DNA from: Polytrichum commune
Lineage: Eukaryota; Streptophyta; Polytrichopsida; Polytrichales; Polytrichaceae
NCBI GenBank assembly: GCA_950295325.1
Contig: OX485803.1
Span: forward strand, 9,176,001 to 9,240,000
Length of the DNA: 64,000 nucleotides
Direction: 5' to 3'
Within the stretch, counting starts at the first letter, position 1; each line of letters starts with the position of its first letter. A model generated the notes under the pieces. It was not told where the DNA came from and did not search any database. It saw only the letters and a list, made by a program, of their open reading frames with translations. Both the position numbers and the translations under genes were made by a program. This document shows positions 1 to 64,000 of this stretch, piece by piece.

Positions 1-375
1 ACTTTCAAACGTCATCCATGTAACGCACAGGAGTGAGTGATTAAGTTCAGCGCATTTAGACAACAATATATGCTCCCCCAGATTCGGCGGCCATGTAAAC
101 TGTGGCACCCCTGTGGCCGGGTCAGATCATCGACGGACGAATTCAATTCACTACAGATAAACCACCTTCTCAGAAAACCTGTCCTCTCCTCGGCCAAAGG
201 GAAAAAAAGGACGGAATAGGTGAATGAAGGACACAAATCGGAGGAAGTCACTGGATTTGGAAGAAGCATTGGCAGTGGATCATGTGAAGAAGAAGGATGC
301 AGGGCGGAAATATGAAAATATGTGGACCCAGATATAGGAGTTACACCGTCAGCATCTCAAACTCGAATGTTGAAG

Positions 376-406
<31 letters not shown>

Positions 407-1323
407 GATGTCCAAGATGACAATCTGCACAACATCACCCGGCCGCTACTAGAGCGCTTCCAAACCACAAACAAGTGATCACTCGCCGAGTAAAATATCA
501 TCATCGTACTCGCAGAACATACTCCTCACACACACTCTGCAGGCCAGTGCAAGCTTGGTAGGTTCACCGCAACCACAACCGCAACCAAAACTTAACCCCC
601 CACAAATACTGCAAGCAGGGTCCTAATCCAGATAAAAAGACACAGACTGGTTCAAGCTTGCATCTTACACTACTTAACCCCTCCCTTGAAGTACAATCTA
701 ATGATTAATCCCTTGCAGCATGCAAACAGAGGAAGAAGTGGAGAGTCACAGGAGTGAAGGAGAGATGAAGTGATCTGTCAGTACAAATGGCTGCAACCAT
801 TGGCACCAGGGAGGCTAATTGGCAGCAGGCAGGCTGCAGGGCTTGTCCTGCAGTGAGTGTGTAAGTAAGTAGTACAAGGACAGATAAGGCGACGGGCCTG
901 CTGGACGTGAGCCCGGCTTCTTGCAGGGTAAAGACGAGGGATGCGTGAAAAGCATGCTATGCCGTCGGTGGCCGTTTTCTCAGAATCTGGATCATCTCTC
1001 TGTAGGGTGGCCGACTGCGCCCCGGCCATACAGGCTGTGAAACTGCTGGTTTCCTCACTGACGTCACTTCCCTAGCATTTCGGGAGCTAAATAAAAAGTA
1101 GATTCTTCATTGAACTGGCAGTGGGGAACATGGTTTGTCTTCCCATTATACTATCCGCTCTTGAAAAATGATGGGGATAACATGGTCCATCATTTTGGGA
1201 GTCAATAAGAAAGCATTCTAGACATTTAAAATTGATATTTTGATCTTTTGTGTAAAATAGTCATCTTTGAGGTGGGATGTCAGTAAACTAATGAAAAAAA
1301 TGGCTCATTTGCACATGTAGTGT
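1..1323. other. No recognisable gene
   Basis: I see no protein family, intron-exon pattern or RNA gene here. The longest open frames are 60-85 codons and look random. The stretch is somewhat richer in GC than the AT-rich DNA after it and contains one (ATC)n microsatellite. It could include untranslated or flanking sequence of a gene outside the window, but nothing inside shows that. Confidence 0.5.
381..406. repeat. (ATC)n microsatellite
   Basis: About eight and a half uninterrupted ATC units followed by ATG. A simple repeat with no coding context. Confidence 0.95.
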
Positions 1324-1456
1324 CACTACTAGAAATGTGATGGTTTCACGACACGATGATTTGACACGAAAGTGATCTGAATGACTCGGGCTTGTGACAT
1401 TATGATAACTTCGTGTTGATTCGTCGTGTTGTGAAACTACCAAATTTCTAGTAGCG
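1324..1456. mobile_element. Mini-CACTA (CMC-type) MITE, 133 bp
   Basis: The left end reads CACTACTAGAAATGTGATGG and the reverse complement of the right end reads CGCTACTAGAAATTTGGTAG. This gives inverted termini of about 35 bp with a few mismatches. The element is flanked by TGT on both sides (1321-1323 and 1457-1459). A CACTA-like terminus and a 3-bp target duplication are hallmarks of CACTA/CMC transposons. No coding capacity remains, so it must have been moved by a transposase encoded elsewhere. Confidence 0.85.
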
Positions 1457-1708
1457 TGTGGCCCCAAGTTTCAAAACATCCCATTTCACCTCCCCGATCC
1501 GAGACGACTTTTTATGAAAACCTCCGGTTTTGGGCGTGTGTGGCCTCCACTTGACCACGCAGTCAAGAATAGCATTGCTTTCCTCTCTTAGAATATTTCT
1601 TACTTCGATGATGATCCTGCAGCAGCAGCACCATCCCAGACTCCAGTTAAGTTATTCTGCTTTCCCACTCGAGCATGCCTGCCATTTTGGGAGTGGTATG
1701 ATTGATGA

Positions 1709-1796
1709 AGGGTGCGTGGGTCGGCCTCAATCTGCACGGTAGGTAATGGGACAATTCTGAGTCACTGATGCATCAGAAGGGCTCACCTCTGTCCAG
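1709..1796. repeat. Partial unit of the ~215-bp interspersed/tandem repeat
   Basis: Shares the blocks GGCCTCAATCTGCAC, TAATGGGACAATTCTGAGTC and GGGCTCACCTCTGTCCAG with the repeat arrays at 3.15-3.86, 28.2-28.4 and 31.3-32.0 kb. It is cut off by the Tigger-type derivative that starts at 1799, so the repeat was there first. Confidence 0.7.
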
Positions 1797-1798
1797 TA

Positions 1799-2565
1799 CT
1801 GTTCTCCCTCTTTAGTATGACACTTTTGGGAAACACACAAAAAGCCGTAATATCGAGGTGTCATCTTCTTATTATTATGACAAATGGCGTAAAGTTGTCG
1901 TATTATTGAGGGAATACAAAAACATAAGTAATATGAGCTTCAAAATATATACAACGAGTTTAAGCAATATAGATGGTATGAAATAATAACTTATAATTCC
2001 AAACATATACAAATATTCTCAAGAACTCTTGAAATAGGAGTCCAAAGATTAATGGCGTTGCCTATCCAAGTTAGCAAGTGTCATCTTATCTAAAATTCCC
2101 TACTAACTTTTGGAAACTAATAATTCCAATAAGACCAAAATATAAAGAGTTCGGTGTTAAGAAACTACACAACAATGACGCATGACGTTTAGCATCAAGG
2201 TACCGATGATACTATATCACCCGTGTACAAAACAACATACTAGGCAAGAGGCCACTCTAACCCTAACCATGTCCATTCTACACTAGTAACCCTAATTATC
2301 ATTAAGTTCCCAATGATAAGCGAAGTTCCCAAGTAGTTCCCAAGTGAAAACAGATGTACTTTAAATGTACATAACATAGATGAAAGGAATGCTAGCATTA
2401 ACTACCTCTTTAATATGACAAAACGGAGATTCGAAATGTCGCATTATCGAGTGTCATAGTCATATAAAAGAGGGAGTTTTGAACTAAAATGTTTGGTTTC
2501 ACAAAAATGTGTCATAATATCAAGGGTGTCGTATTCACAAGTGTCGTATTAACAAGGTTAGACTC
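1799..2565 (-). mobile_element. Non-autonomous derivative of the pogo/Tigger-type transposon
   Basis: Both ends match the complete element at 5107-6749 in reverse orientation. The terminus CTGTTCTCCCTCTTTAGTAT, the inner blocks (ATTTGTCATATT-like, GAGGGAATACAAAAACATAA) and the other end GGTTAGACT are all present. A TA dinucleotide lies just outside the left end (1797-1798). The transposase interior is missing and only the two subterminal regions remain, joined. The right TA and last bases are eroded. This is the usual way an autonomous Tc1/mariner-superfamily element gives rise to a MITE. Confidence 0.8.
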
Positions 2566-2945
2566 AATCTGGGATATGGGTAGATGGTCCCCTAGGTGAC
2601 AGTGGTGCCTCTACTACATTGAATATTGTATTTAGTGTCATACGGTATTTTATGTCACCGTGGTAACTTTTCCAACGACACTTCTTATGAAATAAGTTCA
2701 TGATTATTGTCATCCTAATTTACTTTAAGTTCATCCACTTTTGGTATATTCTGCATCCTAACATTTCTTAAATGAATTATTGTCATTGATGACTGAGATT
2801 TGGATGAAAATCCACTTACTAGTAAGTGACGATTATTTGCGATATTGTAAATCTATAATGTCCAATTTTTTCTACAAGGAATGATAATTTATTGTTGATG
2901 ACACTACATGGGCGGTTTACAATTAGTATTCAGCAAGACAAATAA
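2566..2945. other. No recognisable feature
   Basis: AT-rich sequence without a convincing open frame or repeat match elsewhere in the window. Confidence 0.5.
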
Positions 2946-3097
2946 AATCATAACATTGTTCAGATTCATAACAGTGTTATGTGAGACTGACAATACTTCA
3001 CAAAATATTCCCCCATTCATACTGAATGTGGAGAATATTCTATGAAATATTGTTAGTCCCACATAACAATGTTATGAATCTGAATAATGTTATGATT
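2946..3097. repeat. Fold-back (inverted) repeat, ~150 bp
   Basis: The left arm AATCATAACATTGTTCAGAT and the right arm (ATCTGAATAATGTTATGATT) are near-perfect complements. The match continues inward through CATAACAGTGTTATG and GAATATTC-like blocks, so almost the whole segment folds into one hairpin. It is probably a fold-back MITE, but I could not define a target duplication. Confidence 0.75.
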
Positions 3098-3149
3098 GGT
3101 GACACCATATACAATATTTAGTGTAGTATCCTAGACATTGGGGCAATAT

Positions 3150-3862
3150 TCTTAGATACGCTCTAGTTAATTAGCACTCCAATCATGTAAAAGGTTGATC
3201 AAGTGATGTGTTGGCCTCATTTTGTGTCATTGGCAATGGAACAACTGTAAGCCATTGATGCACAAAGGCTCATTTCTGTTCGATATCTAGGATGTGGTTA
3301 TATGGCACTACATGTGACTAACATACATCCACCATACCCTAGATATTGTGACTACATTCCTAGATGCATCCCAATAATCTACCACTCCATTCATGTAAAC
3401 TAATAAGTAGTGTTTTTTTTCATTTGATAAGTCAATGAAAGTGATACGTCAACCTTGATCTGCACCATTGGTAATGGAACAATTTTGATTCATTGATGCT
3501 TGGTAAGGGCTCACCTCTATCGAATATCTAGGATGCGGGTAAATGGTCCCACATGTGATAGTGGTACATCTAGCACCCTCCTACATGTAGAGGAAATATT
3601 CATAGATGCGCCCCAGTTAATTACCACTCCAATCTTGTAAATCGATTAAATAAATATGTGTTGGCCTCAGTTTGCGTCATCGGCAATGGAACAATTTCGA
3701 GTCATGTATGCACAAGGGCTCATCTCTATCCAATATCTAGAAGTAATGTAGATGGAACCACATGTGACAAAGGTACATCTACCATTCTTCTAGATATTGG
3801 AACAACATTTTTAGATGCACCCCAATACTTTACCATTTCATTCCTCTAAAATAAATTTTAGT
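3150..3862. repeat. Tandem repeat of ~210-240 bp, about three units
   Basis: Each unit has the same order of blocks: a GTTGGCCTCA-like start, CATTGGCAATGGAACAA, CATTGATGCACAAGGGCTCA, an (A)TATCTAG block, ACATGTGAC..GGTACATCTACCA, CTAGATATTGG, and TTACCACTCCATTC.TGTAAA. Anchors fall near 3212, 3450 and 3661. The same unit recurs at 1709, 28.2, 31.3 and 32.6 kb, so it is a dispersed satellite-like family. No coding sequence is conserved in it. Confidence 0.8.
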
Positions 3863-3869
3863 GCTCATA

Positions 3870-4185
3870 TTTAGTACTAGACGTTAAGTTTTGGCATGGG
3901 CCAATTAGTGAACTTGACAACTTATCAACCTGGACTTGAAACGGTCCACTTTACGTGGTATTTAAAACCAACATCAATGCAAGCAGTTTGCACTTCTCAT
4001 GTATATGGACTTGTTCTCATTCTAGGATGTATCATCCAATGTTATCATCAAATAATCATCCAAAGGTCATCGAGGGCACTTTCATCATGTCACTCACCAA
4101 CACATCTTACTTGCACACAAAATACTAGAGTTGTTGTCATTCGAATCCATCGTCTAGAGAGCAAATGCGATAAGGAAAGAGTGTA
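3870..4185. repeat. Dispersed repeat, copy 1 (partner at 27,815-28,200)
   Basis: Shares GACGTTAAGTTTTGGC-like, ACTTGAAACGGTC, CAACATCAATGCA, CACTTCTCATGTATATGGAC and GGGCACTTTCATCA blocks in the same order with 27.8-28.2 kb. In both places it directly adjoins a unit of the ~215-bp repeat, which suggests that both belong to one larger composite element. Confidence 0.7.
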
Positions 4186-4189
4186 GAGA

Positions 4190-5104
4190 AGACAGAAGGA
4201 AGTTGTCAATAGGGCAAGGAGGAGCCATAATTCAAAATAAATAAACATTTCACGTATACACAAGTGATGTGCAATTCATCTTGGGGTTAGATCACCCACA
4301 GAAAGCAAGCTCGAAATGGAGAACCAAATCCAAGCAGGAACATCAATTTGCGTTCATTAATCCACAAATTGCACTCAAAGTGCTTGACGATTGGCTCAAA
4401 CACACAATGTGGCAGAAGGTCACGAGGCACTAGACCAATAGGGGAGGATAACACTTCGATCAGAAGCTACACAGGGGGTGACTTTGAAATTTTCGCCAAG
4501 GCTTGGTCCAAAAACATCATTGCATAGGATAATCCTCTCCCCATGGTGATTCTAGCCTAGTCAAGGTGAACAAATCTTGTGTCCCAACCACTTGTTCATA
4601 CTAACCAACATGGTGGATGTCGTAGGAACTGAGGATGATCGTTCAGATGAAGCCCATTTTCATGGTGAAATAGTGGCAAGATCCAAACGAGGCACAAACT
4701 GGACATAAGACAGGCAATGGAAAAGTTGAAAGAGAGTCTATTGGTCCTATGCACCAAGAGAACCAACTCATGCAACTAGATGAGGATGTGTTGCATGTCA
4801 TCACCCCAGTCGTTTTGGCTCAATAGCTGGTCAAAGAGATAGCTAAGACAATCAAAGGCTTGGAGGGCTCGCAAAGGGATGGACATGTGACTCGCCAAAA
4901 TTCCCAAGCGTAAAGGACACCAGCCATGAAATGTTGCGCATGGATGGCAAATCAACATTATTTGAGGTAGGGTGGCTTCCACTGCTAATCTTCACGCCTT
5001 ACACATTGGAAGATGATTTCGTGAGGTACTTGAAGACCTTTGAGTCAGTAGCATCTGCCTAAAGTGTGAGCAATATCTACAAAATAATCAGTTAAATAAC
5101 ATGC
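4190..5104. other. No recognisable gene; target region of the Tigger-type element
   Basis: Ordinary composition with short frames only. I recognise no family. The sequence continues after the transposon at about 6752, so the two sides were once adjacent. Confidence 0.5.
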
Positions 5105-5106
5105 TA

Positions 5107-6749
5107 CAGTCTAACCTCATTAGTGCGACACTCGTTTAGACGACACCCTCGATATTATGACACATTTTTGCGCGACCAAACATTTTAGTTCAAAACTCCC
5201 TCTTTTATATGACTACGACATTTAGAATCTTCATTTTGTCATATTAAATAGGTAATTAATGCTAAAATTCTTTTCATCTATGTTATGTACATATAAAATA
5301 CATCCATTTTCACTTGAGAACTTCACTTATCATTGTGAACTTAATAATAATTAGGGTTACTAGTGTAGAATGGACCTAGTTAGGGCTAGAGTGGCCTCCT
5401 TCCTATTCTTTTGTCAGATTATGAGCTTGAAGATGTTTATAACATGGATGAGACCGGATTGCATTTTAGAGCACATCCTCATAAAACATAAAGCATAGGG
5501 GAAGGTGAAGGGTCAAAAGTTACAGGAGTGTGTAACACTTGCTCTTGCTGTCAATTCAACTGGGACTGATAAGTTGAAGTTGCTTGTAATTTATCACAAT
5601 GTTTTGGAAGGTGGGAGCCTTATGAGTATGTTTGGTGGCACTCAAATAAAATAGCTTGGATGAAGGGGGATATATTTGAAGCTTGGATTTTGTAGCTCAA
5701 CAATCAGCTGAAAGTCCAAAATTGAAAGGTGTCTATGATTTTGGATAATGCATCTTCACATGTTAGCTCTGTCAAAGTTGGTAAGTCTCGTGGTTCTTCA
5801 ACCTTGGAATTGAGCAACATGACTTTGGTACCTTCCCCTCAATGTTATAAGCGTAGTTCAACATTTGGATCAAGGTATAATACCATCTTTCAAAATTTAG
5901 TACAAGAAGAAACTTTTGCAGTGGGTTTTATCACAGTATGATGATGCTACATTGAAGGACTAAAGGAAGGTGGTGCCCAACATCAAACAAGCTATCATGT
6001 GGAGTTATGAAGTAAGGAGTGAGTTGGATGAACAGATAGTTAGGTTTTGTTGGAGGATGGCGCATATATTACCTGCAACATGGAATGTTATTTTGCCCTA
6101 GTTGATGAAAGGGAGAAGAATAAAATGCAAGAAGAATCATATGAACGCAATACTCTAATTTCAAAGTTGCGATTGGGTGATGATGAGATGTCAATCGAGA
6201 CTTACATTCAGATGGAAGGGGAAGAGATTATTGAGCTAGAATTGAGTATTGATGAGTTGGTGGATGTTGCTTTGGGAATCAATGATGCAAAATGCTTTGA
6301 TCTTAATGTTGATCTACATTCAGTAGATGTGGATGATGTTGCTCCACCTGTAGTAAAGCTTAGTGATGCTAAACGTCATCCATCATTGTTGTCTTATTTC
6401 TTATTAGACAACTCTTTACATTTTGGTGTTAGTTTTTAAAAGCTAGTAAGAAATTTAAATAAGATGACACTTGCTAACTTGGGTAAGCAACACCAAAGAT
6501 CTTTGAAACTCCTATTTCAAGAGTTCTTGAGAATACTTGTATTTGTTGCAGTTATAAGTTATTATTTTATACAATGTATATTGCTTAAAATTGTTGTCTA
6601 TAGTTTTAAGCTCATTATGCTTATGTTTTTGTATTCCCTCGATAGTACGACAATTTTACGCCATTTGTCATATTAACGAGAAGACGACACCTCAATAATA
6701 CGATTTTTTTTGTGTTTCCCAAACATGTCATACTAAAGAGGGAGAACAG
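5107..6749 (+). mobile_element. pogo/Tigger-type DNA transposon, 1643 bp, inactive
   Basis: The left terminus CAGTCTAACCTCATTAGTGC and the reverse complement of the right terminus (CTGTTCTCCCTCTTTAGTAT) form an imperfect inverted repeat. The element is flanked by TA on both sides (5105-5106 and 6750-6751), the target of Tc1/mariner/pogo elements. It carries a recognisable but broken DDE transposase on the plus strand. The shortened relative at 1799-2565 lies in opposite orientation. Confidence 0.88.
5416..6439 (+). pseudogene. pogo/Tigger-type DDE transposase, degenerate
   Basis: The family cuts and pastes DNA at TA sites using a DDD/E triad. At 5432-5467 the frame reads DVYNMDETGLHF, the first catalytic Asp context typical of Tigger/jerky transposases. 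At 5729-5761 it reads LDNASSH, the second Asp context. The frame then shifts around 5800-5940, where the third acidic residue would be. After that, 6047-6439 is open again and ends in an acidic tail (ELELSIDELVDVA and following). Several stops and shifts separate the blocks, and the DNA-binding N-terminus before 5416 is missing or unrecognisable. It cannot encode an active enzyme. The family call is firm; the exact clade is not. Confidence 0.85.
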
Positions 6750-6751
6750 TA

Positions 6752-8190
6752 GTGGGGGACGCACATGAGCTAATGGGGTAACAACTCTATGATCTGGCAA
6801 GTTGGCCTGAGGTGAGAAAAATGGCATTGCGAGTTTTTACAGCACAAAACCAGGGAAACAAATCATAGGACTAACTTCACTCCTTCAGATATGTGCTTGG
6901 AGAGAACTTGGATCTCCATTACTCCAAGTTCCTTAAATAGGATTGGTCGACAACATGAGACTCAGGCCTTGATGATGAGGGGGATTGCACACATCCACTT
7001 TGTACATTAATCCCTACCTCTTGAATTGATGAAGGAGGCAGGCATGCACAATTAGCTCTCAGAAAATATGAGAAGGAGGAAAAAGGCATTTTTGTGCCAC
7101 TGGAAGAAGAACCTTTGATTCATCACCAAGCCTTCATGGGGACACAAGATGCCCGAGACGGCAACATTCAAGCTTCATAGGAATCTGTTGTGCAGACACC
7201 ATGCAAGTTGATGGAGCAATGCATTGAGGAATTGGCCAACCAAAATCAACTAAAACCATTGGAATGGAGGCTAAAGAGCACATGCACAATGTCACCAAGC
7301 CCCGCCGGGGGGGGATCTTCATACCACGTACGAATTAATGTGAGTGTAAGAAAGGGTATTATTTGAGGTATTAACATACATAATGTACATCAAGGAGATG
7401 TATTATTTGTCTCTAGTGTGTACATCTAAAAAGACCATGGAGAAATTTGAAGTAAAGGTAGATGTACAAAAAGGGGCCTTAAGGTTTAGAGAAAAACATG
7501 ACAATAGATGTGTTAGTTCATCCAATTCACATTTTCATCCACTGTTGTCATGTGGCAATAGTCCTCGATGACTACCCTATTCATTCTTGTTAGGGTTTGC
7601 ATTTGGGTTCTAGGTGTTTATAAATTGGAGGCTCTTGGAGTGCTCATGGGCTCCCTTGAGTTTTGCTCTCCATATTATGATCAAGTTATTGTGCTTTTGT
7701 CTTTGTTTCTTTGATGCGATCATTGGATTACATGCTATGGATGGAAATTTGTTCAATGATTTTCTCATTAGAAAGTGAAAGCAAATTTCATATGTAATAA
7801 AATCATATTGAATTCATGATTTATATCTTGTATATGTAGTGGAGGCATTCATCACACTGAACTAAAAAGCTTAGTATAAATACATGAGTCCATTTTCTAG
7901 CTTGCAATTAGTATGTATACCTTTGTCTATAAACTCTCGTATAAAGGGGGTTTACTTTCATAGTGACCCACGCACGTCATTTAGGTTTCCAATGAAGAGT
8001 CCACCCCTTGGGCACCTTGCACAAAACCTCATTCATTTGCCATAATTTCATGTTTTCATGTTTAAAATTTTTAATAACATTAATATAAAGAAGGGTGAGT
8101 GGAAGGGAATAAGGCCATGGATCACAAATTGCTTCATCCATGACCTAAAAAAGGCCAGGCATCATGTAAGAGTTCAAAATCTAGATTTTA
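6752..8190. other. No recognisable gene
   Basis: I find no known domain on either strand. There is an eight-base G run near 7310. The sequence becomes AT-rich after about 7.8 kb. Confidence 0.5.
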
Positions 8191-8200
8191 GTGGCATGGC

Positions 8201-8202
<2 letters not shown>

Positions 8203-8232
<30 letters not shown>
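8203..8232. repeat. (AG)15 microsatellite
   Basis: Thirty bases of uninterrupted AG directly upstream of the Ty3/gypsy RT fragment. It replaces whatever coding sequence preceded the RT. Confidence 0.95.
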
Positions 8233-8235
<3 letters not shown>

Positions 8236-8730
8236 CCCCTCTCCCCATGGGCTTCCCCTGTCATTTTAATTACAAAAAATTACATGTTCGTACATTTTTG
8301 TGTGGATCACAAAATGTTGAATGCAATCACCCTAAAAATATGGAATCCCTTCCTTAAAATTAATGATACAATAGACCAATTACAAGGAGTGACAATCTTT
8401 GTGTCACTTGATTTAACTATGGGGTTTTGGCAGGTCCTATTGGAAGAAGGAAATCAAGAGAAAATGACATTTGTTTTGTTGGGAAGCCCTATCCAAGTAC
8501 ATACTCATGCCATTTGCTCTATTAACTGCAATAAACACCTTTCAAAGCCTGATGAATATAGACATGGGTAGCCTTAGATGGCAATGCGCACCGGTGTACA
8601 TTGACAACATCAATATATGTTTTAAGAGCTATGATGACCACTTAAGGGATCTACCCAAGATGTTTGAGAGGCTAATCAAGGCCAGGCTCAAGTTGAAGCC
8701 AAAAAAATGTTCAAAAGGGGGTGTAAGCAT
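8233..8730 (+). pseudogene. Ty3/gypsy-type reverse transcriptase fragment
   Basis: The first frame (to about 8480) reads SPWASPVILI, then FCVDHKMLNAITLK, then FVSLDLTMGFWQV. These are the start of RT, the FCVDYR.LN block and the first catalytic Asp block of gypsy RT. A +1 shift at about 8475 leads into a second frame with MPFALL.A..TFQ.LMN, then VYIDNINI, then HL......FERLIKARLKLKPKKC. The usual YIDD box has become YIDN, so one catalytic Asp is lost. Only about 160 residues survive. No LTR, gag, protease or integrase was found nearby. A dead fragment. Confidence 0.85.
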
Positions 8731-9105
8731 ACTATAGTGTCCTTGTTTTGATGTCACATTGCAATTTTTATAACCAATTGATAAGTTATAATGAATCCTA
8801 CGCTCAATGGTCTTTGCATCATATAAAATAAGACTTGTGTATATGACATAATGTTAATAACAAGAGGTATAGAGAAAAAGATATTTTCCCATCAAATGTT
8901 TACATCATACATGGGGTTTTTGTGTCATTTACATATCCAAGGTCACAATCCCAATGAAACATGTATATGGACTTACTATTTTCAACTTGTGCAACAAAAA
9001 TGTAATATATTCTTCAAAATTCATGAATATAGTATGAATTATATAATTGATGTTTGTAGATGATTTTGAAGACATGTTTGAAGGCTTAGGACTTTTTAAA
9101 CATTC
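8731..9105. other. No recognisable feature
   Basis: AT-rich DNA after the RT fragment. The reading frame and the family resemblance both stop. Confidence 0.5.
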
Positions 9106-9529
9106 CACATGGAGGTCACTCCATTGTAAAGTTGAACAACCACGTGCGAACACTTTACATGTAAAACATCCTACTTTTTACATAAAGCATCACCAAAATG
9201 GGTCAAACTTTTATCAAAAAAAATTCATGAGTAGATATACACGTACCTATTACATACTAAAAAAAAGGTAATTAAATTTGATGATTTTTGTCTTTTTATA
9301 AAACATATTGTTTCTAACTAGAATGATGCAGAATTGAACTAAGAAAATTACTACAAAAAACGAAAATGACCAAAAATTTCAAAAAAAGATAAAAAAGATA
9401 CTATCAATGGTTATGCATATGTAGAAAAAATAATCATAAATTTTAAAATCATCTATGGCATGTAATATAGGGGTAGCAAACTTTGATTGCACGTGGTGTT
9501 CAACTTGACAATGGAGTTACCTCCCCGTG
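9106..9529. mobile_element. hAT-like MITE, copy 1 (424 bp)
   Basis: The inverted ends begin CACATGGAGGTCACTCCATT on the left and CACGGGGAGGTAACTCCATT on the right (reverse complement), then continue to a CACGTGCG-like block for about 43 bp. Flanking octamers AAACATTC (9098-9105) and AAACGTTC (9530-9537) match at 7 of 8 positions. An 8-bp target duplication points to the hAT superfamily. The interior is AT-rich, non-coding and closely similar to copy 2 at 22,658-23,066. Confidence 0.85.
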
Positions 9530-10364
9530 AAACGTTCATTAACAACATACAATGATGAAGTTCTAACTCGCTTCAAAAACATGTCTTTGCATACATTCTT
9601 TTCATGGAAGTTATATTACATGATGCAAAGCATGGTTCCAAGTAATCACCTTTTTAAAAGTATTTTCCTATATCTATTCTATATCACTATGGTGTATGTG
9701 GTGGATGGGACGTTCAGTTTGGGCACATACATAATGGTTAAGGTTTTGGGCATGCATAAGGTTCATCCACCTACAAAATTCTTGTACCACGGAACGGACT
9801 CCAAAATTCCCCCAAAAATGGACACTCTAGCTTGCTCTCACCCATCTTTGAGAGAGGAGTTTTCACCATACAACTAGAGTCGGTGTGATGGAGATTACAT
9901 TCAAGATGCTTGCTTTTGACCTGTCAAACAAGCACTCAACACTAACCTTTAGCAATTTGAATCTACTTAGCAAAGAAGTCACATGAACGCTACGTTCTGT
10001 TTATAGTTCCAATTCCCTGTAGAGAAGTTCGTACATGCAATAGCTTTTTATCAGGATTCAGGACACAGATTTTCCCTTAGACCTCAAAAAGGTTTCCTGC
10101 ATTTGAATTTTTGATGCTAGCTAGGTTCCCTTCCCAGAGATAGATAGAAACTCCGGTCCCTTTTAGGGGCCGGCGTGAATAGAGTGTCAGTTCGTAATGC
10201 CAACAACCCGATGCCCACAGGACATGGGGAAGCTGGGACAAGACTACTCTCCTCTTTCGAGGATGGACACTATAGTAACCGAGAAACAAATAACATGGGC
10301 CGATCATGGCCCACGGGGGTGCATGCCTTTTAAGTATAATTAGTGTTTTTGTAATGAGAGTGAA
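9530..10364. other. No recognisable gene; may hold LINE 3' flank
   Basis: No family recognised. The frames at 9527-9877 (+) and 10077-10370 (-) show no domain. The GC content rises from about 10.07 kb. The part next to 10.36 kb could be 3' untranslated sequence of the minus-strand LINE or flanking DNA. Confidence 0.4.
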
Positions 10365-10519
10365 CACCAAGTCATGATTCCTCGGTTGGTTGTGGGAGGA
10401 TGTTTGAGTTAAGACGTTCCGGGTTCGATTCTAGTCGAGTCCGTATGATCGTTTAAAATGTAAGACGTGACTTGGTGCTGCAAGTGAGTAAAAGGCAGGA
10501 AATTTGTACCAACCAACCG
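10365..10519 (+). other. tRNA-like / pseudoknot-forming segment near the LINE 3' end
   Basis: Two perfect 10-nt complementary pairs interleave: CACCAAGTCA (10365-10374) with TGACTTGGTG (10468-10477), and CGGTTGGTTG (10383-10392) with CAACCAACCG (10510-10519). The order a-b-a'-b' is that of an H-type pseudoknot. Between them lies GGTTCGATTC (10422-10431), a perfect polymerase III B-box core. A poor A-box-like TGGTTGTGGG lies about 35 nt before it. The segment may be a tRNA-derived SINE in plus orientation or a structured 3' end of the minus-strand LINE. It is not a functional tRNA gene. Confidence 0.5.
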
Positions 10520-10579
10520 GCATCAATCCCTCATTCTGAGCTGTAAATAGATATTAACTATTATATAAGTTTTTGGGTT

Positions 10580-11290
10580 TTATGGAGGGTCTAAGTTTTG
10601 GGGGAGCGGTTGGTGGTTTTCAATTCTCCTCTTATGGAGGAGGATGGACATGGCATATTGTATTGCAATGGTATTAATATTTTTAAAGGTATTTTTGATG
10701 GTAACCATGGGTATTTTGAGATTTTCTTCTAGTATTTTCATAGATGGGATGTGGGCCGTAGCTCGGGCCCCAGCTGTGATGACAATAAGTGGTTCGATTT
10801 TCCATCCTCTGGAAGCGATACTATCAATCAATGGTTTGTATTTGTTGTTTTTTGCTTCTATTGCTTCTGGGGAGAATTTGTCGTTACAATATGTGAATTC
10901 AATAAATTGTATGGTGAGGTTAGGGTCAATGTCAATGGGAGGGTCATTTTGATATGGTAATCCTTTAACGCAGAGTATATCAGGTCGAAATCTTGCGTTG
11001 CAATGACATCTTTGTGTGTTACATGTGCAGGGGAGTAGCCAATTGGGGACAGTGTTTTCTTGGGGATTATTATTGAAGGTACCGGCATTCATGAGAGTAA
11101 AACATCGGGATTTTTCGGACGAGATTAGGAGCTTCCTAATTTCTCCGACTGCTTTGTTATGTCTTTTAATTCGTAGTGAGTGTATATGTTGTTGGTTACA
11201 TTTCAGTAGTACATGTAGCCAAGTGTCTGGATCATTTGAATTGCATATAGGGCACGTGATAGAGGGGTACCTCTGGTGACCAAAGAACAT
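10580..11290 (-). pseudogene. LINE C-terminus: CCHC finger plus RLE-like (PD...E) domain
   Basis: This frame is the direct continuation of the RNase H frame after a single TAA at 11291-11293, so it is the C-terminal part of the same polyprotein. Residues C13-x2-C16-x9-H26-x4-C31 form a CCHC finger (CPIC...HVLLKC). A second Cys/His cluster follows at C88, C90, C95, H96 and C97. It is followed by RPDIL (102-106) and, 25 residues later, IQFIEFTYCND (E131), then K147/K150, and GWKIEPLIVITAG (162-174). A finger followed by R/K-PD...D/E is the layout of the restriction-like endonuclease of R2/CRE/Dualen elements. The EFT block recurs in the old copy at 60.85 kb, which argues that it is functional. 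The usual E-x-K is not exact, so the nuclease call is an inference. Confidence 0.6.
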
Positions 11291-12568
11291 TTATTTTCTA
11301 GCATTACCCATGTATGTTCCTGTGCGGAATTTAATAAGGCAGGATTTTTGTTTGTCTGTGATTAAGGGATTTGTCCAGAATTCGTTGGACAGTTCTTTGT
11401 CAATGTCTATATTTTCTGTCCATTTACACGTGTTGGGGGTTTGTGTGGCCATGATTGCTATATTGGTTTCCCTATCATATTTTTTAATTTGTTTTTCTAA
11501 GAATCTTACTGGGCCTTTGTCTGGGACGTCTGCCATCGAGGCCCAGACGTCCTTTTGATAATAGTACGGGGTGGCGTGGGCATGTTCGTATGGGTGGATG
11601 GCAATTCTGTGTTCTAATTCTAACCTGTCTTTTGCTAGTTTATCCGCTTTTTCATTACCGTCAATGTTGACGTGTGCTCTGACTTTGTATAGTGTGATTG
11701 GTTGTGTACGGTCTTGAAGGATTTTTACCATGGAGTTGAGTGTGGTTTGGTCTGGGTGACTATTATGGAGAGTGGGGTGTTTAATTTGTGTGTTGAGTAG
11801 GTATAATACGTTTAGACTGTCTGTGAATATAAATGCGGGTTCATTAGGAAATTGTGTATTGATGATTCTTAGTGTTTTATGTATAGCCATCATTTTTGCA
11901 CGTAGTATGTTTTGATGCCCATGGAGTCTTTTGGCGATATTTAAGCCTTTGGGGCTATAGATACCATATCCAGCTCTTTCTCTTCTCCATACCCCAGGGG
12001 CAATTTCTTTGGGTTTTATAAAGGATCCGTCCGTGTAGTAGCTAAATTGGGGGTGGAATTTTAGCGGTAAGTTGGTTTGGTAGTTTGGAAGTTGTGGGGT
12101 GGGGATATTATTGTGTAGGGGTGTGTTTGGGTAGTTTGATTTAGCCCATTTTTTACTAGGGTTAACGGTGATGTTCGGAGGGGTGGGTGGTGCAATTTGA
12201 GTGTGGCTTTGTAGTATTTGGAGGTTATTTGTTGTGTCATTTATTAACTTCATTTGTTCGTAGGTACCTATGTTATTATTTTGGTGATGGATACAGAATA
12301 TTTGCATGGTAGATGGTTCTTTCCTTGTGATATTGAGCTCGGGGGGTATTGTTGGTTCTTCGTATGTGATTGTGTCAGCGGCAAAATGGGCAATGACATG
12401 TGTGTCTGGGAATGGGCCTGTGTGTGGGTTCGAGTTTTGGTACCAATCAGTGTCTGGGGATATAATTATAGTGATTGTGTAAGGGTCATTTTGGGCCGCC
12501 ATGTGTGCCCAGTGAATTGCTTGTTGTAGGTATGTTGAGTTGTGAGGGTGTGCGTATCCGATTCCTTG
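11291..12568 (-). pseudogene. LINE RNase H domain (catalytic Glu replaced by Lys)
   Basis: RNase H would degrade the RNA strand of the RNA:DNA hybrid during target-primed reverse transcription. Counting from the Met at 12502, the domain shows YYTDGS (D158), IFTDSLN (D228) and KVRAHVNI followed by GNEKADKLAK (H277, D287). The second acidic position, expected as RAE, reads RAK (K203, codon at 11894-11896), so the enzyme should be inactive. The frame is open upstream to 12568, adding GIGYAHPHN and QQAIHWAHMAAQ, so 12502 is not a real start. It ends MGNARK then TAA, after which the same frame continues as the CCHC domain. Upstream it is cut by the 1.9-kb insertion. Confidence 0.85.
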
Positions 12569-12571
12569 TCA

Positions 12572-14486
12572 TTTATAGTCAAACACTTTACCTAAGGATC
12601 CAAATATTATGTCTCGTGAGAATGGTGAGTAGAATTGGGTGAATTGTGTAGGACATGTAACTGGGGATGAAAAATATGAGTGGTTGTAGTTAGCTTTTTG
12701 GTTACAAACAAACCCAGGGAACAAGTCAGGGAAGACTTAAAAGGTGATTCTTATATCATCTAGGTGTCTTAGACAAGGTTTTGTTAGGATAAACACAAAG
12801 GTGTAACACTTTACTTCATCTTTGGTGTGACAATTCATTTAAAGATAAGGGGTAAAAAAACATCTAAAAGACCCCTCTTTTCCAGTACATGCAAGAGTGA
12901 CAGTCTCTCACCTCACTTTACTTTTCATGGCAATCGTCTGGCAATGAATTCTTTTTATTAGGACCAAGTGCGGTGCACAAGCATAGGCACAGCCATCGAC
13001 TATAGTCTTTGCATAAGTATCAACATTGTGTCTTAATTATCAAAGCCAAGGGCACTTTGATCTTTGCTATAGTCTTTAGATTCATATTAGCATAATACAC
13101 ATTTGATTATAGTCTTTAATATAGTCTTTATGCATTATGAATCATAAATCCAACAAAACCATATGTAGGATAAGAGCGCATACATTCAATTATTAATCAA
13201 TTACAAAACAACGAGATTGGGATTACCCCTTCCTGGAATAGAAAACATTCAGCCAATGACTGCGTTGTCCTTTCGGTTTCTCACCAAGGTATCTGTTCAA
13301 GGCTATAGTCTTTCCACTAGGCCCTTTCATCTCCCAGCATGACTATTGCCTTCTCAGTCCATTAAGGTACTTATACTTAGGATTACAAACACACACACAC
13401 ACTCTCATTGGGCTAGTACAGATTCCTTGATTTCATTTAATCATCTTATTAGCTTATGTCATCGCTTACTTTATTAATTTCACATTCTTACTCCATTGAC
13501 ATGAAGCTCTCAGATTTACATTTGATTACACCATGACAATTCCTCTCTTAGAATTCCTCTTAATTACCAAGACTATAGTCTTGCCTTAATTGGGTCTACC
13601 CCAATCCCTCCAGGAAATTCCCTAGTCAATCACGAAGACGATAGCCTTCACTCAAGGTAATTGAGAATGAAATCTCATCTTCCCTTCCCACAGGAAGGTA
13701 ACTTCCCAGACTATTGCCTTAAACTATGATGAGAGATGATCTCAGTTATTAATGCAGACCATTGCCTGGCCGTGTACATTTTCTCTGAATCATTAGATAA
13801 TGATAAATTTAGACTATGGCCTGATCATGTAATTGAGTTTACTCAATTCTATTGATTCAAGTGGTCTTACAATCAATTACACACAACACACAAGGCCATG
13901 AACTATAATCACTGTAGCGAGGTAGAAACAATTCTCACAACAGTAATTCCTACACTTTGCAATCCCTGCAAGGTGTACTTACAACAGCCACAGACTATAA
14001 CCCTGACAATCACTTCAAATCAGTCTTCCGTCCCAATATCAGACTATAGCCTGAATTCACAATTAATATCCAATAGACACAACAACATAAACAAGATAAA
14101 TCTCTCACAATAAAATAATTCAGGATTCACTCCCATATAAGTAATTACTTAATATTGATCAATGTTACATCAAAAGACTATCGTCATGCACAACCAAAGT
14201 GCATCAATTTGCAGACTATACTTCAAAAGGTCTAAAAACAATGGAGTTCAATCTCTATCCCAGAGATGACTAACTTCTCTCTTACCTCCCCCTTCCTTTA
14301 TATTGTGTGGGGAGTCCTCTTCAGCCTTACATCCTTTCATATCAGACTATAGCCTTGGAAGTTATGCTTTTCAGAATCTGAAGACTATAGTCTGTTCACA
14401 TGGACAATATCTTAAGATTTCAGTGCAGATTTTGTCCCTTTTTACACTGAATTCTAATTTGCAAAAAGATAAACTAAAAATTGCTA
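12572..14486. mobile_element. 1.9-kb insertion inside the LINE, loaded with a 12-bp palindrome
   Basis: The LINE reading stops at both edges. The triplet TCA (12569-12571 and 14487-14489) flanks the insert and may be a target duplication. Bringing the edges together gives an LINE frame that reads through apart from one base. The composition changes abruptly from G/T-rich to balanced. Inside, the palindrome AGACTATAGTCT and close variants (AGACTATAGCCT, AGACTATTGCCT and others) occur about 17 times between 12997 and 14393, roughly every 30-130 bp. I found no terminal inverted repeat, LTR or coding domain, so the element class is unknown. Confidence 0.65.
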
Positions 14487-14489
14487 TCA

Positions 14490-15334
14490 CAGTGGTTAAT
14501 ATTGAATGTTGTAATTAGTAGATCCAATATTTGAGTTGGTATTGTATATTGGGCTCTTTTGAGTGGGTCGTCTTTTGGGATACGGTATTTGTATCTTTGG
14601 TATAGCCAAACAATTTCAGTTTCGAATGATTGGGTAGATGGTTCTAGACCGTGTGTGGTATTTTTTGCCAATTGGTATTGTTTCCATAGCCATGTTAGTC
14701 TAGCTTTCGGGATGGTGATGAGATGCCTTCCATTGTCTTCGTATATGTGAGCGACATCGAATTGTGTTTGGATAGTATCAGAGTTTGTTTCAATGTCGTT
14801 TTCTGGGTTGCATTCACTAATAGAGATATGTGCTAGCGGAATTATTATGGTTGGTGTGACGTATCTTGTATCTCGGTGTTGTTCTGTGGTGAAGTATGCG
14901 TTAATGATGTTTGAAAAATGCTTGTGTTGTCTTTCTGTGTAATATTGGATAAGCAAGTTTGTGTTGTGATTGCATATGTTGGCTTCACAGTAGGGGTATA
15001 GGTCCCTTTGGGTTCGCCATTTATTATATGTGTTGTTATTTGTTGTGGTCCATTGACATAGGTATGACGTGACTGTTCTTTTTATTCCATTGTGGTCATT
15101 AGATTGTCTTTGTTTGTGATTGAGTATTTTGTGTATGGAGAATTGTCGGGGGTTTTTAAGCATGTTGTTGGGGGGAGGAGGTAGATGGAGGATGGGGAGG
15201 TTAGGGGGGTGTACGGGGGCGGTCGGTGTGTGAGGTAGGATGTTGTGATTTCTTATTATATATTTGTTTTTGAGGGATCTTGTTGGGTGATGTTGTTGGC
15301 AAGGTAGGGAGCATTGATTGCAGGGGGGTGGCAA
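14490..15334 (-). pseudogene. LINE post-RT region with Cys/His patch
   Basis: Continues the polyprotein after RT, in the next frame. It opens with CNQCSLPCQQHH, a compact Cys/His cluster (C-x2-C-x3-C-x2-HH) suggestive of metal binding. It ends where the 1.9-kb insertion begins. The overlap with the RT frame (15256-15334) contains a C6 run (15323-15328 on the plus strand as G6) and an A5 run. Adding one base at either would join the two frames. I do not recognise a named domain in the remaining 250 residues, which are rich in Asn, Thr, His and aromatic residues like the rest of this element. Confidence 0.7.
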
Positions 15335-17220
15335 AATAGTTGATTAGCTATATTAAGTGCGTTTTGGATAAGTTTAGAAGGAGTGGAGTGGTAGATTTTG
15401 AATTCGTCCTTGTTCATTAGTGTGGTACCATTAGGCATGGTAATTTGGTATAGTGTGGTTATATTATGTATAAGTAGTTTGTGTAGTAGTTTAAGTGAGG
15501 TGTTGGGGTTAAGGCCATGTAGCATTTGTGTTTCTTGCATCCATGCAGTTTCAAGTGAGGATGGGGTTAGTAGGAAGTTATTTATTGTACTTTTTAGATG
15601 GACTCCGGCTTTATGCTTGAGCAAGAACAATGTTCTAGTGATGGGTGATCTAACACAGTGGTGGTATTTAATACGAGTGATTTCTTGAGAGCCCCCATAT
15701 TTGGCGAGTATGAATTGTAATAGACCAGTATATATTTTCCCAATTCTCCCTTTGTCATTGAGGGCATTTTGTAGTTGTTCTCCAATGCATCTTAGATAGG
15801 TATTTTGTAGTAAGAAAGCTTCAATTCCAAATAGGTTGTGTGGGAGTTGTGTAGCGATGTTAGATGTGCATTTGGGTATCCCGCAAATCGTTTTGTGAAG
15901 TGCTATGATTTTTTTATCTAGTTTTTTTATAGCTGGTATGGAGTAAGGTACTGCGTAGAAGCTGTATGCTATTCCAGCGCGTATGACTGTATTTGCCATG
16001 TTTATTTTTTGTTTCATAGTAGCTGGGCATGTTACAAGGGCTTGACATTGTTTGATGACTTTAGCTGTAGTAGTATTTATTTGCGTTTTCCATTTGAATG
16101 ATGGTGCAAGGTTTATTCCTAGATACGTGTATGGTTCATGTTGGTTTAAGACTGGTATAGGTTGATTCCTGTAATTTATATTGGTGGATTGGATTAAGGC
16201 TTTAAAGGTTGTGGGGTGAAGTTTAGATTTATTTGGGCAGCCAGTTATTGCACACTTGGGTATTCCAAGGTCCATTCCTGTCCATTCGCAAAATTTGTCT
16301 AGTTTGTTGAGTTTTGTTTGCAGTGTTTCTAGTTTATTGGCGATTGCTGCAAGATCATCTGCATATGCTACTGATGAGATTTTTACTTTAGATGTGCAAA
16401 AAATGTATCCGTTATTTCTTTGTTGTAGCCATCTGAGGAGGGGTTCTATGAATATGATAAATAGATATGGGCTAAGGGTATCACCTTGTATTGTACCTCT
16501 TTGAATAGGGATTGGTGAGGTTTTTCCGAAGTGTTCGCTAGTGAATATTGTTGAAGATTGTGAGTATATGTTTCCTATAAGGTATATGGAATCAGTGGGA
16601 TATCCAAGATCTTTCATTATGGCTAAAAGTCTGGCGTGATCAATGGAGCCAAAGGCGTTTTTGAAGTCAATATAGAGGATATATATATCTTGGTTCGTGA
16701 GTCTTGCGTCTTCAAGCGCTCCGATGAGTAGTTGGATTTGTCTAGAAGTGTTTCTCTCTGCTCTGAAGCCTTCTTGACTATCATATAATATTTGGTATTT
16801 TTCGCCATATGTTGATAGAATAGAGGTTAGTGTACTCATGTAGAATTTATATATGATGTTAGCTAGCGCAATAGGTCTGTGGTTTGTTAGTTGTGATGGG
16901 TTTTCTTTTTTATATAGTAATACTGTTAGACTGGTTTTCCATGATGCGGGGATTTGTTTTTGTTTATAAGAGTGTTTAAATAATAGGAAGAATAATTTGT
17001 GGAAGCGTGAAGGCATATTTTTTAGAATTGAATTAGGTATTTTGTCTGGTCCTGGGGCTTTGTTATTACTTAGGTTTTTAAGACAAAAGTCGTATGTTTC
17101 TTGGTCAAAATACGTGTATAGAGGGGTGTGGGGCTCTCCTCGCTTGTCAATTATATTTCCGTCTAGGTCATGCCATGGATATTGTCGGACTCCACATGTG
17201 CAGTGTAGTGGGTGTGTATT
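15256..17220 (-). pseudogene. LINE reverse transcriptase
   Basis: Copies element RNA at a nicked target. The first Met is at 17016, but the frame is open back to 17220 and includes CTCGVRQYPWHDLDG and NNKAPGPDKIPNSILK, the conserved region just before RT, so 17016 is internal. Counted from 17016: NHRPIALANIIYK (45-57), SQEGFRAERNTSRQ (80-93), YIDFKNAFGSIDH with catalytic D117, QRGTIQGDTLSPYLF (172-186), and AYADDLAAIA with D220 and D221. All three catalytic Asp residues are intact. The thumb and connection follow. It ends at a stop at 15256 because of a frame change, not at the natural end. A TAA at 17221-17223 separates it from the upstream linker in the same frame. Confidence 0.93.
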
Positions 17221-17995
17221 TTAGTATTTACATGTGGGAACTATAGGACGGTTACTGATGGATTGTTGTATGTAAATTTCTGATGCGATGTCTTCTGGGT
17301 TGGTTAGTATATTGTTTTGTCTATCAATGATGGAGTCAAGGGATGAGGTTTCAGTGTTCTTGAAGACTTTCCGATTTATTTTTTGGGGGGTTCTTTCGTA
17401 CATTTGTCTGTATTTTGATACGGCTTTTAGAATGCAGTCTTTGGTGTATTTTGTGGTGATTTTTCTGGCTTCTTTGTTTTTTTTTGCGATGGTTGCTATG
17501 GTATTAATCCACTCATTAGGAGGTGCCGTTGTGATAGGTGGGTGTGGGATGTTTGTGTGTTGGTAGTTTCGTATATTGTTTAGAATGGGGTGTGCTTGCC
17601 AGAGTGGATCGTGTTGTACAATGTATATGATTTTTCTTATGAGGTGGTATGTGTTGAGGTGTCTTTTCCATTCTTTGGCCAATTTTCGTGGCAGGAAACC
17701 ACCTTGTTGTGATGTTCTGCTCGTAAGGTTTGGTAACGGGTCTGCTTTACATGTTTTTTCAATTGTTTCTGAAATTTTGTTTATAATATGGTCAAATGTT
17801 GTACATGCTTCTACCCATTGATCCGGGCTTAAGTGTTGATGGTTTTCTAGTAATGTGGTAAGGGTTTTTATTTGGGCAGAGTTTTCTTCGAAGAATGTTA
17901 TGTTGAATTTTTCGATATTTTCTGGTGGTATTGGATTTAATATTCTAGTTGGTGACGTGTTTGTGGGGATGGAGATCTGGCTATAAGGGTGTTGT
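17221..17995 (-). pseudogene. LINE endonuclease-RT linker
   Basis: Same frame as RT and separated from it by one TAA (17221-17223). The frame is open far upstream of the first possible start at 17682, back to about 17995, reading SPTRILNPIPPENIEKFN and, later, SETIEKTCKADPLP. It therefore joins the endonuclease frame near a C5 run (plus-strand G5 at 17996-18000). One extra C there would make endonuclease, linker and RT one frame. The region is basic and helical (YTKDCILKAVSKYRQMYE and following). It corresponds to the linker found between APE and RT in LINE ORF2 proteins. No catalytic motif is expected. Confidence 0.75.
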
Positions 17996-18857
17996 GGGGG
18001 ATATGTAGTGCAACTGGATAATGGTCTGAGTTTAGATTTATATTTGTATTTGTGGTGGAGATGAATTTGTTGTTGTTTGGTGAGTGGATGTAGAATCCAT
18101 CTATTAGACTTGTTGATGTGTAGTTATAGCCTCCTTGTCTGGAGATGCGAGTGTTAGTTGGGATATATTCTAGGTTGAGTGATGCAGTAAAAAATTTCCA
18201 TTGGTAGTCTTCTTCTTGTGGGGGGGTGTTAATGTTGTTATTTTGCCTGCCCCTAAGTGCAATATCTCGGTTAAAGTCGCCACATAATGTGTATATGTGA
18301 TTGGGATTTATAGTGATTTGATTAGTGATTTCGTTCTTAATGTGTGGGATAAGGTGTATGTCTTCTAAGTGTGTAGGCATATACATATGTATGATTAGCC
18401 AAGGTATTAGTGGGTGATTGTTTATTTTAATTATTTGTAAGTATGGGGAGATATTTGCTGGTGTGGGAATTTTGGTAATATTCCCAGGGAATGCATATTT
18501 TTTGTGGATAAGTGTGAGTAGGCCTCCTCTTCCGGGTGTATAGGGCATTCTTTGTTGTATGCATCTTGTGAGTGCATGTGTGTTGTTGAAGATGAGTTTA
18601 AATTCCGGAAATAGATTTTGTATATATTTTGTAGATTTGTTTGCAGTTAGTTTGGTTTCTTGGATATGTATGATTGTTGTGTTGTTTAGCGAATTGTTTA
18701 TTAGGCTTTGTAGGTTTGGCAGTGAAGTGTTGAATGATGATGCATTCCATGTTATTATGTTTGTTTCGTGTTCAGTGTCTGTGTTGATTCTTATGGTTGG
18801 TGCGGGAGTAGCTGGGGGTGGGGGGGGTGCGAGTATTCGTTTATGCTTTCTAGACAT
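17937..18857 (-). pseudogene. LINE APE-type endonuclease
   Basis: Nicks target DNA to prime reverse transcription. All family motifs are present and intact: TWNASS (N38), HIQETKL (E67), GRGG (109-112), MYMPTH (Y159), CGDFN (D194, N196), LIDGF (D253) and SDHYPV (D278, H279). The natural coding region begins earlier, because the frame enters from the previous open frame at a C8 run (plus-strand G8 at 18820-18827) inside a Pro-rich stretch. It leaves near 17996 by another frame change. The domain itself has no stop, so its decay is recent or the breaks are sequence errors. Confidence 0.92.
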
Positions 18858-19048
18858 CGAAGTGCTTCAGTAATTAATTGATTTGGGAGGAAGGTAAATT
18901 TATTTTGGAGGGTGATGGGTGTGGCTGTAGTATCTTGGTTGTGAATGAATTCATATATTTCTGTGTGTATTGAATTTTTTGGGAGTATTAAATCTTGATT
19001 ATTTCCTACAAATGTTGTGTAGGGGTGAGGTGTCAATATGTGTCTTTC
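18791..19048 (-). pseudogene. LINE segment between 2A region and endonuclease
   Basis: A short open frame that links the 2A-bearing frame to the endonuclease frame. It overlaps the upstream frame at 19033-19036, and its nominal start is TTG, so it is not an independent gene. Upstream it can be entered from a C9 run (plus-strand G9 at 19049-19057), where one more C would keep the upstream frame open. Downstream it meets the C8 run at the endonuclease start. It reads TPHPYTTFVGNNQDLILP and following. No domain recognised. Confidence 0.65.
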
Positions 19049-21018
19049 GGGGGGGGGTTGGTGAGGTTAGCTAGTCTAATAATTAATGTGTTGGTCCATA
19101 TGTCGTTAAAGTGGTAATTTTGGGGTTGGGCTAGTATGCCATTGCATGTGTCTATTGAGGGGTGGATGGTGATGACTATAGCATATAGCATATGGGTTAG
19201 TGGTGATTGCCTTTGTGTTTGGATGTATTGATGTAGATGTGGGTGGGTATTTATTGCTTGATGGTGTATTGGGTGTGTATTTTTTAGTATTGGAGCAAAT
19301 GTATTTGCTATGTGTTCGTATTCAGGTTGTAGTTTTAAAGTATTTGGGATGAAGTATATGTTGGCTCTTTTTTTGTGTGTAGCAGGATGTGTGTGTAGTA
19401 TGTTAGGCATTGGTCCGGGGTTGGATTCTATGTCCCCGCACTTTAGTAATTCTAGTTTGGTAATGAAGTAGTATCCGTGGAAGTGGATTATTTTTGGATA
19501 TATTGTGATTGTGAATTTGGTTGTGGTAGAGAGGTTAGGTATAGCGGGTATGGTGTTTTCTATTTGTATGGGTGAGAAGTGTGGTTTTGTATTATTTATA
19601 GATTTTTGGCTTGTTATTGAGTTAGGTTTCCAATTATTTATGAAGTGGTATTTGTTATTATTTGTGTGGCGAGGCCGGTAGGCCGAGGCCATTGTGTTTT
19701 TTGGGTGGGGTTGGTATTTTGTTTGAGGGCTTATTAGGTTTTTGATTTTGTGATGGTGTTCGCAGTTAGGGTAGGGTCTATTTTTGGAGCATTTGTTTTG
19801 TAGGTATGCTTTGGTGTTTGTTGAGAGGTGAGGTTGGTAGGTTGAGGTTGCTTTGTTTTTCGGGTTGAGTTTTTGTTTAGTGTGCAAATTTAGTTTTGAG
19901 TAGGGGTGGTTTCTGGGGAATGATTTGTGATTTTGGTGGGTGTTATATTTGGTTAAGAGGTGTGTATGGGAGTTGTCTTGGAGTACGTGTTTTGTAGTTG
20001 TGCGTGGTTTCCATTTGGTTGTGATAGGGTTTGGCTTGTGGTGGAGATGGTAGGACAAGGTCATTTTGTAATTGTGATATGATTTGTATTTCGAGTGGAG
20101 GTTGGATTTGGAACTAGGGTATGGTGTGTTTTTTGAGCGTAGGTTGGGATGTTTTTTAGATAGTGGGTGAGGTTCTAGGTTAGGTTGGGTTTCTTGTTTT
20201 GAGTGGGTATTATGCTTTGGGCGTTGTTGTGGATGCACTTTGTTTTTAAGGTAAAGTCTAAGTTTTGAGCGGATTCTATATTTCGGATGAAGTTTATTCT
20301 TTGGATGAGAGTTGTGTCTTGGATGGAGTCTATGTTTTGGATGTGATATGTATTTTGAGTGAGGTTGGGGGTGTTTGTGGGTTGGATGGGCATTGTAGTG
20401 TAGGATGGATGTGATTTCTTCAAGTTGTTTGGGTAAGAGGTGTGTGTTGTAGATTGTTATTGCTTTTGGTTTCTCTTCGTTTGTAGATTGGTATTTATAA
20501 CTTTTATGGCGTGGCCGGTGGGCTAAAACCTTTTTTTGTTTGGGTGCAATTTTGTGCTTAGTGTGGGGATGGAGTTGTTTTTTGAGGTAAAGATTTGGGT
20601 TAATGTTTTGGTGTGATTTGAGTGTTTGATATTTGTTTTTATTGGTTTTTTGGGGTGGGATGAGTATGGGTATGAGGCCGGAAGGCCGAGCCCTTCTTAG
20701 GTGGTTGTCGTGGATTATGTTTTGTGTTTTTATGTTTTGGTGTTTTAGGGGATTTTTGTTTTTTGAAAGGGGTGAGGTAGTATTGTGGGTTGTTGTATTT
20801 GTAGTGATATGGTGTGTGTTTGTATGTTTTCTTATTGTCTTTTGTGTTTGATATGGTTTTGGTTTTGTATATGTGTGTTTTGTATTTTGGATGTGAGCTT
20901 TGGTTATGTTTGTTTGTTTCTTGTGTTTGTCCGTAGGGTTTATGTTTAATTTCGGTAAGGTTTTATATGTATAATGAAGTTTGTATTTTTGTTGAGGTCT
21001 ATATTTTGGGTGTAACAT
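19033..21018 (-). pseudogene. LINE basic low-complexity protein with 2A motif
   Basis: 661 residues. Residues 1-500 are extremely rich in Lys, His, Pro, Thr, Asn and Tyr, with degenerate HPK(Y/H)(K/R)LHPK-type repeats, and look derived from an 18-bp unit. Such a basic, disordered region could bind element RNA (inference). The 2A motif ends at residue 536. The 125 residues after it lead into the endonuclease through two frame changes. With 2A active, the ribosome would release the basic protein and then make the endonuclease-RT-RNase H polyprotein from the same frame. The true start is not clear; the same composition continues upstream to 22.66 kb. Confidence 0.75.
19411..19437 (-). other. 2A (CHYSEL) ribosome-skipping motif
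   Basis: The minus strand encodes GDIESNPGP at residues 528-536 of the open frame that starts at 21018, preceded by ITKLELLKC. The 2A consensus is D(V/I)ExNPGP, with the skip between Gly and the final Pro, and a preceding LLxxGD-like segment. Every key residue is present. 2A sequences are known in several APE-type non-LTR retrotransposons, where they separate an N-terminal protein from the rest. Confidence 0.92.
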
Positions 21019-21505
21019 TGAGTTTGGGTGGGGTTTGCATTTTGGATGCGTGTAGTATATTGTTTGAGTATTGTTTTTGTGTGTGTATATAGTAAGGTAG
21101 TTGTACTTGTGTTTTATATGGTATTTTGGGTGTTGTAGGATATCATGCTTAGTATGATAATATCTAGTTTTAAAGAGTGTGGACTTTGTTGTATGTGTGT
21201 ATATGGTACTAGGGTGTGGTTGGATTTCTTTGTTTTTTGATGGTATCTTTTATTGCATAAGAGGTGTATTGTGGTTGTAGGGCAGCGTAGATGTTTGTAT
21301 TATAGGAATACAAAAGGATTTCTAATCTCATAGGGGATATAGTAATTGTGTTGATGGGTCTTTGTTGGTAAGGGGTGTTGGGTGGTTTATGCCTTGTTAT
21401 GTTAGCTGTGGTTTTGGTTTTTTGGTATGTTTTTGTTTTGTTGATCTTTTCTTTTATTTTTTTTGTTTTTTTGTTTTCTTTATTGGCGAGGCCGGTAGGC
21501 CGAGC
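19671..21505. repeat. Recurrent GAGGCCGGTAGGCCGAG motif in the LINE 5' region
   Basis: Copies of GAGGCCGGTAGGCCGAG or near variants lie at 19671, 20511 (GTGGCCGGTGGGC), 20674 and 21486, with a fully C-to-T decayed copy near 19830. GGCC occurs twice with a 4-nt spacer. The motif is by far the most GC-rich sequence in a G/T-rich strand. It is read in two different protein frames inside the same open frame, so the nucleotide sequence rather than the peptide is what is conserved. Confidence 0.7.
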
Positions 21506-22660
21506 TCGTTCTAGTTTATTATGGTTTTTGTTAATTTTTAACATGGAAGTTGAGTATTTTTCGTGGTATTTGTGTTTTGGGTTGTAGTATAGTTTTGGGT
21601 GGGTTTTGAGGTTTGGGTAAGGTGTGTTTGGTTTAGTGATATCTATTTTTTTTAATTTTGTGAATATATATTTGGTTGTGGTGGAAGGGTTGGTTGTGGC
21701 GGGTGTTATGTTTCTTACTTGTTTGGGTAAGAAGTATGTGTATTTTGGATGTGTTTTGTATGTTGGGTGGGGTTTGTATTTTTGGTGGAGTTTATATGTT
21801 TGGTGAGGATTATATTTTGGGTGTAATATGTATTTTGTGTGGGGTTTGTATTTTGGGTGTGTATATTGTTTCGTTTGAGTTCTGTCTTTGTGCATGTGTA
21901 AAGTAAAGTGATTGTATTTATATTTCATATGGTATTTTGGCCGTAGTATGGTATCATGGCTAGTATGATGGTATCTTTTATTATAGAGTACGGAATTTGT
22001 TGTGGGTGTGTGTATGATGTTTGGGTGTGGTCGGGTTTTAGTCTTATTTATTCTTTGGTTTTTTATGATTATGTTTTTGGTTATAGTGAAAGGGTTAGTT
22101 TTGGCGGGTGTTATGCTTTTTATTTGTTTGAGTAGGAAGTATGTGTATTTTGGATTAATTGTATGGTATTTGTATTTTGTTTGAGTATAGTGTTTTGTTT
22201 GGGTATTGTATTTTGCTTGAGTACGATATTTTGCTTGAGTATAGTATTTTTCTTGAGCATGGCATGTTGCTTGAGTATGGGATTTTGTTTGAGTATGGTG
22301 TGTTGCTTGAGTATGGCATTTTGTTTGAGTATGGTATTTTGTTTGAGTATGGTATTTTGCTTGAGTATGGTATTTTTCTTGGGTATGATATTTTGCTTGG
22401 GTGTGGTATTTTGCTTGAGTATAGTAGTTTGCTTGAGTATAGTATTTTGTTTGAGTATGGCATTTTGCTTGAGTATGGCATTTTACTTGAGTATGGTATT
22501 TTGTTTGTGCATGGTATTTTGTTTGAGTATGGTATTTTTCTTGGGTATTGTATTTTGCTTGAGTATGGTATTTTGCTTGAGTATGGAATTTGTGTTCGTA
22601 TAAATTAGATAACTTGTATTTCATATGGTATTTTGGACATTGTGGGATACTCTGAGTCAC
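21209..22660 (-). pseudogene. LINE 5' open frame of YHTQAK-type repeats
   Basis: 483 residues. The N-terminal third is about 24 tandem copies of a six-residue unit, YHTQAK and variants (CHTQTK, YNTQEK). The rest is a looser mixture of HPKYK and TKY motifs, like the next frame downstream. It has the same strand and composition as the 2A-bearing protein and lies directly upstream. It may be ORF1 of the element or non-coding 5' sequence that happens to be open, since all three frames of an 18-bp repeat without stops stay open. The start at 22660 is only the first ATG. No RNA-binding domain (RRM, CCHC) is visible. Confidence 0.45.
22170..22606 (-). repeat. 18-bp tandem array, ~24 copies
   Basis: Plus-strand unit GAGTATGGTATTTTGCTT with point variants and no length changes, so the period is strictly 18. 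It encodes YHTQAK on the minus strand and other hexapeptides in the remaining open frames on both strands. It sits at the 5' side of the 2A LINE. Confidence 0.93.
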
Positions 22661-23066
22661 GGGTAGATCACTCCATTGTCAAGTTGAACACCACGTGCGA
22701 CCAAAAAAATCTTCTTTTGGTAAGTTGCACCACCAAAATGGGTCAAAATTTTATCAATTTTTTTTCATGAGTAGATATACACAGTACCTATGACATAGTC
22801 AAAAGTGGTAACTAAATTTGATGATTTTTTTTTTTCATAAAACATACCGTTTCTAACTAGAATGACACAAAATTGAACTAAAAAAATTACTAAAAAAAAT
22901 AAAGATGACCAAAAATTTCAAAAAAGTATACAAAAGATACTATCAATGGTTATGTATATGTAGAAAAAATATCATAAATTTTAAAATTATTTATGGCATG
23001 TAATATAGGGGTAGCAAACTTTGTCCGCACGTGGTGTCAACTTGACAATGAAGTGACCTCCCCGTG
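22658..23066. mobile_element. hAT-like MITE, copy 2 (409 bp), inside the LINE 5' region
   Basis: The ends CACGGGTAGATCACTCCATT and CACGGGGAGGTCACTTCATT (reverse complement of the right end) extend about 43 bp to CACCACGTGCG. Flanking octamers CTCTGAGT (22650-22657) and CTATGAGT (23067-23074) match at 7 of 8 positions. The interior aligns along its length with the copy at 9106-9529. It splits a LINE 5' module (TGGGATAC... / ...AGTACGATGGTATCT), so it inserted after the LINE. Confidence 0.87.
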
Positions 23067-23232
23067 CTATGAGTAGTACGATGGTATCTAGTATTTATTC
23101 TAGTATTTATTCTAGGTGTAATAGTATATAGAATACTATGTGTAATACTATGTTTAATACTATGTCTACATATGTGTATGTATCTAAGATAGTATTGAAG
23201 TAAATACTTTTGTTTTACCTGGCGATTTGTGG

Positions 23233-24986
23233 TCAATCCACATTTGGCAGGTCTTTAATCATAAGATTTGGGTTTACCAACCCAGTAATTTGTTGCATTC
23301 CGGTAAGTGCCATGGTTAATGTGCTTTGGATGTCCAACATTTGCTTCTTCAAATTTTCATTGATGTCATCTACATAGTTGTGGGCCTCTTTGACTATGTC
23401 ATCCTTCAAGACCTTCATCTCTTCGTGTAGTTCAAGCTTGAGTTTCTTGTTGCCTTCTTCAATGGCCTCCTTCATGATGGTAAAAACTTCGCTTTTGGTG
23501 GCATTCTTCTCCCCTTGGTTTTGGTTTTGGATTGCTTCAATGGTGTTCACCAAGCAAGTGTTAGTATCTTCAAATCCAAACTTGACCAACAAATCTTTAG
23601 AGGGTTTGTCAATACCATCAAGACTTCTACGGTGGAGTGATTTCCACATGATAAACACCAATTTTTTCTTCTTTTCCTACAAACTTTTTGTATACAAAGG
23701 GGTTGAGGCATTCAACATTTGCACTACCATTGTGTCTAATTCCATCTTGCTTATGGAACCAAATGGAGACAACATTCTTGGTTCCAATTATCTTGCAAAT
23801 TTCAAGAGATGTGTCATCTATGCTCATCAAGATGGGAAGGTTGTAGAGGGTGAGGGTTAGAGCTTCTTTCCTTTGTTTTTGCTCCAAGGTGAGAGAAGGC
23901 CCTTTGTTCACTTGTCCTTCCAAAATTTCATGGTGTGTTGCAACTTGAAGTGTTTGGATTTTCTTGGCTTGTGAGGGGGTTGGTGCAACAATGTAAGCAT
24001 GATTGTTGGAAGTGCTCTTTTGCACTTCTACAATCTCAAATTCATGACCTCTCCTAAAACTATTCTCTAAGATATCTTTGAAGAGCATGTGTGAAGAGAC
24101 ATCAATCAAAGTTTCGCTAGTGATTTTGATTGAAAGGTTGTTGTTCCTAGCTATGGAATGGTAAATCTTACATACCTTTCCAAGAGTACCTTGGGTTGAT
24201 TTGGGGTCCAATTGTAGAATGAATGGTCTAAATCCTTTCAACAAAGCCACACCATCAATTTCGGGGTGGAGAAGGTGGAGTTTGGCAATTCCCGCCCAAA
24301 CTTCTTTTTCCCCACCTCTCTTGACACTCATGTACATGATAGATATGGGCTCAATAAGGTTAGTGCCAAGAGGTATTTGCATAAACTCAAGTATTTTCCT
24401 TACTAGTTCTTTCACATGGTTGTGTAGGAGAGGGGTGTTAGGTAATTGGAATTCAATAGCAACATGGATTCCAAAGCGAGACATGTATTGGGGTCAATTG
24501 GGATATCATATGGGATTTGTGTTAGGTTTAGATGTTGTCCAAGGACACCATCCTCTCTCTTACCTGGGTAATAGGTTTGGGGTATCCTTGGGAAGGATAT
24601 TGCGACTCCCTCCATTTCTTCCGCTTCCTTCCTTGGTACTCCCCTAAGTACCCTATCTTCAATGGATTCACCATCGAAGAGCTCTTCCAACCCCTCTTCC
24701 ATAGCCAATTTCTCCATGTTAGTGAAACCATACCAAAAATTTTGACGGAACCTTTGTTCCGGGACAATGGAACTTACCTTTTGGGCTTGTGGGCGTCGTT
24801 GTGGAGTTTGGTGTAGAGATTTGTTCGGTGTAGTCTTCTCCCGGGTCCTCTTGGTGCCTATTTCCTTTGTAGCTTGATTCTCCTTTGCCTTTTCGCTAGG
24901 AGCCGCATGAGGTTTTGTGTGGGTGTGTCTACCTCCATATTGTCATCATCTCCAAAGATGGGTCGGTATGTGGAGGGTGATGCCAT
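23233..24986 (-). pseudogene. LINE ORF1-like protein with coiled coil (orphan)
   Basis: Three overlapping minus-strand frames appear to be one protein of about 580 residues. The best start is the ATG at 24986 (AACATGG), giving MASPSTYRPIFGDDDNMEVD. Frame changes lie near 24.91 kb, 24.50 kb (at a C4 run) and 23.63 kb. The middle part (23627-24484) has two segments with an RRM-like look: EIVEVQKSTSNNHAYIVAP, and LTLYNLPILMSIDDTSLE followed by GSANVECLNP. The end (23233-23480) is a long acidic/basic heptad region ending in a Met/Gln-rich tail. RRM-like plus coiled coil is a typical ORF1 plan for LINEs. No matching ORF2 follows, because the 2A LINE starts at once downstream, with quite different composition. 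A gag-like protein of another element is the alternative. Confidence 0.5.
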
Positions 24987-25039
24987 GTTGGGGTCACTTT
25001 GGGTAGCCTCTCCCTCCGCCTTCCCTAGCTGTTCCTCGT

Positions 25040-25600
25040 CAGTAAGTCTCGGTGCTCTCAGTGTGGTCTTGGGTAGTCTCGGTGCTCTGGTCCTGGCGCT
25101 CCCAGTGTGTTTTCTGTGCGGTTTCGGTGCAGTCCCGGTGCACACAGTACGAGCTTGGTGCAGTCCCAATGCAGTCTTGGTGCTCACAGTGTGGTCTCGG
25201 TGTGGTCCTGGTGGAGTTTCGGTGCAGTCTGGGTGCAGTGTCGGTGTAGTCGCGATGCTCTCGGTGCTCTTAGTACAGTCTTGGTGAATTCTTGATGCAG
25301 TCTCGGTGCTCTTGGTGTACTCGGTGCACTCTCGGTGCGGTCTTGATGCTCTCGGCCGTATTGGTTCCAGTTGTATACTTTTAGCTGTGTGCTTACGGCA
25401 GCTTTGGCGCTTATGTTCTGTCACTCCCTCCAACTTCCCTAGCAATTCCTTACCATCAAGTATCGTTGCTCTCGGTGTGGACTTGGTGCAGTCACGGTGC
25501 TCTTAGTGCGGACTTCGGTGCAGTCTCTGTACTGACTCGGTGCGTCTTGGTGTTCACGGTGCTCTCAGTGCTATCTCGGTGTATACTTGCACTAAGCCTG
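25040..25600. repeat. Degenerate TCGGTGCAGTC/TCGGTGCTC minisatellite
   Basis: The words CTCGGTGCAGTC, TTGGTGCTCTC and GTGTGGTCTCGG recur at intervals of about 9-15 bp for roughly 500 bp. On the minus strand this gives a Thr/His/Pro/Ser-rich frame upstream of the ORF1-like start, more likely 5' untranslated sequence than coding. Confidence 0.8.
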
Positions 25601-25639
25601 TTCGCAATTTTCGTGGGTCTACCTAGTTTTCTACCTAAA

Positions 25640-26720
25640 CCCTTGTTTTCGGCAGATTTGCCCTCGCTCTGAGTTACTTCGATCCTTTGTTTTGGTAAAT
25701 CTGCTCACACTTTTCTAGCTGGATCTCTCGAAATTCCCTAGCTTTCAGTGGGTGGCTCTCACTTCTTCCTACTTGTTAACACAAAAATCCCCTGGCTTTC
25801 TGTAGCTCTCTCTTATATATCGAATTCGACTAATTTCGTTGTCGTCCCTATCTTCTAACTGTTCTCTCTCAATCTTGTATGTCTAGAAGTTCCTGTTGGT
25901 TTTCTCACAAAGACTCCAGGCTTTCGGCAGATCTCTCTGTCGTATTTAAACTAATTTCACGGACGACCCTATCTTTTAACAGTACGCTCTCAATCTTTGT
26001 TGCGTTCGCTCTAGGTTTCTTTGATCCCTTGCTTCGGTAAGTCTGCTCATACCCTCCTATCTGGGCTCGGAGTTCCCGAGCTTTCGGCAGGTGTCACACC
26101 CTTCTTCCAACTGGTTTCCTCCGAAGTTCCTTGGCTTTCGGCAGGTCTCTCTTATCGTTACTTAGCTAATTTCATTGACGTCCTTCTCTCACGATCTAAT
26201 ACATCTAGAAGTTCCTGCTGGTTTTCTCATAAAGTTTCTTGGCTTTCGGCAGATCGCTCTGTCGCACTCAACTAATTTTTTACACAATCCTTTCTTCTAC
26301 CGGTTCGCTCTCAATCTTTATTGCTTTCGCTTTTGGGTTTCTTCGATCTTTTACTTTGGTAAATCTGTTCTCACTCTAAACTGGGTTTCTCGGGATTTCC
26401 TAATTTTCGGCAGGTGGTTCTCACTTCTTCTTACTGGTTTACTCAAGAATGTCTTGGCTTTCGGCAGATCGCTTCTTATCGTGACTCAACCAGTTTTACT
26501 GACGTCCCTTTCTTCTGACTGTTCTCAATCTTATATATCTATAAATTCCCGCTGGTTTTCTCGCAAATTTTTCTAGCTCTCGACAGATCTTTCTATCGTA
26601 ATTCAACTAATTTCACCGGCGATCCAAACTTTTAACAGTTCCCACACAAGTATAGATCTAGAGGTTCCTACTTGTTTTCACAAATTGTATCCTGGCTTAC
26701 GGCAGATCGCTCTATCAAAA
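25640..26720. repeat. Tandem repeat of ~325 bp, about three units
   Basis: Three anchor sets recur in order. GCTTTCAG/GCAGGTG lies at 25741, 26090 and 26402. GGCTTTC(GG)CAG...CTTAT lies at 25793, 26133 and 26456. GGCTTTCGGCAGATC.CTCTGTCG lies at 25919, 26241 and 26575. The word TTTCGGCAG occurs about ten times. The array lies upstream (5') of the minus-strand ORF1-like protein, the position of the promoter monomers in some L1 families. A regulatory role is inference. Confidence 0.8.
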
Positions 26721-27539
26721 CTTAAATTTCACAGGCGTCCTTACCTTCTGATGGTTCTCTCTCGGTCTTGTAGCTCTGTATCTCCCTTGTAGTAGGCCTT
26801 TCGCAATCATGTCTCCACTCGGTGTTTCTACAGCATCTCCGTTTGGTGGCGGCGTCGGCACTCTCTTCGGCAGCGGCTTAGTTGGTTCTTCGGCGTTCTC
26901 CCTTGACAGCGTCGTTCTTCTTCGTCTCCTTCGGCAGAATTTCGAGGTCTCTAAGGGAGGAGTTTGTGCGGTGTGTTGCGTCTTGTTGGTATGTGTGCAG
27001 TTTGGGCCTTGTTGCGTATGAATATGCTGGTAACCCTAGATCTCAAATTTGTGTTGCAACTACCCCCTTCTTTCCCCAATCGGCACCAACCTGTGCTCGT
27101 ATCCGTGGATTCCAGCTTGCTTCAGTATCAATCCACTTTGAGGCAGCTGCATTACACAATGAGATCTACTTTTGGATCTAAAAGTCTTCACTGTGAATCG
27201 CGATCTGGGCGTCACTCCTCCCGGGATTCACAGGTAGTCTTTAGATCAGTGGCCTAACACATATCGACATGCAACAATCCCTCCCTGTCACTAATCTTCA
27301 GCTCCTCTTAGCACACATCCCTCTTTCCTCAAAGTCTTAGTTTTTTTTGTGTGAACTCCATGATTCTCAATACTTGAAAAGAATGAAAAAGAACATTAAG
27401 TTTATGACGTGAAGATGGTCCATCCTCGTTACATTCGTGTATGGAAACACAAGAGGGACATGGTACATTGCCTTTCTTTTGATAGAGACCCGATTGGTAG
27501 AGTGAGAGGGACTGATCTTCCCTTCCCACAAACTACACC
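26721..27539. other. No recognisable gene
   Basis: GC-richer DNA with open frames (26809-27021, 26882-27181 and 26964-27257 on plus) that show no known domain. A Gly/Phe/Ser-rich stretch on plus is too short to call. Part of it may be 5' sequence of the minus-strand ORF1-like element. Confidence 0.4.
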
Positions 27540-27749
27540 AAATATGATATTTAGTGTGACTCACTATTTGATTTTACATGGTGCTATATCTTTTTATCAT
27601 TGAAATATTTTTTTACCAAGTAAAGTTGTCAATGTTCTGTAATATCCAAACTACCAATTTAACATGTGTTGGTAAAATATGAGATGTACAGTAAATAGAT
27701 ATAGCATTGTGTAATTCCAAATAGTAAGTCACACTAAATATCATATTTA
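27540..27749. mobile_element. Fold-back MITE (ATGATATTTAGTGTGACT family), copy 1
   Basis: Left arm AATATGATATTTAGTGTGAC and right arm (reverse complement AATATGATATTTAGTGTGAC) continue inward to TGCTATATC, about 50 bp per arm. The central block (GTAATATCCAAACTACCAA and following) is shared with the elements at 32,237-32,553 and 59,772-59,900. It has no coding capacity, and the target duplication is uncertain. Confidence 0.8.
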
Positions 27750-27814
27750 ATGTACAGAGTTTGCCTTCAAGCAAGGTTCTCTTCAAATCATGAGGGTAAT
27801 ATAGCTCACATGTG

Positions 27815-28200
27815 TAGTGCTAGATTTAATGGACATTAAGTCTTGGCTTGGGCCTATCAATGGCCCTGACAGCATGTTAATTCGAACTTGAAACAGTCTT
27901 CTTTACAAAGCATCTAAACCAGCATCACTGCAGAAGCAGGTAGGTGGCTAGCACTTCTCATGTGCATGGACTTGTTCTCATCTCTACATTATATCATTCA
28001 AGGGCATCATCCAATAATATCATCCAAGATTGTCATCCCAAGGTTATCAAGGCACTTTCATCAGGGCATCCATGTGTGTGACGTAAGCACAAACATGGAT
28101 CACGATCGGATCGCTTCTAACGTGCACTTTCATGCATGTGGCCTAATCGTAAAAGTGGAAGGGAAAACCTAGCACTCGCTAAAACGTAGCACTCGATAAG
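27815..28200. repeat. Dispersed repeat, copy 2 (partner at 3,870-4,185)
   Basis: Same block order as copy 1, about 70% similar by eye, again directly followed by a unit of the ~215-bp repeat. Confidence 0.7.
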
Positions 28201-28440
28201 TAGTGTGATTTTCACTTGATTGGTTGATTAAGTGATGTATCAGCCTCGATATGCATTGTTGGCAATGGAAAAAAATTGAGTCATATATGCACAAGGGCTT
28301 ACCTCTATCAGGATATCTAGGATATGGGTAGATGGTAACCCATGTGACAATGGTACATCTACCACTCTCCTAGACATCATGATAACATTCTTGAATGTGC
28401 CCCAGTTATTTATGGGGTTTCCTACATCATGAGCACCTGA
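28200..28440. repeat. Single unit of the ~215-bp repeat
   Basis: Carries the full series of blocks, including GTTGGCAATGGAAAAA, TATGCACAAGGGCTTACC, ATGGTACATCTACCACTCTC and TGCCCCAGTTATTTA. Confidence 0.8.
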
Positions 28441-29690
28441 CTTGAGCATGAGCATGTCAGAGAGCACGACCATAGGTTTCGTAGGCCTTTAACACACGGA
28501 TATAGGGAGTGAAATGGTTTCAGATAGAATTGCGCAAAAAAAAAAACATTTATGATGTGGGGTTGGTGTTGTAACATGGTTGAAATAGAAATCTAGATGG
28601 AAAAACCATCACAATTGCTCCACAAATGCAAAGAAATTCTTGAGATCCAAAATCTATGATGAATGCGAAGAATTTGCATCATGATTGACTTCTCAAAGAT
28701 CTATGGCCTTAGGCTTTCTGGGTCCCTCCTCAACATGTTTCATGGAAACAATTATGCATTTCTTCCCTTTCTCTAGTTGTTCTTTTTACCATTCTTGAAA
28801 ACCTTTGATTTCTTTAAGAGTTCGACTAAGTTTAACCCATTCCACCTCTTGCCAACTTATGATAACACACCCAATCAAGAAGAAAGCAATGGCCACCAAA
28901 TCCTTTCCAACCTTGGCAATGCTTTCAACTCTCATAACCAACTTTGGAAGCAAGCAAAACATATCTAGGACATCCAAATGTCATGGTCCAACCCACCTTC
29001 TCTATACGAGATAGGCCATACATGTTTCTATACATGCAATTGGCATCTATGGGAGACATCACAAAGCCTTGACAATTAGCACAAGCACTTCTAATATGTG
29101 TTGATAATGTAACATCCAAGTATTCCATGACAAAATGAGAGGGAAAATTACATGAGGGGAAAATGAAAAAGAAAAAGAAAAAGAAAACCTCAAGAATGAA
29201 TGGATTTGTTATTGTAAAATTTATTATTCAATATTCATTGGGCTTGACGTCAAGGCTAGTACTACCTAGTACTATTGGGTGCAAGCATGGTAAAGTGGAC
29301 CAAAAAATGCTCCGGTATCTTAAAACCATAGGTTATTGCTGAAAACGCCTCAAAGTAGTAGCAAAATGTTGTTTAAATTGAATGATTTTTCATGATGACC
29401 TCTATTATTGCGTTAAATACTCAACTATAGCATATCAATACTTGTCATTAAAGATAATGCCCAAAAGCAAATGGCTATATTTGGTTTTGGACGTATTTCA
29501 TGACCTTAACTATTTTTAACTTGCTTTTTTTTCATGTTCCTTGAATTCACTATATACTTTAGGTTATTGTCAAAAACTTTCAAAAGAAAATCATCAATTC
29601 AATGTAATTTTATCATATTTCAAACAAAAGTTTACTTGTTCATGAATATTGAAAAATTGAAAAATTGCAATCAAAGATCGTTTGCATTTG
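28441..29690. other. No recognisable gene
   Basis: Short frames on both strands only (for example 28786-28977 and 28925-29128 on minus) without a known domain. An (AAAAAG)n tract lies near 29167-29188. Confidence 0.5.
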
Positions 29691-29694
29691 GTAT

Positions 29695-30240
29695 GAATTT
29701 TTGGAGATTGGGAATTGAAGCCAAGTATGGGTTTGTGTAGTACCATGTGTGAGTGCACTTGAAACAACCCACAACAAGCTCTAAAATCTAAGAAAAATAA
29801 GGGCCCAATCCAAAGGCTTGGTACATGTTCCACAAAAGGATTTTAGCATTCTCAATATCAAAAATTCAAGCTAAATATAGTATTGTGTAGTACCGTGTCT
29901 AAGTGCACTTGGACTAGCCCAGAGCAACCTAAGAAATTCCAAAAAAAAATAGGAGCCCAAGCCAGAGGCTAGAGCTAGGTTCCACAAAAGGAACAACATT
30001 CTTGAGACACAAATTAAAGCTAAATATGGTATTGTGTGGTATCATGTGTGAGTGCACTTGGAGCAACCCACAACAAACTCAAAAGTTCCAAAAAAAAAGA
30101 GGCCGAAGCCAAAGCCTTGGGGAGAGGTTTAGAATAAGAACCAACATCTTTGACTATACAAATTGAAGCCAAGTATGGCATTGTGCAATACCATATCATA
30201 GTGCACTTGGACTAGCCCACAACAAGCTTACTTGTTTTAT
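29695..30240. repeat. Tandem repeat of ~150 bp, four units
   Basis: Each unit has the series GAAGCCAAGTATGG, TTGTGTAGTACCAT, GAGTGCACTTGGA, CAACCCACAACAAGCT, A-rich, GAGGCCCAAGCCA. Units start near 29700, 29864, 30008 and 30160. Divergence between units is moderate. Confidence 0.8.
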
Positions 30241-31295
30241 AAAAAGAGGCCCAAGCCATGTTTTAATAAAGAAACAACACAAATAAAAGCCCCGTGTCGG
30301 ATGTGAAGCATGATAGGATGCCCCAATAGAAAGGGAAGATGGAGTTTGAATTTGCGAAATGAAGCCTAATATTGAATGTCTCATTTAGAAGGGGAGATGG
30401 AGTTTGAATATGCAAAAGCAGAGCTTCTCTAATGAATTGGGTGTGCTAATGATTTGCATTGTGTAGGACGGGTTAATTAAAACACAAAACCTCTTCAATG
30501 CCTACCCATTCTTCTCTAATGGGGAAGGTATTAAAGATGTTGTTGTTCACTACGTTACTACGCTGTGGCATATTTCAAACATCAACAAGGGCTTCAATGT
30601 AAAATGGTTTGTCATCAGGGTGGTAACTCATGAGAGGTGTGAGAATCTTATTAATTGCGATGCTCCAATGCCATGCTAGAAGGTCTTTTTGGAGTGACTT
30701 TGTTTAAAGAGTCAAAGTCAAAACTCCATTGGTCCATTGGTTCCGCCCCAACGGTGGAGATGCAACTGGAGATGAAGATTTGGTTGTTTGAAATTTTCTT
30801 GAATTTGTTGCTACTACAATGCGGCATCATTGGGTCTTTGTCAATGGCTGGAGTTAGGGGTTTGGAGTTCATTGAGGGAGCAACATTTTGGACCTTAGTG
30901 TTTGAGATGCTCAATGTAGGCCAGTTTTATTCTTGCACACATTCGGTACTCCAGTGAGGTTGTAGATTATTTTTGAGTGCATTTTGTTTGAACATTGTGT
31001 GCCATACCTTCTTGCATATATGCATGTTGTGAACATTGATGAATGTTTGTGTCAATGCATGTTGTTTGTTGTTGGACATGCTTGTGGGGATGTTGTGTGT
31101 GTAATAAAATTAGGGTCAACTTGAAACCATAATCTATGGGTACCCTAACCTTATAATTCCAAATAACATCATTTGGGCAACCAAAAAATGCATTTAGACA
31201 CCTGCCTCCAAAACATGATTATAGAGGGGTGTGTGACCTTCAAGATAGTCCCAAAAAATGTTGGTAATAGGGGCCTATTGATGCTCATGTTCATG
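30241..31295. other. No recognisable gene
   Basis: The frames at 30651-30914 (-) and 30655-30957 (+) overlap on opposite strands and show no domain. Nothing else seen. Confidence 0.5.
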
Positions 31296-31299
31296 ATCT

Positions 31300-31975
31300 A
31301 GCTTCTCTCAATTATTTACCACTCCATTTATGTAAATTGGATTGATGCATTTCTCACTTGATTTGTCAATTAAGTGATATGTAGACTAGATTTGCATGGT
31401 TGGCAATGGAACAATTCTAAGTCATTGATGCACAAGGGCTCACCTATATCTAGTATCTAAAGTGTGGGTAGATGGTGCCAGATGTGAGAAGTGATTCATC
31501 TACCATGCTCCTCTATTTTGGTGCAATAGTCTTAATGTGCCCCCATTATTTAACCACTTTGGTGATGTGATGTGATGTGGTGGTGTTGATCTGCAACTTC
31601 GGCATTGGAACAATTTTTGAGTCATTGATGCACAAGGGTTCATCTCTCTCCAGTATCTAGGCCAATGGTAGATGGTGCCACAAGGGATTTAGATATTAAG
31701 ACAATATTTTCTATGTGTGCCCCAATTGTTACCACTCCATTCTTGTAAACTGAAATAAGTACATAGTGTGTTTCACTTGCTTTGTCAATTTAGTGATGTG
31801 TCGGCCTCATTCTACACTATTGAGAATGGAACAATTTGATTATGGATGCACAAAGGTTCACCTATATAGATACCCATCTCCTAGACATTAGGGGCAATCT
31901 TTGTAGATGCACAACATTTATTTACCACTTCACTTTTGTAAACTATTGAAGTGATGTGTCAGAGGTAAAGTTTCA
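31300..31975. repeat. Tandem array of the ~215-bp repeat, three units
   Basis: Units contain GGCAATGGAACAATTCTAAG, CATTGATGCACAAGGG, a GTAGATGGTGCCA block and a final TTACCACTCCATTCTTGTAAACT block. Further decayed pieces run to about 32,850, separated by a MITE. Confidence 0.8.
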
Positions 31976-32139
31976 TGACACCTATCGAGGGAGAGGATTA
32001 AGACGTTGATTACCAATGTAGAGCCCAAAGTGGGTGTTTTAACCAAATCATTCCTTAAATTGGTCAATGGTGTAGAATTTGTCTAGTGAATTGAAATTGG
32101 CATGAATCAACCAAAAAACTCTAGGAGGTAGGCATTCAT

Positions 32140-32152
32140 CCCCCCCCCCCCC
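32140..32152. repeat. Poly-C tract (13)
   Basis: A thirteen-base C run in otherwise AT-rich DNA; likely to be length-variable. Confidence 0.9.
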
Positions 32153-32236
32153 AAATGTTATTGATATACAAAGGCCCTAAAATTTTATCACCTTTGTTCA
32201 ATGGTTGGGACGCAAGTAGATGGCACCACTTAATCG

Positions 32237-32553
32237 TGTATGGTATTTAGCATCACTTATTATTCGTGGATACGCAATGCTATAATTACTTGTTGAGAAT
32301 GTAAAGAGAGAGAGACTACACCAACCACTTGTGTTGGCATGTATGAGGGACACTTCATCTTGACACTACCTTGAGCTCATATGTGTACCAGAAATGGGAT
32401 TACTTAGAATGTGATATTATCAAGTAAGATCATTTATGTTCTATAATGTCCAAACAACCTATTCAAACTTTTGGTATTAAAATATGAATTCTACAATAAG
32501 ACATTAATGCATTATATACTTGCAAATGATAAGTGATACTAAATACCATAAAC
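32237..32553. mobile_element. Fold-back MITE, copy 2 (317 bp)
   Basis: Left arm TATGGTATTTAGCATCACTT and right arm (reverse complement TATGGTATTTAGTATCACTT) with the same central TAATGTCCAAACAACC block as copy 1. It is longer, with about 100 bp of extra sequence in the left half. Confidence 0.75.
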
Positions 32554-32866
32554 GATGATGTGGAATTGGCACATCTACCATGCTCCTAGATATTGGGGTG
32601 ACATTTGTAGATACACCTCTATTACTTTCCACTTCATTCATGTTCCAAGAATATGATTGAGTCATTTGTGAGCCTCAACTAAATATGCACCATCCACCTT
32701 GGTTCAAAGACATTGATGCAAAACATACCTAAACCTCATCACCACTGTCCAATATCTAGGTTGCATCATTGGTGAAAGTGTTGCATCTACCAATAACCTA
32801 AATATTGGGCTAGAGGTGATGAACTTTAAGAATGGCACTGTGATGGCCTGGGATTAGTGGTGTCTC

Positions 32867-33041
32867 CATAAATTCATCCATTGTAGATGAAGGGGCCCTA
32901 GTAACAAAAGTCGCCTACAAGATTGAGGGCCACCGATTCATTCCATTTAGACACCACTGTACTAACTCAAGGTCTTTCACTTTTTTAAATGTCAAAAGAT
33001 AATTCATTGCGCTTTTACCTTCACAATGGATGAGTTACATG
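32867..33041. mobile_element. MITE with AACTCATCCAT termini, copy 1
   Basis: Left end AATTCATCCATTGTAGATGA and right end (reverse complement AACTCATCCATTGTGAAGGT) frame about 175 bp. The interior words GACACCACTGTACTAA, TCAAGGTCTTTCAC match copy 2 at 33,671-33,871. Confidence 0.7.
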
Positions 33042-33249
33042 GCCATCATAAATCCTTAGCCCCATGTGATGACCCAGAACAATAGAAACAAACCTTCATC
33101 GTCTTCAAACAAACATGCATGAGGCATATCATCAACCAATGTCACTGGTGGTCCAATCCAACTGGTGTATGCTATGTGGCATGTTTCTTGTGACTAGGTG
33201 TCTCAGTATATCTTACATCGCAACTTGATAGATAATGTTTTCATCGTTG

Positions 33250-33470
33250 TTTTTTTTGGGGGAACACAAGAGGTGCTTTTTGATCACTTGACTAGTTTTC
33301 CATCAAGTAGAGAAACGATTTCACAACCGAGAATCGAACCGCCAACCACTCCATTCAGCTTGGGTACCACTTCACTATCATCTGGTAGTTTAGGGTCATC
33401 TCGGACCATGATTTCATCAACTCTGAGTGTCCAAACTTTGAACTCATGTGGTCCCAGGCTGAACACGTGT
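33250..33470 (-). mobile_element. tRNA-derived SINE
   Basis: Read on the minus strand, TAGTGAAGTGG (33367-33377) fits the polymerase III A box. GGTTCGATTC (33331-33340) is a perfect B-box core 37 nt later. The sequence ends in CCCCC followed by eight A residues (T8 at 33250-33257 on plus). A tRNA-like promoter head, unrelated body and short A tail are the plan of a SINE. No tRNA cloverleaf can be drawn and the head is diverged. The 5' limit is approximate. Confidence 0.7.
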
Positions 33471-33670
33471 AAATTTGATTCCAGGCTTGGGACTTGAGGA
33501 GAGCCTGTGCATTTACAGGCACTTCTGTTTTCTTACCCTTTTCCAACTAAAAGGTTGTAGCTTCTTTAGGAACATCTATAAAAGGGCGAGGCTGCCATCC
33601 CTATCCAAATTCGTCACGGATTCCCGTGCTCTCTCATCAATTGTACCCGCTTGGGATTTGTAGCGTCTAA

Positions 33671-33871
33671 GTAAACTCATCCATCGTGGATGAAGATGCT
33701 CTAGTAAAATAAGTACCCTACAAGATTGAGGATCGAAACATTTTAATTCGACATCATTGGACTAATTCAGGGTCTCCGACTCTATTTTGGAATCAACTTG
33801 TCTTAAAATATTCATTTATAGGTTATAATAAAAAATCGTTACATTTCCACCTTCACAATGGATGAGTTTAC
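33671..33871. mobile_element. MITE with AACTCATCCAT termini, copy 2 (201 bp)
   Basis: GTAAACTCATCCATCGTGGA at the left and its near complement at the right (reverse complement GTAAACTCATCCATTGTGAA). About 22-bp inverted termini, no coding sequence. The target duplication is not certain. Confidence 0.78.
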
Positions 33872-36284
33872 GTACACACAACAAATCTCATGCCAATTGT
33901 ACCTAGTAGGTACACACATTACAACATTTACAACAACATGTCATGTTGAGAAAGTTACATAAGTGATAAGTTGTCTTGCATGACTTATTCATAGTGCATT
34001 TTGAAAGTGTTCAAAATTTCAAATGACCGTGACATGACCTTTAAATGACCTTAGACAAGCATTTATTATGGAATTCATGTAAGTTTTCAAGACATGGTTA
34101 AATTTAAGTGTAGATCTATCCAAATATAAGTTGAGTGGTCTTGTCCAAGGTACAACATAGATTACCAACATATGATTCCTCAACAATTGTCATATGTTAC
34201 TAGAAGAAATATGCAAATCTACGAACATGGTAGATTTGTAGATTTTCCAATGATGTAGGATAAGTTTCTAGTGGCCGAGAGCTTGGAGCTAGTGGCATGG
34301 TGCATGAACAAACCAGCTCTAGATCCAACTTTATCATTTTCTCCACATGCCTCAAACAATGGCATTGACAATTTTGGGGTAAAAAAATATTGTTGATAAA
34401 ATCTCCCTCAACTTGTGATGTTTAGTTCAAAATTTCAAGAGAGGAGTATTGGTTACAAACATTGGAGTGACGAAGCCACATATGGAAAATTATACATTTT
34501 TCATCCATATTTATACACATTCATCCAAATTCTAGAAATTACATCCATAAAAGCATGGAATATTTGGATCTTATTATAAAAAACATATTCTATTTTTAGA
34601 ATCACAAATCACTAGAGCATAGCCATGTTGAAATCCATTGCCCAACATGCACCACACAATGTGTTGAGGTAATTATGGTACATGTATCTAATTATGACCC
34701 TACCCAAAAGTGACGCTACCTAGAAGCAACCCTGTATACTTTGGACTAGTTTGAAATTGAATTGAACATCAGATCCTACGGTTAACTCTGGACACACCTA
34801 TAATCAACATTTTGAAAACTCTTAGTTCATCCATACAATATCCTATATGTATATCCTACAATGTGTTAAATTATGCTTTCAAGTATTAATAAATTTGTCT
34901 AATAATGTTGACCCCACATAAAAAATCATTGCAAATTTATCTAATAGTAGGAACTATGCTCAACTCCTTCAAAAGATAATGATAGGTGTAAGAAAAGCAT
35001 GCCTCATTCACCTAGTGCTCGTCCAAAACATACACTTGTATTTGAGTGGTGTGTGATTAAGTGTGGATGTAAGAACATACATCCAAAAGACATGCGTCTA
35101 AAGGAGATTGGATCACATGCTCATAAAGAGTTAATGATTCTAGACTCAATTGTCAACATAATTGGAGAAGTCTATATGGCCATTATAAGAGCACGAGAAC
35201 GTTCACTTTGATGATGAATAAGATATTCGTATGAGCTCAAAACATTATAAGGGGAGTGCCTATAAACTCCATTTGTTGTTATCTCATATCAATTTTGTGT
35301 CACACATCTTACAAAAAGCATGTGCGGAGCTAAAGGTGTTCATTTAAGGCCCGCTTACCTTTAGTTACCACACAATAAGATGGATATCACATATTGAAAT
35401 TGGGGTACATGTTCACAATACCTACCATCGGGGAGGGTGAAAACATTGATTATTGTGTAAAGCCCATGGACTATTCTATTTAGCATAAATAACACCTAAA
35501 TGAAGGTCAAATACCCTAAGTTGGTCTATTGAGATATATTTAGTATAAATCAATAATAAATCTATAGGGATAAAATTGTATTGTACCCTTGATGATAGGC
35601 ATTGGAAACAAAACCCCTATGTGGAGGCTAGAATTTATTAAATTTATCCAATATAACACCTATATTGGGATCAAAGTCCTTGAATTAATCTACTAAAATT
35701 ACTTAAGATTGAATCACCAATAGACCTATATGCACAAAGTTTTACTGCACCCCTAACGGTAGGTGTTGGGAAACAAGATCCCTGAAATCATTCCCCACAA
35801 CACATGATAATTTAGCACTTTCTGCCACCCATGGAGTTTGGAGACCTAGTTTTGAGATGGCTAGAGCAATAGGCCTAGCAGACATTGCCTAATGCCTTTG
35901 TACCAACAAGTATGTTTCTCCTTGCAAGCTTAGTACTTCTATTGCCGCCTATTTGGTAGGTTTTTTTGGGATTACATTATTATGCTTATCCAACATACAT
36001 TTGGTAGCCTTTGATCCTGGTGGTGCTGCCCCACTAAGTTCTACATATTGTTTGTTTCCCAATACGGTTTGAAGTGGACTAATTGGCACTTTGACTCCCC
36101 TTTATAAAAGGTCAAAATCCAAGAGGATGACATCATCAACTTTGTGAAGGCTCTCATTGCTCATCAACCTCCTTTCAATGATCATAATTTATTTATCTTT
36201 GAGAATAGTGGAGGAGCTTCAGTAGGTCCTCATATGAAGATGCAAGTGAGCAAAGCTCAGGTAACATCCCCCAATCCTCCACAT
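33872..36284. other. No recognisable gene
   Basis: AT-rich DNA without a domain match. The frame at 34999-35211 shows nothing known. The last few hundred bases could be ORF1 or 5' sequence of the LINE that becomes recognisable at 36.29 kb. Confidence 0.5.
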
Positions 36285-36750
36285 CCCTTCGATCAAATTA
36301 CATCTTGTATCTATTGATGTTAGGGGACTCGACCATGATCCAAAAGTGGGGTCCATTAGGGATTGTTTTAACAACCTTACACCTAAGATAAATGTCTTGT
36401 GTTTGCAAGAACATAAACTACGAGGGGACAAAGTATCAGGATGTTGTGGGAAACAAGACAAATTTATGGTCCATAGAAGCTAGTTCTAATAATGATGCAA
36501 AGGATAGGAGAGGCGGCATTGGAAGAGGCGGCATTGCTATGTGTTTCCACCCTAGACTACAATCACTAATTATACAAAAAGGATCTTTTGCCGAAAATAG
36601 AGCTCAATGGATAAGATTTAAAGGAAGGGGACACCTTGGAATCCTCAAACATGGTTAGTGAAAGAATTGCCATGTGGCAAGAAATCCTTCATCAACTACC
36701 AACAAATTACAAGTGGATTATGACTGGTGATTTTAATACCGTGGAGAGCT
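36285..36750 (+). pseudogene. L1-type endonuclease, N-terminal half
   Basis: The first frame (36285-36430) reads SIDVRGLDHDPK, then VLCLQEHKLRG, matching the N-terminal strand and catalytic-Glu motif of plant L1 endonucleases (usually SWN.RGL and LQETK). A shift at about 36430 leads to RGGIGRGGIAMCFHPR (the GG(V/I)A block). A second shift before 36.66 kb leads to KWIMTGDFNTVE (36717-36746), the catalytic GDFN block. It stops at the target duplication GAGAGCT of the element inserted at 36751. Confidence 0.8.
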
Positions 36751-37007
36751 TTATCGCGGCCCGCATTTTCTTAAAATCTCAAGAAACCTTGTTTTAAGTT
36801 TAAAGAATAGGTTTGACCAAGGAAAACATAATAAGTAGAGTACTTTATAGGTAGATTTTTAGGTAGGTTATTTAGAATTGAGAAGAAAAATTAAAATCCT
36901 TAAAGTAGTTAAAAATATCAAATTGAGTTAGTGTTAGGAATTCCGTTTCGACTTGGAAACCTTAGAGCGGAGCGGACCGCACAGGCGACGGCGGGCCGCA
37001 ACCACCA

Positions 37008-37248
37008 TGACGACCCAAACACAGAAGAGGATCGCGGACAAGCCGCTAGCCCTCCGCAAGGTGCACGTGGTCACCCCCACTGGTCGAGAGGAGAGCAATG
37101 AGTTGGAGGCAGACTTGAGGCGCATGGACTGCTCGGGTTATGGGAAAATCTTGGAGAGTACGCTGTGAGGAGATGGTAAGGGAGTTAGTCACTGGGTAGG
37201 TGGACCAAGTTTACGCTTCTACCATCCGGGGCCGACCGGATAGGTGGA
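37008..37248 (+). pseudogene. Upstream coding debris of the coiled-coil protein
   Basis: The frame from ATG 37008 reads MTTQTQKRIADKPLALRKVH and stops at 37166-37168. In another frame, EMVRELVTG, a TAG, VDQVYASTIRGRPDRWNAEL leads up to 37260, where the long frame takes over. This looks like the former N-terminus of the same protein, broken by one stop and one or two shifts. Confidence 0.5.
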
Positions 37249-38871
37249 ATGCGGAATTACGGGTTCAAACAGGGAGGGGAAGGTGTGGCCACTAAGAGAG
37301 AGGATTGTATTAGGGACAAATTCTTCCAGAGGTTGGACCCCAAGTATGACTACTTTGTGAAGGATTGTAAAGACGAGAGGGAAATGATGATGTTAGCTTT
37401 TCTAGTGCCTATCTTTAGCCCAGAAAAACCCTATAATATCACTCTTACCCTTGCCACCACCTTACTTCTTGCACACTCCGAGAAAAATATGGTAGATTGG
37501 GGAAGCATCATTGGGGAGTTGGTGCACAAGTTGGCAACCAACACTAAGCACGGCCAACCTTCTTACATTGGGTCTTTTCTCTTTCACCTTTACATACACG
37601 AAAACCTACTCACGGACGAAGAGGAAACCCAATGGACATCGCATCAGTTCATGCGAGAGTTCCAGACTACCGACTCGGAGCCGGAGATGGGCCATGAGGG
37701 TTCGAAGGAGGAAGATGTGGTGAAGTTGAGCAACGAAGAGCGGTCCGTGACCAAGAAGCGGAAACTAATGTTGGGGAATCGTGCGACACGGACCAGGTCC
37801 GCCACCAAGCCGGTAGGAGGTGGAACCTCCACCTTCCCCTTGGAGGACAATCCGGTGGACTCCATTATCCGCGACTTGGAGGGAGTACGGTCTCGGATTG
37901 CGGAATATGAGTTGCAAATGCAACAAGTAGGAGAATTGGTGGACAACCTTCCGCGGGAGAGTTTGGTTGCCGCAATACAGGAGGCCATCCAAGATCCTCG
38001 CCGGTTACGGGAGCTGGAGCGTAAGGTGGACTACCTTACGGCGGAAAAGCGGAGGACCGCGGAACGAGTACGGAAGTTGGAGGCCGAGCGAGAGAAGCTC
38101 CTTAAGCAGGTAAAGGATACCATCCTCACGGTACAAAATGTGAGTGATATGGTGGAAATCCCGGGGAATGTGTGGTGGAAAGCCAAGATGTTCAACGCGG
38201 AATTGAAGAATGCGGGCCACGTTTCCGGGTCGAAGATGGTTACCTTCATCATGGATCAAGGGAGTAAGATGGACGCATCTTTGAAAGCAATGAAGGCCCT
38301 CATTGCTAGTTGCACGGAGTTGTTTCCTGTCGTAGTTGAATCATCGGAGGTAAGAGAGTCCTCATCGGGCTACTCCGACTTGACTCCTCATGACATGGTG
38401 GAAATTCAGGGTGCCGCGGTAGAAGGTGGAAACCAACATGCGGAAGAGGTGAACTAGGTGGAGGACATCACGGTGATCACGGCCCTGCCGGTTTCCACCA
38501 CTGAGGTGTTAGTTCCCAATGCCTCCCTAGTTTCCGCCGCGGTTGGAGAGGAAACCTTGGGTGATTGCCACGTGGCTGAGGTCTCAACACCAAGCCTTGC
38601 CACAGACTTCCAAGTGGTTGCCCGGGATCCGCCGCCACTTACAATTCTTGCTCCAGGATTTCCGCCAGACAACCAATTGTCCGCACCACTGGCACCGGAC
38701 GTTACGGAAACGGTGGACCGCATAGAAGTGACTCCCGAACCTGATGGACACGAGGTGTCAGTGCCACCACCACGTGCTCCATCTTTGGCAGCGGACAGAG
38801 TGGACCGCCGCGAGGAGCGGAAGCAAAATAAGAAGGAAGCCATGTTGAAGAAGCGGAAGGATAAGGAGTAG
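37249..38871 (+). pseudogene. Coiled-coil gag-like/transposon protein with in-frame TAG
   Basis: 402 residues from ATG 37249 to TAG 38455-38457, then the same frame stays open for 137 residues to 38871. Residues 60-130 (NITLTLATTLLLAHSEKNMVDWGSII and onward, shown here only by its start) have the look of the helical domain seen in putative plant transposon proteins. Residues 167-183 are basic (TKKRKL). Residues 203-300 form a long coiled coil (RELERKVDYLTAEKRRTAER). The part after TAG is Pro/Val/Thr-rich and ends in Lys/Arg-rich RKQNKKEAMLKKRKDKE. No zinc knuckle, protease or RT. The function is unknown; gag-like is a guess from length, coiled coil and context. Confidence 0.6.
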
Positions 38872-40560
38872 ATTTTAGTTAGGATCTCATTTTGGATTGT
38901 TTTGGACAAGTAGTTAGGTGGCCCCGGGTTGTGCGCCTCGTCATTTTGTTTGTTTGGGTTTTGACCTCTCAATGAGGTGGATTGTCAGGATTGCCACGTG
39001 GCCCGCGATTTTCAACATGGGAACCATGGCATGTGGGTGTTAGTTTTAAGGGGAGAATACTTCGGTGTTTCTCTCATCATTTTGCAATGTAAGCGTTCTT
39101 TTGTTCAATTCAGACCTTATGCTTTACTCCACCTTCGGTTTAAGTTGAGTTTTAAGTCCATGTGTAATGCAAGTGGTCCCTCCTTTCCGTACTTGAGGTT
39201 TCCGAGTTTTCCACCATTCCCTATCACTGTGTAGGTTAGTTAGGTTAGTATTCCGTGATACGACAGGGAGTCAGTAATACCCTGAGGTGTGTGTGGTTAA
39301 AACGCCCCTGTGTGAGCATGTGATGGGCGGAGGAATCATAAGCACGGAAAAGCGGAAAGGATTGGCCGAACAAGGGGAAAGAACCCCACCGTGGGGTTGT
39401 TAGGCAAGGGAAGTTCCACACATACGGTAGGTTCTTCCTCACTTACTCCGTCCAACTAGGGACCGACAATGAGCAACAGTGGATAAACCTGTCCAATAGT
39501 AGGGGGAGAGTTCTGGTTTACGCCTTCCGCTTGCCGTGACCTGGAGGTGGATCACACCGATCAGTAGTAACGGACTGGTCTAGAACACTCATGCACCTGC
39601 CGCGACTGGAGCTTGGTTCCCACCGCGGATGGTAGGCGTGGTAGCCCCATTCCTATGTTAGCCCCGCCGTCACGGAAATCAACAGACCTTAGGTCCTATC
39701 TTATGTGACCTGTGGACCAACACAAGCTACCCATTGTGAGGATAGGAGCGAGGATGTTGTGTTTCCACCTTTCTCAAGGGAGGATTCGGTTTCCGCATGC
39801 GGTATAGTGGAAATTGTGCCATCATGGAAACCGGATCAAGCTGGTTTTGTAGACCCAAAACTTCCTCCACCTTTTCCCCCGTCAAAGGGGGTGGCATGCG
39901 TCAGATACTTAAGCGGGACACCTTCCTGAGGAACGGTTGCCCCTATCGTAACACTAGTCTAAGGAAGTAGTGGTTAGAAAGAGGAAGTGGAGATAGGGAG
40001 ACAACCCTAAGAAATCAACTCAAAGGGTGAAATCCTGATAAACAACTACCAAGTCTCTCTGAGCATTCTAGCCTAAAACACTAGAATTATGGTCTTTGTG
40101 ACACGGTCGAAAATCTAGCGGATAGTGGAAATACAGGTCCGATCCGCTACCTATATCGTGGAAAACTTATCCCGGAAGTCATGACCCGTAATAAGGAATC
40201 TTAGAATGGAGTGTATATAGTTGTTATACTATGGATTCGGGACGCTGAGTCTATTGTTGTTACTACTCTAGGGTAGGAGCTTGTCCATACTTTGTGTTGT
40301 GTTCCATACCTCGGTCCACTACCGAAAAGGCGGAAATATCCGTGCCATACTTTCCGTAATATCCCGGATTTCTTAATCCGATTTGTGTTGTCTTAGATTC
40401 TGGTGTTTCTTGTGTGTGTGTTAGTGAAAGCTTTCCTCCCTCTGTGTTGTGAACAATCCCACGTTCTTCCTGGGAACAAACTTGGCGCGGCTGTGACGTT
40501 TTACATGTTTATCAAGTTAATTTAATGAATACGTCACCACCGTGCTACGACAAGCTCACT
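38872..40560 (+). other. Long non-coding 3' part of the 3.85-kb element
   Basis: About 1.7 kb without a convincing frame or domain. It contains purine-rich runs (TTAAGGGGAGAATAC at about 39050 and AGTAGGGGGAGAG at about 39500) that resemble polypurine tracts, but no LTR follows. Confidence 0.5.
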
Positions 40561-40591
40561 TGATTTTTAATTTTTTAATTTTTTAATTTTT
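40561..40591. repeat. (TTTTTTAA)n tail-like repeat
   Basis: Three to four units of a T-rich octamer between two copies of AGCTCACTTGAT, at the right end of the 3.85-kb element. Confidence 0.8.
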
Positions 40592-41497
40592 GGGACAGAG
40601 AGCTCACTTGATAGGTCCACACCATCATGTAGCAATTTAATGGGATTAAACAAGGGATTGGCTTTGGGGGGGGGCGGGACAGTTAAAAACAAATACAATA
40701 TTGATGATTACTTTTGTTGAGGGATGCCCCATTGTGAGCCCAAAATGGTGCCCACATGTGGTGATTAACTCTTCGAAACCAATTTTAGTTTGACTTTGAT
40801 GTGTTATGGTTATTCACAAAACATAAAAAGAGTGAAGTGTGGTTTGGATTTAAGTTTAGGCATTAGAATGTGTTGTGTAGTTATTTCAAGGTTTGATTTC
40901 AATAAGAGGATGCCTTGATTATGTGAGTAGGGGGTAAGGTGAGGCAAAGTGAGCTCCGCGGGTTAAATGCCCACTTTTGGATCCACTTTGTTAGTTTAGG
41001 AAGAAAGAAGCTTGGTGGAAGGGGATTAGTCCCTACTTTGAAGGTAAAGGTTAAGGGATTGGGATTGGAGGTGCTAATCCTCTCACCCTATCCTCACCTC
41101 TCTCTCCCTCTCTCCCTCTCTCCCTCTCTGCTACTTAAGGTGGTTTCTCTCTCATTTTCCTCTCTCTCCATTAAGAGCTCTCAAGGGAGCAAGCTCTTAA
41201 GAGCTTGAGCCACGTGTGTGGGTTATTAGTTTTTAGTGAATTTAATTAGTTAAGCTCTCTCTCTCAATGCCCCCCCAAGTGAAGTGCACTCTTGGAGCTT
41301 GGGATTACCAAGGTAGATTAGGTAGTTGTTAGTGAAGTTAGTGTGATAGGTTAGTTCATTAGTTAAGGAGAGAAGAAAGGAAAAGAAAAGAAAAAGAAAA
41401 AGACGAAGAAATTAGAGAAGGTTTGATTAGTAGAGAAAGTGGTGTTTAGTGCAATTTATAGGCAGCATCATCAAGTTAGCTAAGGCCCAACTGGTAT

Positions 41498-42030
41498 ACT
41501 TAGGCTGTGACTGCAACCAGTTCTGGAGGAGGCAACACCGAGCTAATAGGCAGCAGACTGCCGAGTTAATTAGTTGCAAGCCATACTTAGGCTGTGACTG
41601 CAGCCAGTTTCTGGAGGAGGTCAGCACCGAGCTAATAGGCAGCAGACTGCCGAGGTAATTAGTTGCAAGCACACTTAGGCTGTGACTGCAGCCAGTTTCT
41701 GGAGGGGGTCAACACCGAGCTAATAGGCAGCAGACTGCCGAGGTAATTAGTTGCAAGCCATACTTAGGCTGTGACTGCAGCCAGTTTCTGGAGGGGGTCA
41801 ACACCGAGCTAATAGGCAGCAGACTGCCGAGGTAATTAGTTGCAAGCACACTTAGGCTGTGACTGCAGCCAGTTTCTGGAGGGGGTCAGCACCGAGCTAA
41901 CAGGCAGCAGACTGCCGAGGTAATTAGTTGCAAGCCATACTTAGGCTGTGACTGCAGCCAGTTTCTGGAGGAGGGCAGCACCGAACCAAGGGGCAGCAGA
42001 CTGCCAAGAACTAATTAGTTGCAAACTACC
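41498..42030. repeat. 88-bp tandem repeat in LTR A, six copies
   Basis: Anchor CTTAGGCTGTGACTGCA recurs near 41498, 41586, 41674, 41763, 41851 and 41940, giving a period of 87-89. Each unit contains GACTGCAGCCAGTTTCTGGA and GGCAGCAGACTGCCGAGG. Confidence 0.92.
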
Positions 42031-42246
42031 ATTAGGATATTTAGTGGCTAGCAAGGCTAAGCCCAATTAATGGGCGTTAGCATATAGCAAACTAGATTAC
42101 ATTAGGCCATTTTAGGGGTAGCTAAGTAGCTAGACCAATTAGGCTAGTTGTGCCACGTGTGGGGTTGTATGAGTGCGTTTAGCCGTTGAGAAGAGTGTTT
42201 TTCAACACTTGAACCTCCCGGTCAAAATAGCTCACTTGCATTATTA

Positions 42247-42411
42247 ATGGAGAATGTGGAAGATTCTTGCAATGACAAGAAAAAAGAAGTGAAGATTAAA
42301 CGAGCAAGGGGAATGTCCTTAAGGGCATGTGTGGCTAAAGCCGCGGGTTGGACTCTTGAGGAAGCCAACTCGAGCGCAAGCCAAGGGGCCAACATTAATA
42401 AAGCACAATGA
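42247..42411 (+). CDS. LTR-encoded 54-aa micro-protein (copy A)
   Basis: ATG at 42247 to TGA at 42409-42411. Begins MENVEDSCNDKKKEVKIKRA and has a core SLRACVAKAAGWTLEEAN followed by QGANINKAQ. The same ORF occurs at the same relative place in LTR C (54 aa) and LTR B (57 aa). Across A and B the core codons differ mainly at third positions (for example TCC/TCA, TTA/CTA, GTG/GTA, GCT/GCC, ACT/ACC, ATT/ATC), as expected for selected protein sequence. The N-terminus is basic and there is no signal peptide or membrane segment. It lies downstream of the minisatellite and about 130 bp before the LTR end. I recognise no family. A short accessory or regulatory protein, or a 5' leader peptide, are possible roles (inference). 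Confidence 0.65.
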   Translation: MENVEDSCNDKKKEVKIKRARGMSLRACVAKAAGWTLEEANSSASQGANINKAQ

Positions 42412-42494
42412 GTGAGACAATATGTGTTCATCCGTACATGGCAATTACCTTGCACATGGTTCAATGTTGTATTAGATAAATGTGATTCTCAAAG

Positions 42495-42528
42495 TCATCA
42501 CCCGGACTAGGACGCTTAAGGGTGGTGG
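42495..42528 (+). terminator. Conserved hairpin near the end of LTR A
   Basis: TCATCACCC pairs with GGGTGGTGG across a 16-nt loop (CGGACTAGGACGCTTAA region). In LTR B the same stem is CCACCACCC/GGGTGGTGG. The two differing positions are U-G pairs in A and C-G pairs in B, so the stem is kept at RNA level. It lies 13 nt before the LTR end and could serve in 3'-end formation or in reverse transcription. The type label is a guess. Confidence 0.45.
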
Positions 42529-42546
42529 ATTTGGCCTCACACCCAT

Positions 42547-43671
42547 CTTTTCATGGGATAGTACACGTGAAGGTGGTACTAGAGTCTTAGCAGGATTAGA
42601 CAAACTCTATTTGATCGCTAGCTCAATCCCACAACCCTCTTCCCATGTTATCCACTACAAGAATATGGGTAACTCCTCTTTCTCTAATCAGCACCATGTT
42701 TCTTTACTCTTTAATCTTAGCAAGTGCCCTCTTGGCAGATAATTCTGGAAAGTTAATCCTAGATTTTTCCCAGAAGCTAAGGATCCTCTTAACCCTTAAA
42801 GGACAATGCTGCCCCACGGGCTTGGTATTATTTTGGGAGAATCTTGTTCAAAACTTCTACTCCATTGCACCAAATGGGGTTTTTAGAATGCCAAATCGAG
42901 CACCTTAGCAAGATCTATACTTCTTTAGAATAGAGCCTATGTAAATTAATTGGTTAATCATGCTTAAAATGAATTTTAAAAGATATTTTGGGTGTGGTAT
43001 CGGGAAAGCATATGTCCTTTAAGGGTTAAGGCATTGTGGGAAACAATTCCTCCCATAATGCCTTTCTTTCCCATAACTAAGGAAAGTAGTTGGGTACTAA
43101 GAAGAATTTTGTATTGCTAAAGCGGTTGAAGCTCAACTAGAAGAAAATAGACTTAGAAAGCCCCTTGAATTTTGGCAAGTCCAACTTTATTCGGATCCAC
43201 AAAAAAAAGTGAAGTAAGTGGCCATCAAGGATTGTCGGGCTCAACTACAAGTTCTTGTTGATGGAAAAGAAGATGGATGTAGGATTAGGTCTAGAACTAA
43301 ATGGATGGAATTTGAAGATAGAATAAATCAATTTTTTCTCTTAAGTTAAAGAGCATACAACAAGTGGCCTCATTATGGAGTTGTATGATGATGATGGTTG
43401 TCTCCTTGTGGGCAAAGTTGACTTGTGTTTGCAAACTCCACTCCATTCCGGAGGTGGATAGGCAACAAGAGGATTGTGGTGTAGAGTTACTATGTCATAT
43501 TCTAGTAAAATTTTCTAGAGATGCTTAGAAGGTTTTAGAGGCTCCGATCATCAAAGAGGAACTCACAAGTGTAGTGTAGGCATTGGCGAAAGGGGAAAAT
43601 CCAGGATCATATGGACTCACAACTGACTTTTTCAAGACATAATGGAATTTCATGTGTAATGATTTTACAAC
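42547..43671 (+). pseudogene. L1-type endonuclease C-terminus, linker and start of RT
   Basis: Directly after the LTR A target duplication the frame reads FSWDSTREGGTRVLAGLDKL, matching the FTW(S/D)N.R.G..RVLARLDR block of plant L1 endonucleases. It continues to GNSSFSNQHHVSLLF (the normally SDH-containing last motif, here SNQHH, so the catalytic Asp is lost). Decayed linker follows. Around 43550-43660, APIIKEELTSV and GENPGSYGLTTDFFK correspond to the EEI...(K)SPGPDG..(A/T)FF(K) block before RT, with stops in between. The sequence breaks off at 43671. Confidence 0.78.
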
Positions 43672-44632
43672 TGTCACGACCCTTGCTAGCTCCCCTTAAA
43701 TTATCTTCATTGTTTCACAACTCTAGCAGGTGTCACGAGTGCTAACCATGCACATCCCACACTCACGCACGATTAGCTCCCCATACCAACCTCCAAGCTT
43801 ATAGCTTGGTTACCAAACCCTCCTACACATGCATTTAGGACTCTCCCCTTAGTAGGTAGCCAATGATTAGGTGTGGACTTCCAGTCATGTCCATCTAATC
43901 TTGAGTTGATCATCGTGTTGTCGGAGCAACACTTCAACAACCCGAAGCATACTTAGCAAGTTTGCCCCTACGTTGGGCCAACGCCTGTGGAGGCCGCGTT
44001 GTTCTACAGCGGGCGGGGTCGGTTGGCAAAGCCGCCTCCCCATATAAGCCTCTAGGACTTTGGGCGGGGCCCCTACCCCATCATCAAGTAACCTTTTGTC
44101 TCTCTCCTAAGAGTTCGGGTCAGATAGACGTTTTCCCTTAGCCACTCAGATTGGAGCCCCCCAACATCTTCAAACCTCCATAACTTTGTTGTTTGATCTC
44201 CGATTCTATTGAGCAACTAGTCCACTGACATCCATTTTTTGCATAAATGCCAATAGACTCCTCACTTGTCCCATTTGGGCAAGTATTGCAGGAGTTATGA
44301 TTGTCTTAACCTCGGCAATCTTGGGCACCATTCTTGGGTCACTGCTCTCCCACCACATAGCCCCCTTGAGTGTTGGGCGTTGTCCCTACACCTCCCCACT
44401 CAAATTGCCATATCTCCTAGCTCACACCTATGATTGGGGAGTTCTTGAGTATTTTAGAATTCGGATGCCATAAGCTACCCAATGCTCATAGCCTTACCCT
44501 TGTGCCCTAGACTCCATGGGTGGGAGGCATTCTCAACACTTGGGGCCCTCATCCACACTAAGATCACTTGGGCCCTCTCACCTATGTAAATATCAATAAT
44601 CAATCGATAAAATCCTTTTAATTACATATAGG
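43672..44632. repeat. ~0.95-kb dispersed repeat, copy 1, inside the LINE
   Basis: Starts TGTCACGACCCTTGCTAGCT and matches 56,424-57,430 through most of its length (for example TGCATTTRGGACTCTCCCCTTA, TTGATCATCGTGTTGTCGGA, CTCAAATTGCCATATCTCCT). It replaces the RT fingers of the LINE. The start resembles LTRs of Ty3/gypsy elements, but I could not find matching 5-bp flanks or a CA end that works in both copies, so solo LTR is only a possibility. Confidence 0.6.
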
Positions 44633-45098
44633 CATTTGCAAAGGATGTCCTCTGGCCCCTTACCTCTTTATTATGTTTGCGGAAGCCTTTGATGCGGTGG
44701 TTAAGGATGATGTGAGGAGAGGTCTTATTCAAGGAATTTTTCTTCTACACTGCAATACCCAAGAAATTATCATCCAATATGCCGACAACACACCCTTCAC
44801 AGTGAAAGCAAACAATTCTAATGTGGACAACCTTGTTGGGATCATGCACAAGTTTGGACTTGCTTCTGGGTTAATGATTAATTGGACTAAGAGTGTCGCA
44901 TATTGGTGTGATTGCGGCATTCCACCTAGGTGGGTGAGGAAACATCAATGGAAGTGGGCCCTTCCCAGTGACCTTTTTAAACTCCTTGGCACCCCATTTG
45001 GATTACAACTTGACTTAAAGAATATTGATCAACTCATGTTAGGTCAAGTTAAAAAAAATCCAATGCATTGTCACTTGCTGGTAGGACCCTCATTGTGA
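44633..45098 (+). pseudogene. L1-type RT, palm fragment
   Basis: Reads GCPLAPYLFIMFAEAF (RT block 4, from about 44648, one stop-free frame from 44673), then IIIQYADNTPFTV, where the usual YADD is YADN. Next come FGLASGLMINWTKSVA and LFKLLGTPFG, the blocks after the catalytic box. RT blocks 1-3 (about 150 residues) are absent between 43.67 and 44.63 kb, so the insertion was accompanied by a deletion. Later frames (45445-45672, 45922-46317) are open but show no firm family motif. Confidence 0.82.
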
Positions 45099-45679
45099 AC
45101 CAAGTCTTGATGTCGTCTTTGTGGACTTCATGTGGTTTGGGTTGGCTCTAAGGAAGTTCTTGGAAAGGTTAAAGCCTTGCTCCCGAATCACCTTTGCTCT
45201 GGGTTTGAGAACACGGCATGTGCTATAACTGGTTGGGATGACTATGCCATGGCCAAGAAGGTTGGGGACTCAACCTCACCTCGCCATAGGATGCTATGAA
45301 AGCGCCTATGAGTAAGTGGATTGTTCAAGCACTTCACCTTGTTATTCAAACCTGCAAGGTTTCCTAAGGTGTCAAATTAACCAATTACGACCTTCTAGGC
45401 ATGGAAAATGGGGTTCATCTTCTCTCTAGTTATTCTCCCCAACTTTGTCTATCAAAGGCAGTGCCAAGATTTGGCAACACATTGCTCAAGCGTGGAAGGT
45501 GATGGCACATAAAGTTACTTTTCTTTCTCCTTCTTGCAATGAAGACATTTTGCGACTTAACCTTTGGTGGATAATGGAGTATGAGGGCTTGAAATTTGGG
45601 ATTACCATAGATAGAGATTTTTTCTTGTATAAGAAGGGTATTGGATATTTCCGTGATATTTGGGACCCATGACAAAAAT

Positions 45680-47216
45680 AATTTTTTGGAGTGGGAGACT
45701 ACGTGGCATAGATTTGTTTTCCTTGAGGTTTATCATGACTTCTAGCTTAAGTTGACGAAACACTATGGGGTTTCAAAGAGAAGATGATTAACCAACACAA
45801 TGTTCTTCCTACATCACAAGAATGGGTTGGCTTGTACAAATGCCATGCGGACCTCATCCCTAAATGGGTGATTAATGCCGGATATTTTGAATAAGTTTGA
45901 TTTGGGCTAGTACAATTTAGTTTGGAGTTCATGGGAACTTTTCCTAAATTCAAAGTTGGGTCGCAGTACTTTACACTTATGGAGGTGCCACCCAATGCAA
46001 GGACTACAAAAATGGCCATGAAGTTCTTTGGTTGGATGATGTGGGTAAGGGTGGATGTGTTGACTAGAGGTTGTGCTCAAACCAAATTTACTATGATTTT
46101 TGGGAAGTTGGATCAACTCTTCTTTGACCCAACAAGATGGTGGTGGATTGAGGTGATCCCCTTCTTGGCGTACTTTGCTAAGCTTGGTTTTTCTTGGATC
46201 ACTACACAAGTTGCTCTTAAGAAATCAATTCATGGCAAATGGAAGAATGAGATTTCTCCCTCCACTTCTCCTAGTTGTAGTGAATCACATTGTCCTAGTC
46301 ATGTCCCGCAATCATAGAAGCCTCCACCCATTCCGGTGTTTGGCATGCTGCGCCACCACAATCAACAACTTGTTCTTGCACAAGGTGAGTATCAAGCCCT
46401 TGTCCCAAACAAACCTCCTCCGCATGTGCATCATGCATTGGATCATCAACTGGGTTGGTAATATAAGTAGCACCATGCCTTTGCGGGCTTTCAATGTCTT
46501 GCATTGGGGCTTTGGAGGTGTCCTAATGATGTTCATAAAACACAAGAGGAGATGGCATGTTTGGTTGAACGAACCCAAACTACTGAGCATAGGAGAGGCA
46601 TTGATGGCATCGAGAAGGAGTTGAAAAGTGGGGGAGATCGGGGTGCCCAACCCAAACATGTTGGGGTCATCCCACTGGTGAGATTGAGGCAACATTGTAG
46701 ACATTGGAGGGGAGGGGGTAGAAATATTAGGGCCTTAGGTGCCCCCCACATGTTGAGGTCGTCCATCTGTTGCATAGGCCATATGGGAAATGGTGGGGTT
46801 GCACATAATACTAGAAAAAGAAGGGTTGTTGCAAGATGTGTTGTAGGTGAGATGAAAGTGCTCGACTGAGCCACCACCAAGCCTTGCTCCCACATGCCTT
46901 GTATCACATGAACAATAATGTCCATGCTCAATGGTGGTTGGGCCATGGCCCATTGCTGCTCCTGGTTTAGGAGCAGAGCCCTCAACTTTACAACCTCATT
47001 TTACATTGAAGGTTCTTTGGCCATTGATTTTTTTGGAGATGAACATGTTTCTCCTCTTTAGGCTTTTGCTTGTTGGCCTTCTCCATGGTCAACACTTTCG
47101 GCTTCACCCTCACCATACCAACAAATGTTGTAGGAGAAGGGGTTGGGACCTCGGTCTCCTCACTAGCTTCATGTCGTCCTTGTGTTTGCATGAGATTGCC
47201 ATGGTCTCCTCCATTG
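45680..47216. other. Unassigned region with overlapping open frames
   Basis: Frames at 45922-46317 (+), 46175-46624 (+), 46312-46704 (-), 46504-46869 (+) and 46533-46985 (-) overlap on both strands. None shows a domain I recognise. The first may be a LINE C-terminal remnant (FFDPTRWWWIEVIPFLAYFA). The DNA after LTR D (48,852 onward) was adjacent to 47,221 before that insertion. Confidence 0.4.
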
Positions 47217-47221
47217 TATAC

Positions 47222-48846
47222 TGTGAGCCAGGATCACCCTCCACCTTTGATTGCGTCGTGGTCCAGGTGAGGGATCCTCCTTCCACTCTAGTTGTCAGTT
47301 TCCCATGAAAGAGTGCCTCCCCTTCCCTTAGGTAATGAATTGGTGCATGGACACCTTTTCTTTATTATACTGAGACCACAAGTATTAATGAACACTTGAG
47401 TCACACACCAACACAAAGGAAAGAACCACACAATTCTTATACTTACTCTAGTTAACATTAACCTAGTCTACACCCTCTAATGCTGCCCTTAATTGCAGTC
47501 CAACTTCACAGTTCACCAATGCTTGGTTGAGCCCAGCAACTAAGTTTCTGCACCGAAACCAAGGCCGCTAATGGCCCAACACTAATCCATCCCTGGCAGC
47601 TCGCTTCTCTGTCTGCTGGACTGGGGTGCCACAGTATCCGCTTAGGAGCCACCTCCCCTATTCTCGGTCAGTGCCTCCCCTCAACCCGCTGCTTGCCCCT
47701 TCAGCCCAGAAATTCCCTTCCCGATCAACAAGCTTCCCTACTTGGGGCACCCCCCAGACTCACCCTCCGTTGTCAACTTTGAGCTTCGGTAGCGGCAGGA
47801 GAGGATTTCCTCCGATGTTCCCAGCTGCAGGAATCCTCAACAACTCTCAGTCGTCCCCTGCAACTTCGTCCCCAACCTGCCACTAGAGCATCCCTTCTTT
47901 ATTGCTGCCTTGGTCACCCCCGCAGAGCCCTGCCCAGCAACGACTCCCTTTCATGCTCAGACCGAAATACAACTAGACCCCTTCCCTTAGAAATTATGGA
48001 GCTGCAGAATGATAGTCAGGTCGAGCCTTCCCGCCAGGCTTAACGGCACAGAATCGGCTCCAGTGCATCCCATTTTTCACTTCATCACTCACCTCCCCTT
48101 CGCTTCCCTGATTTTTCGCTCGGAGATTGTTTGAAGTGGGACTGATTAGTGCACGACAATTGTGGATCTAACCCCTTAACCCAAAATCGCAACGGGGTAG
48201 GGTATTGACACAGCCATATGAGAATGCGGCACTCGGCCCGTCCCTGGCTGCCTTTCTTCTCCCATCACCTCCCCGTCTGCCAATGCTCATTCCAGCAATT
48301 TGTTTTTGTTGGAGCATTCTCTGCTCGCCCTCGGCCAGCATTGCTCGTCCTGGGACTAGCTCCTTTTCCCCTACCAGATTCGCATTCTCCCCCTCTCCTC
48401 ACTAATGAGACGAGCCCGAGTTTTTTCTTGAGAATTCGGCAATCCTCTTCCCTTGCGGCAGGGCTTCCCCCTGTTCTTCCTGTTGCCTCCTCCTTCTACT
48501 GCCCCGCTCTTCCATCGCACAACATACACCCACAGCCACTGAAACCAAGCCTATCCCCTAAACCCCTGGCCCTCCTAAAATGGGCAGGAGGGGTACCTAA
48601 TACAAACTTTAAAACCTTGGTCCTCTTGCCGTGACTCCAGCACACCTAGCCTAATTTAATCACCCCCCCTTTACTCTAACCATTTCATAACACTAACGCA
48701 CACCATTAGCCTAAGGCTTTAAAATCCAATCCCACTACGAACCTCACTCTTTTTATATTTTGCATAGATAAAATAAAATAAAAAATCACATCCTAATACA
48801 TCCCTAAGGGTTTAGCAACGCATGTGGGCACCATTTTGGGCTCACA
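47222..48846 (-). mobile_element. Solo LTR D (1625 bp), inverted and divergent
   Basis: Read on the minus strand it begins TGTGAGCCCAAAATGGTGCC as LTRs A and C do, and carries the shared ATAAAAAGAGTGA box (plus 48743-48757). The plus-strand left end also starts TGTGAG. It is flanked by TATAC on both sides (47217-47221 and 48847-48851). The middle is pyrimidine-rich on plus and differs from A, B and C. I do not find the 54-aa ORF or an obvious minisatellite. A distant subfamily member. Confidence 0.85.
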
Positions 48847-48851
48847 TATAC

Positions 48852-49502
48852 TCGCATTACAATTTTTTCCCTTTCAACTTCCTTCGATTTCTAAACACCA
48901 TTGTGGTGTCCCTAGAGAACATGCCCTTGACGCCATCCACAATGAGGTTAGGGACCAATTTGCTTTAAGGCTTCGCAGCCTGCATTGCTTTCCTCCAACG
49001 AGGGGCTTCCGACTGCTAGGTGTGACCAGTCACCCTGGCCTCATCCTCCCTTTTGACCCTTGTGCGGTCCTCCTCTTCGTTGTCCTTTACCTCCTCATTG
49101 TCTACCCCCGAGACGGATTGCCAGGATGCATTGCAACAAGAGGCTCAGGTCAACAATGGGGGCGTTTTGAGCAGTTTTTGCAAGTAGATAGTACCTTGCC
49201 CTATCCAATGGGTTCTTTCCTTCCTCGACAATCTCCTCTTGGTAGCTCCCGAGTAGCCAGTCCAAGACATCCATCTTCTTCACCAACACCTTTTAAGTCT
49301 TGTAGAATTGAAAATTGGTTTCCTGAATATATGAGTATATGTTCAACTCAAGCATTTGCACATTTTCTAGGCTTGATTAGTGTAGTGGACGAACAAAAGT
49401 GCCCGATTACGAAGGAGAAAAGAAAGTAACAAGATAGATTGGAGCGGTCGATCCAAACTAAGCAGTGCCTATATAGGTTGACCATCCCAAACTAAATACT
49501 AA
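48852..49502. other. No recognisable gene
   Basis: A frame on plus (to 49429) is open for about 190 codons but starts inside LTR D and shows no domain. It includes REHALDAIHNEVRDQFALRL. No repeat match in the window. Confidence 0.4.
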
Positions 49503-50155
49503 CCCTTTATGAGCCCAAAATGAGTGCTCATATTTGTTTTATGTTTAGAATTTAATTAGAACTGCAATTGGAGTGTTATTGAAACAATCAAAAGTATAAA
49601 AAGAGTGAGGCTTGGTGTGGATTTATGTTTAGGCCTTAAGCCATTTTGTGTGGTGAATTAGAAGCTTAGTGACATTAGGGAGTGTTTTGATTAGAGGAGT
49701 AGTGCTTGATGAGGCAAGGGGAAGTGCCTTTGATTTAATTGTTTGAATTAGAACGTGTTCTTGTTGGTTTAGGGGTTGAAGGGTTAGCGGAGAGGATGAG
49801 GTCCTACTAAGGGGGAGAAGGTTAAGGGGTTGTGATTCGATGCCCTATCTCTCCTCTTCCTCCCTTATCCTCTCTTCTCCTTAAGTTCCCTCTCTTTGCC
49901 TTTTCTTCTCTCTTCTTCAAAATCTTCCTCTCTCTCTCAATGCTCTCTCTCTTTGTCTTTTCACTCTCACCCCTTCCCTCTCTTGTGTGTAGAGGTGTGT
50001 GTGTGGGTTGTGGGTGATACCCAAAGGAGCGTTAGTCATTTGATTGTTAGTCCTTAGTTGTTTAGGCTTATAGTTTAATCTAGTTTGATTTAGTTTAGTT
50101 TGAATGGTGTTTATGGTTTTATGGTGGTTTAGCTAAGTTGAGTATTCACATGCAA

Positions 50156-50420
50156 GGCTTTAGCCAGCCCCTGGACTAAAACGGCAGCTGGGCCGAAGGC
50201 TTAGCCAACCCCTGGACGAGACTGCAGTTGGATTGAAGGCTTAGCCAGCCCCTGGACTAAACGGCAGCTGGGCCGAAGGCTTAGCCAACCCCTGGACGAG
50301 ACTGCAGCTGGGCCAAAGGCTTAGCCAACCCCTGGACGAGACTGCAGCTGGGCCGAAGGCTTAGCCAACCCCTGGACGAGACTGCACCTGGGTTGAAGGC
50401 TTAGCCAGCCACCGGACTGG
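50156..50420. repeat. 40-bp tandem repeat in LTR B, about seven copies
   Basis: Unit GGCTTAGCCAACCCCTGGAC plus GAGACTGCAGCTGGGCCGAA, with anchors near 50156, 50198, 50238, 50278, 50318, 50358 and 50398. Confidence 0.92.
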
Positions 50421-50837
50421 GGTTGAGCAGTCCCGGTCACTGCAGGCGGTTGTTGGGTAGCAACCACAATAAGGAGTGGGAGCCATTTGAACTAGGGCTT
50501 AGGTAGGAGCTGGGTTATGAGTTAAGGGGGGTAGCTAGGTAGAATTTAGGAAGTTAGCGGGGTTAGCATTGGAGTTACAATTAGGAACCCCTTAAGTTGG
50601 AGGTTGTTGACGTTAGGGAGTGAACTTGTGAGTGAATTTAGAAGTGCCTTGCAATAGAGGAATGCTAAGATAGTGATAAGAGAGAGAAGTGTTTTTTTAA
50701 CACTTGTATCCTTATCATGAAATGAATTGATGTGCTAAAATTGATGTAAAGCACCAGGGTGAGTTGTGTGGTTCCCCACAAAGAGGACGGCCTTGGGTGA
50801 CGATTGCGGATTAAGGTATTAGAAATTTAATTGTCAC

Positions 50838-51011
50838 ATGGAGTCGACAAGCCATAGCCTCACGGAGGCTAAGATCACTAATGAGAAGGTCTTGGCTAAT
50901 GTCAAGGTCTCAAGAGGGATATCACTAAGGGCATGTGTAGCCGCGGGGTGGACCCTTGAGAAGGCCAATGCTCTACCTATTCAAAAGGCTAACATCAATA
51001 AAACATCATGA
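50838..51011 (+). CDS. LTR-encoded 57-aa micro-protein (copy B)
   Basis: ATG at 50838 to TGA at 51009-51011. The N-terminus (MESTSHSLTEAKITNEK) is unrelated to copies A and C, apart from M-E and its hydrophilic nature. The core SRGISLRACVAAGWTLEKAN and the tail QKANINKTS match them. Two residues (Lys-Ala) are missing between VA and AGWTLE relative to A, an in-frame change of six bases. Differences from A in the core are largely silent. The position inside the LTR is the same: after the minisatellite and before the hairpin. No homologous family is known to me. Confidence 0.65.
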   Translation: MESTSHSLTEAKITNEKVLANVKVSRGISLRACVAAGWTLEKANALPIQKANINKTS

Positions 51012-51096
51012 TTCTAAGTAAGTTGGGAGTTCATTGAGATGGGAGTTACATTCCATGTTACCGCGAGTTTTGGTATGACACATGTGATTCTCAAAA

Positions 51097-51130
51097 CCAC
51101 CACCCGGACTAGGACGCTTAAGGGTGGTGG
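51097..51130 (+). terminator. Conserved hairpin near the end of LTR B
   Basis: CCACCACCC and GGGTGGTGG form a perfect 9-bp stem over a 16-nt loop (51106-51121), 13 nt before the LTR end. The loop GGACTAGGACGCTTAA is identical in LTR A. The exact function is unknown. Confidence 0.5.
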
Positions 51131-51148
51131 GTTTGGCCTCACACCCTT

Positions 51149-51711
51149 GAACCCCTAAATGTTAAATGTACCATCGCAACATATATAGGCTTTGTCGCTC
51201 CATAGATGTTGAAGATCGTGTCCCAACTGTATGTAATGGTCTTCATCATCTTCAAATAGAAGTCCATCCTCAACTCGTCCATAGGATAATTTGCATATTT
51301 TTCCTCATCGTAGAGGGACTTTTAAGTGCTCAACCCTTCTAAGATTTGGAAGAATTTGTCCAAATTGGACATTATGTTGTCTCCGCACTTCAAGAACTTT
51401 GTTTGGCATACAAGATAAAGGCATAGAACATTGACAACCTTGTTATTTTGTCTTTCAAGGTCAAGTTAATTCCTTTTGCATGGGCAACAATATAGTGAGA
51501 TGTTGTTACAACACAATCCATCTGCAATTTTCTCACAATTTTGTAAACTTGCTACCTATTTTAATGAAGGATATTTCTATCCTTCATTATCCACAACCAC
51601 ACCTCCAACTCCCTCAGCTTGGGACTTGTATACTCAATGAACTTGGAGAGGAAAAGCTCGTAGAATGGGTGCTTATGGAAAGGAGAAGTGGTTCTTTGTT
51701 TTGTCCTTATG
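51149..51711. other. Unassigned region
   Basis: On minus there is a partly open frame (DEEKYANYPMDELRMDFYLK and following, about 51,190-51,330) that looks coding but that I cannot place. No repeat match. Confidence 0.4.
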
Positions 51712-51815
51712 GTTTTTCATGGATCTACTATTGGAAGTCAATAGGGTTTAGGGTTTAGGGTTTAGGATTAGAGATGAGATTGTACAAGCATATACACATA
51801 CACAAAGGCATATGA
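51712..51815 (-). repeat. Copia 3' terminal (LTR) remnant with telomeric insert
   Basis: Matches 56,125-56,215 (GGATC.ACTATTGGAAGTCAATA, AGAGATGAGATT, CATATACACATACACAAAGG) except for an extra 21 bases made of TTTAGGG units. Confidence 0.75.
51744..51766 (+). repeat. Interstitial telomere-type repeat, three TTTAGGG units
   Basis: GGGTTTAGGGTTTAGGG and six more bases of the same phase. Absent from the partner terminal copy at 56.15 kb, where the flanks are directly joined. The heptamer is the plant-type telomeric unit. Confidence 0.85.
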
Positions 51816-52691
51816 CCAACATAGTTCCGACTACTTTGCATTCTTTTATGTTGAGATGCTTGAGGACCTCCTCAATGTAGCTCTTTTGGTTTATGATGAT
51901 GGTACGGGCTTCTCTATTTCTCTCAAATTCCACTCCTAGGCAATATGCGACTTTCCAAAATCGCTCATCTCAAATTCCTTATTGAGCTCCAATTTGAGCC
52001 ACTTAAATTTGGTTACATTGTTTGCCAATAAGGTCAAATCATCCATATAGATGATTGCCACCAACAAATATTCACCCATTTGTTTGATGTACAACGAGTA
52101 ATCCGCTTGGCTCCTTTAAAAACCCTTGTTGATAAAGAACGAGTGGATATGGTTGTACCACACCCTCAGCAATTGTTTGAGCCCGTACAAAGAATTCTTT
52201 GAGTTTGCACATAAGGTGTTCATCCATGTAGATTTCCACCTTCAACGCTCTATTTAAAAACGTTGCCTTTATATTCCTTTGGTGGATCTTCCAATCCCTA
52301 GCCGTTCATATTGTGAGAATGAATATAATGGTGATGAATTTGGTGACGGGGCAAAGATCTCGTTGAAATCCATTCCGACCACTTACTAATATTCATTTGC
52401 TATCAAGCGCGCCTTACGCCTAACAATTTCATCCGATGCATTCTTCTTGGTGTGGAATACCCATTTGCACCCAACACCCTTACGATCATTTAAAAGATTG
52501 GTCAATTCCCACGAATTGTTGGCTATGAACAAGTTGTATTCATCTTGCATTGCGGCCTCATACTTGTTTGCATCTTTGGATCTCAAGGCTTTGCACAAAT
52601 TCGAATGATTATTAAAAAATGCCACATTGCTCCGTTCTTCGCCATGTTGGAGGAGAATGTGACCTTCCACCACTCTCGGGGTAGATGCCAC
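51760..52691 (-). pseudogene. Copia reverse transcriptase
   Basis: Starts with EAAMQDEYNLFIANNSWEL, then GCKWVFHTKKNASDEIVRRK (52386-52550), the N-terminal blocks of copia RT. After stops, SLYGLKQL..VWYNHIH is seen near 52.15 kb. IIYMDDLTLLA follows (YMDD codons at 52039-52050), so the catalytic Asp pair is intact. Then come LELNKEFEMSDFG and REARTIIINQKSYIEEVLKH (51748-51933). The protein is lost after ECKVVGT, where the LTR remnant begins. No RNase H remains. Confidence 0.88.
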
Positions 52692-52795
52692 TTGCTCTTA
52701 AGATATATTTCATTTTTGCCAAATATCTCGACGCGGCCATTATTCTTCACGGGTATTTCGATTGTTTTTTCATTTGCAAATAAGTAATGTCACAC

Positions 52796-53928
52796 TTACT
52801 CTTCACACTTTTCACCATCATCACACGAAAATGATTTGTTAGATTTGTCAACAACGACCACTGTAGGGCCTTCATTTCTTCCACTTGAAAGCATCTTCAA
52901 ATCATTTCCAACACTCGTGCTATCCTCCATGAATACCACATTTCTACTTTTTATGATTTTTTTAGTCCAAAAACACATCAGCCCACAAGTTTTAATTCCC
53001 TTACAATAACCCAAAAACAAACATTTGGTGTCCTTTGTATTGAGTTTACGCCTCTTTTCATCTGGCATCATTATATAGGCAATGCATCCGAAAACACATA
53101 TGTGTGCAATGCAAGGCCTCATGCTGCTCCACGCTTCCTCAAGCACAATGGAGTCCAACACCCTCGTTGGACATCAATTTCGTATGTAAATTGCATTGGC
53201 CACCGTTTCCGCCCAAAATGATTTATGGAGATTTTGAACATGAGGCATGTTTCTCGGCTTCTCCATAATGGTGCAATTCGCACGCTCTACCACTTCGTAT
53301 TATTGAGGCTTATACGGGGTTGAATTTTGCTTCTGAATGCCATGGTCATTTTAAAAACATTCTAATGCCTTGGAAATGTATTTCCCGCCGTTGTCCGACT
53401 GAAATGCCTTGATTTTTGCTCCAATTGCATCTCTACAAGCACCTTAAACTCCTTGAACCTCTCAAAACACTATTCTTTGGACTTCAATGCATACAACCAC
53501 ACCTTCCTCGAGAAATCATCAATGAAAGTCACAAAATATCTTGCACCTCCCATGGATGTGGTCTCCATGAGGCCGCACACGTTGGAATGTACAATCTCTA
53601 AAGGCTTGGTTGCTTGCCTCCCCCCCTCATTCAGAAACGCAACCCTATGTTGTTTGCCTTCAATTCACGCTTCGCAAAATAATGAGGATGTGGGGCACGA
53701 ATGTTTCTCAAGGTTTATGTCACTTATCATATTTTGGAGTGTATAAACACCCTTCATATTCAAACGGCCTAGGCAGTGGTGCCAAAGCCCGAGCGCATCA
53801 TTTCGTATTGGAAATTGCACCAACTTGGTTGCATTCGCTCCGTGCATCATTGTAAAATTCATTTTGTATAAGTTGTCTTTGTGTGACATAATGTAATGGT
53901 TTTGCCGTCGTAAGCTTTTATAATGCAT
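52796..53928 (-). pseudogene. Copia GAG-pre-integrase and integrase
   Basis: 53665-53928 contains LWHHCLGRLNMKGVYTLQNM, the zinc-binding pre-integrase domain (HHCC-like, H and LGH-type motif altered). From about 53.64 kb down, EIVHSNVCGLMETTSMGGAR and YFVTFIDDFSRKVWLYALKS are the first Asp region of the catalytic core. Later pieces are in three frames with stops. 52796-53161 is open and includes HICVFGCIAYIMMPDEKRRK and CLFLGYCKGIK, the C-terminal part, ending in an acidic spacer. Not functional. Confidence 0.85.
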
Positions 53929-54047
53929 TCATTTAGGTTGAATTGTATTTTCAAACTATTGAACACAAATTTGTTCACCAAAAGCAAATTAGCTTATAAC
54001 ATGGGCACGTGGAGTACATCTTTGATGCAAATTTGGTTGATTTTACA

Positions 54048-55020
54048 TCACATAATTGCTTCTACGATGATAGATCCCATTCCAATGGCTTCGACAACAC
54101 TATCATCATTTAAATGCACATTCTGTGAAAGGATTATCTCACACGTATCGAATGTGGCCCTATCCGAAGTGATGTGCTTGATGGCTTTTGAATTCATAAT
54201 CCACTTGCATACGGTCTTGGAATGTGTCCCATTATGCAGTATAAGTGCGTAATTGTTGTTTTCCTTTGCATTCTTTGTATTTCTGCGCTCTTTGTTATTT
54301 ATTTTGTAACAAGAACACGCAATGTGGCATGGTTTGGAGCAATAAAAGCACGACCTAGTGCCTTGGGATGGAAATAAGTTGCCCATTTTGCATGGTCGCA
54401 ACATCATGGCGACATCCTCACCACCGGCTTCTTTCTTCTTATGCTTTGACATCTTGTGCATCAAACGTACCGTCATGATTCCATTGTCAAATCTTTCATC
54501 AACATTGTCTCCAAAGCGGTAATCAGGTACTCATACAACACCAACAAACTCTCAAGCAAAGTCATGACGATGTTTTCATCTTTCACGAGTACCTCCAAAT
54601 AAATGAATTGATCTGTGAGCACCTTGACCTTGTTGACGTGGTCCAACATGTTGTTGCCCTCTTGCATCTTACACATAAAAAACTTATGGCAAATGAAGAG
54701 GTGTTGGACAAGCTCTTCGTCTCATGAATGTTGCAAAGGGTATTCCACACCTCCATAGGTCCTTTGCGATTCTTTATATACGCAAGTTCATTGTCCGCCA
54801 AATTGAGGCCGATGATAAATATGACCTTCTTAATACAACTTTGGTATTCCTTCAACACTTTGGGATCTGCATTGGAAGGTAGAGCTTTTCCGGATCCATC
54901 CAGAAAATGTCCTAAAGACCATGAATGCCAATAACATCTCGATTTTGAACTTTTAAAAGTTGAAGTTTCTTCCATTAACTTGTCAATGACTCGAGCGGCC
55001 TCGTCTTCAAATGATGCCAT
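54048..55020 (-). pseudogene. Copia gag and protease
   Basis: 54583-55020 (MASFEDEAARVIDKLMEE...) includes ADNELAYIKNRKGPMEVWNT, a copia gag (UBN2-type) block. 54473-54673 in another frame continues it (HVNKVKVLTDQFIYLEV). 54048-54476 contains C43-x2-C46-x4-H51-x4-C56 (CFYCSKPCHIACSC), a zinc knuckle. It also contains WIMNSKAIKH, where the protease active site W..DSGA should be, so the catalytic Asp is Asn and the Gly is Lys. Dead in both enzymatic and frame terms. Confidence 0.85.
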
Positions 55021-55139
55021 CGTACACTTGGATATACTTTCAAAACATTCAAACCACCTTTTTTGGCCTACAATCTATCCAATCCAAACTAAACGATAAC
55101 ATCTTACACTCAAAATATGCGTTTGTAGCTCAATATAGT

Positions 55140-55975
55140 AGAAACATGTTCATATGCTCTCAAATGGGCCTCTTAGTTTTTAGATGCTAGATCTTCTATA
55201 CCTTAAGTTAGATTTTATACACCTCAAGTTAGATCTTCTACACCTCAAGAGAGGCCTTAAGACATTCAAATCATTCACATATATCTCCTCCTCAAATACC
55301 TCAAGTTAGATCCACACCTCATAGAGGTCTTAAGAAACTCAAATCATTCAAACAATATCTCCTTCATTTCAAATGTACCTCAAGTTAGATCTTCTATACT
55401 TGAAGAAAGGTCTTGAGATAAGAACTTCTCTCAAATAAGAACATCTTCACTTCAAATGTGCTTTACACTTTCAAATACCTCAAGTCAAACCTTCTACACC
55501 TTAAGACACTCAAGCAACATTTCTTTCAACTCAAAACACCTTAAATGATTTCAAACAAGCCTTACAACACTCAAGCCTTACAAATAAATCTTAAACCACT
55601 TAAAACATTTAAGTTATATATTTGAAGTTTAAATACCAACAAAACTCTCAAATAAACCCCTCAATACTCGAGCTTCTCAAGTCATGTACTATTGGAGTCT
55701 AAACACCTTTAGAACTTTCAAATAGGCCCCTAAACGCTCAAAACATTCAAGTCCAATGTTTTTGAACTCTAAACACCTCCAAACCTCTCAAATAAACTTC
55801 TCAACACTAAAGTCTCTTAAATTATGTGCTTTTGGAGTCTAATCACCTTCAAAGTTTTCAAATAAATCTTTAAACGCTCAAGACACTTAAGCCAAATGCT
55901 TTTGAAGTCTAAACACCTCTAAACCTCTCAAATAAACCTTTCAACACTTAAGACACTCAAGTCACATGTTTTTGC
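55140..55975. repeat. Imperfect tandem repeats in the copia leader
   Basis: Two families. Around 55150-55480, TACCTCAAGTTAGATCTTCT and AAGACATTCAAATCATTC recur every 60-75 bp. From 55600 to 55975, AAATAAACCTCTCAACACT, CTCAAGTCA, TTTTGAAGTCTAAACACCTC recur about five times at about 70-75 bp. They lie between the 5' terminal remnant and gag. Confidence 0.75.
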
Positions 55976-56124
55976 ATCAAACATACATTCAAGCAAAAGT
56001 AAAAGACAAAGAATCATTTGCAACAACCAAATGTGCCCTCGGAGACCTCCAAAGCTTTGAAATGCCAACCCCTCGAGATCTACTCCACAACCTCAAAGAA
56101 ATCAAATCTTTAGGCACTTCACTT

Positions 56125-56215
56125 GCATGGTGGATCCATAACCTATTGAAAGTCAATAAGACTAGAGATGAGATTACACAAGGATATATACATATACAAA
56201 GGCATATGAACAATG
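56125..56215 (-). repeat. Copia 5' terminal (LTR) remnant
   Basis: Partner of 51,712-51,815. The only other part of the LTR that might exist lies between 56.2 and 56.4 kb, without a counterpart. Confidence 0.65.
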
Positions 56216-56423
56216 CTTGAAGTAAGATGGTCTCATTTTTTTTTTCCCTTGGTTCATACAAACAATATGGGATAATTTTTATCCCTTTTTGGACTAGTAT
56301 TGTAGTCTTATTCTAACCTTATTAATTATCATGCCTCTTCTATTACATTTTTGTTAACTACAAGCAATCTAATACTCTACCTTCTACATAACGTTTGTCT
56401 TCAAATATCATGTGGGTACGAAA

Positions 56424-57430
56424 ATGTCGCAACCCTCACTAGCTCCTCTTAACTAACTCGGTCATTTTTCAATTTAAGCAAAGATCACAAGCGCTAACCC
56501 TTCGCATTCCTCCATGCGAATGGTTAGCTCCCCATACCGCAAACCTCTTAGCCCATAGGAGGGGGACCTCTTAGCCCTCTTACTCTTGCATTTGGGACTC
56601 TCCCCTTAATCGGTAGTTAATGATTAGATATGGACTTCCATTCATGAAAGTCCAATCTTCAGTTGATCATTGCGTTGTTGGAGCAACATTATAACAACCC
56701 AAATCATACTAGGCAACTATGTCCACACGTTGGGCCGACACCCATGGAGGCCATGCCGTTCGGCCTCGAGTGGGTTTGGCTGGCCATGCCGCCTCACCCA
56801 TATAAACCTCTAGGACTTTTGGCATGGTCCCTACCCCACCGTCAAGATACCTTTTGTCTCTTTAATAAGAGTTGGGGCCAAGTAGACATTTTCCTTCAGC
56901 TACTGGGGCTAGAAGCCTCTAGCAGCTTTAGGCCTTCATAACTTTGTTGTTTGGTCTTTGCTTCTAACAAGCAACCACTCCATTGTCATGTACGCTTCCT
57001 GTAAATGCCGATTGGACTCTTCACTTGCCCCATTCAGGCAAGTATTGATGAAGTTATGCCCGTTCTAACCTCGGCAGTCCGGGGAGCCACTCCTAGGCCG
57101 GGCTACTGCTGTCCTGGGACAACGCCCCACTCAAATTGCCATATCTCCTAGCTCACACCTTCGATTAAGGTGTTCTTGAGCATTCTAGAATCCGCACAAC
57201 ATAAGCTATGCATAGCTTATGGCCTTACCCTCGTGATTCCTAGTCTGCATGGATGGGAGGCGTTCCCAGCTCCTGGGGCCCTCATCTACACTAGGATCAC
57301 TTGGGCCCTCTCACCAATGGCGCCACAAGTCCCGGGTGTTTGCGGGGTCCCCCTTGTGCCCATGGTGTTTTGGGCACTCCTCTTGGAGAGTTGTGCGACA
57401 TAAAACTCCAAAGACCACTCATTTGCAAGC
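56424..57430. repeat. ~0.95-kb dispersed repeat, copy 2
   Basis: Homologous to 43,672-44,632 in the same orientation, starting TGTCGCAACCCTCACTAGCT. The words GCATTTGGGACTCTCCCCTTA, ATATGGACTTCCATTCATG, CTCATCTACACTAGGATCAC are shared in order. It extends slightly further at its right end. No coding domain. Confidence 0.7.
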
Positions 57431-58149
57431 ACCTTAAATGCAAGCCAATGCCGAGTTGTTTGTTTTAAAGAACTTGCATCATAGCTTCATCAAATTTTGG
57501 TTCATCAACAGTGGGACCAACATGGATTACATACTATGATAGCAAGGGGGAACTCTACAAGAAATTCATATTTGAGATAGAGTACATTAACCAAATGACA
57601 TTGTCATATTCATGATTCCAACCAAATGGCAACGATGGACCAAGTTAAAAGGTTTTGGAAGAAGAGGGCAAAGTTGTCATGGGCTTTAGTATGACTCATG
57701 TTGGAATTGCACAATGGAAATGTGTAACACAACAATATTTCCATAGACAACATTCTGCTACATTGGAAGTCGGACATAAGCTTGAAGATTAGAGTGTGTG
57801 ATTAGGGTTGTACGCCGCATTGATTTGGCTTTTGCAATACGTCAAATGCAAATAGATTATGTGAGGTGGGATGAGCTTGTGGACTGCAGAATATTCGAGA
57901 TCAAAGATAATATTAAGAGTGTTTGGTTTTCTCCGGTTTCCTAAGGGGGTTTTCATACACTTAGTAAGTACATATCACTGACATAAATTTGTGTGTAGAT
58001 GTTTCTATAGCTTCATCAACCTTTTGTTAAGATACAACATTTTTTTAATAAAAAAGTTATTGCCTAAAAAATGGGACTATTCTCCCATTTTTCATTTCAT
58101 GTTCCCTAAATCCATATGCCAATCCACATATGAAATTGATTATTAATAA
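57431..58149. other. No recognisable feature
   Basis: No domain or internal repeat seen. Confidence 0.5.
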
Positions 58150-58690
58150 GTGTAGTCAATTGCTTCCAATAGCAGTCAACTAGAGGGCGATTGCTCATGT
58201 GTAGTCGGTTGCTAATAGGAACAGTCGACTAGAGGACGACTACTCATGTATAGTTAACTGCTAGTAAGAGCGGTTGACTAGAGGGTCGATTGCTAATGTG
58301 CAGTCTATTATAGAATCGCTTGCTAATAGGAACAATTGACTAGAGGGCAAATTGCTAATATGAAGTCAACTGCAGAGTCGACTGCTAATAGGAACAGTCG
58401 ACTAGAGGGTGACTACTCATGTATATCGATTGCTAATAGGAGTAGTTGACTAGAGGGTCGATGGCTAATGTGCAATCGATTGTAGAGTCAATTGCTAATA
58501 GGAGCAATCGACTAGAGGGCCAATTGCTAATGTGAAATCAACTGTAGAGTCAACTACTAATAAAACCGATCGAATGAAGAGCCTATTGCTAATGTCTAGT
58601 CGACTGCTAATAAGAGAAATCGACTGGAGAGCCACTACATATAAGCAACTTTCAGTTCACTGCTCCCATTGGCAATCGACTATGCAATCA
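58150..58690. repeat. GTCGAC-rich tandem repeat, ~50-65 bp unit
   Basis: Units read roughly AGTCGACTGCTAATAGGAAC then AGTCGACTAGAGGG.CGA then TTGCTAATGTG. At least eight units, diverged, with many CG-to-TG/CA changes that turn GTCGAC into GTTGAC or ATCGAC. Confidence 0.88.
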
Positions 58691-59771
58691 ACTTTGTGGT
58701 GACGTTGTAACAAAAACACCGTGTGCTAAATGAAATTGTTATTACTATAACATCCTTTGGACATCACGTCCATCTGCACATCCCTATTTGGACTAGACTT
58801 AATTTGGCTAGGGCTAGATGCCCACCTCTATTTGCAAGGTAAAGGGGGGTTTGGGAAAAACTTGATCCTTATAAATTTGTGATTGAGTCATCCCGGTAGG
58901 TCTTTTGAACTAATGATGGATCTCTAGTGTTATTTATAGAATCAAATCATCTAAAGAAGAAATATATAAGTTATAATATATCGGACTACGATTTCACCTT
59001 GGATAATTTTGGTGGGGGTGCAACTTAAATAGGCGAACCTATAGTTGTGGTTGACTATCTCAAGATCTTGGAAAAAAAATTCAATATAAATCAACTAAAA
59101 TAATAACATCCAGGTTGCATACTATTTCAAAGCTTTGATGTTGATGAATGAGAGATACTCTCGTATGCGACAACTCTCTCTGTCCCTCCTACACTTGCAT
59201 ATATGCTCACTATATAGCTACCCACCCAGAAAGCTCAAATGTTTCTCCAATTCTTGCTCGTGACCATGAATTTTTGAGGAACAGAACCATGAACACTGTA
59301 TCTTAGTGAACTGTGGTGATGTTGTTCCTTTGCCACCTATGAGGTGACAAGTTGACGCCTCCTTTAACTTAGTTCACCTGCATGCACATGAGGCCCTTGC
59401 TTGCAAGATTCTCCTTCCTTCCTTCCTTCTTTCCTTCCTTTCAGCCCCGCATTCGGGTCTGCTGGCATGACAGAAAATAGATAACTTACAATGGATCATG
59501 CAGGCCAGGCCACACTAATCTTTTGCATGCATGGTCCCCCTCAATAATGATTGCCATGTGGAAAACCTTACTACTGTGAGTAGAGTACGGACGTAATATC
59601 AGACAGCAGCAGTTGTTTGCAAATGTAAATGGTTTCTTGAAGGTGGAATCTTACATATATTAACTCCAAATTAAAGGACGTGCTCCCCCCTTTTAGGGCT
59701 CGAGCTTCACAGTACAGGTGAAACGGATCAAGTAATAACTTGTCCCCCCTATTAGCAAAATATCGATGCTG
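58691..59771. other. No gene; (TTCC)n microsatellite at 59412-59441
   Basis: Apart from the TTCC tract I see nothing that can be assigned. Confidence 0.5.
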
Positions 59772-59900
59772 TTTATGGTATTTAGTGTCACTTACTATTT
59801 GGAGTTGCATTGTGCTATAATTTTTTTTACTATGTATCTCATTTTTTACCACCCAAGGTCAAACTGGTTGTTTGACACTATATAACATTAGCATCTTTAT
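59772..59900. mobile_element. Fold-back MITE, one arm only
   Basis: TTATGGTATTTAGTGTCACT and the central ACCACCCAAGGTCAAACTGG.. TATAACATTA block match one half of the MITEs at 27.5 and 32.2 kb. The other arm is lost. Confidence 0.65.
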
Positions 59901-59959
59901 TTAGTATGTTTTATATTAACAATCATGGTACCCAAACATATTGTGTGTTAAACCATAGC

Positions 59960-61130
59960 TCTCCTCCTCATGGTTCAACATACATCATCCCTCCACACAT
60001 ATGTTCACATTTTTACGGATAGTCTCAACATGAGATTTTCTCTCACAAATCATATCCGTCATCCATCTTCAAACTGCAATTATCTGGACAAACTTCTCAT
60101 AGCAAGAATCATATTTCATATAACAACATCTTTGGAATGCGAAGTAGACAAACTTGCCAAATAAGGTTTCACAACTGACCCTGTCTTTCTTTCACAAAAC
60201 CCATTCCATCTCAGTGGACATTGCATCCCTTATTGGTCCAATAGCGTCCCCACATCTACACAAACACAATGGCTCCATTCATAATCTCAAATGCAATATA
60301 GAAAGGAAAGGAAAGGAAAGGAAAGGAAAGGACTATTTTTTTTATTTTTTTAAAGTTCCATTGTTTCCTACGCCTCAAAAAGATTCCCCTAAGTAAACAA
60401 ATGGCTCCAAAACTAGGATATCCACCACATATGCTCTAACCCAAACTCTTAAATTTTGATATGGTCGATACATGGAAACTTTTCGCAAACAAAAATGAAT
60501 AAATAACAACATCTCCCTCACTGTAGTCTATGTTGCCTCCTCGAAACTGACACATGTCTACACCTCCTCTCTTGTTGCACCAACAAGCACATCAACAACC
60601 TACACACCAATCATCACAAAAGAGCAGTCCACGCAATTGCCAATACACTTCTTGCACACCCCACCACACTCCACTTTACCCTCATCCACAATGGATCCCA
60701 TCTCAAGCACCAACCTCAAAACGCCCTCCCCTCATGGCTCCTCCCATGTATTTTCTTCCTACCCAAATGTAAACCTAGTTAGCTTTGCCCATACATTCTA
60801 TGCATAAAAGGAAAGTCACATGTAACAACTCCCTCACACTACAATCCAATGAATTCACACATTGTAACGACAACTTCCCGGAGTCCATAAGTACAAAACC
60901 ACGCCAAATATGGCACTCTCATCCCCCACCTCCAAGGCCTTGGATGGAGTGCCTTCTCCCTATTCCCCCCTCTTAATTACCACAACTAGCATTTGTGGCA
61001 TTATCCACCAGCTTTCCATTGACCTCGTGGTGACTTTGATATTCCCCAACCTAAAATCAAGACACTCATGGAAACCACCTCCCACAACGCCATCAAATAC
61101 CTCACATACATAGTTCACAACAAAAGGAAC
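59960..61130 (+). pseudogene. Second, older copy of the RNase H / RLE-like end of the 2A LINE family
   Basis: From 59970 the frame reads HIFTDSLNMRFSLTNHIRHP, then CEVDKLAK, the FTDSLN (catalytic Asp) and AD.LAK blocks of RNase H as in the LINE at 11.6-11.8 kb. The first Asp block is missing and a short deletion removes the H region. After a (GAAAG)n interruption and several stops, 60600-60720 has ALPSWLLPC, like VPNWLLPC of the first copy. At about 60850, NEFTHCNDNFPESI matches IEFTYCNDKFSPEAI. The orientation is opposite to the main copy. Heavily decayed. Confidence 0.65.
60301..60330. repeat. (GAAAG)6 microsatellite
   Basis: Six perfect pentamers inside the older LINE copy. Confidence 0.95.
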
Positions 61131-62485
61131 TGTAAAAACACTAAGCTCCGGTCTCTCTCAAGTAGGGGGATCCTCCCCATCTCCCTCCCTCCACTTCCCC
61201 CCAATCTCTTACATATTCAACATGGTTCCACCTATTGAAAAATAAGCACTACACCATCTCCCCTCTTACATTTCCTCACAAAAATTTAACGAAAATGACC
61301 AATGCATCCTCCTTTCTTTTATCCTCTATAAAGTAGAGGTGCTAAGCATGTATACTATTACTAGATTAAATGGTATTCATTGACAACTGATAGAGGAATT
61401 CAACACACTAAAATATGTCTTATTTGAATTTTTGTATGTAAAAGTCAAATGGGTTCACAATTATATCGGTAAATGATCCAAAACCAACACGAGAACCAAA
61501 TGTTAAGATTGTGAACATTCTCAAAATCAATATGTACTTATTGTGCAAAAGTTTACCACATTAATATTGGGAGGGGTGTTGACTTTAGCACCATCTACCT
61601 TATATAGTCTACTACAATTTCAGACATGAGTTGTTGAGTAATCCCATGCATGGATAGGCAGGCATGAGATCTCTTCTAATTGAGTTTCGACTTTATGTAA
61701 ATGAAGTTTATTTCATTTACCATACATGACACTATTTCATTAGTTATCCTCAATTTGAAAACTATGACCTTGCAATTATTAAAACTTCCGGTTTCCTTTG
61801 AGACAGAAATTCTTTGTTTGGTGTGCATTGAGAAGTTGGCTTCAACATTACTTTTCCCATTGTGAATCGATGGGAAAAGTGTTGGTGGATTGTGGAAATA
61901 ACCAAATGACACAAGTTCTTGTTCAATGGGATGTTTATGCAAGAATGAGCAACACCATTCTCCTCTGAGAAAAGGTTCCTTTCAATCTGTCGAAGGAGGC
62001 CAAGGAATTTGTTTTTGGGCTTTTGGGAGTGTGTGTGAGACATGTGTGTACCAAGATAGGTGACCCATACCTCTCTCTGCATTTGCAATTCTGGAATTAC
62101 CTCAAGGCATCTTGTATTGGAAGTTGATACATACACCACAAATGTTGGCGCAATTGACGAGGTATACATGCATAAAGAGCCATGTCATGAATATATGTGG
62201 AGTGCTCGGGCTTTGTGGCATATTCGTCGTAAACTTGTCAGTTGGCAAGCAATGTGGATGAAGGGGCTCTATTTAAAACCAACCTCTTACAGGTTGAGAG
62301 TCATTCAACACCAGACATAGAAAGACAACCACTTGGAAGGTATCATAGGGTCTATCACAATGAGAACCCCATGACCTTCCAACTCCATCAGAGATTGCAT
62401 TGGATATCCTCAAGCAAGCCTTTCTACACTGATTTGTGCAATTAGGTTGTCTTTGCGAATAGGTTGCCTCTGTACCCATGCAAAT
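61131..62485. other. Unassigned region with one 135-codon minus frame
   Basis: The minus frame at 61762-62169 is the longest and reads MYTSSIAPTFVVYVSTSNTR and following. I see no known domain, signal peptide or membrane segment. The plus frame at 62060-62320 overlaps it. Either could be chance or TE debris. Confidence 0.35.
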
Positions 62486-63258
62486 TGTGAGCCCAAAATG
62501 GTGCCCACATGTGGTGATTAACTCTTCGAAACCAATTTTAGTTTGACTTTGATGTGTTATGATTATTCACAAAACATAAAAAGAGTGAAGTGTGGTTTGG
62601 ATTTAAGTTTAGACTTTAGAATGTGTTGGGTGGTTATTTCAAGGTTTAAGTTCAATAAGATAATGCCTTGATTATGTGAGTAGGGGGTAAGGTGAGGCAA
62701 GGTGAGCTCCACGGGTTAAATGCCCACTTTTGGATCCACCTTGGTAGTTTAGGAAGAAGGAAGCTTGGTGGAAGGGGATTAGTCCCTACTTTGAAGGTGA
62801 GGGTTAATGGATTGTGATTGGAGGTGCTAATCCTCTCACCCTATCCTCACCTCTCTCTCCCTCTCTCCCTCTCTCCCTCTCTCCCTCTTTTCTACTTAAG
62901 GTGTTTTCTCTCTCATTTTTCTCTCTCTCCATCAAGCGCTCTCAAGAGAGCAAGCTCTTAAAGAGCTTGAGCCACGTGTGTGAGACATTAGTTCTTAGTG
63001 AAGTTAATTAGTTAAGCTCTCTCTCTCAATGCCTCCCAATTGAGGGAGCTCTTAGAGTTTAAAGTTGCACGTGTTGATTAGTTAGTAGTTAGTGGAATTA
63101 GTGTGTTAGATTAGTTTATTATTTAGGAGCAAGGAAAAAGAAAGAAGAAGAAAAACTTAGAAAACATGTGATTAGGGAAGGAGAGAGTTTGGATTAGGGT
63201 GCAACTAGTGGTTGGGATACCCATTCGGGTATTATAACTTCATATACTGAAATCAGAA

Positions 63259-63595
63259 GGCAGCTGGGCTTGGAGGTTAGACCACCCGGGACTGGAACAG
63301 AAGGCAGCTGGGCTCGGTAAGTTAGGCCACACCGCGACTGGAATCAAAGGCAGCTGGGCTTGGTAAGTTAGACCACCCGGGACTGGAACAGAAGGCAGCT
63401 GGGCTCGGTAAGTTAGGCCACACCGCGACTGTAATCAGAAGGCAGCTGGGCTTGGAGGTTAGACCACCCGGGACTGGAATCAAAGGCAGCTGGGCTTGGA
63501 GGTTAGACCACCCGGGACTGGAATCAAAGGCAGCTGGGCTTGGAGGTTAGACCACACCCGGGACTGGAATCAGAAGGCAGCTGGGTTGCCTAACA
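63259..63595. repeat. ~45-bp tandem repeat in LTR C, about eight copies
   Basis: Unit GGCAGCTGGGCTTGGAGGTT plus AGACCACCCGGGACTGGAATCAAA-like remainder, with anchors near 63259, 63304, 63350, 63394 and so on. It shares GGCA/TGCAGCTGGGC with the LTR B unit. Confidence 0.92.
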
Positions 63596-63821
63596 ACAAT
63601 TCATTTAGACTATCTAGGGGTTAGCAAGGCTAGCTCAAGTAGTAAGTATTAGCACATAAAAAACTAGATCACATTAGGCCATCTTTAGTGGTAGCTAAGA
63701 AGTTATATTCATTTAGGCTAGTTGGTGCCACGTGTGGGTTTGTATGAGTGTGTTTAACCATTGAGAAAAGTGTTTTTCAACACTTGCACCTCTTGGTCAA
63801 AATAACTCACTTGCATTATTA

Positions 63822-63986
63822 ATGGAGAATGTGGAAGATTCTTGCAATGGCAAGAAAAAGGAAGTGAAGATTAAGCGAGCGAGGGGAATGTCCTTAAGGG
63901 CATGTGTGGCTAAAGCCACGGGTTGGACGCTTGAGAAAGCCAACTCTACCACAAGCCAAGAGGCTAACATTAATAAAGTACAATGA
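63822..63986 (+). CDS. LTR-encoded 54-aa micro-protein (copy C)
   Basis: ATG at 63822 to TGA at 63984-63986. Same length and frame as copy A, beginning MENVEDSCNGKKKEVKIKRA with core SLRACVAKATGWTLEKAN and tail QEANINKVQ. Compared with A there are roughly as many changed as silent codons, most of the changes lying outside the SLRACVA and GWTLE blocks. It has no stop and no length change. The context is the same: downstream of the minisatellite in an LTR. No family recognised. Confidence 0.65.
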   Translation: MENVEDSCNGKKKEVKIKRARGMSLRACVAKATGWTLEKANSTTSQEANINKVQ

Positions 63987-64000
63987 GTGGAAACAATATG

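Follow-up and report, generated by a model that had tools for sequence, protein, structure and literature searches.

Can a single LINE of a land plant carry both an APE-type and a restriction-like endonuclease (RLE), and what else does such an element encode? The question is raised by a locus in Polytrichum commune, for which the first-pass annotation of the window (the whole stretch of 64,000 nucleotides analysed here) described APE, reverse transcriptase (RT), RNase H, CCHC finger, RLE and 2A motifs within positions 10540-23230. All of these motifs are present on the minus strand (Table 1) and the core parts of the element lie within that span, whereas its limits do not hold, the 3' end being located at 10138 and ORF1 extending to about 24942. 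The 5' end remains uncertain, with a weak 11-bp duplication placing it near 27517. The APE and RT motifs pointed out there are present in a copy that is itself broken: its frame is disrupted near 12.6, 15.3, 17.2, 18.0, 18.8 and 19.05 kb, a TAA interrupts it ahead of the RLE, and RNase H shows the motif LRAKMM in place of the LRAEMM of copies A and D (see below). The solo LTR within it is 1.8 kb long, and elsewhere in the genome its paired copies stand 14-17 kb apart; the diverged ORF1 sits beyond the MITE. The window element is probably a decayed copy of a Dualen-like dual-endonuclease LINE that was recently active in this bryophyte genome. LEAFY DNA-binding domains, found at three loci, place the host among land plants or their close streptophyte relatives.

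Table 1. Features of the window element and the evidence for each
Feature	Position	Strand	Evidence or remark
Stop codon and 3' UTR, terminal hairpin, (CTAT)n tail	10138..10582	-	common to compared copies; unrelated flanks beyond
CCHC finger and RLE, 236 aa	10583..11290	-	alignment, model, R2 structural matches, invariance
RLE PD motif	10979-10984	-	alignment, invariance
RLE E131	10898-10900	-	alignment, invariance
Invariant CxCx4CxC directly ahead of PD motif	11000..11029	-	C88, C90, C95, C97 in 28/28 rows
CCHC zinc finger (C13, C16, H26, C31)	11198..11254	-	alignment, invariance
TAA between RNase H and RLE	11291..11293	-	sequence; position open in copies A-E
RNase H domain (Lys in place of catalytic Glu)	11624..12043	-	Pfam RNase_H 3.9e-12 (window ORF 11291-12568); alignment of ten relatives
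PCIF1-like region, part 2 (past solo LTR), approximate limits	12280..12684	-	aligned with residues 1840-2060 of copy A ORF2
Solo LTR, inserted, foreign to LINE, 5-bp duplication ACCAC	12685..14491	-	sequence; alignment break versus copy A
PCIF1-like region, part 1, approximate limits	14492..14752	-	alignment to copy A
Chromodomain-like segment	14999..15139	-	Pfam Chromo 0.13; PDB profile 0.0035; Z <=6.5
Reverse transcriptase domain	16108..16908	-	Pfam RVT_1 1e-29 (window ORF 15256-17220); relatives' profile has R2 as best PDB match
APE-type endonuclease	18012..18755	-	Pfam Exo_endo_phos_2 1.3e-4, Exo_endo_phos 3.3e-3 (window ORF 17937-18866), both below curated cut-offs; invariant catalytic motifs
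2A, GDIESNPGP	19411..19437	-	sequence
Fast-evolving basic region ahead of 2A, same frame	19438..21249	-	dN/dS 0.56, copies A versus D
MITE, 410 bp, inserted, foreign to LINE	22657..23066	-	inverted repeats; genome copies 97-98% identical
ORF1 remnants, frame-broken	23236..24942 (about)	-	alignment of a single piece to ORF1 in other copies; tblastx to copy B

The 150 scored matches to the RLE ORF (of 5,439 candidates in the same 408-Mb genome) are 88-100% identical to it and five of them fall within frames of at least 2,625 codons, so that this ORF is more than a chance reading frame. In other copies ORF2 is a single frame of 2,625-2,924 codons with the order 2A, APE, RT, chromodomain-like segment, PCIF1-like region, RNase H, CCHC finger and RLE, and in relatives with open frames it is preceded and overlapped by the frame of a separate ORF1. 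Copies A, B, C, D and E, which are distributed over four chromosomes, are open across every ORF2 domain, with one stop upstream of the 2,663-codon frame of copy E; A, B and C share 99.3-99.6% identity across more than 10 kb, and copies B and D measure about 12.5 kb and 14.6 kb, respectively. The nine family copies studied were selected for long open frames and are thus biased towards intact ones. The interrupted state of the window copy, with its nested inserts, might suggest that an R2-like element has simply landed inside an APE-bearing LINE. We regard the chance of such an artefact as negligible: the annotated union of APE and RLE is realized within one open frame in each of copies A-E, together with all other ORF2 domains, and in B, C, D and E the element is flanked as a whole by target-site duplications.

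Between copies A and D, dN/dS is 0.071 for APE, 0.051 for RT, 0.042 for the chromodomain-like segment, 0.094 for the PCIF1-like region, 0.057 for RNase H and 0.111 for the RLE, compared with 0.564 for the region before the 2A. Judged by these ratios, both nucleases are under purifying selection. Catalytic positions of the four enzymatic domains (APE, RT, RNase H, RLE) are invariant in alignments that include families 42-63% identical to copy A in ORF2; these alignments omit L035 for APE (split over two frames), L033 for RNase H and L037 for RLE (internal stops in both), and the alignment of the mid region omits L032.

Pfam recognizes nothing in the window RLE ORF at E <=1. Its predicted structure adopts the PD-(D/E)XK fold that the first-pass annotation had proposed for the final domain, and R2 RLEs outrank all other structural matches, with seven R2 entries at Z 12.7-14.5 and the next at 8.4; in the model, the last domain folds as an R2 RLE. 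Viral cap-snatching nucleases also align, at Z of about 8, which was taken to reflect no more than the common PD-(D/E)XK fold. The residues singled out at the outset, P103-D104 and E131, do not vary, and together with K147, K150 and Y151 are constant in 28/28 rows from 27 copies, a set from which matches shorter than 150 residues and L001, a second entry of the window copy, were excluded. The CCHC residues are invariant in each row that reaches them (26 or 27 of 28), and Arg43 of the RHN motif is replaced, by Gln, in a single row (L048, which is fragmentary and contains two stops). The CxCx4CxC ahead of the PD motif may perhaps form a second metal site, metal binding being inferred. Since APE alone is enough in L1-type LINEs, the RLE could be imagined as a non-cutting remnant retained for binding DNA or RNA; the constancy of PD, E131, K147 and K150 and the low dN/dS of the domain make this very unlikely.

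R2 elements, which target the rDNA, are not known to carry APE or RNase H. The present element resembles them in its RLE fold and in the succession of CCHC finger and RHN motif, and its RT profile finds its best PDB matches in R2 of turtle and zebra finch (136.9, 119.1 and 118.6 bits), followed by R2Bm (87.7) and L1 (84.9). Plant L1 elements carry APE, and we know of none with an RLE; APE, RT and RNase H are shared with the present element, whose RT nevertheless belongs to a separate clade. RNase H has been reported for plant L1 in the accessible part of the literature (PMC4640811). Here it sits between RT and RLE and is matched by Pfam at 1.2e-13 in copy A. The genome additionally contains plant L1 LINEs of the zf-RVT type. 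In the RT tree, which has no Dualen, RTE, CR1 or Tx1 references, the element clusters with two sediment-metagenome relatives, apart from both R2 and L1. When viral contigs were scanned with the alignments of RT and RLE, no relative emerged, and phage records gave no RT match; genome contigs yielded two small ones filed in bacterial bins, which were judged to be eukaryotic contaminants.

Two regions between RT and RNase H were absent from the first-pass reading. The first is chromodomain-like: Pfam Chromo is found in 5/10 members below cut-off (best 0.013; copy A 12.5 bits versus a cut-off of 25.1), and the best structural match has a Z of 6.5 with an rmsd of 2.5 over 55 residues. The second resembles the cap adenosine methyltransferase PCIF1 (CAPAM), to which it is homologous through the FGS..G segment. 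PCIF1_WW is matched at E <=1 in 10/10 members (best 1.3e-11), copy A scores 43.5 bits for PF12237 against a curated cut-off of 31.1, and 150 scored matches in the genome (of 697 candidates) exceed that cut-off. The only two PDB matches of the profile at E <=10 are both PCIF1 (8.3e-4 and 0.048). Structural support is weaker: the model of the mid region is poor (mean pLDDT 50), PCIF1 tops the list with a Z of 7.0 but an rmsd of 12.6, Z below 8 being a common range according to the tool, and Foldseek returned no match for this model at E 0.001. The catalytic motif of PCIF1 is NPPF. The PCIF1 match in the PDB stops just short of this position, where the alignment places HPHN, HPHT, FPTD, YPTD, HPKD or HPIY, with the Asn replaced in 10/10 rows; on this alignment, methyltransferase activity of the region is doubtful. 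A Cys-rich stretch in one of the sediment contigs (L043) looks by eye like a PHD finger, for which no Pfam PHD model matches at E <=1.

The annotated 2A and the basic region ahead of it are both present, but the notion of a 2A-separated basic protein is weakened by the fast evolution of that region and by the 2A itself, in which the Glu of the D(V/I)ExNPGP pattern is found at 8/20 sites and is replaced by Lys, Gln or His at the other 12/20. Two 2As occur in 5/9 family copies. The separate upstream ORF1 is a conserved frame in other copies, and its pieces contain no Pfam family above cut-off. The idea that a GC-rich 23-nt motif ahead of the 2A is an RNA-level repeat was dropped: each copy gave a single match in a fuzzy search, one that perhaps lists best matches only.

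All compared copies end in (CTAT)n. Target-site duplications of 11-14 bp are present in 4/5 copies checked (12, 12, 14 and 11 bp, among copies B, C, D and E) and lie at unrelated sites; that of B was located by scanning about 3 kb, approximately 8 extra bases separate duplication and element in E, and none is seen at the presumed 5' end of copy A. The 12 distinct 3' flanks, including that of the window copy, are mutually unrelated, as are the flanks of B, C and E. L002 and L003 have a common flank, probably through a duplicated region. A tRNA-like nature of the 3' UTR found no support, with no tRNA found in the window by ARAGORN and no Rfam match at E 1 within 8000-26000.

In the absence of activity data, we suggest target-primed reverse transcription as the mode of movement. 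Through the 2A, the chain that bears the nucleases and the polymerase would be freed of a leader that is dispensable, and RT would bind the conserved 3' hairpin and initiate on the (CTAT)n tail. The most likely division of labour, which we hold at about an even chance, is that the first nick, of weak specificity, is the work of APE and that second-strand cleavage falls to the RLE together with its CCHC finger, although sequence cannot assign the strands. RNase H would then digest the template, and the chromodomain-like segment may guide the complex to chromatin. The PCIF1-like region, with NPPF replaced, might bind capped element RNA without methylating it, a suggestion that we make with more doubt than conviction. 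The roles of the nucleases could also be reversed, so that, as in R2, reverse transcription would be primed from an RLE nick, with APE serving the second strand or as an accessory. This is compatible with the R2-like RLE fold and with an RT profile that scores vertebrate R2 above L1 in the PDB, but it appears unlikely, as the insertion sites share no common sequence, unlike those of most RLE-only elements and the single site-specific target of R2. A first nick by APE remains our preferred reading, since target choice led by APE fits this lack of a common sequence.

How far is such an element new? The original description of Dualen reportedly includes a cysteine protease; in the ORF1 and ORF2 pieces scanned, which did not cover all of ORF1 or, in intact copies, the stretch that follows the 2A, Pfam matched none. 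The union of APE and RLE is already known from the Dualen/RandI elements of green algae, for which the accessible parts of the literature also list RNase H and tandem-repeat 3' tails, with eight algal RandI families ending in (ATT)n or (CTATTT)n (PMC3636483, PMC4640811, PMC3747384), in contrast to the (A)n ends given for 224/233 L1 families of flowering plants (PMC3747384). It is thus a real possibility, if somewhat short of an even one, that this is an ordinary Dualen/RandI in a new host whose extra domains are common but unannotated in the algal elements; that L043, from the same RT clade, has a PCIF1-like match of 9.4e-6 (below the curated cut-off) points in this direction. Against this stands that the same papers, as far as they are accessible, do not link a 2A, chromodomain or PCIF1 to Dualen, a difference that no comparison with a Dualen sequence yet underpins; the lack of a protease match in the pieces scanned likewise speaks against it. 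LINEs with a 2A inside an ORF have been described from trypanosomes and sea urchin, with no RLE reported in the accessible part of that work (PMC4981915). As far as the open-access literature shows, the land-plant host, the 2A (sometimes two), the chromodomain-like segment and the degenerate cap-methyltransferase-like region are new. The annotated kinship with the dual-endonuclease lineage is supported by the RLE fold and the invariant catalytic residues, RT not having been compared with Dualen. We tentatively propose, without claiming an even chance for it, that land plants host an undescribed, diverse and recently active dual-endonuclease LINE lineage whose single polyprotein adds a 2A, at times two in succession, together with a segment that reads chromatin and a relative of cap-adenosine methyltransferases with changed catalytic residues, for capture of its own capped RNA and steering of integration.

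During LINE evolution APE is held to have replaced the RLE, with the placement of Dualen among the cited evidence (PMC4640811, accessible in part). The intact state and near identity of copies with both enzymes suggest that an element can keep two nucleases as a stable condition and not just in transition, and with both under selection in families of a single genome, their division of labour becomes testable. If our interpretation is correct, a relative of cap methyltransferases within a LINE would represent a new route by which an element selects its own RNA.

The copy in the window (C1:9176001-9240000; assembly of 407.8 Mb in 64 contigs) is arranged on the minus strand in the order ORF1 remnants, basic region, 2A, APE, RT, chromodomain-like region, PCIF1-like region, RNase H, CCHC-RLE and 3′ UTR. 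It is interrupted by two inserts, a MITE and a solo LTR, and exhibits frame breaks near 12.6, 15.3, 17.2, 18.0, 18.8 and 19.05 kb; a TAA stands upstream of the restriction-like endonuclease (RLE), and the RNase H carries a Glu-to-Lys substitution. A candidate 11-bp duplication surrounds the copy, whose 5′ end would lie at 27517 if the duplication is genuine; chance is not excluded, because another 11-mer match is present in the scanned stretch. The window copy also contains 18-bp tandem repeats. Within the solo LTR, GACTATAGTC-like motifs are repeated, and the eight with at most one mismatch are all such hits in the window (shuffles, mean 1.3). Copies of this LTR elsewhere in the genome occur in pairs 14-17 kb apart, and it is therefore part of a large LTR element. 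The MITE (~410 bp, inverted ends) has 39 further scored genomic copies that are 97-98% identical, among 2,177 candidates, which on sequence grounds we read as a recent burst of copies.

Positions of features in and around the window copy
Feature	Position	Strand
ORF1 remnants	24942-23236	minus
2A (GDIESNPGP)	19437-19411	minus
3′ UTR end	10138	minus
Candidate 11-bp duplication	10126-10136 and 27518-27528	
Solo LTR	12685-14491	
MITE	9106-9530 and 22657-23066	
18-bp tandem repeats	22101-22650	

The final domain, which the first-pass annotation had proposed to be an RLE, resembles that of R2 proteins. With a model built from the RLE alignment (mean pLDDT 76.8, pTM 0.76), the top seven Foldseek rows against the PDB were R2 proteins (4e-7 to 5e-3), and the same seven entries reached Z 12.7-14.5 in VIA-align, the next row being 8.4. 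The only two PDB matches of the sequence profile at E ≤10 were both Bombyx R2 (E 0.27 each). None of the 28 RLE rows (27 copies, L004 and L013 being the same copy; two rows partial) shows a change at P103, D104, E131, K147, K150 or Y151, or at any of the four cysteines of CxCx4CxC. Invariance extends beyond these residues, as 48 of 236 positions are fully invariant in this set.

Nine family copies, found with an APE Pfam model (150 scored of 401 candidates) and chosen for long open frames, a selection biased towards intact copies, share 42-63% identity with the ORF2 of copy A. Their domain order is the same, several having a stop or frame break, and no catalytic position varies in the alignments of RLE (11 rows), RT (11), APE (10) and RNase H (10). 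Between copies A and D, dN/dS (Nei-Gojobori) is 0.071 for APE and 0.111 for RLE, compared with 0.051 for RT, 0.057 for RNase H, 0.040 for CCHC, 0.042 for the chromodomain-like and 0.094 for the PCIF1-like region, 0.113 for the linker, and 0.145 after and 0.564 before the 2A. In three further pairs dS was saturated in several domains, the RLE being computable in two (0.155 and 0.080).

NPGP was present by search design in the twenty 2A sites examined, where Glu is found in eight and K, Q or H in 12; the published expanded 2A motif retains Glu, with rare functional variants (PMC12846837). Two 2As occur in five of the nine family copies, 139-154 residues apart where in one frame and in different frames in one copy; additional sequence upstream was retrieved for just five of these nine copies.

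The region between RT and RNase H matches Pfam PCIF1_WW in 10/10 members (best 1.3e-11), and below cut-off in L043, a sediment-metagenome relative. All 150 scored genome matches to PCIF1_WW (the best of 697 candidates) exceed the cut-off, and no host PCIF1 gene was singled out among them. The regional profile had two PDB matches at E ≤10, zebrafish (8.3e-4) and human PCIF1 (0.048). The PCIF1 match extends to FGS.G, directly after which the elements read HPHN, HPHT, FPTD, YPTD, HPKD or HPIY; at the corresponding position PCIF1 carries NPPF. The structural model was poor (pLDDT 50). With it, VIA-align ranked human PCIF1 highest (Z 7.0, rmsd 12.6), followed by a chromodomain (Z 6.5, rmsd 2.5 across 55 residues), both in the range that it calls common, and Foldseek alone gave nothing at E 0.001. 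Homology of this region to PCIF1 is well supported, and a chromodomain between RT and RNase H is likely.

In a 20-row RT tree, 11 elements form a group (97/99) that joins two sediment contigs (100/98), separately from the clades of R2 (98/96) and L1 (100/98). Midpoint rooting serves only to draw the tree; branches are long for R2Bm, human L1 and another R2, and the composition of R2Bm is unusual. L042 encodes APE and RT in different frames and L043 encodes RT with the PCIF1-like match, neither contig reaching the RLE. These contigs with LINE relatives are binned as Mollicutes and Clostridiales, and probably represent eukaryotic contamination in bacterial bins.

LEAFY C-terminal domains were found at three loci of the genome and place the host among the streptophytes, in practice the land plants; that it is a bryophyte, probably a moss, is inferred. 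Two types are present (L055, L056), with KMRDY...AWCQ, the moss type, in one copy and KMRHY...AWRQ in another; the H versus D difference falls at the DNA-contact position.

The RLE ORF has at least 150 genomic matches of 88-100% identity, these being the best-scored of 5,439 candidates, from which five copies were picked for long frames: A and E (C1), B (C5), C (C2) and D (C4). A, B and C, 99.3-99.6% identical across >10 kb, have an ORF1 frame of 747 codons overlapping by 22 nt an ORF2 frame of 2,625 codons. In D the frames span 1,833 and 2,924 codons (stop-to-stop), the former extending into flanking DNA; D is 99.7% identical across 13.2 kb to E, where one upstream stop leaves an ORF2 frame of 2,663 codons. 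Target-site duplications bound B (12 bp, identified by scanning ~3 kb of upstream sequence), C (12 bp), D (14 bp) and E (11 bp, separated from the element by about 8 additional bases); in A no duplication was detected. The bounded elements measure ~12.5 kb (B) and ~14.6 kb (D), and C and E, with more internal starts, look 5′-truncated. The 3′ ends compared finish with a hairpin and a (CTAT)n tail, beyond which the flanks are unrelated, except in L002 and L003, where the same flank probably reflects one duplicated region. Subfamilies diverge strongly in their 5′ regions (ORF1 frame of 747 or 1,833 codons) while sharing 89% identity in ORF2, which suggests, from sequence comparison only, that 5′ modules may have been exchanged.

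APE and RLE are both carried by Dualen (PMC3636483; PMC4640811), known from Chlamydomonas and relatives (PMC8226300) and assigned to green algae in a table from 2015 that lists superfamilies limited to one group (PMC4438587); 'LINE/Dualen' is a label applied in cryptophytes (PMC12747079), and one tabulation gives L1 and RTE for flowering plants and RandI for green algae (PMC3747384). Among the open-access papers listed (subscription journals not covered), we found none that describes a land-plant LINE with two endonucleases or a LINE containing PCIF1; DNA methyltransferases have been acquired by some retrotransposons (PMC5890265). From the duplications, the 5′ shortening of C and E and the set of domains present, we infer that the element would move by target-primed reverse transcription.
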